Assembly (NCBI RefSeq): GCF_018143015.1
Contig: NC_054743.1
Location: 44,550,922 to 44,614,921 of the forward strand
DNA length: 64,000 nucleotides
Reading direction: 5' to 3'
From: Lytechinus variegatus
Lineage: Eukaryota > Echinodermata > Echinoidea > Temnopleuroida > Toxopneustidae
A model generated the notes under the pieces. It saw nothing but the letters and a program-made list of their open reading frames with translations, was not told the DNA's origin and searched no databases. Below are positions 1-64,000 of the stretch, piece after piece. The position numbers and the translations under genes are program-made. Each line of letters opens with the position of its first letter. The first letter of the stretch is position 1.

Positions 1-675
1 ACTTAACTTCCCATGCAATAAATGTCCAATACTACTGATGCCCGATTTTGTTACACTGTGCCAAATTAATGCCTGTTGCCATGGTGAAGCACACTATTTT
101 ATTCAAAGGTGCACTGTTTTGAAGAGTGGACTCATGAATAAAATAGTGGATGATGGGGTTCCTATTGTAATAATATCACAAACATTGTATGCTTGACACA
201 GCAAAAAAAAACCTCACAAAAACACCATCGAGTTACATTCATAAATATAAATATCGGCGTGCAGGAAAAGGGCCCAATATTTGAAGCATTCTACTTTAGG
301 GCTGGGGGTGGGATTACTCCAATTTCAACGAACATGTACAGGCCGTACATGAAACAAATATTTATTGATATCAATTGCTGTTATCATTGGCATACTTGTC
401 ATCAAAATAAGAATGATCATTACCTTAGTAACAAATTCAACATTTACAATATAATAGGGCTGCATTTGTGCAACTTCAAGTGCGAGAATTACAAACATAT
501 AAATCAAAATATTTCAACAGAAATATTCTCTCCTGTCCATTGACATTATTCCCCATAGCTTACTGAACCTAACCTATAAAATGTGTCACTTATGACAACA
601 TGCCGGCCGGCAAAGATTATATTAACTGTGATCTTACAGAAGTGTAGGCCTCAAATATCTTTTTTTCAAGCTCAC
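1..675 (-). other. AMD1 downstream intron (part)
   Basis: No further AMD1 exon was found here on the minus strand. The stretch is AT-rich and its open frames show no family resemblance or splice-consistent coding signal, so it is read as the 5' part of intron 2. Confidence 0.5.
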
Positions 676-762
676 CTCAATACATAGGCATGCTGCTCAT
701 CTCGCTCTGAAAAGCTGACGATCTCACACTGCACTTTGACAAGCATTTCAGCAATCTCATCT
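676..762 (-). CDS. AMD1: S-adenosylmethionine decarboxylase proenzyme, second coding exon
   Basis: This 87-bp exon is bounded by an acceptor (CTTTTCAG|AGATGAG) and a donor (TTGAG|GTGAGC). Its phase fits the preceding exon exactly: the two leftover bases AG plus A give Arg. The peptide contains VKVQCEIVSFSERDEQHAYVL, whose layout matches human [21 protein letters not shown] directly after IPR. Both exons therefore belong to one gene on the minus strand, with an 887-bp intron between them. The next exon, starting with the serine-rich segment before the pyruvoyl site, is not visible between 1 and 675 and must lie to the left of the window. Confidence 0.88.
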
Positions 763-963
763 CTGAAAAGCAAAGGCAAATTAGATGTAGACTGAATTAG
801 ATATTGAGTGCTGCTGCTAACTACAACAACTACTAAGTACTTCCACTACAACTACATAATGGCAGGCTTATTATAAACGGCCGTGTTAGAGGCACACCAC
901 TTACAGGACTCTTTATAACAAGCCCAATGGCCGTACTTTGATGAAGATGTTGATGGTAATGCC

Positions 964-1008
964 ATGATGATGATGATGAAGATGACGACGATGATGAAGA
1001 TAATGATA
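964..1008. repeat. GAT/GAC-type microsatellite in AMD1 intron 1
   Basis: An interrupted trinucleotide run of ATGATG, GAAGAT and GACGAC blocks lies inside the 763-1649 intron. It gives a serine-rich spurious frame on the minus strand. The rest of the intron holds nothing recognisable apart from a short inverted pair near 1130-1160 and 1370-1400 (TTAAACCAC/GTGGTTTAA), which could mark a small decayed element. Confidence 0.7.
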
Positions 1009-1649
1009 AATCTGACAATAATTTGTATAAAATAACTAATCAAAATATTGAAACAAAAACTACCATAATAACAATATCATTTATTTTCTACAACAGCTCT
1101 AAGCAACACTAGGGTCCATATTTTGAAGTCGGGTTTAACTTAAAGCTTTAAAGTTGTGGTTTAAGTATGGGAAGCCAAAAGTATCAACATTTTTATCAGG
1201 TTGTAGGCCTTTGTTTCCTATGTTAACTGCATTCTTTCATGATTCATCGATGGTGAAGACAATAATATATTATACTTCCTAGACAATAATCAATGATTTG
1301 AGAGCCAAATGAGCTGAAGTATGATATCTCTACTGTTAGTGATTTATGTAACAATTGGCTATCCATACTTAAACCACAACTTTAAACCAGAGTTTAAGTT
1401 AAACCTGCTATCAGAATACGGGCCTAGGAGGCTAGCTAAATTGCTAACCCATATTGCTGGCCAAAATTTTCAAAATTCTTAGGGGCTGCCCTCTACATCT
1501 TCTGCACAATAGCTTCATGTATTAAAACACACTCTAGTTTGTACTGTTGTAGTGGTGAGAAGTGAACGGAACAGAGACATAAAAACTTTGGTCTAATATT
1601 AAACTGTATACCCGACGAACATGTATGATGACAAAAATTATGTTCATAC

Positions 1650-1807
1650 CTTGGAATGACTCGGAGGTCATCTGGCAACTTAGGCTTTTTAACCTCTCCA
1701 TTTTCCAGGGTGATGGTGTCAAACCATAGTTCTAGAAGCTTCTCTGTGCCTTCGTAGTGTGTCAGCTTACTGCCCTCATTGTTGACCTTATCACTGCCCT
1801 GATCCAT
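1650..1807 (-). CDS. AMD1: S-adenosylmethionine decarboxylase proenzyme, first coding exon
   Basis: The exon encodes 52 residues plus two bases of the next codon, from an ATG in good context (A at -3, G at +4) with an in-frame TGA a few codons upstream. It ends at a clear donor (CCAAG|GTATGA). The core YEGTEKLLELWF matches the N-terminus of animal AdoMet decarboxylase (human HFFEGTEKLLEVWF), including the two glutamates equivalent to human E8 and E11. The exon end DLRVIP(R) matches human DLRTIPR. The enzyme makes decarboxylated AdoMet, the aminopropyl donor for spermidine and spermine; it is cytosolic, self-cleaving and pyruvoyl-dependent. Unusual points are a longer N-terminal leader before YEGTEK, tyrosine where human has the substrate-stacking F7, and an 8-9 residue lysine-rich insert before the DLR motif. 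The self-cleavage serine would be in a later exon outside the window. Confidence 0.9.
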
Positions 1808-2528
1808 GTTTGCATGGTCAAAGGAGCCACCAGCCTTTCAGTGGATTCTGCTCCCGTCTACATGAAAATCTTGGACACAATTCAAAATTCAAATTATTTA
1901 CTTTTACTGTCTGTAAAAACACAGAATTTCGCCTCTGCTGGCCCCTAATCATTCATCACACAATCACAGACAAAAAGAAAAGTATTAAACATATCAGATA
2001 CAAATAAAAAAGCATAATCTTTGCATAAATAATCGACACAATATATAATCAACTTCTTATAGCCCTCTCTGACCCACGACAGAGGCACATGGCAACAATT
2101 CAGTGAACTGAATCTGCTGCTCTGAGCCCCTACAGTGGTTAAATAGGCCAGAGAATGCTGAAAGTTTGATTACATGTACACATATAATTCTAAGGTAAGA
2201 ATGGAAGTAAGGAATTGAACAATTTTTCAAGACAATCATACATAAATGATTAAATAATGCATGTAAAAGAAATTACTGAAAATACTGATTTTGGTTTAAA
2301 ATACATGTATGGTATGCATTCCATGACCATGGCACCTTCATGTACATTAGCTTTTTGAAGATCTGTTATTATATTGACCATATTTGGACTTATATATGTT
2401 GAAAAACAATGTAAGCCTTCTGACTGTATAGCTTTTAAGTGAAAGTTCTTGATATTGATATTTTGTCCCTACACATGGACAGCGAAGTTGGCCCAGTTGA
2501 GATAGGGTAAAACGAACAAACTGTTCCT
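1808..2528. other. AMD1 5' flank
   Basis: This is the region just upstream of the AMD1 start codon on the minus strand, so it should contain the 5' leader and promoter. An in-frame stop close to the ATG supports the start choice. No convincing TATA box or other coding exon was seen. Whether a leader intron or an upstream ORF like the one in vertebrate AMD1 mRNA exists cannot be judged from this sequence alone. Confidence 0.4.
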
Positions 2529-2765
2529 TCAGAAAAATGAAAATCCCTCATAATCCACTCCTTCTTTTTTAAAGGTCAAATCCACCCAGACAAAATGTAG
2601 ATTCAAATAAAGAGAAAAATCCAACAACAATAACCCTGAAAATTTCATTAAAATCGGATGTAAAATAAGAAAGTTATATTTTGATGTGTCGCTTAATTTC
2701 ACAAAACGGTTATTATTCACGTCCTGGTTGGTATACAAATATGACGTCACCCAATCAGTACTTCT
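2529..2765. repeat. Dispersed repeat (GAAAATTTCATTAAAATCGG type)
   Basis: The block contains GAAAATTTCATTAAAATCGG followed by a GTAAAATAAGAAAGTTAT segment and ends near TATGACGTCACCCAATCAGT. This layout is typical of a repeat scattered through echinoderm genomes (recollection, not a search). It has no coding content. It might be a MITE or a SINE tail; no target duplication was identified. Confidence 0.5.
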
Positions 2766-3904
2766 TAGAGTATAATGGTCCCCCCTTCTGATCTTGGCTG
2801 TCGTTCGCGCGATCGCGCAGAAATTCCAAGTATTTTCAATGCTGCTTTTGCCCTTTCTTTAATTCTTGCTTTTTCTTTTACTTTCCTTTCTTCCCTTCTT
2901 TTCTATCTTAGGGCCTATTTGTCTTTTTTTTTACTTCTTTCTTCCTGTCAAGTGTCATTTTGTTCATCCATCATTCCTTTCTTTCTTTGAGTTTTGTTCT
3001 TTCATTCATAATTCTTCTTTCTTTCTTACTCTCCCTCTTTCTATCTTTTTGAATGAAGAAAACTTGTTGACGTGTAACACTAACAAATTAACATTTACTA
3101 TTTAGTTTTATTATTTTCTTTTCCTTCTTTCCTTCCTTTCTTTTCCTCCTTCCTTTGGCTTCATTTCTTTCTTCCATTTTTCCTTCCTATCTAAATTATC
3201 TTCTTTATTTTTTCTTCATTCTTTCGATTTTTATTCTTCCACGAGTAAAATTGTAAAAACTGTGTTAAGAAGCGGGAATTTGAGTTAGCTCCCTGATTTA
3301 AGTTAGCTCCTGATCCAACGCTTCCCTGCGGCGGCGCAACGAAGGGCTATGCCGACACGAACCGGTTTATCGCTCGCGCTCCCGGTACCAGGCGTTCGCG
3401 AGCGACCATAGACAGTACCGGTAAGTAGACACAGTTCAGCAACAGCGGTGCGGCAGCGTTTGTGATTTAAACAAAAGTACATAACAGTCTTGAAATTTCT
3501 CACCATTGAAAGTAAAGGTAAGCTATTATCGGCAAATAGGTAATCCTGGGTTTTAGGGGCGTAAAATATCTGTATACATTACCGGCCTCTAACTTCAGCC
3601 ACAGCATCCCAGCATAGTATGGACGACTAAAAGGGCAAATATTCAAATATGATTGAGCTGTTTTCATCAATTTTGTCTCGCAGGTAGCTGGATGAGTGGA
3701 TCTTTTCTTGAAACTTTGGCATTAGGGCAATCAAGTTTCACTGACCGAGTTGAAAGTCACATGATCAAGGTCAAAGGTCATTTGGGGTGAAAATTTTAAC
3801 AAAAATTATTGTATTTTCCCCAAGAAATTTGACTACTACCTTTAATATCAGCTTATTGCTGGTAGCCTGAACAAGGTTAAAGGTCATCTTAATTCGAAGG
3901 GAAT
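2766..3904. other. Non-coding stretch with pyrimidine tracts
   Basis: From 2850 to 3240 the plus strand is dominated by TTCTTTC-type pyrimidine tracts. A GC-rich island lies at 3300-3440. At 3755-3900 there are two AAGGTCAAAGGTCA-type units of the kind recurring in echinoderm repeats. No gene could be supported. Confidence 0.45.
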
Positions 3905-6372
3905 TGGCTTGAAGGGGGGGGGGTACTTCCAAAAACCCTACATTTGAGTGGAGAGAGGATCAAATTGGCATAATATACTACCGAATTGTACCTACTGGGT
4001 TTTAGGATATATAAACTATGTTTTGGCTGGGGGTGGGTATAACCCTATGATTTAATTGGAGAGGGGGTGAAATTGGACTATATATATATATATACTACCG
4101 TATCGTACCTACTGGGTTTTAGGGGTATAAATCATGTTTTGGCTTGAAGGGGGGGTGTACTTCCAATAAACCCTACATTTAATTGGAGAGGGAATGAAAT
4201 TGGCCTATATATATTCCTATATTGTACCTACTGGGTTTTAGGGGTATAAACTATTTTTGTGCTTCAGGGGGGAGGTATACTTCCAAGAACCCTACATTAT
4301 AGTGGAAAGGAGATCAAATTGGCCTATATATATTGCACCTACTGGGTTTTAGGGGTATAAACTATTTGTTGGCTTGAAGGGGGGGGGTACTTCCACGAAC
4401 CCTACATTTGAGTGGAAAGGGATCAAATTGGCATATATATATACTACTGTATTGTACCTACTGGGTTTTAGGGGTATAAACTACTTTTGGCGGGGGGGGG
4501 TATAAATCCTATATTTGATTGGAGAGGGGATGAAATTGGTCTATATATATACTACTGTATCGTACCTGCTGGGTTTTAGGGGTATAAATCATGTTTTGGC
4601 TTGAAGGGGGGGTGTACTTCCAATAAACCCTACATTTAATTGGAGGGAATGAAATTGGAATATATATATTCCTATAATGTACCTACTAGGTTTTAGGGTA
4701 TAAACTATTTTGTGCTTCAGGGGGGAGGTATACTTCCAAGAACCCTACATTGAGTGGAAAGGAGATCAAATTGGCATATATATACTACTGTATTGTACCT
4801 ACTGGGTTTTAGGGTATAAACTACTTTTTGGCGGCGGGGGGGGGGTATAAATCCTATACTTAATTGGAGAGGGGATGAAATTGGCCTATATATATTCCTA
4901 TAATGTACCTACTGGGTTTTAGGGTATAAACTATTTGTTGGCTTGAAGGGGGGGGGGTACTTCCACGAACCCTACATTTGAGTGGAAAGGGGATCAAATT
5001 GGCATATTAATACTACTGTATTGTAACTACTGGGTTTTAGGGTTATAAACTACTTTTTGGCGGGGGGGGGGTATAAATCCTATATTTAATTGGAGAGGGG
5101 ATGAAACTGGTCTATATATATACTACCGTATCGTACCTACTGGTTTTAGGGTATAAATCATGTTTTGGCTTAAAGGGGGGGGGGTGTACTTCCAATAAAC
5201 CCTACATTTGAGTGGAAAGGAGATCAAATTGGCCTATATATATTGCACCTACTGGGTTTTAGGGGTATAAATTATGTTTTGGCTTGAAGGGGGGGGGGGG
5301 TAACTACCACGAACCCTACATTTGAGTGGAAAGGGATCAAATTGGCATATATATACTACTGTATAGTACCTACTGGGTTTTAGGGGTATAAACTACTTTT
5401 TGGCGGGGGGGGGTATAAATCCTATATTTAATTGGAGAGGGAATGAAATTGGCCTATATAATATATATCTATATACTACCGTATTGTACCTACTGGGTTT
5501 TAGGGGTATAAACTATGTTTTTGGCTGGGGGTGGGTATAAAACCTATATTTAATTGGAAAGGGGATCAAATTGGCCTATATATATTGCACCTACTGGGTT
5601 TTAGGGGTATAAACTATTTTTTGGCGGGGGGGGGTATAAATCCTATATTTAATTGGAGAGGGGATGAAATTGGTCTATATATATACTACCGTATCGTACC
5701 TACTGGGTTTTAGGGGTATAAATCATGTTTTGGCTTGAAGGGGGGGGGGGTGTACTTCCAATAAACCCTACATTTAATTGGAGAGGGAATGAAATTGGCC
5801 TATATATATTCCTATATTGTACCTACTGGGTTTTAGGGGTATAAACTATTTTTGTGCTTCAGGGGGGGTATACTTCCAAGAACCCACAAATAGTTGAAAG
5901 GAGATCAAATTGGCCTATATATAATTGCACCTACTGGATTTTAGGTTAAACTATTAGTTGGCTTGAAGGGGGGGGGGGAACTACCACGAACCCTACATTT
6001 GAGTGGAAAGGGGATCAAATTGGCATAATAACTACTGTATTGTACCTACTGGGTTTTAGGGGTATAAACTACTTTTTGGCGGGGGGGGGGGGTATAAATC
6101 CTATATTAAATTGGAGAGGGGATGAAATGGTCTCTATATATTCCTGTATCGTACCTACTGGGTTTTAGGGGTATAAATTATTTTTGGCTTGAGGGGGGGG
6201 GTACTTCCAGAACCCTACATTTGAGTAGAGAGGGGTAAAAATGACATAATATATATACTACCGTATTGTACCTACTGGTTTTAGGGGTATAAACTATTTT
6301 TTGGCTTGAAGGGGGGGGGTACTTCCAAGATACCTACATTTGATTGGAGAGGGGGTGAAATTGGCTGGGGGG
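3905..6372 (+). repeat. G-rich minisatellite, about 21 units of 105-130 bp
   Basis: Head-to-tail units share a fixed order: a G-run of 7-14 bases, TACTTCCAAGAACCCTACAT, TTGGAGAGGGGATGAAATTGG or a variant, a TATATA tract, then CTACTGGGTTTTAGGGGTAT. The CTACTGGGTTTTAGG landmark occurs about 21 times between 3980 and 6290, roughly every 105-130 bp. Copies differ by small indels, mainly in the G-run and the TA tract, and at least two variant types (GGCTTGAAG and GGCGGGG) are interspersed. There is no coding potential. Confidence 0.9.
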
Positions 6373-9300
6373 CACAAATTTGTTCAACCATATTTTCCCC
6401 GATCGGTAAAGGGGTAGTTCTAATTGACACTTCTTGTATTTGCTTTATTCTTGTAACCTTATAATCTCATACGCCCCATTCAAACGTTGTGAGCGCAAAA
6501 ACGCGAGTAAAATATTTTAATCGCCTGATCGAAAGGGACCTGTTAAGACTGTTTGCAGATAGCCATGAAGACGATGCATATTTCAACGATGGAAAACGCG
6601 AACGAGCAGCGCAAGCTGAAAATGTTTTACATTTCGAACTAAACAAATTTATATTCTAAGCACTTTTTTAATCATAAAGTTAAGCACCATTTGAAGCACT
6701 GTGTAGGGAAATTCTGAAGTGGATATGGATTGCACTCTATAAATGATGCGAGATCAAAGAGCGAGCTGACATTATTTATTATGTAGACCTAGGGCCTGAA
6801 CATTTTATGGACATTGCGCAACCAGGGGCGGATCCAGCCTTCGCCAATAGGGGGGGGCGGAATTTTTTTCAGCCAAATTTTCCCTGATCGGCTGCTCGAA
6901 GTTAATTTTTGTTTGTTTCTTGTGAGGGGTAGTCTGTTATATACATATATATATGTTATATATACATAAATCTGTTATATACATATATATATATATATAT
7001 ATAATATATATAAATTGCTCTGCTCGGCATTGAGCACTTTTTGGAATCCTCAACCAATCCCATACCAGTGTATATATATATATATATATGTATGTATATA
7101 CATACATATAGCGTAGTGACTTAGTGACTGTTATTACTATATATTCATATAATATCATAAGCCTTATTAAGTGCGAGCAGAAATTTTTTATATGCGCTTT
7201 GATCTGATAAAAAAAATTCTGTCAACGGCAGCTTCTTATCCAAGAGGACGTTACAAATTTCCACTATCAAATAATGCGAGCGCGAAGCGCGAACTGAAAA
7301 AAAATCGAGATTTTAATCTCAAAATTTGACACTCTATATTCATATTTTGTAAATCATGAAAAGGATGAGTAATTTGAATTTTTCCTATATTAATAATGCG
7401 AGCGCAAAGCGCGAGCAGATTTTTTTTCTTCTATTTTTGATATGCATTCTGATCTCATATAAAATATGTTAAAGGCTGCTTATTAGCCATGAAGATGTTA
7501 CATTTTAACTATCAAATAATGCAAGCGCGAAGCGCGAGCTGATAATTTCGACATTCTACCTGAAGAATGGAAATTCTAAGCACCTTTTGTAATCGTAAAA
7601 CGGATAAGTATATTACTAAACAAATGATGCCAGCGCGAAGCGTGAGTAGAACAATTCTGGACACTCTATTCGTGTTTTGTAAATCATAAAAAGGATGAGT
7701 ATTTGGAAAGTTTCCAACATTAATAATGCGAGCGCAAAGCGCGAACAGACAGTTTTTGATATTGTGATCTGAAACTGGATAATGATTTATATAGAGAACC
7801 TGCGTATCTGAATTTCAGATTTCGTGTTTCAGATTTCGACCTAGAATTTGGGTATTCTAAATACCTTTCTTATGAAAATCAATAGAGCAAGCAAAGTGCG
7901 AGCTAAAAATATATGATGTTCTGATCTGACAAAAGGGTCAAGTTTAACTCTGTATTTCAAGCACTTTGTAGGAAGGATATGGATCACAGTTTAAAAAAAG
8001 CTGATATATTTCATTTTTTTTAGTTTGGCATAGGACCGGGACATTCTACAAGGACATTATGTCATAAGAAAATGATGACTATCTTCCTTTTTTCTCTTCC
8101 TAAACATTAAAGCGCAAAATCTAATATTATGGCCTGAAAACTGAACATTATTTTAAAGCACTTTCTAAATTATGAATAAGATGCGTGAGTTAATATCTTT
8201 CAACAATCAATGTGAGAGAAAATCACAAGCCGAAATTTCTTATAAACTGTCATCAAATTGGGATTTTTTAAGTAGTTTGTTTTAAAATTAATATTGAGAT
8301 ATACATAACTCACCAATCATAATGCCAGCATGCAGCGCTAGCCGATACGTTTTGACAATCTGACTGAATAGGGATCTTACGTTTTGATAACTTTATGGAG
8401 TACAGGAAAATAATAGGTACCTGAAAAATTAAATTTTGTGAGCGCATCGCAAGCAAAAAATAATATTCAGACCATAAAACAAGAAATTTTTACAGAGCAC
8501 GTTTTAAAAATAAATTTGTGAAATTTCCAAGCTGAGATATGTTTTGTATATTGACTTCAAAATTCGATATTTTAAGCTCCATATTGCGCAAGATATGTAA
8601 ATATACTCAAAGGCAAAGCAAGTGCGAAACGCGAGCGAAAATTTTATATCCCTACATGAAAGATTTTTAAATTATTTTCCAGGTCTTCCTCTCTTCTTGT
8701 TTTATTCACTCGTCTTCCTCATCTTATGTTTCTCTTTTTTTCTCCTCTCTTTTCCCTTTTCTTACTATTTTTTCTTTCTCCCCCCTTTTTTGCTCCACCA
8801 ATAGGGGGGGGGCGGACCCCTCGGCCCCCCCTGGATCCGCTTCTGACAAATAAAATTTTGCGAGCGCGCAGAAGACAAAACATAAATTTTTGCAGAGCAC
8901 TTTTTAAAAATCAAGTTGTAAATCAAACAAAATAATGAAAATTCAATTTCCGAGCTGAAATATGTTTTATATATTGACTTCAAATTTTGATACTTAGGCT
9001 CCGTATTAAGCAAGATATATAGAAATCACCTAAAAGTCAATGCGAACGCGAAGCGCGATCAAAAATTTTATACTGTATGGTGACATGAAATATTTTAAAC
9101 ATTATTTTCCAAGTCTTCCCCTCATCATTTTATTCACCCGTCTTCCTCCTCTTATGTTTCTCCTTTTTTGTCCTCTCCTTTTCCTTCTTTTTCTTTTTTT
9201 TTTCTTTCTTTCCCTTTTTTTTGGTTTTGCTCCGTCAATAGGGGGGGGGGGGGGGACGGGCCCCTCGCCCCCCTCCCCTGGATCCGCCTATGCTTTGCGC

Positions 9301-9560
9301 AACCATGTGAAAATGATGACTGTCTTCCTATTCCTCTTTCTCAGCGCGAGATGAAACTTGTCGATTTCCAATTCTTCAAAAGGGGCAAATTTGATTATTC
9401 GGAATTCATCAAAATGTTATTATGTATTATTCTAATAAGAGCAGAAGTTTGTTGATATTAAGTTTTTTTTTCATTTTTGTACTTTTATATTTATCGATAG
9501 GATGCATGCGTTAATATAGATTTAACAATTAATGCGAGTGCAAATCGCGAGCCGGACTTT
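6373..9560 (+). repeat. Diverged GCGAGCGCGAAGCGCGAGC repeat field, with a nested element
   Basis: About a dozen degenerate copies of the GC-rich motif GCGAGCGCGAAGCGCGAGC are embedded in AT-rich DNA at 100-200-bp spacing. Within the field, 6823-9288 is probably a discrete element: AGGGGCGGATCCA at the left faces TGGATCCGCCTAT at the right, and TGCGCAACC-like sequence flanks both sides. A further internal copy of the right end sits near 8810-8850 with another pyrimidine tract, implying nesting. The same family forms the interior of the hAT-like elements at 33573-35903 and 36474-41276 in opposite orientation. TA microsatellites lie at 6940-7015 and 7070-7100. Confidence 0.7.
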
Positions 9561-9829
9561 TTTACTGTCATGCGGGGGGGGGGGGGGGGTAGGGGCACAG
9601 TGTCTACCACTTTTTGAAGCATTGAAAAGGTGCCCTTTTTACGCAATAAAAATGTCCCTTCATAAACGTGTACTATGCCCCTTTCACCTTAGGAGGAGCC
9701 TGAAAAAAACTTTCTCGTGTAAGTGCCCTATTTTTTTAAAGTGCCATATCTCTTTCATAATATTATGAAGGGATTAATCGAATTAATAAATATCGTCGTA
9801 TCGTCTGCGAACTGTGTTATTTTCATCTC
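9561..9829. other. Non-coding, end of the repeat field
   Basis: A 15-base G-run is followed by AT-rich sequence with no recognisable gene. It looks like the outer edge of another decayed copy of the G-run-ended repeat family. Confidence 0.35.
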
Positions 9830-10057
9830 TCTGGTAAGCATAAACAATATCCTGAAACATCTATACCTCTGATTTCATTACTTTCTTTAATACAAATTGC
9901 ACAAAATCTCTGAAAACAAAATAAACCTCTATACTGATAATGGACACCCTTGTCTTACACCCTTTATAAAAATGAAATGATTCTGATAACCAACCATATG
10001 CATTGTATAGTACTCTACCTTGAGCATGTTTATGTAACATCTTAGTTCAATTTATAA
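9830..10057 (-). mobile_element. LINE reverse-transcriptase fragment (L1/Tx1-like)
   Basis: On the minus strand, about 9935-9965 reads GVRQGCPLS, the conserved RT block before the YADD motif, followed by a stop. Flanking codons are out of frame with each other, so this is a decayed fragment. It is cut off by the assembly gap at 10058. The block is close to GIRQGCPLSELLF in the LINE at 11798-14838, suggesting the same broad clade. Confidence 0.6.
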
Positions 10058-10557
10058 NNNNNNNNNNNNNNNNNNNNNNNNNNNNNNNNNNNNNNNNNNN
10101 NNNNNNNNNNNNNNNNNNNNNNNNNNNNNNNNNNNNNNNNNNNNNNNNNNNNNNNNNNNNNNNNNNNNNNNNNNNNNNNNNNNNNNNNNNNNNNNNNNNN
10201 NNNNNNNNNNNNNNNNNNNNNNNNNNNNNNNNNNNNNNNNNNNNNNNNNNNNNNNNNNNNNNNNNNNNNNNNNNNNNNNNNNNNNNNNNNNNNNNNNNNN
10301 NNNNNNNNNNNNNNNNNNNNNNNNNNNNNNNNNNNNNNNNNNNNNNNNNNNNNNNNNNNNNNNNNNNNNNNNNNNNNNNNNNNNNNNNNNNNNNNNNNNN
10401 NNNNNNNNNNNNNNNNNNNNNNNNNNNNNNNNNNNNNNNNNNNNNNNNNNNNNNNNNNNNNNNNNNNNNNNNNNNNNNNNNNNNNNNNNNNNNNNNNNNN
10501 NNNNNNNNNNNNNNNNNNNNNNNNNNNNNNNNNNNNNNNNNNNNNNNNNNNNNNNNN
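10058..10557. other. Assembly gap, exactly 500 N
   Basis: The run of N is exactly 500 bases, a typical fixed-size scaffold gap, so the true distance is unknown. Open frames spanning it are artefacts. Confidence 0.99.
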
Positions 10558-11460
10558 CAACATGCCTATACATAGATTGCACCAAGCTTTAAAATGATTG
10601 TATGTCGAGATTTCCTCTAAATAAAGGATAATGCTCGAAATTGAACGGAAACCTTTTAAAATGTAATATTTGATACGGGGTACCGGTAGATGGAATCAAG
10701 TTTTATTAGATTCTATCGGCTAATAATTATGACAGATTGAAGACCAAATACGTTCTATGACGATCTTTTTAGTTGAAAATGCTAATTAAAATGGCGGATT
10801 TAGTAGTACAACTCTTAACATAAATTTATATTTCGTTCTTTATCCCCGAATATGCTGCTCATCTTCGTCTAAATTCAACATTTTTTTTATAAACATGCAT
10901 TTTGAATCGTTTTGATACTGTTACAAATCCATTGATTTTGAAGTTAACAGCACAAGTCATTGAGAATATCCACTCTTTTAAAGGCACTCAGAATTTATTT
11001 TTAAGTCCCCAGTTTTTACTCCAAAAAAGGTTACAAGACTTCTATACAAAATTGTTGTTTATTCTCATTTCAATTATTTCACCAGAAACCGGATGAAACA
11101 CAATGATTAGTACAAATAACACAATATCATAATTATACATCCTGTAAAACAAATCACATATCTCAAAATACAGTGTTAAAAGAAAGATATAAAATAGATT
11201 TTTCCCAGGCCTTTATTTCGAAATTATACTGGCAAAATTACTTTTTTCCCGCTGTGGCGTCGGGGGGGGGGGGGGGTGGCGGATAACGAGGGGTTCATCT
11301 TTTTTGTTTTGCTTAACAACACTGTTCCACCCCAATAGAGGGCTCTTAAATTATTGCTCCATTTTCGTTCTCTCCCTTTTTGATATGGTTTATATGATTT
11401 CAATACACACTGGAGTGTAAGTAATAAAAGGTAAGTTTTAAATCATTTTGACATAAGTAT
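10558..11460. other. Non-coding stretch
   Basis: This AT-rich sequence has no supported gene. A 15-base G-run near 11262 next to GTGGCG may be the worn end of a hAT-like element. From about 11390 the sequence begins to resemble the intron that precedes LRR exons elsewhere (ATTTCAATACACA, then a spacer). Confidence 0.4.
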
Positions 11461-11468
11461 TATATCAG

Positions 11469-11601
11469 ATTGAGATTATTACAGTGAGGATCTCAGTGAC
11501 TGCATCACGTCATCTCGCTTAGTTCATCTGTAAGATGGATCATCTGAAGAACCTTACAATCTACGGTCCTTATCATGATGACTTCTTCTTTATAATTTAG
11601 A
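11469..11601 (+). pseudogene. Decayed NLR-type LRR exon
   Basis: After TATCAG this stretch follows the LRR exons at 42-61 kb almost base for base (ATTGAGA, then CATCTGTAAGATGGATCATC, then CATGATGACTTCT). It carries internal deletions and in-frame stops and lacks the terminal splice donor. Flanking sequence also resembles the array introns. It is an outlying, dead member of the array, separated from the others by the LINE-centred insertion complex. Confidence 0.8.
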
Positions 11602-11797
11602 TTAAACAAGCACCGTGGACAATGCTATATGTAAATTATTACTACAAAAATCGAACAATGTAAAATTATAAAAGACAAGCAAAAGGAAAGTAAACACAAT
11701 TTTTGATGTTTTTTGCGTATATTTCATCGATTGTTTATCATGAATAATGTCATACAACATTATTCTATTATTGTGTTGTTGAAATAATGATTGATAC

Positions 11798-14700
11798 ATT
11801 TTTTTTTCCTTTTTTGCCTTTAATTAGAGGATTTATTAACACCATCGCAACATAACACATTATAAAAATGAAACATACATGTGATGACATGACATTTAAA
11901 GAAATCACATCGATACAAAACAATTAAATAGTTGTGCAATCATCCATAATCTTACATGGCATATTGAAGACATCAGTGAAAACAAAAGATTTACTGAGTT
12001 TCATACGTATTGGGTAATTTCTCTTGGTAAATAAACAAATCCTCTTCTGTACCGAGCTGTCATTTCTACTCTACTTTCTATTTCTCTTAAGAATATAAAT
12101 TTCAAATTGCCTCTCTTTTCTTTTCCGGATATGTTTCTTGAAACAATGACTTTCTGAATGCACCAAAGTCCAATGGTCAGAAGTAAAACCAAATTTTCGT
12201 CTACTTCATGTTTAAACAGAATTTTGTAATTGATTTCTAAATCTTCATGAAATAATTTTTTTAGTCAGTTCTTTCAAATATTCAAAAAATGATTTAGTCA
12301 AATCACAAGAAATGAAAGCGTTATGGATATCTTTCTCCGTTCCACAATGCAAACATAGATTGTCATTCACTAAACCCCATTTGTGTAGGTTTCTTCTCAC
12401 AGGTAATAGGTTATAAAGAAGTTTAAAAGTAAATTCGCTTAACTTGCACTCTTGAACTTGATTAAAGCTTGTGTATAGTTTCAGTAAATCCAACAAAATG
12501 CCCCTATCACTATTCCAATTCATTGCTAGCTAATATGAATGGTTATGCCCTATAACAGTTATGATGTGGAGGATATAAAATGAAAATGTGTTTTACATGA
12601 TAAACTTTGCGATTTTACATGGAAATTTAACTTGATCGGGTCACCCGACCAAATTAAAATATCTGTGTGTATTTGTCTTTCAATTAAATCCTATTCCAAA
12701 TCATGGAATGGGCTGAAACTTTCAAGATATGTTCTTTGTCTGTAACTTTTGGATATCTAATCACTAAATTTATAAGATAAGTGCTTGAATGCCCATTTTT
12801 TTATTTAAAACTAGCATCGCCGAGAGAGGGCGCTATATATCCAAGATTTGAATATTTGAAATTTTCTCAGAGAAGTGCAGTTGGAAAAATATCTAACGGT
12901 CTCTACGCTTCAGTAAGACTGTCATATTAGACGATATTCGATTATCAATCACATTATTGACCCTTTACCAAAGCTATACACAGGCTTTAAGATTACATTT
13001 AAAAAAAATTCCCAATCGAAATAAGTTCCTATCTTATTTTCCCAGAAAATACTACAAGTATTGGTGTGTATGGGATCGGGACAAAGCAGTTTATATAAGA
13101 ATTTGCTGCTACATTCACTGATATGTTTTTTTCTTTATCTCCAATGATCAAACGTGGTATTTGTAAATGTGGAGCTAATTGCTTTGGCTGAGTGAAGGGA
13201 GTCGAAATATTCCAGATTTTGGGTATCGATTTCCTTAATTTAGAGTAATCATACATTACATTACATCTTTCTTTTCTAGTTTTAAGCATTAAAGCAATGT
13301 TTTCCGTGGAGAGAAAATTTCCATCACAAATTACATGCTTTAGAAAGGTTAGACCACTTTCATGCCATCCTCTAAAAAATAGAGTGTTTTTGTTGAATGT
13401 AATATTTTCGTTATACCAACTAATTTGTTTCAGCTTGTTGCTTCCCGTTGCATATATTTCCTTTAGAGTAGTACTTGACCTGATTCTCAACCAGGCTTGT
13501 AAAATTTGTCCGTAAATAGCGGTACACGATTCTTTCTAACATGTGATACGATATTGTCATTATAATTGCAATTTAATAAAAGAGTGATACTTCCCAGTTG
13601 ATCAAACCAGTAATGAGTTATATCTTTCCACATTCCTGGGTTCTCATTGAACAATCGGTCAAACCATTTCAATCTAAAACTAAATTCTTGTCTTTGAATA
13701 TTTACCATTCTTATTCCCCCATCTGAGTAATCATTTGCTAGAGTATCTCTTTTCACTTTTTCTACAACAGAATTCCAAATGAAGTTATACACAATTTTAT
13801 TTAGTATTTTTAAAAACATCTTAGGGATGCAGTCTACAATGGTGGAATTAATCATTTGGCTGAGAGCCAGTGACTTCAGTACTGTAACTTTACCGAATAT
13901 AGTTAAATTTCTTTTCTTCCAACTAGAAAGTGTTTTCTCCAATTTATTTAGTTTGTTATCCCATTCGGTGTTAAGCGCTAGATTATTGTCTGAATTAATA
14001 AAGTGTGATAAATATTTTGCAGGCTTTTCGCTCCAATGCAGATTGTAAGGTTTAATATTCCAGCGTTTACTGGTGTCACCTATCCACATCATTACGGTTT
14101 TCTCTTTATTGAGTTTAGGGCCTGCAAGTTTACCAAAAGTATTCAATTCCTTTAGAATTTCTTTTAAGGACAACTCATCTTGCACGAAAAATAATGTGTC
14201 GTCCGCATATTGTAATAAATTTAATCTAACATTCTAATTATCGATTTGTATAGGTTTGATTGCATGGCTATTCATAATCTTATTTGTCATAAATTCGACT
14301 GATAAAACAAATAACAGTTCAGACAAGGGACAACCTTGTCTTATTCCCCTTTCTACTGGAAACCCTTCGGATATCCATCCGTTTACCAGAACTGAACTTG
14401 ATATATCATGGTATAGTACTTTGATCCAAATTCGGAATGAATTTCCGAAATTGTACCTTTTTAAGCACAAATTAAGAAAATCAGTATTAAGAACATCGAA
14501 TGCTTTCGTAAAATCTACAAGCATTATTGAACCTGTGGCATTGCAGTTCGATAAATACTGATAAACATCTTTAGTGAGCCGAACATTGCATGCGGCCAAA
14601 CGGCCTTTAATGTACCCAGTTTGATTTTCATTGATTATGTTACTAATAACTCTCTGCAGACGTGTAGCCAAAACTGCTGCAATTATCTTGTAGTCATTGT

Positions 14701-14838
14701 TTAGAAGGGTAATTGGCCTCCAATTACTTAGATATTTAATATCTCCTTTTTCTGAATATAAGAGTGATTATACCTTTTCTTTGTGTATTTGACATTGAAC
14801 CATTTTTGTAACAGTCGTTCAATGCTTTTACAAGTATA
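11798..14838 (-). mobile_element. Tx1/L1-like LINE, 3' part of ORF2 (RT to tail)
   Basis: On the minus strand this holds most of the reverse transcriptase: NWRPITLLN, NENQTGYIKGR, KAFDVLNTDF, RGIRQGCPLSELLF and LLQYADDTLFF. Then come the long L1-like C-terminal region and a Cys-rich end (CLHCGTEKDIHNAFISC). The element ends in an A-rich tail near 11800-11812 after AATAAA. Breaks include one in-frame TAG just before QYADD, a frameshift near 13490, and a break at about 12960-13030 followed by foreign sequence. The left flank (GTTGTTGAAATAATGATTGATA) matches the LRR-array intron, so the LINE landed in that array. It continues on the other side of the 14839-30223 insertion. Confidence 0.85.
12530..12960. 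other. Probable insertion within the LINE
   Basis: LINE coding similarity stops near 12960 and resumes at 12523. The intervening roughly 430 bp shows no RT-like frame. It contains a short palindrome, GGGTCACCCGACC. Termini and family were not resolved. Confidence 0.4.
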
Positions 14839-15404
14839 GGGCGATTCCACACTAGAACTTAAAAAATATCATAAATTTCAACATGCTTTCAATAAGTCAT
14901 AAGTAGTGTAATATCTTACTATGATACCTAAATTTTATGAAAATTATGAGTTTTAACCAAAAGTGAAGACAGATATATTTTTTTTTTTGGGGGGGGGGGG
15001 AACAATGGAATTTTAAATTTTCAGTAATTTTGCTCATTGAATAGTCAAGTACAAAGTCCGCCTGAAACAAATATTTGCAAAGCAAGAGAAGATTGAAAAT
15101 ATTGCAGGGGGGGGGGTATTCTGAAAAGTCTCATAAGTTTCCACTTAAATTTCCTTTTAAGTTACCCATTTAATGGAGCGCTAATGTACCTCCAAATTCG
15201 TATTCTGAAAACTCTATTAGCGCTCAATTAAGTCCCTTTAGGCCACCCCTATACTGAGCCGAATTAGCCAATCAAATGCGCTCTTACAACGCAAAATTTT
15301 CTCCTAGCGCGCAGTGTCTCTTCCAGGGGCCCGTTTCATAAAACAATTGCCGCAGCGGCAACTCCCATTTTCAGCGGCAAATCTGTGTTTCTGCGGCAAA
15401 TCTC

Positions 15405-15600
15405 AAAACAGCGGCAAGTTTCTGTTTCATAAAACTTTGCCGCAGATACTTTCAGCGGCAAATGACAATTTCTGCGGCAATATTTGACGCAGCTACTTGA
15501 GCTGCGTCAAATATTTGCCGCAGATACTTTCAGCGGCAAATGACAATTTCTGCGGAAATATTTGACGCAGCTATTTCAGTTCCGTCAAATATTGCAACAG
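15405..15600. repeat. CCGCAG/GCGGCAA tandem subterminal repeat
   Basis: Two copies of a roughly 85-bp unit (TTTGCCGCAGATACTTTCAG onward, then TTTGACGCAGCTACTTGAGC) follow the left terminus of the hAT-like element. Many short CAGCGGCAA and TTGCCGCTG motifs occur in both orientations. Such subterminal arrays are often transposase-binding sites in hAT elements; that role is inferred. Confidence 0.7.
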
Positions 15601-15934
15601 AAACAGCTTTTTTATCAAAATATCAACAATTTTGAGGGCCTAACAGCCATATTGCTAAATTTTTTGATGATTTTGATTTGATAAATTGCTTTTGTCATTC
15701 TAAATAGAAAATACAGGTATTTTTACTAATTGACAAATAAAAAGTAGATATTTATTGAATCATCATTCATTCCTATTAAAGTCACATTTATTTCAATAAA
15801 TAGATACATATAGGAACATCCATTGTGTTCCTGCAAAATTTACACTTTCAAAAAAACCTTTTCTTTATACTGTAAAAGAATGAATAAATGATGTCTCATT
15901 TTGTAAAAGATTGGCTTTTGAGTTTCAATTAGAT

Positions 15935-16150
15935 TCATTTCATAAGTGCTGTTTTTGCTGATGTGTTTGTTGAAACTCGAGTAGAAGATGTGGTTGCTGT
16001 TAACGCTCCCGGAGGGGTTGTTGGACATCTTGATGTTGTTGAGATTGCCAGTGTGGTTTTTGCATCTCCTGCAGAAATTGTGGGAAGCTGCTGTAGTTGT
16101 TGGTCAATGTAGTCGTTACATCTCCCGTGTGTTTGCTGCTGTTTTTGCTC
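15935..16150 (-). CDS. Candidate terminal exon, Gln/Thr-rich, unknown protein
   Basis: A 71-codon open frame ending in TGA begins with EQKQQQTHGRC and continues through a Thr/Ser/Pro-rich segment. A possible acceptor (TAGCAG) precedes it, but the more usual-looking TTTCAG further upstream would bring in an in-frame TAG, so the exon start is uncertain. It shares low-complexity Thr-rich composition with the candidate exon at 18859-19097 inside the same transposon. No domain was recognised, and it may not be coding. Confidence 0.25.
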   Translation of the reverse strand, partial: EQKQQQTHGRCNDYIDQQLQQLPTISAGDAKTTLAISTTSRCPTTPPGALTATTSSTRVSTNTSAKTALMK

Positions 16151-16254
16151 CTGCTACTGATCATGTGACTGAAGTACCTGAAATAGTAATTTATAATGCA
16201 TATAAGCAAGATACTAAAGTTATTTCTAATTTCACTTTCATTGTTAACCCTTAA

Positions 16255-16820
16255 CTCCGGGGGGGGGGGCACTTACATTGACGAGTGGATAAAATGCGCG
16301 ACCAAAAAAACACGTAAAAAGGATGTCTTTTTCACGATAGGGCACGTTACGTACGTAACGTGATAAGGGTGTCAAAAACACCAAAATAATGAAAAAAGGT
16401 ATCTATTTAGCGAGAAAAATTACGTGTTTAGGGTCGAATTTGCGGGGATGATAACACAAAATTAAAATGTTTTATAACTGATGTCCTTTTTGCCCCAACA
16501 CTACGTATTGAGGGTCTGATTTGCGCGAGGTGTAGAAGGTGGGTCGTACTAAACCAATTATGGTAAAGCTGACGACCGAAGGACCCGTAACAATATAACA
16601 TTCCTTTACTTGTTTAGGGGTTCATTTCAGTGAATATTTGCCAAGAGTATCGTTTTGTTTCCAATTATTGTTAAGGGTAGGGTTTCACATGCCAATACTT
16701 GTTAAGGGGTGCATGCATTTTCAGAATGTGGAAATTACCTGTTTAGGGTGCTTTTCGAGACCCCATGGTCGCGCATGGTATCCACTCGTGAATGGAAGTG
16801 GCCCTCCCCCCCCCCGGGCC
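16255..16820. mobile_element. 566-bp MITE with TTAA target and G-run inverted ends
   Basis: TTAA flanks both sides (16251-16254 and 16821-16824). The left end CTCCGGGGGGGGGGGCACTT, then GACGAGTGGATA, mirrors the right end TATCCACTCGTGAATGGAAG followed by a C-run and CCCGGGCC. The TTAA target suggests a piggyBac- or Kolobok-type origin. It encodes nothing. It contains a perfect 20-bp palindrome CACGTTACGTACGTAACGTG at about 16343-16362. Confidence 0.8.
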
Positions 16821-16824
16821 TTAA

Positions 16825-18139
16825 TAGACACCTTTTGATACTTTGCAAGATTTATCCAAATGGACAAGATCCTCAGGCACCCCCGGGATGACCTACCAGA
16901 ATAGCCTCACCTAGTAAGGTGTATTAACAGGATTTTGTACTCATTACATTCAGTTGATTTTGTATGAACTCAATTCTTCAAATGAATGTAAAGGGTCTAA
17001 CAAATTGTGAGCTACTTTGGGTAATCTTTCTGAGTCCTTTTACACCTTTACTGAAAAATTAATACCGGTAATTAAAAACATGATGAAGTGAGTTTGACAG
17101 TAATTTGACCTGTTACATCTTAGGTGGTAGTGGTGTGGGTCAATCATTATAGAAATGCAGAATATTCATGTACATGCAGGTTGTGTGCATGTACCAATTT
17201 GGCAAGAGAAAGCAAGTCACATTATCTACCAATGATTGATATTGGTTTGTTACTTTTACAGCTGAAAAAAAATTCATTAACACCTCAAATTTAGAGTTTA
17301 ATTCTAAAATTTTGATTCTTGACAAAGAGCAAATCAAGAAGACAAAAATCATTCAAATTGTTATCATGTGACTACTTCCTATGCCAAAATGAATCAGAAT
17401 TATAAATGAGTTTAACTTACTGTTAAATCACATTTCTAGGCTCTTTATCTGGCTCTCCAAACCCTTCAGTCATTGATTTTGGCATGGCTTTCTGATACCA
17501 TCTTGTGTCTTTCTGGAACTATGGACAAAGCCTCACCTGAAGGAATAAATTAAACTGAAATTTTCAAACAATGTTTGGCACTATAATTTATTTTCTCACA
17601 TGGATACATTGCATGTATATCAAAGAAAATAAAAGGAAACTTCATGTGACTACTAGGTTTTTGTCAGGGGGGGGGGTAAAGGGGTCAAGATGGTTTAATA
17701 TGATGAACAAAACTGCAACAGTAAATAATATATAGGGAATCTCTGGTTGAGAAATGTCACTTCATGCAATTATTCCTCATAATTTATCTTGCACACACAT
17801 ATACACATAGTGAGGATTGGTGATGGAGAGAGAGAGCGAGCATTGTCATTGTACATGCAAAAAGTATTAAATCCATCACTGGCATATAGATGGGGGGCCA
17901 AGAAAAAAAAAAGAAAAGAAAGAAAGAGAACAGGAAAGGGTGAAATAGAGAAGTATTTACTGAACATTATTACGTCAAAATCTTTCCAAATATTTTATTT
18001 CTGTATCAAAAAGTTCAAAAATTTTGCTCACTCCCTTCGCCCTCTCGCATCTTTGGAGAACTTTTGTTCCATCCGCCATATTTAGCCCTCTCAAAATATT
18101 TGGCTCATAACGCCACTCCATTGTAAGAATTTTGTTTGC
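16825..18139. other. Non-coding interior of the hAT-like element
   Basis: This is AT-rich sequence with an 11-base G-run near 17670 and a purine tract at 17895-17945. A splice-donor-like GTAAGT on the minus strand lies near 17418 and an acceptor-like TTCCAG near 17514, but the DNA between them has stops in every frame. Confidence 0.35.
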
Positions 18140-18143
18140 TTAA

Positions 18144-18786
18144 CCCTAATAAGACTGCCAGGGTATTTTGGAGGCAGGAAAGATGGGTGGAAGGGGGGTG
18201 GGGGCCCTCAAGATTAACAGTTAATTGCGCAATTGTGAAGGAATGCAAAATGCCAGCCACAGATGAAAAAATTTTATATTTGATCATTCTAAAATTATTT
18301 AAAATTATTTTCAATTCATATAATTTACGAAATCATCCATGAAATTAGAATTTAGCTGGAAATTTATAAACAAACCCCATGAAGTTTTTTTTGTTTAGAA
18401 ACATAAAAATCGATTTTTTCCTTTCTGAAGTATTTCTTTTTTTTTATACTTTTTTTTATATTGTTGACAAAATTTTCTTATCATAATAATCACCATGAAA
18501 TTAATTGATTTTAATCAGTAAAAATAAATATTAACCGGTATGATACAATTATGAATTTTGGCTAGAAACCGAATTTCCATTGGATTTGTTCATGAAATCG
18601 CATTTTAAAGCAATTCTGACATGTGCTTACACAACGTTGCGTAATTTCAGGACCGGGTACCCATGTGTCAAAAATTTTGTCTGAAAACTCCTGAATCTTT
18701 AAAAACAGGCATATAATCACGCGGCACCATCTTTCACGTTGTTGATTAATCGTAAAAATTTTTGGGCCCCCACCACCTTTATAGGG
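18144..18786. mobile_element. 643-bp MITE with TTAA target, CCCTA ends
   Basis: TTAA flanks both ends (18140-18143 and 18787-18790). The termini CCCTAATAAG and TATAGGG are inverted, and GGGGGCCC near the left mirrors GGGCCCCC near the right. It has no coding content and is a probable piggyBac/Kolobok-type non-autonomous element, distinct in sequence from the one at 16255-16820. Confidence 0.7.
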
Positions 18787-18858
18787 TTAAATCAGATTGC
18801 AAATCATGATGGGTTTTACTGATATTCATTCTGCAACCCATATTTCAAAGCCTATTAC

Positions 18859-19097
18859 CTGTGGTAGTTTGTTAGTCTCTGCATTTCTACATCTGTGGCC
18901 AAATATTCTGCTAGAAGTTCTTTAGATGGGCCCTTGGCAATTTTCTTATTGTAGGAGACCGGCAAGCCCTGGCTTTGAAGTTCCTGGTCTATCCTTCTCC
19001 AGCTGCAATATCTGGTCAGTTGAGGACTTGGGGGCTTTGTGTCAGGAGTGGTCTTGGTAGTGGCGGTGGCAATGGTGATGGCAGTGGCAGAAGCAGA
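18859..19097 (-). CDS. Candidate internal exon, unknown protein
   Basis: A 239-bp open segment lies between an acceptor-like CACCAG|TCTGC and a donor CACAG|GTAATA. It encodes a Thr/Ala-rich start followed by a charged helical-looking part (SWRRIDQELQSQGLPVSYNK, then PSKELLAEYLATDVEMQRL). It starts in phase 0 and ends in phase 2. The charged half looks like genuine protein, but no family is recognised. It sits inside the hAT-like element, so it may be an element gene or captured host sequence. An overlapping poly-Thr frame at 19016-19234 is low complexity and was not called. Confidence 0.35.
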
Positions 19098-19939
19098 CTG
19101 GTGGTGGTGGCATTAGCAGCACTGATGGTGGTGGCAGCAGTAGTGGTGGTGACTGCAATTGCAGCATTGTTGATGGTGGTATATGCCTTATCACAACCAA
19201 CATTAGCTCCTGCTGCCACGCTGCTGGTCTCCATCTATTATGTTTTAAGTAGAATAAACATTTGATTATTAACACATCAACTTCAGAACACTAGCTAATT
19301 GATAATAAAACTTGTAGATATAGCAGTCAAAGCATAAAATAAACTTAAACAGAAGAGTACTTGCACCTTCCTCTAATAGAATTTCAGACCACCTTGAGGA
19401 TGTTATGCTCAAAGCAAGGTTCTTATTTGACAACATTGGTCAGAGGAACATGGATTTAAATGTCAGAATACAAGAACTGGTATCATTGGTTGATCAATCA
19501 TACTGTATAATACCCCATTTAGATATATGTTGACCAATTATTTCTTGTTGAAACACATGTCTTTGTTATCAATCTTCTAGGGTATAGAGTGCATGCTGAT
19601 GCTATAGTTATCAGTGTTGTATACCGAGGCTGGCCTCGGGACCAGAATTTGCATCCTCGAAGCCTGATGTCTCGGCCTCGGTCGCTGTCTTGATATTTCA
19701 GCTACGAGGCTTGACAAATGCGGTCATTTCCAGCACATAAATTGTGTCCATCATCAACGTAATGTGCAATTTCTAATGCACACATTATTAGATCTAGATT
19801 CCCCCCCCCCTCTATAGATTATATATACGGTAATATATTTTGCCTGTTTTTTTTTTTATTTATTCTATTTTCAATATTTTTATTTCATTTATTCATTTAT
19901 TTTTTTCTTGAGGGGGGGTCAATGGTCAATTGAATTCAA
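19098..19939. other. Non-coding stretch with GGTGGT/GGCAGT repeats
   Basis: Positions 19050-19180 contain an imperfect trinucleotide region of GGTGGT and GCAGCA type. From 19620 a CG-rich block rich in GGCCTCGG and CGAGGC leads into the 191-bp tandem repeat. No gene was seen. Confidence 0.4.
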
Positions 19940-20515
19940 CAAAAAACATGCAAATAATGCTCTAAATAGCCCTTTATTCCCTTCATTTTTGTTAATTTGA
20001 GCCCGCTAAATGTGCATCCGCCAGGTCGAGCTAGTGCTTATCTTGTTGCCCGAGTCGAATTCTACAAGTTCGGATAGGTGGTTACCCTGGCTAGACCGTC
20101 GGGATATCCCTGGGGGCCCCTTGAAAAAATACTTGTTTTTAATTAAATAGTGCTCTTAATAGCCCTTTATTCCCTTTAAATTTTATTTGAGCCTCCTAAA
20201 TGTGCATGCGCCGGGTCAAGCTAGTGCTTATCTTGTTGCCCCAGTCGAGTTCTACAAGTTAAGATAGGTGGTTACCCTGGCTAGGCCGTTGGGGTATCCC
20301 TTGGGGCCCCTTGAAAAAAATACTTATTTTAAATTAAAAAAAATGCTCTATATAGCCCTTTATTCCCTTTAATTTTGTTAATTTGAGCCCCCTTTAATGT
20401 GCATGCGCCGGGTCAAGTTAGGGCTTATCTTGTTGCCCGAGTCAAGTTCTACAAGTTAGGACATGTGATTAACCCGGCTAGGCCGTCGGAATACCCTTCA
20501 GGCCTCTCAACAAAA
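19940..20515 (+). repeat. Three tandem units of about 191 bp
   Basis: The landmark TAGCCCTTTATTCCC recurs near 19967, 20158 and 20350, each followed by TGTGCAT(C/G)CGCC, CTTATCTTGTTGCCC, TCTACAAGTT and GGCCGT. Units differ by a few percent. A fourth, weaker partial unit follows to about 20600. The surrounding CCGAGGC-rich blocks (19625-19690 and 20815-20880) probably belong to the same unclassified element. Confidence 0.85.
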
Positions 20516-20599
20516 AAAAATTCATACCCTTTTTTTCACTGACTTTTGTCCCCCGAAAAGTCCTCGTATTAGGGCAAGCCAGTGATTTTATGGTTGCCC

Positions 20600-21487
20600 G
20601 AGACGTGCTGCACCTTTTAAACCCCCAAGCTAGCTTTCAAAAAAAAATAATTTTGCCTTTTTTGATTACTGTCTGGCCACCAAACTTTTTTATACTCGCA
20701 ACCCCCCCCCCCCCCCTCCTGAAAACTATAAGAAAAACAATCCCTCACAGTTACAGAGTAAATGTTTGTGTTAGTTACCCCCCCCCCAAAAAAAAAAAAA
20801 AAAAAAAAACATGCCCAAGCCGAGGCCAAACTTGAGCGTGACAGAACACCAATCGAAACCCATTCATGATTCTCGAGACTTGACTGTATTTTTGTCGCCC
20901 ACAACAACCCAAGCCACAAAAAATAAAGGCTCAGTCTCACACAGCTTTTCACATATCGCACTGAATTAGGTAATTAAAGACTAAAGTCAGAAAGAAAGAC
21001 AGATGCAACTCTCAGAGTCAAGACAGTACAGTCGCAACGCCGCTCATTCGAGCTCCACCCCACACACACCAACACTACTACGCGGAAGCTCCGGGATAGC
21101 GACCACTCGGCATCTCGATGATGCCTCCACGATATCCCCGGGCAAAATGCATGTTTACCTCGTAGAAAACGGTGGAAATATGATATGTATTATCAATGTC
21201 ATTCTTTCGGAAGTGATTTATTTATTACTTTATCAAATGATGTAATAATTGAATAAACACGATAATTAGAAAGTACTTACATCTCCGATTCAAATTTTCC
21301 GTAAATTCTGTCACCATCAAAATTTTATCGCAGACGACGTGTGTGAATAAAAAAACCGGCTGTTAATTGCATATCAGGCTCGTTCACGAACTATTTTTCA
21401 TTTAATTATTTTTATTTACGATAACAATTTGTCATTGCTTTTATGAAACGGATATTTGCAACTATGACAAGTTGCCATTGCAATAAC
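20600..21487. other. Non-coding stretch before the LINE 3' end
   Basis: Long C- and A-runs occur at 20701-20717 and 20779-20809. A good minus-strand donor (AGAT|GTAAGT) lies at 21280, preceded by an ATG at 21317, but its phase does not fit the exon at 18859-19097, so no gene is called. TTTTATGAAACGG near 21442 echoes the hAT-like terminus. Confidence 0.35.
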
Positions 21488-21925
21488 AAGTTTCAAGTTT
21501 CAAATTTATTAACGATCCTTCAAATAAAACCCCGAAGGGGGTGTACAAGGATACAACAAATGAAATAACATAACCTCTGAGGCAGCCCACTCATACCTTC
21601 CACACTGGAGCATGAGGTCGATGTGGAATCAAACAATGATAGTCATAGTGGAGAGGTCATGTGTGGGTGGGCTCAGGGGTCATTCACAGCAGCATGACAA
21701 GTGAAGTATAAACGATAATAAACATGGCAAGATACATAAAGAGTGATAACTATAAAACTGAGTGCTGTTCCATCAAACTAGACAGCTTTTTTTTTTTTTT
21801 TTTATTTTATTTTTTTTTTTTTTTTTTTTATTTTTTAACATAATGATCTACTTAACAAATAAAATTGAAAACTTCATTTAAAACAGTATGTGAAATATCA
21901 CGGTTATACACATGTACTTATTAAG

Positions 21926-24900
21926 TTATTTAAATGCATTTATCACCAATTTGGTGAAGACAGCCAGGTTTTTAATGATTGGTATTTCCGTAGAATTAAA
22001 GAGAGAATACATTTTGTGAATATTGTCATAATTTATAAAATGAGTACCAAGAAGTGAGTTTCTTTCTTGTTCAAACTTACTACAAATAAAAATGTAGTGG
22101 AACTCGTCTCCTATTCCGGAGTTGCACAAAGTACATACTCTATTTATCCTTTCAGTATTGTCATATCTACCAGTCACAATTGGTATTCTGGAATTGCCAG
22201 TTCTAAATTTGCATAAATAATAGAAAAGAGAGGGGGGAAGAGTTATCAAGTACTTCTCTAGTTTATGGGTAGTTTTGAAGATACGATAGTTCGAGCATGA
22301 ACTGGAGCTATTAATATCTGAAGACCATCCTTGACAAAATTGATCTTTTAGTCTTTGAAGTAGGCGTTTCTTAAAACTAGATATAAAGTCAATTCTTTGG
22401 TTCAGCCAAGCAAAGGAATATCCATTACATTCAAGAACATGCTTCACAAACAAAAGCCAGTTAGAATGAAATTTGTTATCAGCACTAAGAGAATACAAAA
22501 GCTTATAAATAATACTAGATGTCCTACATAAATCGCTAGTAACTAGTCTATACCAACAAGAAACTACTCTACTTTTAACATAAATGTCTAATGGGAACCT
22601 ACCAAGCTCTCCATATACCACACAGTTAGGGGTAGATTTTTTAACTCGTAAAATAGATTTACAATATCTTAAGTGGAGTTTTTCAATCAGAGAATTATTT
22701 TCATGACCCAAAATTTCACAACCATACAAAAGAATTGGTACAACCAGAGAATCAAATAAATTTAACTGAATATCAATAGAGAGGTTTAAGTTTCTAGATT
22801 TACTTATGAGAGCATACATAGCCCTAGTTGCCTGGTCATAGAGATATTTTTTTGCTTTACTAAAATTTCCATTATAATTAAATATAATACCCAAATACTT
22901 GTATTCAAAAACAACCTCAATTTTTTCATTTCGGAAAGTGAATTCTGGTATTCTCCTAATTCTACCCTTTGAAAAGACCATGACTTTTGTTTTCTTAACA
23001 TTTACTGTGAGATCCCAGTCAGTACAATAGGTTTCAAATGCATTTAAAGCAGTCTGGAGATCATCTTTACTTTCAGCCATAATAATAGTATCATCAGCAT
23101 ATAACAACGTATTTAATTTTAAATAAATCACAATATCATCAAAATCAACTTCATTTTCAATTAAGTCTGAAAGAGCAGTGAGGCCATTATATTTACTGAA
23201 CAGTTCTGTTTCCATATCATTCAAATAAAGAGCAAAGAGGAGTGGAGAGAGGTTATCTCCCTGTCTTACTCCAACCTGACTCGGGAAAATATCAGAAATA
23301 AAACCACTTGGATGTTTGACACACGATTTTGCTTTTTTATACAGGTTTGAAATAGTGATCAAGATTTTACCATTGATGCCATTGCTGATTAGTTTGTGCC
23401 AAAGTTTGTTTCTACTTATCGAATCAAAAGCCTTCTTAAAATCAACAAAGGCACAAAACAGTTTTTTATTCATGTATCTTGTATACACATCAATAATACA
23501 TTTTAATGAAAATAAATGATCAATGGTTGAATACTTGTGTCTGAATCCAGCTTGATTTTCCTTTAAAATGCCATAATCATCAATAAATGTGGTTAACCTG
23601 TCATTTAAGAGGGAAGTAAACAATGTACCAATACAGCTAAGGATTGAAATACCCCTGTAGTTACCAGGGTCATCTGCAGGTCCATTGTTTTTATAAATTG
23701 GGGTTATGACCCCGATGCCCCATATGTCAGGTACTACACCAGTATTTAACACAATATTAAATAATTTAGTGAGTATTGGGGAAATAACATCAGAAGTATC
23801 TATAATAAATTCATTCACTATACCATCAATACCACAAGCTTTATTCCTTTTTAACTTTTTAATTGCGTTCTTTACTTCATTGAGAGTAAAATCATTATTG
23901 ATAGGATTTTCAAGACCACAAAACTCTGGAGGGTTAGTGTTACCTGAAGATTGATTAAGTTCCTTAAAAGAATTAACAAGGTCTATAAAGCTGGCTTCTA
24001 ATGATGGTTTAAGGTTATATGCCTTGTCTTTAAGAATATTCCAGTATTCATTGGGCTTACTACATTTTAGATTACGCAGTTTATTATTGAGCTCATTATA
24101 ATAAGAATTACGGCAAGTCTTAATTTGTTTGTTATATTTTTTACTTTTTGCGATTCATTTTGAGTTTATTATATTCAGACTTTGATCTGATGAAGGTATT
24201 TCTGGCATTGCGATATTCTTTCCTCAATTTATTGCAAGAATGATTAAACCAGGGTTGCTTAAAATGCTCAATTCTGGCATTATGTGAATAGCAGTTGGAA
24301 ATTTTAGCTGAATTCAGTAGGAGATTATTGATAGAATTAGTAACTTCATTAATAGCATTATCATCCACTACTGATAAATTTTCAAGAAAGGAATTAAGAT
24401 GTTGTTCTATGAGAAGGGTAGCTTCAGCATTGAGATTTTCAATTATTTTAATTCTATGTTCGGGTTTCAATTTAGGTCGGGTAATTTTATTTGACGTGAT
24501 GCCAATATCAGAAACACCTTCACCATCAGCATTATCAGAATTAATAACATCATGCTCCTTACATTTAAGTTTAAACACTGCATGGACCAGGTTGTGTGCA
24601 TCAGAAAATAGCGGTTCAAAATCCAGTATTTCAAAGGTGGCTAGTCTGCATATTATTTCAGGGGACAAAATGAAATAGTCAACAATACTTGAGTTTTTAC
24701 AGGTAAATTTACCATCACAGTCACCTCTTAATCTACCATTAGCAATAAAAAGATTATTGTTTTTACATAATTCAATGAGTTTATGACCATACCTGTTTGT
24801 TTTCTTTTGCATACACTTTCTGTTAGTTTCAATGCCCAGGGCATCTAGATTAACAATGCTATTTAAATTTTCCAGGATGGGGAGGGATTGCAAATAATCA

Positions 24901-25601
24901 ACATTAAAATTAGTTTCAGATTTGACACTAACATCAACATAGTCAGACAGTTCACCACACCATGCGTTGAAATCGCCACATAAACAAACTGGAATTTTGT
25001 CTTTGTTTACTGGGTTAGCCAGCCTCAGAATATCTTCCTCAAGTGAATCAAATAAATCAATACTAGAAAAATGTGATGATTCCGGTGGGATATAAATCAC
25101 TCCTAATAGAAATTGGTTACCAATAAGGACTTTATCAAACAGAAGCCATAAACAGTGGTCATTATCAGAATTCAAAACAGTTATATGATTATAGATACTA
25201 TTTCTAACAAAAACTCCGACACCACCTGACTTGTGTTTGAATTTTGAACGATTTTGAGCAATAAACCTATAGTTAGGAACACAAATATTAGGTAGGTCAA
25301 ATTTATCCAATTTAGTTTCAACAATTGCAAATATATCATTATTAGTAATTTCATTAACAAAATCTGGGATATTCAGTTTGTTAACGAGTCCTCCAACGTT
25401 AAGTAGGGAAACGTTTACTTTGGCTGATGTGAAATAGGGGTGGTCGAGAGAGACATTATCGGTAATGTGATCATTTGCGTTATTTAGGGATCGGATATTG
25501 ATATTAGCAACAGTAGAGACAGTACAGGCAGGTTCGGTTGGCTCAGTAGGTTCATATATACAAGATCGTTGGACAGGATGATCCCGCCTCTCTGCAAGAC
25601 C
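21926..25601 (-). CDS. LINE ORF2, endonuclease plus reverse transcriptase
   Basis: Open from the codon after the ORF1 TAG. The AP-type endonuclease has VSLLNVGGL (catalytic Asn), IVETKLD (Glu), GVIYIPPES, CLCGDFNAW (Asp/Asn) and SDAHNLV (Asp-His). The RT follows with NKACGIDGI, NYRGISIL, NQAGFR, CAFVDFKKAFDS, GVRQGDNLSPLLF and LLYADDT, then a C-terminal CCHC-like CTLCNSGIGDEFHYIFIC. No Met codon occurs between the TAG and the endonuclease motifs. A single frameshift near 24150, in an A-rich run after MNRKK, separates the endonuclease and RT frames. ORF2 nicks the target and primes reverse transcription. Confidence 0.85.
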
Positions 25602-26555
25602 CTATTTGTTACTAGGCATCTCCAGGCCAAGCTTTACGTAATCAACACTGTCGACCCCAAGCTTGAAGAGGTCATCTGCTGTCTCAATGACAACTAGTCG
25701 CTTGTCCCTCAGGTTGCAGAACAATTTCCCGTTTCTGCTGTTGATCCTCTCGACGTTGGGTAGTGATTTGGCGTATGAAAGCAGTTTATAGCGGAGGGTA
25801 GTGAGGTCCTCGTTGATGTAGACCGTATCTTTGCAAGCAGGGACGTCTTTCAATTTTCTACGATTCTTTATCAGCTCGTCCTTTCGCATCCGGTTGGTGA
25901 AGCGACAGATGACTGCCCGTGGTTTTCCATGTTTAGGTTTCCCCACTCTATGAATGGCCGAGATATCTTGGCGAGATAAAGCGACGCCAATTTCAGCAGC
26001 GAGCTTTACCATTTTGTCAGCCAGATCCTCACTCTCCTCTTCAGCAAACCCAGAAACTTTTATGTTCTCCCTTCTTGTGTATTGTTCGAGGTTGTCAATC
26101 TCGTACTTTGTGAGGCGCCTGTGTGTGTCCAGAGAATCTTGAACTTGTTGGAGGTCAGCTCGTACCTTTTGGATAGGGTCTAGTTTTTCGTTGATTTTCG
26201 TCAGCATCTTTTCAAAAGCAGTTTCAATGAATTTGTTGAGGACTGGGACCATCATATCCACTGTTTCCATCACTATTTGTTTAGAGGAGCTTGGGCTAGA
26301 AGGGAGCTGAGCAGAGGCTCCATCTGAAGCATCAAGTAGGGACCGAGTGATCGCATCCCTATCATTATCACTCATCACGGGGGCTGACATGGGGTCTTGA
26401 TCATGACCAGGGTCGAGGTTCGTCATCGGAATCGGGTTTGTGTCATCAGTACCAGTCCCACTTGTCTTTTGTTTCTTCATCTCTCTGCGGGGAGTATTAG
26501 TGTTAGAGTGAGTGACATTACTGTAACGATCCCTCTTTTGGTTTGAGCTAGACAT
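25602..26555 (-). CDS. LINE ORF1, L1-ORF1-like RNA-binding protein (317 aa)
   Basis: The frame is intact with an ATG start. Residues 1-90 are polar and probably disordered. Residues 95-160 form a likely coiled coil (FIETAFEKMLTKINEKLD, then LTKYEIDNLEQYTRRENI). After this comes an RRM-like core with KVSGFAEEE, the conserved HRVGKP element and AVICRFTNRMRKDELIKNRR, then a C-terminal part (YINEDLTTLRYKLLSYAKSL). This is the layout of L1-type ORF1p, which trimerises and coats the LINE RNA. The stop is TAG and the next codons continue directly into ORF2 in the same frame. Confidence 0.85.
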   Translation of the reverse strand: MSSSNQKRDRYSNVTHSNTNTPRREMKKQKTSGTGTDDTNPIPMTNLDPGHDQDPMSAPVMSDNDRDAITRSLLDASDGASAQLPSSPSSSKQIVMETVDMMVPVLNKFIETAFEKMLTKINEKLDPIQKVRADLQQVQDSLDTHRRLTKYEIDNLEQYTRRENIKVSGFAEEESEDLADKMVKLAAEIGVALSRQDISAIHRVGKPKHGKPRAVICRFTNRMRKDELIKNRRKLKDVPACKDTVYINEDLTTLRYKLLSYAKSLPNVERINSRNGKLFCNLRDKRLVVIETADDLFKLGVDSVDYVKLGLEMPSNK

Positions 26556-28424
26556 TGCGAACTGTTAACCACAAACGGTTACCCACAAGCTACACGTAGA
26601 GGCGCAAAATGTTTACACGAAGTTAGTGCAGTGTATCTTTTTTTTTATGGAGACGAAGAGCGGGGGTTGTCAACGTGGCTGGGCTGCACTATCCGAGCAA
26701 AACGTGCGGGTACTGTACGTGGTCGACCGCGTGGTTTCTGCTATACAGTATACTGCTAGTGTTAATGCACAGAGCTGAATCAGCCGCAAATTTGTAAGTC
26801 CAAAATAACTCGAAGTAGATCACAACCACTTACGGGGACAGGTAAAGAAAGTCACAATGGCGAAGGTAGTAGTATAATTGCAAGGATAGCATCCAATTAT
26901 AAGAAAAAACTTTTGATGGAAACCGTTATTATCCGTCCAACTCCAGCGTCAGCGCAGAGACGTTCACTCGTCAAACCGCCATCCGAAGCCAGGATGCAGA
27001 TTTGCCATAGATATGGGAGATGTTACAGTTGCAAGTCAAAAGTTTTATGAAACGGGCCCCTGGTCTCTTCACTTTGCTGCCTTGCAGCGCAGCGCCCATC
27101 TGCTGCAGGTGCACTGCGCCACGATCTTGATAAAAAGAATTTTGCTGAAATGCTAAAGCATTTGTATCGGAGATTAGAGGTTCGTTATGTGTTGAAATTA
27201 ACTGTTGTCTTTTCCCTTTCTCTCTCATTTATTGTACCTTTGTGCTTTTTTTCTTTTTTTTTCGAACGCGTTCTGATTTTCACATCCACCTATTTGAATC
27301 CATTAATTTGTAGCTTTCTTTCTTTTTCTTTTTTTTTTTGTTTTACAATATTTTATTTGCCTCTGTCTCGGGGCCATGATGGGGGGGGGGGGGTTCTTCT
27401 TTAACTTAATTCCTACTTATTTTAAAAACTACATACTTTTCATTTCTATGAGAAATCTTCTCCAACAAAATTTGAAGAAACTTATTTTAAAGATCAAACA
27501 AGCATTATTTAAAAAGAAAGCCGAAATTTTATTGAAATTTGATGTACAAACGTTATGACATTTATAGGTTTTTATAGGTAGGGAAAACGATGGCATCACT
27601 CACTATTTTTTCTTCTGCATTTTATTCTATATTCGTTTAAATACTTAAGGGGTCTATGCTTATTTTTTCATTGTCAGAAACGTGGTTTAATTCACCCCTG
27701 CACATTGCTGCATCTACCGTGATTTGGCAATTTCAGAATTTCATTATTGTCAAAAAAAGTGTGCAAAAACAAAATAGTTTATGAAGCTAATAATAAAAGA
27801 AAATATAGAAAAATAATAATCATATTTTCCCTATAAGTTCACAATTTCTGTCTCCTTTTTCCCCTTTTCTAATTTCTTTATTACCAAATATAGTCCCTAT
27901 TCCTTATTTTACTTGTTTCTATATACCACATTTCCCCCTTTATTTTATTACCTTTTTAGCTCTCTCCTTTATTATCTTCCTTCCTCCTTCCTTCCTCCTA
28001 GTATTAAACCGATTTGATGATATTTATACGAAATGAAAGCCACATTTAGCAAGATATGATGAGACTTAATGTACCTCTTATTACCATTATCTTTCCCCAC
28101 TGGAAAGTCCGCTAATTAAGCGCTATGAGACTTTTCAGAATACCAAAAGTCTCGTAACCACTCAATTAAATCTTCGCGCGGTCATAACGCGTACTATTGC
28201 AAGTGCGCGCAACGCAACCCTGCCAAATAAGGAAAGGGGCACTTAAGTGACTTTTCAGAATACCAAAATGCTAATTGAGCGCTAATTGACCGCTAATTGA
28301 GCTTTCAGAATACCGCCCCGGGTCAATAGAATAATATATCACTGATGGTTCCAAATAAATTCTACAACATTTTCATGATCCATAATAGGGGCAGCCGTTA
28401 TTTTTCCGAACCTATTTTTGGCAA

Positions 28425-30210
28425 TGTCCGTACGACACATGACAATGCAAAAGTTTTTCCTACTGTTTTATTTTTGATGATGCAATTTCATAAAATCAGT
28501 TTCTCTTTGTTTGACCCATGGGTTATCGATTTATCTCATAAGGATCTAATTACTGCCCTTCACTTTTCAATTATTGTCCTATTAAAAGTTGCCCCGTACG
28601 ACACACGTTGTGTCGTACGGGACATGTCCCGTACAACACACAACATAATAATGCATTTAATTGCAGGATTTGGATTCAGAAACCATAAATAGTAGGCATA
28701 TTTAAATTCATTTAATTGATTTAACATAAAGTGAACTGAAAAATTACTTTGTTTATCTCCATAGAACATGAAATAGGTGATTCTAAACATTTTAATTGAT
28801 TTCATGTAGGCTTATTCTTTTGTGAATCCCTTCAGCTAAACGGGTGATTTTCACTGATCAGAGCAGGTTAATTTCTTTTCATTGAGCATGAAAAGAATTT
28901 TTTTTATAATTATTTCATCCTAGCCTGGAAGATGACTTCCTCTTGCATGCTAATGTGGAATTATTATAAGATGTAAACAAAAATGCATATCAATCATCAT
29001 GATCATCTGGTTGAACTTCCCTTGATGATCACTATTTTTTAAATACAGTATTGAAACTCCTTACTTTTTTCAAGTTGTAAAAAAAAAATCTGGAAAATAA
29101 GACAAACCATATGGTTTCGTGAAATACACATGGGTTTGAAAAAGTAGAGCCACATTTCTTTAGAAAAAAAAATTGTGACAAAAAAGCAAAAAAAGTGACA
29201 GTTGTGACATATATCATGTAGATATACATTTTATTTAAACAATCATAACATTTTAGCCCCATAATTTACACAAAGTTTCATTCATTCATTGTTTAGTGTT
29301 TGGAAATCATCAATTAATTCCCTAAAACATAACTTCACACAAAACCTGAAGTTTTTCAGCTCGTAAAAATGCTGTAAACACTTGTACATTTCCCATCATG
29401 AAAAAATTATAACATATTGTTCCCAATTGTATATATTGATATTGAGGTTACTTAATTGTATTGTCTTGAATGACTACTTATTAAAAGATTTTTCATGAAT
29501 AAGCAATAATTTAGGGGCAATGCTCCTTCCTTCTGATTGATAAAAAAGTTCATGTTTATTTATTCAGGCTGCCCAGTACAACACGCAAGTGCCTATACAA
29601 CACACAACTGTCCCGTACGACACACAAGTGTCCCGTACGACACATTATTTTGTTTATGATATATTGACAGAAATATTCACCTAATAGCGGTTTCTAACCT
29701 AATGAATGTCTTAGTTTGATACTATTATCATTACCATCAGCCAAATAATGTGATTGAAGAAGTCAAAGTGGCATAAAGTAAGAAAGTTTGGCTTCAATTT
29801 AGATATGTCCCGTACGACACATTTTGAATGTCCCGTACGCCACAATGTTCTCGAAAATTATAATTTGCTTTATTTATTCATGAATGTTTATTTTGCTTTC
29901 TTTTATAAATGTGTTTGTTCTTGGGTAATTGGGTGTCAATTTGAGTTCAGTTTCTATAAAATTTATCTGCCCAACTCACAGACATTTGAGTACAAACTTG
30001 ATGTTTCTAAAAAAGCCACTTTTTCTGCGTCCGTTCGATACATTACTATTTTTAATCTGTATTATACAGGATGTGAATTCAAGTCATGTTAAGTCTTGTT
30101 TTTTCTTACACTCTGGTAGTAGCTGATGACCACCTATAGTTACTGGAATATTTTTTTGTTTTTTCTTGTAAAAAACTGTCAAATGTTCTCTAAATGTCTC
30201 GTAGGACACG
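28425..30210. repeat. Cluster of TGTCCCGTACGACACA near-palindromes
   Basis: About ten copies of a 14-16-bp near-palindrome centred on CGTACG lie near 28430, 28595, 28612 (inverted), 28627, 29573, 29592, 29612, 29628, 29807, 29829 and 30197, in both orientations. The last directly adjoins the right terminus of the 14839-30223 element. Spacing is irregular, unlike a tandem array. The pattern is what subterminal transposase-binding sites look like in non-autonomous DNA transposons; that role is inferred. No gene was seen in this interval. Confidence 0.75.
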
Positions 30211-30223
30211 TATGGAATCACCC

Positions 30224-31693
30224 TATATCTTTTACTTGTTCCCAGAACATCGGGTAGAATTCTATTATAATTACGTCCGTACCTGGGGCTTTATTCTTTT
30301 GCATTCCAAAGACAACACGTTTGCACTCTGCTGTAGTTAATAACCCATCACATGATTCTTTCTCTTCATCACTCAATTTACTTAAATTTTGTGAAGAATT
30401 TACTTATTCATCTCTTTAAGATCAATCAGGTCTTTTGTATACAACTGTGCATAATATCTTCTAACCTCTTTTATAATTTCATCATGCTCATTTCAAACTC
30501 TTTTTCCATTTTGAGATTTTAGTTGTTTTATTTCTCTTGTCTTAGCATTGTTTTTCTCAAGGCTTGAAAAAGTACTTCGTATTCTTTTCTCCTTTATTGA
30601 TCCATTTCATCCTCGCCCTGATACCGGCCCCTTTTGTTTCTGCTTCATAAACAAATTCTATTTTTTTTTTAAACACTGGCGTACCTATTTTCTGTATCTA
30701 TATTTTGCACATTAACATCTATTTGCTTCTCAAAAAACATAGTTCCTCTTCTAAAGCTAACTTAATATTTTTTCTCACAACAGACTTATTTCTGCAGTAT
30801 TTTTGTGTTAATTTACGAATTTTTACTTTCAACAATTCCCATTTTGTCATTGCAGATAAATGTGTGTTTGAAAAAGATGCTATTATGTCACAAATTTGAT
30901 TTTGGTAAGATCTGTCCCTTAAAATAGACTCATTCATTTTCCAGTAACCTGGACCTCTTTTAGTCTTCTGTAAAGTTATCTTCAAAGAAATTGCATTATG
31001 GTCTGCTGGAATAGCAGGTCTAATATCTGCTGATATTGATTTATTATATTTTTATCTACTAACCAAAAGTCTAACCGCGATGCTCTCTTAAGGGACACAT
31101 TTCTCCTTGTAAACTGTTTCATTTGTGGATGCATTTTCCTCCAGACGTATTATGTTTCTTAATTATTTTCGGTAAATAATTATGTTTACTGTAATAACTA
31201 TTTTCTTATCCTTGTACATCTTTCTTTACGTTGATTATACAGTTCCAATCACCACCGAGTATAATTTCGGAATTTCGTGAATCAACAGTAAAACACTTCT
31301 TGTCAATATCTTGAAGCAATGAACAGAAGAAATTATCTCTATATTTCTTTTGTGTTGGTGCATACACATTTACAAGAATTATGCTTGTATCATTTATCAT
31401 CACATGCATAATTAATAACCTACCAACTTTTATGTGTTTAACTCAACATTCTCTATAACAAGGTTTTGTTGAAACAATATAGCGACTCCACGTGAATGAT
31501 TACTTCCATGGGAGAAAAAACATGGCCCTCGCCATTCATTTCTAACAATAAATTCTAAATCATGTGACCAAAATGTTTCCTGAAGAAAGACAATAACTGC
31601 TTTTTGATGTTTAAACCAACGAAATAATTGATTTCTCTTTTCCTTGTTTCTAAGACCTCGAACATTCAGACTTAAAAGATGGCAAGTGAACAT
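30224..31693 (-). pseudogene. Tx1/L1-like LINE ORF2, endonuclease domain (broken)
   Basis: Endonuclease blocks in order: LLSLNVRGLRNKEKR (Asn), VIVFLQETFW (Glu), IILVNVYAPT, IILGGDWNCI (Asp/Asn), a RLDFWLVDKN segment, and PADHNAISLK (Asp-His). The pieces lie in different frames (breaks near 31420, 31200 and 31000), so the protein is dead as written. Down to 30224 the sequence enters the RT N-terminal region and is then cut by the 15.4-kb insertion. Confidence 0.8.
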
Positions 31694-32639
31694 AAATATT
31701 TTAAGCTGAGATATTTGAACTCCATGCGTTGTTCCTCCTCAATGCCACTGATATGGTCTGATAAAAAAACCAGACATAAATGCCCGAAATACCTTTGATG
31801 AAAAGAACAGGTAGGTTTCAATGGGTATATTTATAAATGTCTCCATGGAAGATAACTTTATCTTTCCAACTGAAGTCTTTTGCCAAATAACAAAGAAATG
31901 TCGTTTATAATATACATTTGCCCTTTTCTCGGAATACTTATAATTCAGTAATTTTTTTGGCATTAACATTACACGTATAAAGATATTAACAGCAATAAGC
32001 AAAATTTCCATCAGATTTCCTTTTAAGCAGGTTTTTACATTCAGCTTCCATTTTTTATTTGTAATACTGTTTAGTTGCATAACACTATTCTCCATTGTTT
32101 GACTAAACATAGTTACCAATGTAGTGTGAGGTTTATGATCATATTTCATTTCTTTTTTGGTTGTCTTTTCTGTGCTTTTTGTTTTCGCCTTGTGTTCACT
32201 TGATTTTTTGCTTCTCGGTTTGCTGGTGTTATTTCAGGCGATTCTGCTGAAAGCTCAGAATATTCTTGCAAGCTTTCGGAATTGTCGTTTTCTGACTCCG
32301 CTGTCGAGTAGTCGTCATACGAATGACATTCATCGTGCTCGTTGCCGGTTTGTCGTTCCATATTGTGTTGTGATTGTGGCACTTTGGAAGAGTGAATTTG
32401 GTAATTGTCGTTTGTGATTTCATTGCTTCTTTAGGTGAGTCGGCTCTCGGTAGTGTCGTGGATTTATCACGTGATTGCATCTTACCCCCGCGATGTACGA
32501 GTGCGCATGTCTGTTGGGTTATTGTTATCCTCGGACTCATCTCTCGCACAGCGAATGAATTGAGCGATCTGCGATTGTTCTGTCGTCATGGTGGTTAGGG
32601 TCTCGTTGCTAGGACTCGGGACTCCCTGTGTGGGCATGG
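31694..32639 (-). other. LINE ORF1 tail and inter-ORF spacer
   Basis: Polar, frame-shifting sequence lies between the zinc-knuckle ORF1 and the endonuclease. Short open frames at 32146-32549 are Ser/Thr/Gln-rich and may be the degraded ORF1 C-terminus. The frame at 31739-32149 has a hydrophobic segment but no recognised family. Confidence 0.4.
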
Positions 32640-32711
32640 CACCTTGACTTCGCTTCAGTCGCGTCGCGTCGCTCTATTGACGGGTCTCGTTTGGCTTCTC
32701 ATCGTGCCTCT

Positions 32712-32870
32712 GGGGACCGTTTCATCAACATTTTTGTCCGACAAGTTGTCAGATCTGACATCTTTCCTTGATTCTGATTGGCTGAGAGGCATTGTTACTA
32801 TAGTAACTGTGGGATAAAATGGGACTTGTCAGATAAAACGTCCGACAAGTCCTTTCATGAAACGCTCCCC
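32712..32870. mobile_element. 159-bp MITE in LINE ORF1
   Basis: The left end GGGGACCGTTTCATCAACAT, then TGTCCGACAAGTT, mirrors the right end GTCCGACAAGT, then TTTCATGAAACGCTCCCC. A CTG on both sides may be a 3-bp target duplication (Harbinger-like), but the exact boundary is ambiguous. It has no coding content. Confidence 0.65.
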
Positions 32871-33572
32871 TGGTCTCGGGGTAGAGGGGCATCACTGGTG
32901 CTCTGGAGTGGAGGAAAATCCTCCCTGCATTCACGAGCAATGTGACCTGATTTGTTGCATTGTTTCCAGGTCACATCCTTGGTACAATGGGATCGGTGAT
33001 GTCCGGCTTCGAGACAGTTCGAGCAGGTCACTGTTGAGGCATTGATCGAATCTTGTCCAGAGTGATACACTCTTCCTCTGAAGAGGCCAAACATGATGTG
33101 TCTAGGTAAGGAGTGTGTAGGTTTCTCGATGTAGACTACACGATCTCCTGTCAAACAGTCCGTCAGTCTGCCATGAATTCGTAGTCGCTGTAGCGAGACT
33201 TTTCCTACAACTTTGCACTACACTTTCTCTAGTTCATCTGTTATTAAGGTACCACTTGCTGATAGCGGTACGTCTTTCCCGAGAAGGCGAAGTGTATCTT
33301 CACCTTGGCTAACGAAAGGTTTAGTGTCAAATACAGCCACAATTGCATTATTCAAGTTCGGACCATTGGTAATGAGATTGATTCGAGAGTTTTGACTTAA
33401 CAGGTAAATTCGCCACAATTCTCCGATATTCTGAATTCCTGTGATTTCGTTTCTCGAAACTACTCGCGAGAGTGCTTTGTACATAAGTTCATTACCAAAG
33501 TTTTTATCATTTTCTTGTGGGTTGTCGCGATGCCTTATGAAGACAGGCTTGCATGACGATCTGCTCCGTTCC

Positions 33573-35903
33573 CAGTGGCGTAACTACGGGGGGGGAATGG
33601 GGGGCACTTGCCCCCCCCCCCCTCCCCAATCGGCTGGCCAAAAAAAAGGGAAAAGGAGAAAAAGGGAAAAAGGAAAAGAAACGTAGTGGGGAAAAGAAGA
33701 AATTGTTGTTTATTATAGTGTTATATTATGTTATACAGTGCGTCCCAGAAAAAAACGAAACCGAGATTTAGCGATCATTTATCATAACTTAATCATAAAT
33801 AAAATAGACAAATGACCTATCAATTTAAAGCTTAGAATCTCTTCTTTCATCTGATATTACTTACATTATTTCTCATTCACGCAAGAGTGAGCAAATACAA
33901 TTTGAAGAAAGGATATCAAAAACTCATTTAGCGGGGGTTATATGGGTTTAAAAAGGAAAACCACATTTTTGAAGAGTTCAATATCTCTTCTTTAATTTGA
34001 TACCTAAATTACAGAAAATGGTAAAAAAATAACAAAGTTCTGGTCATTTGAAATAAGGCATGAATTTCAATAATGTCATAAAATGAACAGGTTCTCCAGG
34101 CTGGCTTTCAAACTCACTCGACACTCTGTTTTGTTGACGATCAGCCAAGCATTAAATCTTTTGTTCACCATGCGAAAGCTTCTGTGGGAAACCGGTGAAA
34201 ACACGTTTATCTCATGAAATTATGGAAATACAAGCCTTATTTCAAATGACCAGAACTTTTTTTATTTCTTGACCATTTTCTGTAATTCAGGTACCAAATA
34301 AAAGAGCAGATATTGAACATTTCGGAAATGTGGTTTTCTTTTTGAAACCCAGATACCCCCGCCAAATGAGTTTTTGGTATCCTTTCTCCAAATTGTTTTT
34401 TCACTCATGCGTGAATAAGAAATAACCTAAGTAATATCAGATGAAAGAGGAGATTCTAAGCTTTAAATTTGTAGGTCATTTGTCTATTATTATTATGACT
34501 AAGTTATGATAAATGATCGCTAAATCTCGGATTCGTTTATTCTGGGACGCACTTGTAACACAGGAAGCATTTTTTCATAACTTTAAGAAAGATTATTTGC
34601 TTAATTGTGTCTTCATTGTTCCTGGTGCTCGCATAGACTGTTTAACGAGATATATAAACCTGTTGTACTAAAGCCTCCCGTTTTCAAATCAATATACAAC
34701 AAAATAATATATTTCCTCGCAATTAGAGTTATTATTGTTTTAAGTAGTGATACATTCTTTTTCATGACTACTGATAGTTGTTGCCCTATTTTAAGGTCTT
34801 AAAATAAAACATTTCCTTCCATGCTAACGTTCGTATTAGTGGATTGGTGAGATTTCTGCTCTTCATGAACTCCTAAAATCAGTCCTTAAAATGTCAATTT
34901 TTCTGATCTGAATATAAAAAAAAAATTAGCTCGTGCTTCGCGCTCGCATCATTTGGTTAGTGAAATACGTGGGTTCTTAGTGAATTCCTACAAATAATCC
35001 TTAGAATGCTCCTCCTCATGTCTAAATTTCCTAGATTTTCAGCTCGCGCTTCGCGCTCGCAGTATTTCATTAGTGAGATGCGTATGATAATCATGATTAC
35101 AATGACCTCAAAAAGTGATCCATGTGTTTAAATGTAATTCTAACAAACTCACCAAGCGCTTGGCACTCGCATTAGATGGCTATGGTGAGATATAAACTCT
35201 GACTTAATGAATTCCTAACTATAGTCCTTAAAATACCCATGTTTGGGGTCAATATATCAAAAATTTCAGCTCGCGCTTCGCGCTCGCATCATTTGGTTAG
35301 TCAAATACGTAGGGTCTTAGAGAATTCCTACAAACAACCCTTAGAATGCCCCTCTTCAGGTCTATATTTCCTTAATTTTCAGCTCGCATTTTTGCGCTTG
35401 CAGTATTTGATTGATAAGATGCGTATGATAATCATGATTACATGACTACAAAAGGTACTTCATGACTTTATTTAGATGTAATTCTAACAAAATCAGCAAA
35501 GGATGGCACTAGCATTAGATGAATATGGTGAGATATTTATACTATTAATGGATTCTAAAATATAATCCTTAATATTTCCTGGTTTAGGGTCAGTATATAC
35601 ACAAATTTTAGCTCGCGCTCGCATTGTATGTTTAGCGAGACAGTTAAGTATCATGATTACAAAACAATTTGCTTAAAATGTCCATTTTTAGCCCTCAATA
35701 TCAAAAATGTTCATCTCGCGCTTCGCGCTCGCATTATTTAATAAGTGAGATACATATCCGTTTAATGGCACTGCATGTCGTTAAGATATCTCTATTAGGT
35801 CAGAATACATGACAACTGAGCGCGCTTCGCGCGCTCCCTAAGTGAACCGATTTTTTTGCTTGTGCCCCCCCCCCCAAATGCCGTTACCCACGGAACGCCA
35901 CTG
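33573..35903. mobile_element. hAT-like non-autonomous element in LINE ORF1
   Basis: The ends CAGTGGCGTAACTACGGG and ACCCACGGAACGCCACTG are inverted repeats. Perfect TCCGTTCC duplications flank it (33565-33572 and 35904-35911). An 8-bp duplication with CAGTGGCG ends is characteristic of hAT. Just inside are a G-run and C-runs; the interior is the GCTCGCGCTTCGCGCTCGC repeat family (34920-35850) plus a mariner-type MITE. No transposase is present. Removing the element with one duplication copy restores the LINE ORF1 frame. Confidence 0.9.
33736..34555. mobile_element. 820-bp palindromic mariner-type MITE
   Basis: Flanked by TA, it begins CAGTGCGTCCCAGAA and ends in the inverse TTCTGGGACGCACT-like sequence (TTTATTCTGGGACGCACTTG). 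The inverted arms extend about 350 bp inward (GAAAACCACATTT mirrored by AAATGTGGTTTTC; CATTTGAAATAAGGC mirrored by GCCTTATTTCAAATG), so nearly the whole element could fold back. TA target and CAGTGCGTCCCA termini suit Tc1/mariner. It is nested inside the hAT-like element. Confidence 0.85.
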
Positions 35904-36207
35904 TCCGTTCCTGTGCTGTGACGTAATCAGTTTTCTCAGAATACGTGTCACGTACGGCGTCTCTAGCCGCCATATTCAAAGTACAAATGAGCAAAAGTTA
36001 TAAATGTTACTGACGAGTTAATCTTCGATAATATTTCTAAAATTTTTCACATACCTCGACTATAGTTGTCCAGAAATCATATATTCCAAAATTAATCAAG
36101 TTCCAGAATATATCCAAAAGGACGGTTTTTCCTTGCTGCTATGTTGGTCGTGACCGAACAAGACAAGAAGAAAATAGTGCCCCCCTGGAATTCAAATACC
36201 CTTGGTA

Positions 36208-36293
36208 TTATGTTTTTCATTACAGATCGAGCATACTGATCTTAAACAAAATAGGAGTAATGCCGAAAATTTGTTAAACAAATTATAATTTCC
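36208..36293 (+). repeat. 80-bp direct repeat, left copy
   Basis: The block TTTTTCATTACAGATCGAGC through CGAAAATTTGTTAAACAAAT recurs near 41349-41427, with a shorter third partial copy at 41320-41352. The copies bracket the SINE plus hAT-like composite. They may be an old duplication of array intron sequence rather than a target duplication, since 80 bp is too long for one. Confidence 0.7.
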
Positions 36294-36417
36294 TCCTATA
36301 AAAGCCTCCTAATTTCCTATATATTGTCCACGGCGGACGGCATTTGAATAGTAATGAGTCAGAAAGAAGAGGACCGAGGATATTTGAATTCAGTTCATGG
36401 TAGCTTAGCCGTGAACC

Positions 36418-36473
36418 AGAATAGCCTGGTGGTTGAGTCGCTGCCCGGAAAGCAGTAGATGGCAGGTTCGAAT
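36418..36473 (+). mobile_element. tRNA-derived SINE head, split in its B box
   Basis: TGGTGGTTGAGTCGCTGCCC resembles a pol III A box, and GGTTCGAAT at 36465-36473 is the first part of a B box. The remaining CC and downstream CACTGGTTCC sit at 41285-41300, on the far side of the hAT-like insertion. Without it the B box would read GGTTCGAATCC. Upstream and tail limits of the SINE are not certain. The insertion probably silenced this copy. Confidence 0.7.
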
Positions 36474-36530
36474 CAGTGGCGTAGCTACGGGGGGGGGGGG
36501 CGTGCCCCCTGAGATTTGGTGTGCCCCCCT

Positions 36531-38739
36531 GTTACACCCACAAATGTAATAATCGCCCACAAATGTAATAACGCCCACAAATGTAATAACACTTTACCCA
36601 CAAATGTAATAACGCCCACAAATGTAATAACACTTTACCCACAAATGTAATAACGCCCACAAATGTAATAACACTTTACCCACAAATGTAATAACGCCCA
36701 CAAATGTAATAACACTTTACCCACAAATGTAATAATGCACTTTACCCACAAATGAATAATGACTTTACCCACAAATGTAATACATTTGAAGTGATTTTTG
36801 GCGAATTCGTTCTAAACTAATATCCTATAGTAATGCGTTCATATAGCACAAAAGTTCAAAGTCTTTTTTCCAGACCCGGTTAATGAAATATTACAGTACA
36901 AGTCCAAGTCTTTTTCCAGACCCGGTTTTTCAAAATTATAATATACGTCCAAAGTCTTTTTACCAGACCCGGTTGTTTCAAAATCATAATATACGTCCAA
37001 AGTCTTTTTTCCAGACCCGGTTAATTCAAAAATTATAATGCAAGTCCAAAGTCTTTTTTCAGACCCGGTCGTTTAAAAAATTATAATATACGTCGGTGAG
37101 GGGTAAAGACAACACTCTAAGCCCAAGCATTTTAAGTGGGTTTAATTTTGAAGATTGGTCTCAGCTGTCATTTTTTTTCAATATTTCTTTATCTTTTAAA
37201 TAACCGGGTCCAGACGAAAGACTAAGCATAATACTCGTGTTATTCCACAAGAATAAGAATATGAGTCTTTTGTTTTTAGGATTGTTTAAATCATTTTTAA
37301 ATCACCGGGTCTGGAATAAAGACAACACTCTAAACATGTGCTTTGCTACATGCATGGTCTTAATTTGGAGGATTGTTGGTTCTTAGATTCGTTGTTGGGG
37401 GTTGAGTTTTATTGATTTTTTATTCCTGAAATAATTGTGTCTGGAGGAAAGTCGATCTTCGACAATCGGTCTTCATGTTGTTCCACAGTAATTAGATTAT
37501 GGGGTATTCGTTATAGAATATTTGTAAAAACTATTTTATTTTTCAAATAGTAACCAAGTCTGGAGAAAGGATGTCTGCTTTACCAAAGCGTAATTACAAT
37601 TATTTGTAGGGGTAGTAGTATTATTCAAAAAAGACATATTTTTACTGGGTGAAACTTTGGAAATTTGGTCTTAGATTTGAAGTTTTTCAGTTACTTTTTT
37701 TAATAGCCGGGTCTGGAGGAAAGAGTACGTTTTAAAACTCGAGAATAAGAATATAAGGTCTTATTCTTATCTGGAATAAAGACAACACTCTATACCTCTT
37801 TTTTAAAACAGGTTCTTAGGTTGAAGGTTTGTTTGGTCTTAGACTTTGATTTTTTTTTAATTCTTACTATTAGCGTTTTTTTTTTTGGAAGAAAAAATGG
37901 TCGGGCTGAAAGACTACGCTATATCCAGCATTAATAAGATTATGGGGTCTTTATACTGTTTTTAAACTGTTATTCATAATGTTTAAATAACAGGTAACCG
38001 GGTTTGGAGAAAAGACTACGCTTGATTCTCAATTTACTCTCAGTGCATATATTCACAATATACACCGTATAAGTTCAAACAACAACAAAGACATTAATTC
38101 CACCAGTTTTAATTAACTGGGTCTGGAGAAAAGACTATGCTCGATTCCCATTTTTTTCCACCGGAATATCATTATTGTATCTTAGTTTGGACTTATATTA
38201 TAAATTTTGAAATAACTGGGTCTGGAAAAAGACTGGACTTTTTAAAATTCTTGAAACAACCGGGTCTGGAAAAAAGACTTTGGACTTATATCACAATTTT
38301 TGAAACAACCGGGTCTGGAAAAAAAAGACTTTGGACTTTTATTATATTTTTTTAAACAACCGGGTCTGGAAAAAAGACTTTGGATTTATATTATAATTTT
38401 TGAAACAACCGGGTCTGGAAAAAAGACTTTGGACTTGTACTTTGATGTTTTATTAACCCGGTCTGAAAAAAGACTGCACTTTTGTGCTATATGAACGCAT
38501 TACTATAGGATTTTAGTTTAGAACGGATTCGCCAAAAATCCCTTCAAATTTATTACATTTGTGGGTAAAGTCATTATTACATTTGTGGGCGATCAAAAAT
38601 TATTACATTTGTGGGTAAAGTGTTATTACATTTGTGGGCGTTATTACATTTGTGGGTAAAGTGTTATTACATTTGTGGGCGTTATTACATTTGTGGGCGT
38701 TATTACATTTGTGGGCGTTATTACATTTGTGGGTGCAAC
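36531..38739. mobile_element. 2.2-kb foldback element with tandem-repeat arms
   Basis: The left arm starts GTTACACCCACAAATG and holds about a dozen tandem CCACAAATGTAATAA units (18- and 23-bp spacing, 36535-36785). A unique block with CTATAGTAATGCGTTCATAT follows, then roughly 60-bp units of CAGACCCGGTT and CCAAAGTCTTTTT. The right arm is the same in inverse order and orientation, ending TTACATTTGTGGGTGCAAC. The middle (37090-38180) carries further CCGGGTCTGGA units. Long inverted arms made of short tandem repeats are the hallmark of foldback transposons such as sea urchin TU and fly FB. No protein is encoded. Confidence 0.85.
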
Positions 38740-39269
38740 ACCCCCCCCCCCCCCCCGAGAAAAAATTGGCAGAGCGAAACAAAAAGAAAAGAAAAAAGGG
38801 AGAAAGAAGAAAGAAAAAGAAAAAGAAAAGAAGAAAAAAAAGACAGAACAAAAAAAGAAAAGGAGGAAGACGAGTGAATGAAATAATGTGAGGGGAAGAC
38901 TTGCAATAAAAAAAAATATTTTCATGTAACTATATAGAATTTTTGCTGGCACTTCGCGCCATAATTGCCTGTTCGATGGGATTCATATCTTGCTCAATAG
39001 GCTGATTTAGAGCAAGTTTTGAAGTAAATATGCAAAACATATTTTAACTCGGACATCGAGCTTTCATTATTTTTTTTTTCATTTACAAATTAAGGTGCTC
39101 TGTAAAATGTCCGTTTTATGTTCTACATATCAGCATTTTAAGCTCACGCTGCGTGGTCACATTGTTTCATTTGCCGAGTTTATATTGTCTACGTGTATTC
39201 CATAATGTTCCATTAAACAAATGTGTTCAGAAAGCCCAGATTTTAGGTCTAAATATAAAATATGCGCGA

Positions 39270-40560
39270 TAGCCTGCATGTTCTTTATGTCAGGAAAATG
39301 CTTGGACACAAACAAAATACAGAGTCGAGGAGGTTTAAGTTTAGACTCCGTTTATTATCAGAGTACTCATGATGCAATTAATGAAATCATAGTTACTTAA
39401 AATTGGATGTCAATCAGAATATAATTAAATATTACAAATATATAACCAGGAAATTATGTTCAGTAACCAGTCTCGCATCAATCAAATCGTTTAAATGAAA
39501 TTGTGTGTGACTTCTATGGAAGCTGGCTAGAGTTCAAGGTCCGGAGATTTTGAAGTAAATGTTCCTTGCTTTAGGCAAAGCAAGTAGTGCGGACATGTAA
39601 TGGCCAGATGGTACTGTTCTTACTTTCCTTTTGAAGATTAACGAGTTGCAAATGGGTACAGCACGAAGATTCCATAACAGTTCCCCACCACATAGAGGCT
39701 TGACGCCATCATCTCTCACTCAGTATTGCGAGATTCACGAAGTTATAAATTCATCACAAAGGAGGGGGAAATTCTGTCACACGCTGTCTAACCCTTCAGT
39801 TGGCTTTATACTCTGTCCTAGTCCCCAAAGGGAGGAGCCACCTGTAATTACAATCCAAACTTCCATAGATAGCGATATGCAAATAATACCTTACCTCTAT
39901 ATAATACAATTGTAACGGTTTATTTCTGTTTGACACCCACAATTACTTTAGATCAAATAACAATAAAATCACAAGCAAATCATCATTTAGAAATATCTAT
40001 GTGAAAAGATTAAGGTAAATACTTGTTTTACTGAATGAAATGTTAACTAATTTACATGCAATAACGAGACCACTATAAATCAGGATTAATCCTGAGCGGC
40101 AATTATCAATCAATCATCGATCTATCTTCACACACTATGCCTGATACAACTCCAGTCTTTATACTAAAACATCCTTAAAATTCAATATCAAATTCGTCAG
40201 AGAATAACACATCATAGTATATCAGTGTGAAAACAAGACAATTTATAACTTACAATTCAGCTTTGGTAGTGCTTGGCTTCAAAATAAATTCAGTAACATG
40301 GTTGATAAGGAATGGACATGCTAGAAGTCTTTCCTCTATGACCACCTAAATGGCTTCCTCAATTAGCAGTGAGACAAACTGAGAAACCCCTCACATACAA
40401 CCCATTCACTTGTACACACTCATTCAAATCCGCTCAACCATCCTAGAGTCACTCTCACTACCACTCACACTCCTGCTCTAGCAACTTATTTGCATTACAA
40501 AGAAAAGCGAATTGCAGCTCCTGTATATCTGAAATGAAGAAAAAGTATTTGGTTACAAAG
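39270..40560. other. Unassigned insert within the hAT-like composite
   Basis: This roughly 1.3-kb stretch lacks the GCGAGC motifs of its surroundings and has no coding frame with family resemblance. On the minus strand a polyadenylation-like AATAAACGGAGTC lies near 39350. A solo LTR is conceivable but neither termini nor a target duplication could be shown. Confidence 0.3.
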
Positions 40561-41457
40561 AAGGGTAGTTTTCTGACAATTTATATATCCAGTTTTACAT
40601 CAGAATATCAATAATTGTCTGCTCACGCTTCACGATCGCATTATTAATGATACCCAATTGACTATATCCTATTTATGACTTACAAAATATGAATAGAGTG
40701 TCCCGCTTTTAGGTCTAAAATCTCAATTTTCTTCCTCTTGCGCTTCGTGCTCGCATCAATTGTTTAGTTACATACCTATCCCATTAATTAATACAAAAAG
40801 TGCTTAGAATCACCCTTTTTAGGTCGGAATGTCAAAAAAAAATTGCTCGCACTTCGCGCTCGCATTATTGAACTGTAAGCAGTCCTTAACAGGTCCCTTT
40901 TCGCTAGAACAGTTGATAAAAATTTCTGTTCGCGCTCGGGGGTACATACGAATCTTGTTCAGGATCACACATAACATTGCCCAGAAAATTAAATTTTCAG
41001 GAAAAATGCATTAAAATAAAAAAAAAATCGCTCGCGCTTCGCGCTCACACTTTTTATAAGGCTTATGAGATTATTTTATGTTTATGTTGTTTTATAAGAA
41101 TAAAACTAAGAAGTGACTGATATAGGTGAAGATAATTTCTGGCCTGGTCCCCTATTGGCGAAAGTCGGATCCGCCCTTGTGGACACATAGACACACACCG
41201 GAAAATGGCCGGTGCACCCCCCCCCCCCCCAGAAAAAGCAAGCACCCCCTGGAAAAAAATCCTAGCTACGCCACTCGTTCGAATCCCACTGGTTCCAATT
41301 TTTTCTGGCTTATGATTTTCGATTTTCATACAGATCGAGCATACTGATCTTATGATTTTCATTACAGATCGAGCATATTGATCTTTAACAAATAAGAGTA
41401 ACGCCGAAAATTTGTTAAACAAATTTTGAATTGATTTTCATGTTACTATTTTATCAG

Positions 41458-41556
41458 ATTGAGACTCTTGTTCTCAAAGAGGATCTCAGTGAACGTCCGT
41501 CTGCATCACGGGATTTCGCTCAGTTCATCTGTAAGATGAATCACCTGAAGAATGAT
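41458..41556 (+). pseudogene. Truncated NLR-type LRR exon
   Basis: After TTTTATCAG it matches the first 99 bp of the array exon (IETLVLKEDLSERPSASRDF onward to AQFICKMNHLK). It then breaks into unrelated sequence with no splice donor. The break lies just left of the repeat element at 41581-42360. It is probably skipped or dead. Confidence 0.85.
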
Positions 41557-41580
41557 GATTGTTTGTTTTTGATGAATGAT

Positions 41581-42360
41581 TTTGTCTCACCTGCATAGCA
41601 GAGTGAGACTATAGGCGCCGCTTTTCCGACAGCGGCGGCGTCAACATCAAATCTTAACCTGAGGTTAAGTTTTTGAAATGACATCCTAACTTAAAAAGTA
41701 TATAGACCTAGTTCATAAAACTTGACCATAGGGTTTATCAGGTATTACTAAAATTCCTATCAGAGTTTCATGTCACATGACTAAGGTCAAAGGTCATTTA
41801 GGGTCAATGAACTCAAACCATGTTGGGGGAATCAACATCAAAATCTGAACCTGAGGTTAAGTTTTTGAAATGTCATCAAAACTTAGAAAAACTTTGAAAG
41901 CATGTTGGTCTAGTTCATAAATCTTGGACATAAGAGTAATCAAGTATCACTGAACATCCTGTGCGCATTTTATGTCACATGACCAAGGTCAAAGGTCAAT
42001 GAACTTTGGCCATAATGGGGGTATCTGTTGAATTACCATCATAACTTTGCAAGTTTATTGATCTGACTTTTAAAACTTGGACATAAGAGTAATCAAGTAT
42101 CTTTGAATATCTTGTGTAAGTTTCAGGTCACATGACCAAGGTCAAAGGTCATGTAAGGTCAATGAATTTTGACCACATTGGGGGTATTTGTTGAATTACC
42201 ATCCTATCTCTGTAAGTGTATTGGTCTAGTTCATAAAACGTGGAAATAAGAGTAACCAAGTGTTAATGAACATCTTGCGCGAGTTATAGTAGTTTTCAAA
42301 GTCAGCAATACTGCTATGTTGAATTGCGTGATGCAGGTGAGACGGCCAGAGGCATTCCAC
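41581..42360. mobile_element. Echinoderm-type repeat element with GTCTCACCTGCA ends
   Basis: The left end GTCTCACCTGCATAGCAGAG and the inverse TGCAGGTGAGAC near the right are inverted repeats. The interior is three or four roughly 140-bp units, each with GTCACATGACCAAGGTCAAA, AATGAACTTTGGCC-like and TTGGACATAAGAGTAATCAA blocks. It ends near GGCATTCCACTTG. It is common in sea urchin DNA by recollection. No protein is encoded. Confidence 0.75.
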
Positions 42361-42530
42361 TTGTTTGTATATTTCATCGCTGTTTTACCTTGAAAACTGT
42401 CATGAAACATTAGTGTCTTATTGTGTTGTTGAAATTAATCATTAATAAGGTTAATATGATTTCAATACACAGTGGATTGTAAAGAATGTAAAGTAATATT
42501 GTATTCATTTTCATGTTACTATTTCATCAG

Positions 42531-42695
42531 ATTGAGACTCTTGTTCTCTACGAGGATCTCAGTGAACATCCATCTGCATCACGTGATCTCGCTCACTTCA
42601 TCTGTAAGATGAATCATCTGAAGAACCTCACACTCTATGGTTATCATCATGATGACTTCTACTCAACATCATCGTCGAAGGCATCAACTACAAAG
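42531..42695 (+). CDS. NLR-type LRR exon, array copy 1
   Basis: The exon has 55 codons between an acceptor (TTTCATCAG|ATT) and a donor (CAAAG|GTAATA), phase 0 at both ends. It encodes IETLVLYEDLSEHPSASRDL, AHFICKMNHLKNLTLYGYHH and DDFYSTSSSKASTTK. The LxxLxL pattern, HLKNLTL core and DDFYST end match leucine-rich-repeat exons of echinoderm NLR (NACHT-LRR) receptors, thought to sense microbes in the cytosol. No NACHT domain lies in the window. Differences from its sisters are H for R (SEHPS) and K for M before ASTTK. Confidence 0.75.
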
Positions 42696-43494
42696 GTAAT
42701 ATACAGTAAGAGGTATTTACATGTAAAGGGACAGTACTTAATGAAACCATAATGCTCTTTAAATTGTCTCATGACGCTGCGATGCCTTATATAAACTACA
42801 ATTGTCAATTCCGCTTTGTAATGATTTTTTTTTTCTTGAATTGTTATTGAATTGTGATCAAAGGACCTGACTAAATGTAATTTCTCACTACCGACAAAAT
42901 CGAACAATGTTTCATTTTCTTATTTCAATTTATTATAATGCAATATAAATATTTAATGTAACGGTTAAGACATAAAAGCATATTGGTTGTATTTTGTATG
43001 GTAAACCGTTTGCAATTTGCAATTCTCTACTGTTTAAGTCTAATAGTGAGAAATATCTGTCAAAAGATAAAAATAGGGCAAAAGATATTTTAAAAGTTTT
43101 CTTTTTAACTCTGGGGACGGTTTGGTTTTTGGTACACAGTGGTTACATGATGCTGCAATGCGAAATTAGCCGTGTGTAACAGCTTTTAACAATTTTTTTT
43201 ATTCCTACTTCAATTTTCAGTTAATAAACGGGATGATAATTTCCTAAATGAGAGGTATGATGTTGTAAGAAACGCGCATAAAGGAATGTAAATTAAATTT
43301 TCATTTTAGTTGTTGATTTTATCGTTTTTGGTATATTTCATCGCTGTTTTACCTTGAAAACTGTCATAAAACATAAGTGTCTTATCGTGCTGTTGATATT
43401 AATGATTGATAATGTTAAAATGATTTCAATACAATTTGGATTGTAAAGAATGTAAAGTAATATTAAATTCATTTTCATGTTACTTTTTTATCAG

Positions 43495-43659
43495 ATTGAG
43501 ACTCTTGTTCTCAACGATTATCTCAGTGAACGTCCATCTGCATCACGTGATCTCGCTCAGTTCATCTGTAAGATGAATCATCTGAAGAACCTCACACTCA
43601 AAGGACATCATCATGATGACTTCTACTCAACATCATCGTCGATGGCATCAACTGCAAAG
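43495..43659 (+). CDS. NLR-type LRR exon, array copy 2
   Basis: The exon is 165 bp, phase 0-0, with the same splice sites as copy 1. It encodes IETLVLNDYLSERPSASRDL, AQFICKMNHLKNLTLKGHHH and DDFYSTSSSMASTAK. It starts 964 bp after copy 1, and the introns are also near-identical, so the whole exon-plus-intron unit was duplicated. It is closest in sequence to copy 5 at 59609 (both have NDYLSER and MASTAK). Substitutions cluster in the predicted LRR surface positions after LVL and LTL. Confidence 0.75.
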
Positions 43660-44407
43660 GTAATATATAGTAAGAGGTATTTATATGTAAAGGGACAGTA
43701 CTTAATAAAACCATAATGCTCTTCAAATTCTCTCATGACGCTGCGATGCCTTATATAAACTACAATTGTCAATTCCGCTTTGTAATGATTTTTTTTTCTT
43801 GAATTGTTATTGAATTGTGATCAAAGGACATGACTAAATTTAATTTCTCACTACCGACAATCGAACAATATTTCATTTTCTTATTTCAATTTATTATAAT
43901 GCAATATGAACATTTTATATAACGGTTAAGACATAAAAGCATATTGATTATATTTTGCATGATAAACCGCTTGCAATTTGCAATTCTCTATTGTTTTAAG
44001 TTTAATAGTAAGAAATATCTGTCGAGAGATAAAAACATGGCAAAAGATATTTAAAAAATATTTTTTTTAACTCTGGGGACGATTTGCTTTTTAGTATACA
44101 GTGGTTACATGATGCAGCAATGCGAAATGAGCCGTGTGTAACAGCTGTTAAAAATGATTTCTGCTTTGAGGAGTATGATGTTGTAGGAAACACTCATAAA
44201 TGAATGTAAAAAAAAAATATTGTTGTTGATTTTGCCGTTTTTCGTATATTTCATCGCTTATTTACCTTGAAAACTGTCATAAAACATAAGTGTCTTATCG
44301 TGCTGTTGATATTAATGATTGATAATGTTAAAATAATTTCAATACACATTGGATTGTAAAGAATGTAAAGTAATTTTGAATTAATTTTCATGTTACTATT
44401 TTATCAG

Positions 44408-44572
44408 ATTGAGACTCTTGTTCTCGATGAGGATCTCAGTGAACGTCCGTCTGCATCACGTGATTTCGCTCAGTTCATCTGTAAGATGAATCATCTGAAG
44501 AACCTCACACTCAATGGTTTTCATCATGATGACTTCTACTCAACATCATTGTCGATGGCATCAACTACAAAG
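44408..44572 (+). CDS. NLR-type LRR exon, array copy 3
   Basis: The exon is 165 bp, phase 0-0, encoding IETLVLDEDLSERPSASRDF, AQFICKMNHLKNLTLNGFHH and DDFYSTSLSMASTTK. It starts 913 bp after copy 2, slightly less than the usual period because its upstream intron lacks about 50 bp. The frame is intact with no missing LRR residue. Confidence 0.75.
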
Positions 44573-45369
44573 GTAATATATAGTAAGAGGTATTTATATG
44601 TTAATGGACAGTACTTAATGAAACCATAATGCTCTTCAAATTGTCTCATGACGCTGCGATGCCATATTATAAACTACAATTGTCAATTCCGCTTTGTAAT
44701 GATTTTTTTTTCTTGAATTGTTATTGAATTGTGATCAAAGGACATGACTAAATGTAATTTCTCACTACCGACAAAATCGAACAATTTTTCATTTTCTGAT
44801 TTCAATTTATTATAATGCAATATGAACATTTAAGTAACGGTTAAGACATAAAAGCATATTGGTTGTATTTTGTATGGTAAACCGTTAGCAATTTGCAATT
44901 CTCTACTGTTTAAGTCCAATAGTGAGAAATATCTGTCAAAAGATAAAAATAGGGCAAAAGATATTTTAAAAGTTTTCTTTTTAACTCTGCGGACGGTTTA
45001 GTTTTTGGTACACAGTGGTTACATGATGCTGCAGTGCGAAATGAGCCGTGTGTAACAGCTTTTAACAAGTTTTTTTTTATTCCTACTTCAATTTTCAGTT
45101 AATAAACGGGATGATAATTTCCTAAATGAGAGGTATGATGTTGTAAGAAACACGCATAAAGGAAAGTAAATTAAATTTTCATTGTTGTTGATTTTATCGT
45201 TTTTGGTATATTTCATCACTGTTTTACCTTGAAAACTGTCATAAAACATAAATGTCTTATCGTGCTGTTGATATTAATGATTGATAATGTTAAAATGATT
45301 TCAATACACATTGGATTGTAAAGAATGTAAAGTAATTTTGGATTCATTTTCATGTTACTATTTTATCAG

Positions 45370-45537
45370 ATTGAGACTCTTGTTCTAGTCTACAGGGATC
45401 TCAGTGAACGTCCATCTGCATCACGTGATCTCGCTCAGTTCATCTGTAAGATGAATCATCTGAAGAACCTCAAACTCTATGGTTATCATCATGACGACTT
45501 CTACTCAACATCATCGTCGATGGCATCAACTACAAAG
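45370..45537 (+). CDS. NLR-type LRR exon, array copy 4 (56 codons)
   Basis: The exon is 168 bp, phase 0-0, encoding IETLVLVYRDLSERPSASRD, LAQFICKMNHLKNLKLYGYH and HDDFYSTSSSMASTTK. It is one codon longer than the others: a local change replaced the LNED/LYED segment with LVYRD without breaking frame. NLKL replaces NLTL. Its downstream intron was the landing site of the Helitron-like array. Confidence 0.75.
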
Positions 45538-46976
45538 GTAATATATAGTAAGAGGTATTTATATGTAAAGGAACAGTACTGAATGAAACCATAATGCTCT
45601 TCAAATTCTCTCATGACACTGCGATGCCTTATATAAACTACAATTGTCAATTCCGCTTTGTAATGATTTTTTTCTTGAATTGTTATTGAATTGTGATCAA
45701 AGGACATGACTAAATGTAATTTCTCACTACCGACAAAATCGAACAATGTTTAATTAGGTGGTCTGTCTTTGACAGATCACCTCTTAATTTCGTCAGAATT
45801 TTCTTTTTATTAGGTGGTCTGTCTACGACAGATCACCTATTGATTTCGTCAGAATTTTCTTTATTAGGTGGTCTGTCTATGACAGATCACCTATTGTTTT
45901 CGTCAGAATTTTCTTTATTAGGTGGTCTGGCTATGACAGATCACCTATTGTTTTCGTCAGAATTTTCTTTCTTTATTTCTTTCTTTATTCTTGGCACCTA
46001 TGATTGTCGCCGACTTTTCTCGAAATTGGCTTAATCAATTTTGCTGATTTTTTCGTCATATATAGAATCTATCATAGAGACGGCAAAATAAGCTTTTCAA
46101 GGTCATGTGGTCATGATGACGTCATCTACGCGCCATTTTGTAAAATTCTTCATTTGATCATATCTTCATTATCAATTATCAAAAATTAACAATATTTACA
46201 TGACATTAACTTCATGTCAAGGGTCAACTGTCAATGTCATCAAAGGTCATGTAGAGGTCATGATGCGCGCGTACGCGCGCGTCAAAGGTAAAAAAATCGT
46301 CCAAATGACCTATAAATTTTTTTGGGTACGTTTCAGGTGACAATGACAATGACAATGACAATGATGACAATGACAATGACAATGATTTATTTACCCATGT
46401 CACCCTAATTCGGGTATTGGGGATATTATCATATAGAACATAACATATTCAGAATCATTTCAATTATATTTACAAAGTATTTACAAATATATACAATCAC
46501 ATGTTACAGAGTAATTGAATAAATACTACATGAAATTACTTTAGAGACGTAAAAGTAAAAGGAATGATGTGTCTCTAAATCAATTGGTGAGAGAAGGAGG
46601 AGAGACAAAATAGGAAAAGAAGGAAAAACAAAAGGGGAAGAGAGAGAGAAAAAAGAAAAGAACAAAAAGACAAATGATTGTAATAACAATAATTTTTAAA
46701 AGAAACAGTACTAACAATGATAATAAATAAATATGAATGAATGCGTGTTATAGAATTGAAAAAGTTGGAACTGCAATGCAAAGGCACCGATATGTGTATT
46801 TAACGTGGTTATATATATAATTATATTGGACTTTGGCATAAAAATTGATAAAAATTTATTTTAAGAAATTAGAGAGAATTAAAATTTAATTTATCCTTTA
46901 CCTAATTATTGTTTATTTACATATATACATGAACTTGTTTTCAAATAGAAAATGTTAACATAAATATTTTATTTGT

Positions 46977-49900
46977 TTATTTATTAAACTTATCCATTAT
47001 AATGCTACAAAATTTTGATAAATTTATTAATGTTGACATTTTGGAAGAATTGAAAAGCTTAAACATTTTCAATGCATTTGGACGGCTTGTATAGGAACCA
47101 TCAATATATTTCTTTCTTGCTGTAAGAAATGCAGGGCACTCGAACAAATAATGAAATTCATCACCCAGCTTTGATGTATTACATATGGTGCATATTCTCT
47201 GTGATCGCTCAATATTTGCAAATCTACCAGATGTTATTGGCAGACGGTGGTTTCCACACCGGAATCTTGTTAAAGTAATTCTGTATTTGAAAGGCAATTT
47301 TAGAAGAGATAATTCACAACTGCAATTTTCTTTGAAAATGCGATAGTTTAAGCACAGTGAATTAGAAAACATTTCAGCATGCCAATTTTGAGAGTATATA
47401 TCGTCCAATCGTGTTTTAATTGTTGCTTTGAACCACCGTGGATTTATTGGCTGATTATCAAACCAAAGGTAAGATAAGCCTAATTTATCCAATGTATTTT
47501 TTATTTTTACTAGCCACGGGTTTTGATATATATTCAGATCAAACATTATTTTCAGAATATCGTAAACAGTATGGGACAATTTTGATGTTTTGCTCTGGAT
47601 TATTTTAATCCAAAAGTTTAACATTCTGCACTCAATTAGTTTCTTGATACTGTGTTTACCGACCTCTCCATATGTCATGCAATTTGCAGTAAATTTACTC
47701 ACATGAAGAAGACGTTTATAATAACGACTTTGAAACATTTCAACATCTTGAAGATTACTTTCAAGACCCCACAACTCACTTCCATATAACAAAATCGGAA
47801 GTACCAATTTTTCAAACAATTCTAATTCAATATCAACTGGTAAACTCAACTTTATTGATTTGGAACGTAAACTGAACAATGCTTTTTGTGCTTGACTTAT
47901 TTGTTTTTTCCGAGCTTTCGAAAAGCGGTTATTATAATTCAAAACTGTTCCAAGATATGTATACTCATCAACAACCTCTAGCTGTTGATTATTGAAAGTA
48001 ATGATGGGTAAATTGCGGATCTTACCACGAGAGAATACGACAATTTTTGTTTTTTGTATATTTACATTCAACGACCAATCTTCACAGTATTTGTAGACAG
48101 CATTTAATGCTTCTTGGAGATCATTTTCAGATTCTGCTAATACAATGGTGTCATCAGCGTATAATAGGGTAAATAACTTAAGATATACACATATATTTCT
48201 CTCGAGGAGTTTTTCTTTCAGGCCATTCATAAGTAAATTAACACCATTGCAATTTTTTCTCAATGTATTGTCAAAATCATTGATAAAGATTGCAAATAAT
48301 AATGGAGATAGATTATCTCCCTGTCTTACTCCTATATTACGTTCAAAGAACTCAGACCGTTGTCCATTGCTCATAACATAAGATTTTGCGTTTTCATACA
48401 TATTTTGGATCACCTTGAGAATTTTGCCATTGATGTTATACTTAAGTATTTTAGACCACAATAAATGTCTTTTTACAGAATCGAATGCTTTCTTATAATC
48501 AATGAATGCGCAATAAATTCTTTTCTTTTGAGATAGATAAATATCTATCAGACTGTAAAGAGTAAATATATGATCTAGAGTACAATAATCCTCACGAAAT
48601 CCTGCCTGTTCTTCACCCATCAGGTTGCAAATATCAAAATATAAAGAAATTCGGTTATTTAAAATAGATGTGAACAGTTTACCTAAGCAACTTAACAATG
48701 TAATTGGACGATAGTTATCTGGTTCATTCACTGAACCCTTCTTTTTGTATATTGGGCAAAGGATACCTATTGTCCAGTCTGTGGGAACTTTGCCACAATC
48801 CAGTATTAAGTTAAACAGCTTTGTGAGGAGTTTCATCATAGGTTTGCTGCTATACTTTATCATTTCATTTAATACTAAATCATCACCGGATGATTTGTTA
48901 TTTTTAAGCTTCTTTAATTGATTTTCTATCTCCTCTTCCAAAATTGGATAATTTAGTTCAAGGCTGAAACAATTTGCTTCATTAGGTGTTGATTCCTCAT
49001 CTATAGTGCGTCTGTTTTTAACATCGTCTCCTTTATTCAGTAATTCAAAAAAATCTTTGAAAGAATCAATTGATACATTTGCACGATTCTTGGGCTTGGA
49101 ATTCGCCTTGCTAAGATATTTCCAAAGGTCGCCAATGTTATTATTTTTTACTTTCCTCAAATTGTCCTGAAGGTCAGAAACATATTTTGATTTTTTCTTC
49201 TTCAAAACTGTCTTGTATTGTTTGCGTAAGGTATTCAAAACTAATTCCATTTCCATTTTCATATTTTCATTTCTACATTTTTTAATTCTATTTCTTAATG
49301 TTAAGAAATTCTTTCTCAAGTTCTTACATTCTTTATCAAACCAAGGCTTCATTTTCGGAGATGCAGTGGTAACAGTCGTGCCAGTTTTTTTCTGCCGTGA
49401 CATACCACATAGAGTTGCAGCCTTAAAATATACTTGTTTTATTTGATTTACTATATCATTGACAGATTGAATACTAGTTTGGGGCATATTTCTAGTAACC
49501 TCTATCATTTCTAATATTTTGTTTATTTCATCTTCATCTAAGGAGTTTGCAAATGTGTGAGTTAATTCTGAATTCCATTTATAATATTTCTTTTTCAAGT
49601 GAGAATCATTATCGTTATTGGTGTAATGACTCTTCTCTTCTGGAAATATTTTTTTCTTAACATATTTCATGGAAACAAATATTGGACTGTGTTTATCTGA
49701 CAGACATTTTTCAAAGTTATCAACAGTAAAGTCTTCAATATGATCAATGAAATTTGCAGAGACAATACAATAGTCAACTGTGCTTGCGTCGGCGCAGGTT
49801 AATGCACCCTTACCATAATCTTGCCCAAAGCGGCCATTTACAATGTGCATGTCAGTAGCTTGACATAGATTAATCAGTTTGCGACCGTTAGCATTTACAA

Positions 49901-50544
49901 ACTTGTCTTCGTTAGATCTTGGTGGATAAGAACAAGTTGAGGGCATGTCTGCATTATCTGCCGACAAAATGACATTAACAGAAAAGGTAGAGTCATCATC
50001 TTCAATATAATGTATTAGTGATCCTGATCTTGCATTGAAATCTCCTATCAAACAAACTGGCAACCCCAGGGTACCATTAATTTTCATTAAATCATATATA
50101 ACATCTTCAAATAAATCATCATCGTAGTGTTTAGAATTTTCATGTGGCATATATACCGCACCAATTATAAAAGCAAAGCCATAAGCACCTTTATTCACTT
50201 TGAGCCAAAGGACAGAATCACTTTTGAAAACATTTACATCTAGTTGTTCAACATAATTTCTCAAACATTGTTTGGAAATGATACATAAGCCATGGTGTCC
50301 ACCAAGACGTGGGGAAGATTTGTCATTATTCTCTTTACAAATCATCGTATAGTCAATCAGTGGCAGGTCAATGTATTGAGATCTAGTTTCAGATAAACAT
50401 ATAAAATCAAAATCTTTTATATAGCACTCTAGTATACCAAGATCAAGTTTTTTTCTTTAGACCACATACATTTAGCCCTAATATCTTGAAGTTATTATTC
50501 AAACCCAAATCCAAATCATCAGATAGAATGGTACCTGCTAATTC
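46977..50544 (-). CDS. LINE ORF2, endonuclease plus reverse transcriptase
   Basis: Reading after the ORF1 TAG gives KILGLNVCGL (catalytic Asn), then one base shift in an A7 run at 50448-50454, then DFICLSETRSQ (Glu). An open frame of over 1,100 codons follows: FIIGAVYMPHEN, VCLIGDFNARSG, SDKHSPIF (Asp-His), NYRPITLLSC, EQAGFREDYC, CAFIDYKKAFDS, GVRQGDNLSPLLF, LLYADDT (about codon 728 from the first Met at 50345) and a CCHC-like CTICNTSKLGDEFHYLFEC. The first Met lies beyond the Asn and Glu motifs, so Met-initiated protein would lack them. The A7 slip may be a real mutation or an assembly error. Confidence 0.85.
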
Positions 50545-51375
50545 CTATTTTGACAGTGAGAATTTCTTTAACTGATCTTCAGTCCATCCAAGGCGGAAGA
50601 GATCATCACCTGTCTCCACTATGTATTTATCCTCCTTCCCATTCTTTGCAACAACGCAATGAATGCGGCCATCGATCGTCCAGATTTTCTTGGTGCTTTC
50701 TGCTCTTCGAATTGCGTGGAAAAGCTTGGCTCTTTGGGCAGTCAGGTCTTCCTCGATGTAGATCCCTCTGAGTTGGTCGTTCTCTCTTAAGCGTCGCTTA
50801 CTCCTCATTAGCTCAACTTTCCGCTCCCGTCTGACAAACTTCACGATGATGGGCCTATGTCGTTCTTGCTTGCTGGGAGTAGAGGGTCCTCGCCGCTTTG
50901 ATGTGGGCAGACGATGACTCACACTAATGTCGTCTGCGGTGATGTTGACATTGATCCTCCTCGCCAAAGCTACTACCTTCTCGGTGGTGTTCTCTCCATC
51001 TGTTTCCGGCACGCCGTAAACTCGTACATTTTCCCGCCGACCATATTGCTCTAGACGATCGATATCATTTTCCAGCTTCACTTGTTGAGATGGGTGAGAT
51101 GGCAACGGCGTTGGTCTCATCTGCTCTATCGCAGTTGTCACAGCCACCTTGACAGCCTGAGTCACTGCCTGGATGATAACCGGTTGTATGGCCATCAGAA
51201 CCTTCGTGATTATATTTTGCATATCACCATCAGAAAGATCAGATTTCCCCTTTGGCCTCTCCTTTCCACTAGTTGCGGCAGCTACAGCATAGGTGACGGC
51301 CTCCTCTATATTTGGGGGCGGTGCTTTCATAGCCACTTCGTCATCAAGCACGTCAAATCTATTTCCTGATGCCAT
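50545..51375 (-). CDS. LINE ORF1, L1-ORF1-like RNA-binding protein (276 aa)
   Basis: Intact frame. A short polar N-terminus (MASGNRFDVLDDEV) and a helical region at residues 50-110 (IITKVLMAIQPVIIQAVTQA) lead into a likely coiled coil (KLENDIDRLEQYGRRENV). An RRM-like core follows with VRVYGVPE, SHRLPTSKRR and PIIVKFVRRERKVELMRSKR, then a C-terminal domain (GIYIEEDLTAQRAKLFHAI). It ends SLSK-TAG, immediately continued in frame by ORF2. The role is RNA binding and particle formation, by analogy with L1 ORF1p. Confidence 0.85.
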   Translation of the reverse strand: MASGNRFDVLDDEVAMKAPPPNIEEAVTYAVAAATSGKERPKGKSDLSDGDMQNIITKVLMAIQPVIIQAVTQAVKVAVTTAIEQMRPTPLPSHPSQQVKLENDIDRLEQYGRRENVRVYGVPETDGENTTEKVVALARRINVNITADDISVSHRLPTSKRRGPSTPSKQERHRPIIVKFVRRERKVELMRSKRRLRENDQLRGIYIEEDLTAQRAKLFHAIRRAESTKKIWTIDGRIHCVVAKNGKEDKYIVETGDDLFRLGWTEDQLKKFSLSK

Positions 51376-52663
51376 TATGACGTCACAATAAGGTCAGTGT
51401 TAAGATGGGTGGTTGTGCGCGACAGGTTGTGTGCGCTACAGGTGCAACAGGTGCAAGACGTCTAGACAGTTACAAGCAGGTGCATCAATGGTTGCCAACC
51501 AGTCTGCGTTGTATCCACAATTTGATGCGCTGATGAAGATGGAGCTGGAATGATACGCACCCTGGCTTTACGTTGCTAGGATATGTGGATGCAACTGTCT
51601 CTTCTCTTGGTCACAGTCCGTTTACAGAATCCTCAAAAAATGGGTATTAACTGTGTTTTCAAGATTAAATCCTTTAAAAACTCCAAAAACCAGTGTCACC
51701 AACGGAAGCCTCAGAACGAGATCTCAACATTGATACACAAGTTTTTTTAACGATTTCAAAGATTAATGATTAAATGACGTCAATCTTGGAGCAAAAAGAA
51801 AACACGTCCTTACCCTTCAATAATTAGGTCATTTCAAGCATTTCAAAAATTTGCGCGCGTTTCCGCGCGTTACACCTTAACGCAACGCAGAAAAACCGTT
51901 TTTTTTTAATATCATTGCATTGCTAATAAAATTCTGAGCAATTTGATACCTTGATCAACCTTCTACAACCATTAATAACGAAATTAACATTCATTAAAGT
52001 TTGCAGCACGTGTGCGCGCGAGCTCTCACTATAGGCCATATATGGGCAAAAACATGCCTATTGTAAATTCACTGTAGCTCTTTAAAAAGTCCTTTGACCC
52101 CCAATTTTTTTCATATATCGATAGAGTATTAGTTGTAGATTTGATTTCATGTCACCATTGTCCCTAAATTATATTGTTACGTCATCAAATAGACGCCCAA
52201 ACTAAAAATTTCACTTTTTTCAAAAATGACGTCATCAAATTTATGCAAATTTGGCTGTAACTTCTCCAATATAGATCATTTTTCGCCCAGATTTCCATAT
52301 GTTGTAGTTTATAATGTACTCTTTCTCCTCAGTTAACATGAATATTCGTTTTGAGAAACGCATCATTGCGTAAAACAGCGATGAAAAGAGGCATGTCATT
52401 TTTCCTCATTTTGCGTGTAATCTCTATGGGACATGACTTTTTCCAAAAACTAGATTCGACATTCCTCTATTTCGTGAGCCATATCTCCATTTTTTCTTGT
52501 CAGCTTTCCTTGAGCTTTTAACATGTTGTAGCTGAGATTCTGGGCTATCGGGAGTGTGCCCTCCATTATTTGATCAGATGCCGGGATCATGCCCGTATTT
52601 CACTTGCAAAATTGGAATTGTAATTCTCAAAATTGCTTACGTGTAATCTCTATGGGGAATATC

Positions 52664-52722
52664 GTGGCTCAATGGATAACGCATTTGACTTGCTTTCTCG
52701 AGGGCGGAGGTTCGATTCCTGG
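52664..52722 (+). other. tRNA-like segment in Helitron-like unit 1
   Basis: GTGGCTCAATGGATAACGCA (A box and D-arm, close to animal tRNA-Arg) is followed 27 bases later by GGTTCGATTCCTGGGG (B box and T-arm). The anticodon stem and acceptor stem cannot be formed properly, so this is not a working tRNA. It may be a captured, decayed tRNA-Arg or a SINE head. Confidence 0.6.
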
Positions 52723-53263
52723 GGTAGAAAAGATGATTTTTTTTTTCTTTTTGCCACCTCTTACATGATCCTTTATGGTAATTAAAAGGTATGACAGTTA
52801 AAATTTAGCAAGATAAAACAGATTATAATTGTTTTTTTCATATCACATGTATTTTGTGTGTAATCTCTATGGGACATGACTTTTTCTCAAAACTAGATTC
52901 GACATTCCTCTATTTCGTGAGCCATATCTCCATTTCTTCTTGTCAGTTTTGCCGGAGCTTTTGATATGTTATAGCTGAGATTCTGGGCTTTCGGGAATGT
53001 GCCCTCCACTTTTTGATCAGATGCCGGGATCATGCCCGTTTTTAACTTACAATATTGGAATTGTAATTCTCAAAATTTCTTGCGTGTAAAGTCTATGGGA
53101 AACATTAATAATCACATTGAGCAATGGTCAAAATTTATTCTTAGGATGTCTAGAATCAAGATTATCAATCATATCTAAATTATTCATTTTATACATTAGC
53201 CGACTCTGAATGAAAAATCATGACAGACCACCTAATTCGTCCGCATGACGAATTAAATTCTAG

Positions 53264-55164
53264 TTAGGTGGTCTGTCATTTATGACAGATCACTTCTTAG
53301 TTTCGTCAATTTCTTCTTATTAGGTGGTCTGTCTATGACAGATCACCTATTGATTTCGTCAGAATTTTCTTTATTTATTATTTATTTATTCTTAGCACCT
53401 ATGTTTGTCGCCAACTTTTCTCGAAATTGGCTGAATCAATTTTGCTGATTTTTTCTTCATATATAGAATCTATCATAGAGACGGCAAACTAAGCTTTTCA
53501 AGGTCATATGGTCATGATGACGTCATCTACGCGCCATTTTGTAAAATTCTTCATTTGATCATATCTTCATTATCAATTATCAAAAATTAATAATATTTAC
53601 AGGACATTAACTTCATGTCAAGGGTCAACTGTCAATGTCATCAAAGGTCATGTAGAGGTCATGACGCGCGCGTAGGCGCGCGTCAAATGTAAAAAAATCG
53701 TCCAAATGACCTATAAATTTTTTGGGTACGTTTTAGGTCATTTTAAGCATACGTGCGCGCGTTTCCGCGCGTTACACCTAAACACAACGCAGAAAAACCG
53801 TTTTTTTTAATATCATTGCATTGCTAATAAAATTCTGAGCAATTTGATACCTTGATCAACCTTCTACAACCATTAATAACGAAATTAACACCCATTAAAG
53901 TTTGCAGCACGTGTGCGCGCGAGCTCTCACTATAGGCCATATATGGGCAAAAACATGCCTATTGTAAATTCACTGTAGCTCTTTAAAAAGTCCGTTGACC
54001 CCCATTTTTTTTTCATATATCGATAGAGTATGAGTTGTAGATTTGATTTCATGTCAACATTGTCCCTAAATTATATCGTGACGTCATCAAATAGGCGCCC
54101 AAACTAAAAATTTCATTTTTTTCAAAAATGACGTCATCAAATTTATGCAAATTTGGCTGTAACTTCTCGAATATAGATCATTTTTCGCCCAGATTTCCAT
54201 GTGTTGTAGTTTATAATGTACTCTTTCTCCTCAGTTAACATGAATATTCGTTTTGAGAAACGCATCATTGCGTAAAACAGCGATGAAAAGAGGCATGTCA
54301 TTTTTCCTCATTTTGCGTGTAATCTCTATGGGACATGACTTTTTCCAAAAACTAGATTCGACATTCCTTTATTTCGTGAGCCATATCTCCATTTTTTCTT
54401 GTCAGCTTTTCTTGAGCTTTTTACATGTCGTAGCTGAGATTCTGGGCTATCGGAAGTGTGCCCTTCATTTTTTGATCAGATGCCGGGATCATGCCCGTAT
54501 TTCACTTGCAAAATTGGAATTGTAATTCTCAAAATTGCTTACGTGTAATCTCTATGGGGAATATCGTGGCTCAATGGATAACGCATTTGACTTGCTTTCT
54601 CGAGGGCGGAGGTTCGATTCCTGGGGTAGAAAAGATGATTTTTTTTTTATTTTTGCCACCTCTTACATGATCCTTTATGATAATTAAAAGGTATAAAAGT
54701 TAAAATTTAGCAAGATAAAACAGATTATAATTGTTTTTTTCATATCACATGATTTTGTGTGTAATCTCTATTGGACATGACTTTTTCTCAAAACTAGATT
54801 CGACATTCCTCTATTTCGTGAGCCATATCTCCATTTCTTCTTGTCAGTTTTGCCGGAGCTTTTAATATGTTATAGCTGAGATTCTGGGCTTTCGGGAATG
54901 TGCCCTCCACTTTTTGATCAGATGCCGGGATCATGCCCGTTTTTAACTTGCAATATTGGAATTGTAATTCTCAAAATTTCTTGCGTGTAAAGTCTATGGG
55001 AAACATTAATAATCACATTGAGCAATGGTCAAAATTTATTCTTAGGATGTCTAGAATCAAGATTATCAATCATATCTAAATTATTCATTTTATACATTAG
55101 CCGACTCTGAATGAAAAATCATGACAGACCACCTAATTCGTCCGCATGACGAATTAAATTCTAG
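53264..55164 (+). mobile_element. Helitron-like unit 2 (complete reference unit)
   Basis: This 1.9-kb unit runs from TTAGGTGG to CTAG without foreign insertions. It contains in order two 5'-end repeats, a CGCGCGCGT-type palindromic block near 53665, a GCGCGTTTCCGCGCGTTACA block at 53758, ATGACGTCATCAAAT blocks, a tRNA-like segment (54565-54622), the inverse end and the hairpin. Unit 1 (45754-53263) has the same order but carries a LINE. Unit 3 (55165-55816) lacks the middle, unit 4 (55817-57632) lacks the 5' end, and unit 5 (57633-59075) has a replaced 3' middle. Confidence 0.75.
54565..54624 (+). other. tRNA-like segment in Helitron-like unit 2
   Basis: Same A-box and B-box arrangement and spacing as at 52664, essentially identical in sequence. 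Conservation here is no higher than in the flanking unit, so it gives no separate evidence of selection. Confidence 0.6.
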
Positions 55165-57024
55165 TTTATTTATTTTTAACGATTTTTTTGTCGCCAAGTT
55201 ATCTCAAAATGGACTTGATCAATTTCATTGAATTTCATGTCATTTATGGGATCTGTCATGGACACGTAAAAATAAGCTTTTCAAGGTCATCAGGTCATGA
55301 TGACGTCATCTAGGCGCCATTTTGTAAAATCACATTATCAATCATATCTCCATTATCAATTATCAAAAATCAATTAAATTAACATCACATCAACTTCAGG
55401 TCAAAGGTCATTAGGTAATGTTATCATAGGTCACCTGGACGTCACGACGCGCGCGTATGCGCGCGTCAAAATTTCAAACTGCTCAAAATCACTTTTTTAC
55501 CAAACGAGAGTACGTTTCAGGTCATTTTAAGCATTTCAAAAATTTGCGCGCGCGCACGAATGCGCGCGCGTTTCCGCGCGTTACCCTTAACGAAACTCAG
55601 AAACACCGTTTTTTTTACATCATTGCATTGATAATATAATTCTGAGCAATTCGATACCAAATTTAGTTCTCTACGACCATTAATGACAAAATTAACACCC
55701 GTTAAAGTCTGCAGCACGTGTGCGCGCGAGCTCTCACTATAGGCCATATATGGGCAAAAACATTGAAAAATCATGACAGACCACCTAATTCGTCCGCATG
55801 ACGAATTAAATTCTAGTTTATTTATTTTTAACGATTTTTTTGTCGCCAACTTTTCTCGAAATTGGCTGAATCAATTTTGCTGATTTTTTTGTCATATATA
55901 GAATCTATCATAGAGACGGCAAAATAAGCTTTTCAAGGTCATATGGTCATGATGACGTCATCTACGCGCCATTTTGTAAAATTCTTCATTTGATCATATC
56001 TTCATTATCAATTGTCAAAAATTAACAATATATACATGACATTAACTTCATGTCAAGGGTCAAATGTTAATGTCATCAAAGGTCATGTAGAGGTAATGAC
56101 GCGCGCGTACGCGCGCGTCAAAGGTAAAAAAAATCGTCTAAATGACCTATAAATTTTTTTGGGTGCGTTTCAGGTCATTTTAAGCATTTCAAAAATTTGC
56201 GCGCGCGCACATATGCGCGCGCGTTTCCGCGCGTTACACCTTAACGCAACGCAGAAAAACCGTTTCTTTAATATCATTACATTGCTAATAAAATTCTGAG
56301 CAATTTGATACCTTGATTAACCTTCTACAACCATTAATAACGAAATTAACACCTGTTAAACTTTGCAGCACGTGTGCGCGCGAGCTCTCACTATAGGCCA
56401 TATATGGGCAAAAACATGCCTATTGTAAATTCACTGTAGCTCTTTAAAAAGTCCGTTTACCCCCAATTTTTTTTCATATATCGATAGAGTATTAATTGTA
56501 AATTTGATTTCATGTCACCATTGTCCCTAAATTATATCGTGACGTCATCAAATAGGCGCCCAAACTAAAAATTTCATTTTTTTCAAAAATGACGTCATCA
56601 AATTTATGCAAATTTGGTTGTAACTTCTCGAATATAGATCATTTTTCGCCCAGATTTCAATATGTTGTAGTTTATAATGTACTCTTTCTCCTCAGTACCA
56701 TGATTTTTCGTTTTGAGAAACGCATCATTGTGTAAAACAGCGATGAAAAGAGGCATGTCATTTTTCCTCATTTTGCGTGTAATCTCTATGGGACATGACT
56801 TTTTCCCAAAACTAGATTCGACATTCCTCTATTTCGTGAGCCATATCTCCATTTTTTCTTGTCAACTTTCCTTGAGCTTTTAACATGTTGTAGCTGAGAT
56901 TCTGGGCTATCGGAAATGTGCCCTCCATTTTTTGATCAGATGCCGGGATCATGCCCGTATTTCACTTGCAAAATTGGAATTGTGATTTTCAAAATTGCTT
57001 ACGTGTAATCTCTATGGGGAATAT

Positions 57025-57084
57025 CGTGGCTCAATGGATAACGCATTTGACTTGCTTTCTCGAGGGCGGAGGTTCGATTCCTGG
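57025..57084 (+). other. tRNA-like segment in Helitron-like unit 4
   Basis: Same A-box and B-box layout as at 54565. It is followed by a T-run that could serve as a pol III terminator, as in the other copies. Confidence 0.6.
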
Positions 57085-58830
57085 GGTAGAAAAGATGATT
57101 TTTTTCATTTTTTTTTCTTTTTGCCACCTCTTACATGATCCTTTATGATAATTAAAAGGTATGAAAGTTAAAATTTAGCAAGATAAAACAGATTATAATT
57201 GTTTTTTCATATCACATGTATTTTGTGTGTAATCTCTATGGGACATGACTTTTTCTCAAAACTAGATTCGACATTCCTCTATTTCGTGAGCCATATCTCC
57301 ATTTCTTCTGGTCAGTTTTGCCGGAGCTTTTAATATGTTATAGCTGAGATTCTGGGCTTTCGGTAATGTGCCCTTCACTTTTTGATCAGATGCCGGGATC
57401 ATGCCCGTTTTTCACTTGCAATATTGGAATTGTAATTCTCAAAATTGCTTACGTGTAAAGTCTATGGGAAACATTAATAATCACATTGAGCAATGGTCAA
57501 AATTTATTCTTAGGATGTCTAGAATCAAGATTATCAATCATATCTAAATTATTCATTTTATACATTAGCCGACTCTGAATGAAAAATCATGACAGACCAC
57601 CTAATTCGTCCGCATGACGAATTAAATTCTAGTTATTATTTATTTATTTTTACGGATTTTCTTGTCGCCAAGTTATCTCAAAATGGACTTGCTCAATTTC
57701 ATTGAATTTTATGTCATCTATAGGATCTGTCATGGACACGTGCAGTGAAGCTTTTCAAGGTCATCAGGTCATGATGACGTCATCTAGGCGCCATTTTGTA
57801 AAATAACATTATCAATCATATCTCCATTATCAATTATCAAAAATCAATCAAATTATCATCACATGAACTTCAGGTCAAGGGTCATCAGGTCATGTCATCA
57901 AAGGTCACCTGGAGGTCACGACGCGCGCGTACGCGCGCGTCAAAATTTAAAAATGCTCAAAATCACTTTATGACCAAACGAGAGTACGTTTCAGGTCATT
58001 TTAAGCATTTCAAAATTTTGCGCGCGCGCTTCCGCGCGTAACGCCTTAACGCAATCCAGAAACACCGTTTTTTTTTACATCTTAGCATTGATAATAAAAT
58101 TTTGAACAATTTGATACCTTGATCAACCTTCTACGACCATTGATGACGAAATTAACACCCCTTGAAGTTTGCAGCACGTGTGCGCGCGAGGTCTCACTAT
58201 AGGCCATATATGGGCAAAAACATGCCTCTTGAAAATTCACTGTAGCTCTTTAAATAGTCCATTGACCCCCAATTTTTTTTCATATATCGATAGAGTATGA
58301 GTTGTAAATTTGATTTCATGTCATCAATGTCCCTAAATTATATCATGACGTCATCAAAATGGCGCCTAAACTAAAAATTTCATTTTTTCAAAAATGACGT
58401 CATCAAATTTATGCAAATTCGGTTGTAACTTCTCGAATATAGATTGTTTTTCGCCCAGATTTCGATATGTTGTAGTTTAGAATGTACTCTTTCTCCTTAG
58501 TTACATGATTTTCCGTTTTGAGAAACGCATCATTGCGTAAAACAGCGATAAAAAGAGGCATGTCATTTTTCCTCATTTTGCGTGTAATCTCTATGGGACA
58601 TGACTTTTTCTCAAAACTAGATTCGACATTCCGCTATTTCGTAAGCCATATCTCCATTTTTTCTTGTCAGTTTTCCTTAAGCTTTTAGTATGTTGTAGCT
58701 GAGATTCTTAGCTTTCGGAGGTGTGCCCTCCATTTTTTGATCAGATGCCGGGATCATGCCCGTATTTCGCTTGCAAAATTTGAATTGTAATTCTCAAAAT
58801 TGCTTACGTGTAATCTCTATGGGGAAAATC

Positions 58831-58960
58831 GTGGCTCAATGGATAACGCATTTGACGTGTTGGTCCGTGTTGCTGACGTGTTGGTCCGTGTAGCTGACGT
58901 GTAGGTCCGTGTTGCTGACGTGTTGGTCCGTGTTGACTACGTGCTCTGCCGGCATGATCC
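58831..58960 (+). repeat. tRNA-like A box joined to a GACGTGTTGGTCCGTGT minisatellite
   Basis: In unit 5 the A box (58831-58849) is intact, but the sequence then switches at TTTGACGTG into four to five imperfect units of about 21 bp (TGACGTGTTGGTCCGTGTTG). The B box and about 550 bp of unit are missing. The minisatellite probably expanded at a deletion junction. Confidence 0.7.
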
Positions 58961-59608
58961 GTGTAGATACGTGTGAAGCTGCCGTGTTGATCCGTGAAGA
59001 TCTGTGTCTATAAATCATGATGGCGAGTATAAAGACAGACCACCTAACTCGTCCGCATGACGAATTAAATTCTAGTTTTCTTATTTCAATTTATTATAAT
59101 GCAATATGAACATTTTACGTAACAGTTAAGACATAAACGCATATTGATTATATTTTGTATGATAAACCGCTTGCAATTTGCAATTCTTTATTGTATTTAA
59201 GTTTAATAGTAAGAAATATCTGCCGAGAGATAAAAACATGGCAAAAGATATTTAAAAAAAATATTTTTTTAACTCTGGGGACGATTTGCTTTTTGGTATA
59301 CAGTGGTTACATGATGCAGCAATGCGAAATGAGCCGTGTGTAACAGCTGTTAAAAATGATTTTTGCTTTGAGGAGTATGATGTTGTAGGAAACACTCATA
59401 AAGGAATCTAAAAAAAAATATTGTTGTTGATTTTGCCGTTTTTCGTATATTTCATCGCTGTTTTACCTTGAAAACTGTCATAAAACATAAATGTCTTATC
59501 GTGCTGTTGATATTAATGATTGATAATGTTAAAATAATTCCAATACACATTGGATTGTAAAGAATGTAAAGTAATATTGAATTCATTTTCATGTTACTTT
59601 TTTATCAG

Positions 59609-59773
59609 ATTGAGACTCTTGTTCTCAACGATTATCTCAGTGAACGTCCATCTGCATCACGTGATCTCGCTCAGTTCATCTGTAAGATGAATCATCTGAA
59701 GAACCTCACGCTCAAAGGATATCATCATGATGACTTCTACTCAACATCATCGTCGATGGCATCAACTGCAAAG
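59609..59773 (+). CDS. NLR-type LRR exon, array copy 5
   Basis: The exon is 165 bp, phase 0-0, encoding IETLVLNDYLSERPSASRDL, AQFICKMNHLKNLTLKGYHH and DDFYSTSSSMASTAK. It is nearly identical to copy 2, differing at GYHH for GHHH, although 16 kb apart. The upstream intron is continuous with that of copy 4 once the 45754-59075 array is removed. This implies either a recent segmental duplication or gene conversion. Confidence 0.75.
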
Positions 59774-60526
59774 GTAATATATAGTAAGAGGTATTTATAT
59801 GTAAAGGGACAGTACTTAATGAAACCATAATGCTCTTCAAATTCTCTCATGACGCTGCGATGCCTTATATAAACTACAATTGTCAATTCCGCTTTGTAAT
59901 GATTTTTTTTTCTTGAATTGTTATTGAATTGTGATCAAAGGACATGACTAAATTTAATTTCTCACTACCGACAAAATCGAACAATATTTCATTTTCTTAT
60001 TTCAATTTATTATAATGCAATATGAACATTTTATGTAACGGTTAAGACATAAAAGCATATTGATTATATTTTGTATGATAAACCGCTTGCAATTTGCAAT
60101 TCTCTATTGTTTTAAGTTCAATAGTAAGAAATATCTGTCAAAAGATAAAAACATGGCAAAATATACTTAAAAAGTTAATTTTTTTAACTCTGTTGACGAT
60201 TTGCATTTGGTACACAGTGATTTTATGATGCTGCACTGCGAAATGAGCCGTGTGTAACAGCTGTTAAAAAATGATTTCTGCTTTGAGGGGTATGATGTTG
60301 TAGGAAACACTCATAAAGGAATTGTAAAACAAATTTTCATTGTTGTTGATTTTGTCGTTTTTGGTATCTTTCATCGCTGTTTTACAATGAATACTGTTAT
60401 ACAACATTAGTGTCTTATTGTGTTGTTGAAATTAATGATTAATAAGGTTAATATGATTTCAAAACACATTGGATTGTAAAGAATGTAATTAATTTTGAAT
60501 TCGTTTTCATGTTACTATTTTATCAG

Positions 60527-60691
60527 ATTGAGACTCTTGTTCTCAAAGAGGATCTCAGTAAACGTCCGTCTACATCACGTGATTGCGCTCAGTTCATCTG
60601 TAAGATGAATCATCTGAAGAACCTCACACTCGACAGTTATTATCATGACGACTTCTACTCAACATCATCGTCAATGGCGTCAACTACAAAG
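60527..60691 (+). CDS. NLR-type LRR exon, array copy 6
   Basis: The exon is 165 bp, phase 0-0, encoding IETLVLKEDLSKRPSTSRDC, AQFICKMNHLKNLTLDSYYH and DDFYSTSSSMASTTK. It is the most diverged in-frame member (K for E, T for A, C for L, and DSYY for the glycine-rich loop). Its intron similarity ends at about 60900, where the array stops and different repeats begin. Confidence 0.72.
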
Positions 60692-60959
60692 GTAATATAT
60701 AGTAAGAAGTCTTTATATGTAAAGGGACAGTACTTAATGAAACCATAATGCTCTTCAAATTGTCTCATGACGCTGCGATACCTTATATAAACTTCAATTG
60801 TCAAATCCACTTTTTGATGATTTTTTCTTGAATTGTTATTGAATTGTGATCAAAGGACCAGACTAAATGTAATTTCTCACTACTGACAAAATCGAACAAT
60901 TAGTATCCCTAAATTAGACGTCAAAAGAGCCAATCTGGAATAAAATTATTGGAAATGGT

Positions 60960-61745
60960 TTTTCAACTGATTTGAGTAGGTATGGGTGTCAACATTTACC
61001 AAAAAAAAGTTAGGAGAAATACGGGTTGGGGAAAGTGTTTTTTTCAAGGTCAAAGGTCAATTACCTTTTCATATATAATATTTAATGGTATCTCTGAGAT
61101 GGAAAGGCGCAGGTTGGTGATAATGGTGTCAATATGCACAAATTCTTACAAGAAGTTCAAATAAAATCAAATAAAGTACCTACATAGTGCTCATTCACCA
61201 ATGAAATTCAAGGTCAAAGCCTTTCAAAGGTCAGTGACCTTTTTTTACATTATATACCATACTGTATAATGGTATTTCTGAGATGATAAGGTACAGGCTG
61301 GTGATCATGGTGTCAAAATGTATAGATTCTTACAAGAAGATAAAATAGAATAAATATGAGTACCTAGAATGGACATTCACCAATAAAATTCAAGGTCAAA
61401 GCTTTCAAAAGGTCAATGACCTTTTTACATTATATACATCATACTGTATAATGGTATCTCTGAGATGGAAAGGCACAGGTTGGTGATTATTGTGTCAAAA
61501 TGCACAGATTCTGATCAGAAGATCAAATAAATAAAATTAAGGACATAGAATGCACATAAGCACATTCACCCATAAAATTTAAAGCCAAAGGTCATTGACC
61601 TTTTATACATTTTATGCCATATTATATAATGGTATCTCGAAGATAAAACAGCACAGGTTGGTGTTTTTGGTGTCAGAATGCAAGGATTTGTACAAGAATG
61701 TTAAACAACACCAAAATAAATATAAAGAATAATCTTTCACCCTTG
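60960..61745 (+). repeat. Four tandem units of about 180 bp with GGTCAAAGGTCA
   Basis: Landmarks TAATGGTATCTCTGAGATGG, ACAGGTTGGTGAT and CAAGGTCAAAG recur at about 61080, 61260, 61445 and 61625. Units diverge by roughly 10-20 percent by eye. It lies in the intron after LRR exon copy 6 and has no coding frame. Confidence 0.8.
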
Positions 61746-61762
61746 AAATCCAAGATCAGATG

Positions 61763-61766
<4 letters not shown>

Positions 61767-61854
<88 letters not shown>
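61767..61854. repeat. (AT)n-(GT)n compound microsatellite
   Basis: About 32 AT units are followed directly by about 12 GT units. It is simple sequence adjoining the mariner-type element. Confidence 0.95.
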
Positions 61855-61867
61855 ATTAATACATATA

Positions 61868-62873
61868 CAGTGCGTATCAAAAAAGTTTACACTTTGAAGA
61901 AGCCCTGGGAATTAAAAAAATATACAACATGTGGGTATTTTTTTCACATATAATCTTGGGTTTGGGTCTCATCTATCCAATGAAAGTAAAAGTTTTGTCA
62001 GAATGTTACACTTGAGTGAGCACTGTCCATTTCTGTAGAGCTCGTAGAAATCTATTTGCGCAGAAATGCTCGTTTTCATGCTGTGTCAAGGGGAAAGGGC
62101 AAAATCAAACTTACCCTGCGAAACATTTCTCATACATTTCCCTCGCACTTTTAGTCAATTGAAATAAAATGGATACATTCAAGCATTTTATAACAATTTT
62201 ACCACCCAAATTGGAATTTGAACACTTAGTTAACACAATCTTTACCCTATTTGTGCCTGCTGGATCTGAGGACACAACTGACTTTGAACAAAAGTTTATA
62301 TCAGACATTTCCAGTATTTTTTACTTTTTTACTTTACTTTTTTTTTTTAAGTTTTTATCATTGAAAAGGGGTTTACATTTCACTTTTCATTTAATACTTG
62401 TTTCTTCACACTTTTCCCAAGCTTAGCAATGATTAACAAAATGAAAATCAAGCTTAAGCAATTCCATGTAAATCACAGCTCAGTGTAAAGCAAATATCGT
62501 CACGATGGCCTCTGTGTGTGGGGGAGTGGGGTGGGGCGAAATGCACTCTTCGAAGTGTTTTGGGCAAGGAAACAAGTCAAACAAGGTAGAAGATATCTTC
62601 AAATCAATTTTACTTGCTAAATATCATATGTTCTTCATGACTAAGGTCTACTTTTATTCGCATAACTTTTTCACAGTTCTGCGCAAATTATTTTTCACTA
62701 ACTTTTCAAAAGTAAGTTGTGCTCACTCAAGTGGAAATATTTTTTGACAGTATGTCGTCATTTGCTTTAATAGATCTGTACTAATGTTAAAATGTGGAAA
62801 AATCTTCAGGATATTAAAAATGTATAATTTTACAGGATTTTTCCAAAGTGTAAACTTTTTTTGATACGCACTG
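61868..62873. mobile_element. 1.0-kb mariner-type non-autonomous element
   Basis: Flanked by TA, it starts CAGTGCGTATCAAAAAAGTT and ends with the inverse AACTTTTTTTGATACGCACT followed by G; the inverted match runs about 30 bp. Interior ACTTGAGTGAGCAC also recurs inverted as GTGCTCACTCAAGT near 62718. No transposase frame is present. Termini resemble, but are distinct from, the MITE at 33736-34555. Confidence 0.88.
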
Positions 62874-63049
62874 TATATATGATTTTTATCTCAAGTAACA
62901 GCATTTAATGCATGATAATATCTAAATCAATATTGTTGTTTTTTTTTCTTTCCAGTGATAGGCCGCTCACCTCAATGCTATAATAAATACTATTAACTAT
63001 TAGTTTAATCTTTTGAAAATGGTTAGGATAGTTCTAACTCTCATGTCAC

Positions 63050-63144
63050 AGCTAGCATCATCTGAAAGCATTTCCAAACAGCAGAGGGATGATGATGAAG
63101 TGAAGGCCATCATTAGAGCTACATGTACCTCAACTTCCACAAAG
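63050..63144 (+). CDS. Candidate exon downstream of the LRR array
   Basis: An open segment ends at a good donor (CACAAAG|GTGAAT) in phase 0, like the array exons. The peptide ends DDDEVKAIIRATCTSTSTK, and its final STSTK echoes MASTTK of the array. The start is uncertain: CACAG at 63049 is a plausible acceptor, while a stronger TTTCCAG at 62955 would bring in stops at once. It could be a diverged LRR exon of the same gene. Confidence 0.4.
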
Positions 63145-63494
63145 GTGAATTCCCTTTATATCAGTAATTACCTCTCATTGCAAGTTGCAAGAATCTCTTG
63201 AGATGCTAATGCTGCAGGACAAAACTTAATTTCTACTCTCTGCCGTAGGTCACCCATGATGCTACTTCTACTAGGTATCAGTTTGTACAATGATCATATA
63301 TTTGCTTCGGAATAACTGAGTGTTATCATGCACAAATTAGGCACATGATAATGAAATTCAAAAGGAGATAATAGCATTAAAGTACACATCCATCAACCTA
63401 ACAAAACTCTTACAGCACCACGTCAAGTTCTTGAGAATCAAGCTATGCAACATATCAGTAATTATGTAGACCCTGGTCTGATATCCCTTGACAG

Positions 63495-63690
63495 AACATT
63501 TTAGGCTTTCATTGAATGGGCCAGATCAAAGTCCTGAAAATGTCAGAAGGTTTTCAAGAGTTTCATTACTCTTTGCTGAAGTTGAGACACTTAACTTCAA
63601 TTACTATGACAAAAGCTGTAGCTCTAATGATTGCCCTTTTTTAATTCTTCATCATTGTCCCTGGCTATATGAAAATATTCTTGGATGATG
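63495..63690 (+). CDS. Candidate terminal exon with LRR-like sequence
   Basis: After CCTTGACAG an open frame of about 64 codons ends in TGA. It reads EHFRLSLNGPDQSPENVRRF, then LLFAEVETLNFNYYDKSC, then a Cys/Leu-rich end. The spaced LxLxG and VETLNF segments suit degenerate LRRs, and position and strand fit the array. The frame needs a phase-1 upstream exon, which copy 6 and the 63050 exon do not provide, so a linking exon may be missing or the call may be wrong. Confidence 0.4.
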
Positions 63691-64000
63691 CTTGCTATTA
63701 GAGTTAGGCCTATCCTTTCCATTCACAGATTAAATTATAGTTTATAGTATTGTAGCATTTGATGTTAGTGACCTATTACTACAGAGAAATTAGTACCTTG
63801 ATTTAGATTTATGAAATGCATATGTAAATGCTGCTACTTTAGACAACTTACCATTTTTAATTATATCATACATGATTTTTTTAACATTTTTGGCAATGCA
63901 TTACTACAATATATATTGAAAAGTGCTATTTGATCTCGATTTCACCTCGAACTTGTATTTTGACGTCATCATTGGTCAAGGAATCAACTATTAAATTTGT
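63691..64000. other. Non-coding right edge
   Basis: AT-rich sequence with no supported gene, repeat or splice-consistent exon. Confidence 0.4.

Follow-up and report, generated by a model that had tools for sequence, protein, structure and literature searches.

We identified in the sea urchin Lytechinus variegatus a clade of APE-type LINEs, comprising six families (A to F), in which ORF1 and ORF2 share one frame and are separated by a single conserved UAG, with no AUG ahead of the endonuclease motif in five of the six families. Judged from sequence comparison, read-through of this UAG is the best explanation of the junction, and a probable one. The analysis started from a stretch of 64,000 nucleotides of contig NC_054743.1 (hereafter the window), for which a sequence-only reading had proposed translational read-through of UAG between the two ORFs of a LINE, and the conservation of the TAG and of the frame among copies and families supports that proposal.

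The window element (family A) lies on the minus strand at approximately 21790..26983, its 5' limit being the end of matching to the copies L008 and L009 and its 3' limit an A-rich tail recognized by eye. ORF1 (25605..26555, minus strand; 317 codons, ATG at 26555, LEQYTRREN motif) ends at a TAG (25602..25604, minus strand; context AAC AAA TAG GGT). The first part of ORF2 (24141..25601, minus strand) follows in the ORF1 frame, with a 66-codon linker (25404..25601, minus strand) that, as read in the copy L007, has no in-frame stop, ATG, CTG, GTG or ACG, and then an APE-type endonuclease (PF03372, E 6.8e-08). The remainder of ORF2, encoding the reverse transcriptase (PF00078, E 3.7e-34) and the C-terminal region, is found at 21926..24154 (minus strand) in a different frame. 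The window copy is a dead element, because a frameshift lesion at 24141..24154 (minus strand) breaks ORF2.

The sequence-only reading had described an ORF1 ending in NK-TAG, with the next codons (GLAERRDHPV) open into the endonuclease and no Met ahead of the LLNVGG and VETK motifs. Both observations hold: the frame from 25601 on is that of ORF1 and stays open for 486 codons, and the first in-frame Met is codon 264 (plus-strand position 24812), well downstream of LLNVGG (from codon 66) and of VETK. Three ATGs are present in the linker of family A, all in the +1 frame. A Pfam scan of the ORF2 of families A and C recovered the APE-like endonuclease and the reverse transcriptase (PF03372 and PF00078) in both. 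For ORF1, Transposase_22 was not found by Pfam scan in families A, B and E, the family A protein having no Pfam match of any kind, and family C scored 21.2 bits against Transposase_22, under the cut-off of 22.4.

A second element of the window, belonging to family C, has the same ORF1-TAG-ORF2 arrangement on the minus strand, with ORF1 at 50548..51375, the TAG at 50545..50547 and the start of ORF2 at 49683..50544, the latter carrying a one-base insertion about 31 codons in. By eye, we also recognized another LINE in pieces at 30719-33217 (minus strand), including the beginning of an endonuclease (LLSLNVRGLRNK; 31430-31738) and a CCHC ORF (32855-33217; both minus strand). Self-comparison of the window further revealed long tandem-like repeats (3904-6365, 42364-45755, 51826-58856 and 59076-60901), with repeat units common to distant parts of the window.

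We searched the genome (870 Mb in 33 contigs, copy numbers being lower bounds) and found at least 5 copies of the family A interval at 99-100% identity. All five agree in the position of the TAG and in having codon 264 as the first Met, so that no family A copy shows a sense codon, another stop or frame, or an AUG before the endonuclease motifs, any of which the sequence-only reading had named as evidence against itself. No intact copy was seen among the five: L006-L009 have a broken ORF2, and L010 has an ORF2 open for at least 841 codons and a truncated ORF1.

Relatives were gathered by genome searches with the endonuclease and with ORF1, yielding five further families (B to F) with the same junction, namely ORF1, a single in-frame TAG, a G at +4 and ORF2. 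Fragments of these families are 36% (B), 40% (D) and 39% (E) identical to family C, and those of family A 31%. Junction places comprise L017, L018, L021, L022 and L070 for family B (L021 and L022 look duplicated and were counted as two), 18 places for family C, L030, L013 and L103 for family D, L020, L035, L062, L097 and L098 for family E, and L019 and L096 for family F. Across the six families, the stop is TAG in 36 of the 38 junction places and the +4 base is G in all 38. The two exceptions, TAA in L088 and TGG in L089, are diverged members of family C, with identities of 93% and 81%, respectively, to the query of that family, L089 being full of indels. The TAG is thus no private damage of the window copy, since all five copies and five more families carry it, and we discarded the damaged-copy reading on these grounds.

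The stop is flanked on either side by an open frame of at least 100 codons at 21 of the 38 places. Among the other 17, L090 and L097-L100 are short stretches that are open downstream to their end, and the remainder are damaged or truncated. Outside the set of 38 we left matches with no junction by eye, either truncated or decayed (L011, L012, L014-L016, L023, L034, L091, L095, L101 and L102) or consisting of other sequence (L092-L094), as well as one 60-base family B match that falls short of the junction and four family D matches beginning beyond it. Weak endonuclease and ORF1 matches also remain outside the set, and further families of this layout may exist. No relative was found in a scan of viral contigs, and in a scan of prokaryote genomes the only matches were two weak ones, to bacterial MAGs.

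As controls, we used nine other LINE families with enough junction to judge. Eight of them (the L041-L046 group, L048, L069, L079, L080, L081, L082 and L083) have a Met before the endonuclease motif and no continuation from ORF1 through a single stop; L042 and L043 have ORF2 in the ORF1 frame by chance, but with a second stop and an AUG in between. The ORF1 of the L041-L046 group and of L048 groups with that of the window element. These ordinary LINEs of the same genome resemble family A in their homologous ORF1 and their APE endonuclease, and differ from it in that ORF2 has its own AUG and that further stops or another frame separate it from ORF1. Many ORF1-like genome matches contain one TAG or TGA, for example L079 (C17:7116758-7117429), whose internal stop is probably nothing unusual because it is the normal end of ORF1, included at the edge of the match.

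Alternative splicing could account for the same junction if TAG-G were a 3' splice site that joins an upstream exon with an AUG to ORF2. The G that follows the stop at every junction place fits such a site, and so do acceptor scores (computed with rough base frequencies), by which TAG-G ranks 3/156, 12/155, 8/140, 23/145 and 4/172 in families B to F, that is among the top 2-16% of AG sites. In family A, however, it ranks 58/124 and has no pyrimidine tract, and the best donors lie at differing distances and phases from family to family, with no donor in common. Two duplicate copies of family D (L101 and L102) begin one base past TAG-G, which speaks for splicing, but they represent one old insertion that was duplicated, and their break is one base off; we read it as ordinary 5' truncation. 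The listed places of family C (18) and family B (7) all have their start elsewhere than at the junction; the closest, from family B, begins about ten bases upstream of the TAG. Under splicing, moreover, an ORF1 that terminates in frame at the acceptor has no explanation; for this reason we favor read-through over splicing, which we regard as very unlikely.

We then read the linker, from the TAG to the LNVCGL-type motif, in one copy per family. Linker lengths are 66, 20, 23, 17, 16 and 16 codons in families A to F, and the ORF2 frame tracks the TAG despite this variation of 16-66 codons. The six linkers together (158 codons) contain no in-frame stop, which only 2 of 20,000 base shuffles matched. 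The first in-frame Met lies past the start of the motif by 197 (A), 47 (B), 43 (C), 49 (E) and 17 (F) codons, so that AUG re-initiation cannot yield a complete enzyme in these five families. The exception is family D, with an in-frame Met two codons upstream of the motif, in a context with T at -3 and A at +4. The claim of the sequence-only reading that re-initiation at an AUG cannot give a complete enzyme therefore stands for A, B, C, E and F and fails for D. Its suggested survey of copies for a conserved UAG and frame with no upstream AUG had a similar outcome, the TAG being kept in 36 of 38 places and a Met being absent in five of six families, with family D departing from it.

These linkers also bear on a second rival, in which ribosomes terminate and then re-initiate, either at an AUG or at a near-cognate codon. 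Such re-initiation, of which SART1 and mammalian LINE-1 are examples, is known from other LINEs (PMC5972666). The family D ATG and the near-cognates in strong context (purine at -3, G at +4), consisting of two TTG in family C and one ATT in family E, would be candidate starts. In-frame ATG, CTG, GTG and ACG are however absent from the linkers of A, C and F (near-cognates in the others being a CTG in B, an ACG beside the ATG in D, and a GTG in E together with a CTG at its motif), and out-of-frame ATGs are present in five of the six linkers. From its sequence, family D would make a complete enzyme by AUG re-initiation only from a poor context. Re-initiation moreover does not require the common frame, and we hold it to be more improbable still than splicing.

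The TAG could lastly be an inherited defect of dead or trans-mobilized copies, the true element having a sense codon. The broken window copy and the lack of an intact copy among the five of family A are compatible with this, as is family G, the ninth control, which belongs to another endonuclease clade and is a partial look-alike. Three copies of family G (L077, L104 and L105) show a CCHC knuckle, a TAG and an in-frame ORF2 without a Met before the motif, and an older copy (L106) has CAG in place of the TAG, which indicates that an in-frame stop can be a lineage defect. Its ORF1 is SGNH-esterase-like by eye, with the esterase and CCHC parts sharing a frame in L106 but not in L104 and L105. The stop shared within family G may mark a lineage that became defective, or the layout may have originated there a second time.

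For families A to F, an inherited defect is hard to maintain because six divergent families share the stop together with young, open copies of family C. Seven copies of family C have an uninterrupted ORF2 (1187-1191 codons), all seven with the TAG and five with the full 282-codon ORF1 frame. Pairwise comparison of four of these copies (L024, L025, L027 and L028) gave 0-8 differences over 2510 bases (an indel upsets comparisons with L032, and L029 lacks its 5' end), and by this measure family C has moved recently, TAG included. The lone sense codon within A to F, the TGG of L089, belongs to the indel-ridden copy at 81% identity. We rate a defect as the least probable of these three explanations.

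A 2A sequence (DxExNPGP) at the junction was rejected: NPGP occurs in 2 of 108 loci (L044, in a context that is not 2A, and L075), neither of them in families A to F, and is absent from the window. In L075, an ordinary LINE ORF2, a 2A-like GDIQSNPGP is located about 468 codons into frame 0, and LINEs of the 2A-like and of the UAG type thus coexist in this genome.

To place the families, we built trees of the endonuclease (21 rows, family G among the controls) and of ORF1 (17 rows). In the endonuclease tree, families A to F form one side of a branch with support 93/91, which lies under the starred level of the tree tool, and adjoin the ordinary families L067 and L068. Given this common ancestry, the six families do not count as six independent trials. 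In the ORF1 tree, B to F come together (94/92) and family A falls with the ordinary L041, L042 and L048 (98/94). A tree that forces the ORF1s of all TAG families together is worse by 7.4 log units (p-AU 0.044), and grouping the family A endonuclease with L046 and L048 was rejected (p 7e-5). Family A looks like a chimera with an ORF1 from an ordinary LINE, because its ORF1 groups with ordinary families while the same grouping of its endonuclease is rejected, a reading that leans in part on the AU test at p 0.044. The long linker of family A includes VANINIRSLNNANDHI at the place of VSHVNIRSLQKNIDSL in L042, a match that is not significant by itself (E 5.4). The in-frame TAG layout may have persisted through this module swap. 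For a genuine chimera, this would mean that the one-UAG junction survived the exchange of ORF1 or was rebuilt afterwards, which argues for function. We lean towards the broader view that the whole clade makes its replication enzyme only as a UAG read-through fusion, selection having restored the junction without an AUG in family A after the ORF1 swap.

From the conserved junction we infer UAG read-through, with the ORF1-ORF2 fusion as the working enzyme. With ORF1 and ORF2 in one frame and the single UAG between them, the majority of ribosomes would terminate at the UAG, releasing the ORF1 protein, and a few would decode the UAG as an amino acid and produce a fusion carrying the endonuclease and the reverse transcriptase. 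The fusion would then form a low share of the product, in a ratio resembling that of Gag to Gag-Pol. In LINE-1, the ORF1 protein is an RNA-binding protein needed in excess. By local folding, we found no structure 3' of the TAG in the six families, as folds of 50-150 bases were no more stable than those of shuffled sequences.

In murine leukaemia virus a G directly follows the UAG. Its Gag-UAG-Pol read-through relies on a 3' pseudoknot (PMC5009743) and UAG read-through of Drosophila dfr employs a stem-loop (PMC13170385). The likeness of families A to F to gammaretroviral Gag-UAG-Pol is one in-frame UAG between the structural and polymerase ORFs in the same frame; they differ in being non-LTR elements with unrelated proteins and no local 3' structure found. 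Routes of ORF2 translation described for LINEs include re-initiation in SART1 and LINE-1 (PMC5972666) and, in Drosophila telomeric elements, either frameshifting or a start further downstream (PMC5972666, PMC5009743); recoding by 2A (StopGo) is described for non-LTR elements of sea urchins and trypanosomes (PMC5972666, PMC4981915). SART1, with its stop-start, and LINE-1 share with families A to F the need of a two-ORF LINE for a rule of ORF2 translation, but their ORF2 starts at an AUG, whereas families A to F (except D) have none before the motif and a frame in common with ORF1. The 2A elements are likewise recoded non-LTR elements, in part from sea urchins, but the loci examined of families A to F have a real stop codon instead of a 2A motif. 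We found no report of stop-codon read-through for a LINE ORF2 in the literature searched, whose reach ended short of most subscription journals and the Repbase notes.

The translation of ORF2 in LINEs has long been an unsettled problem. If our reading is true, this read-through clade would add a further route, together with a fused ORF1-ORF2 protein, and would make the ORF1:ORF2 ratio directly testable in a host group with known 2A LINEs.
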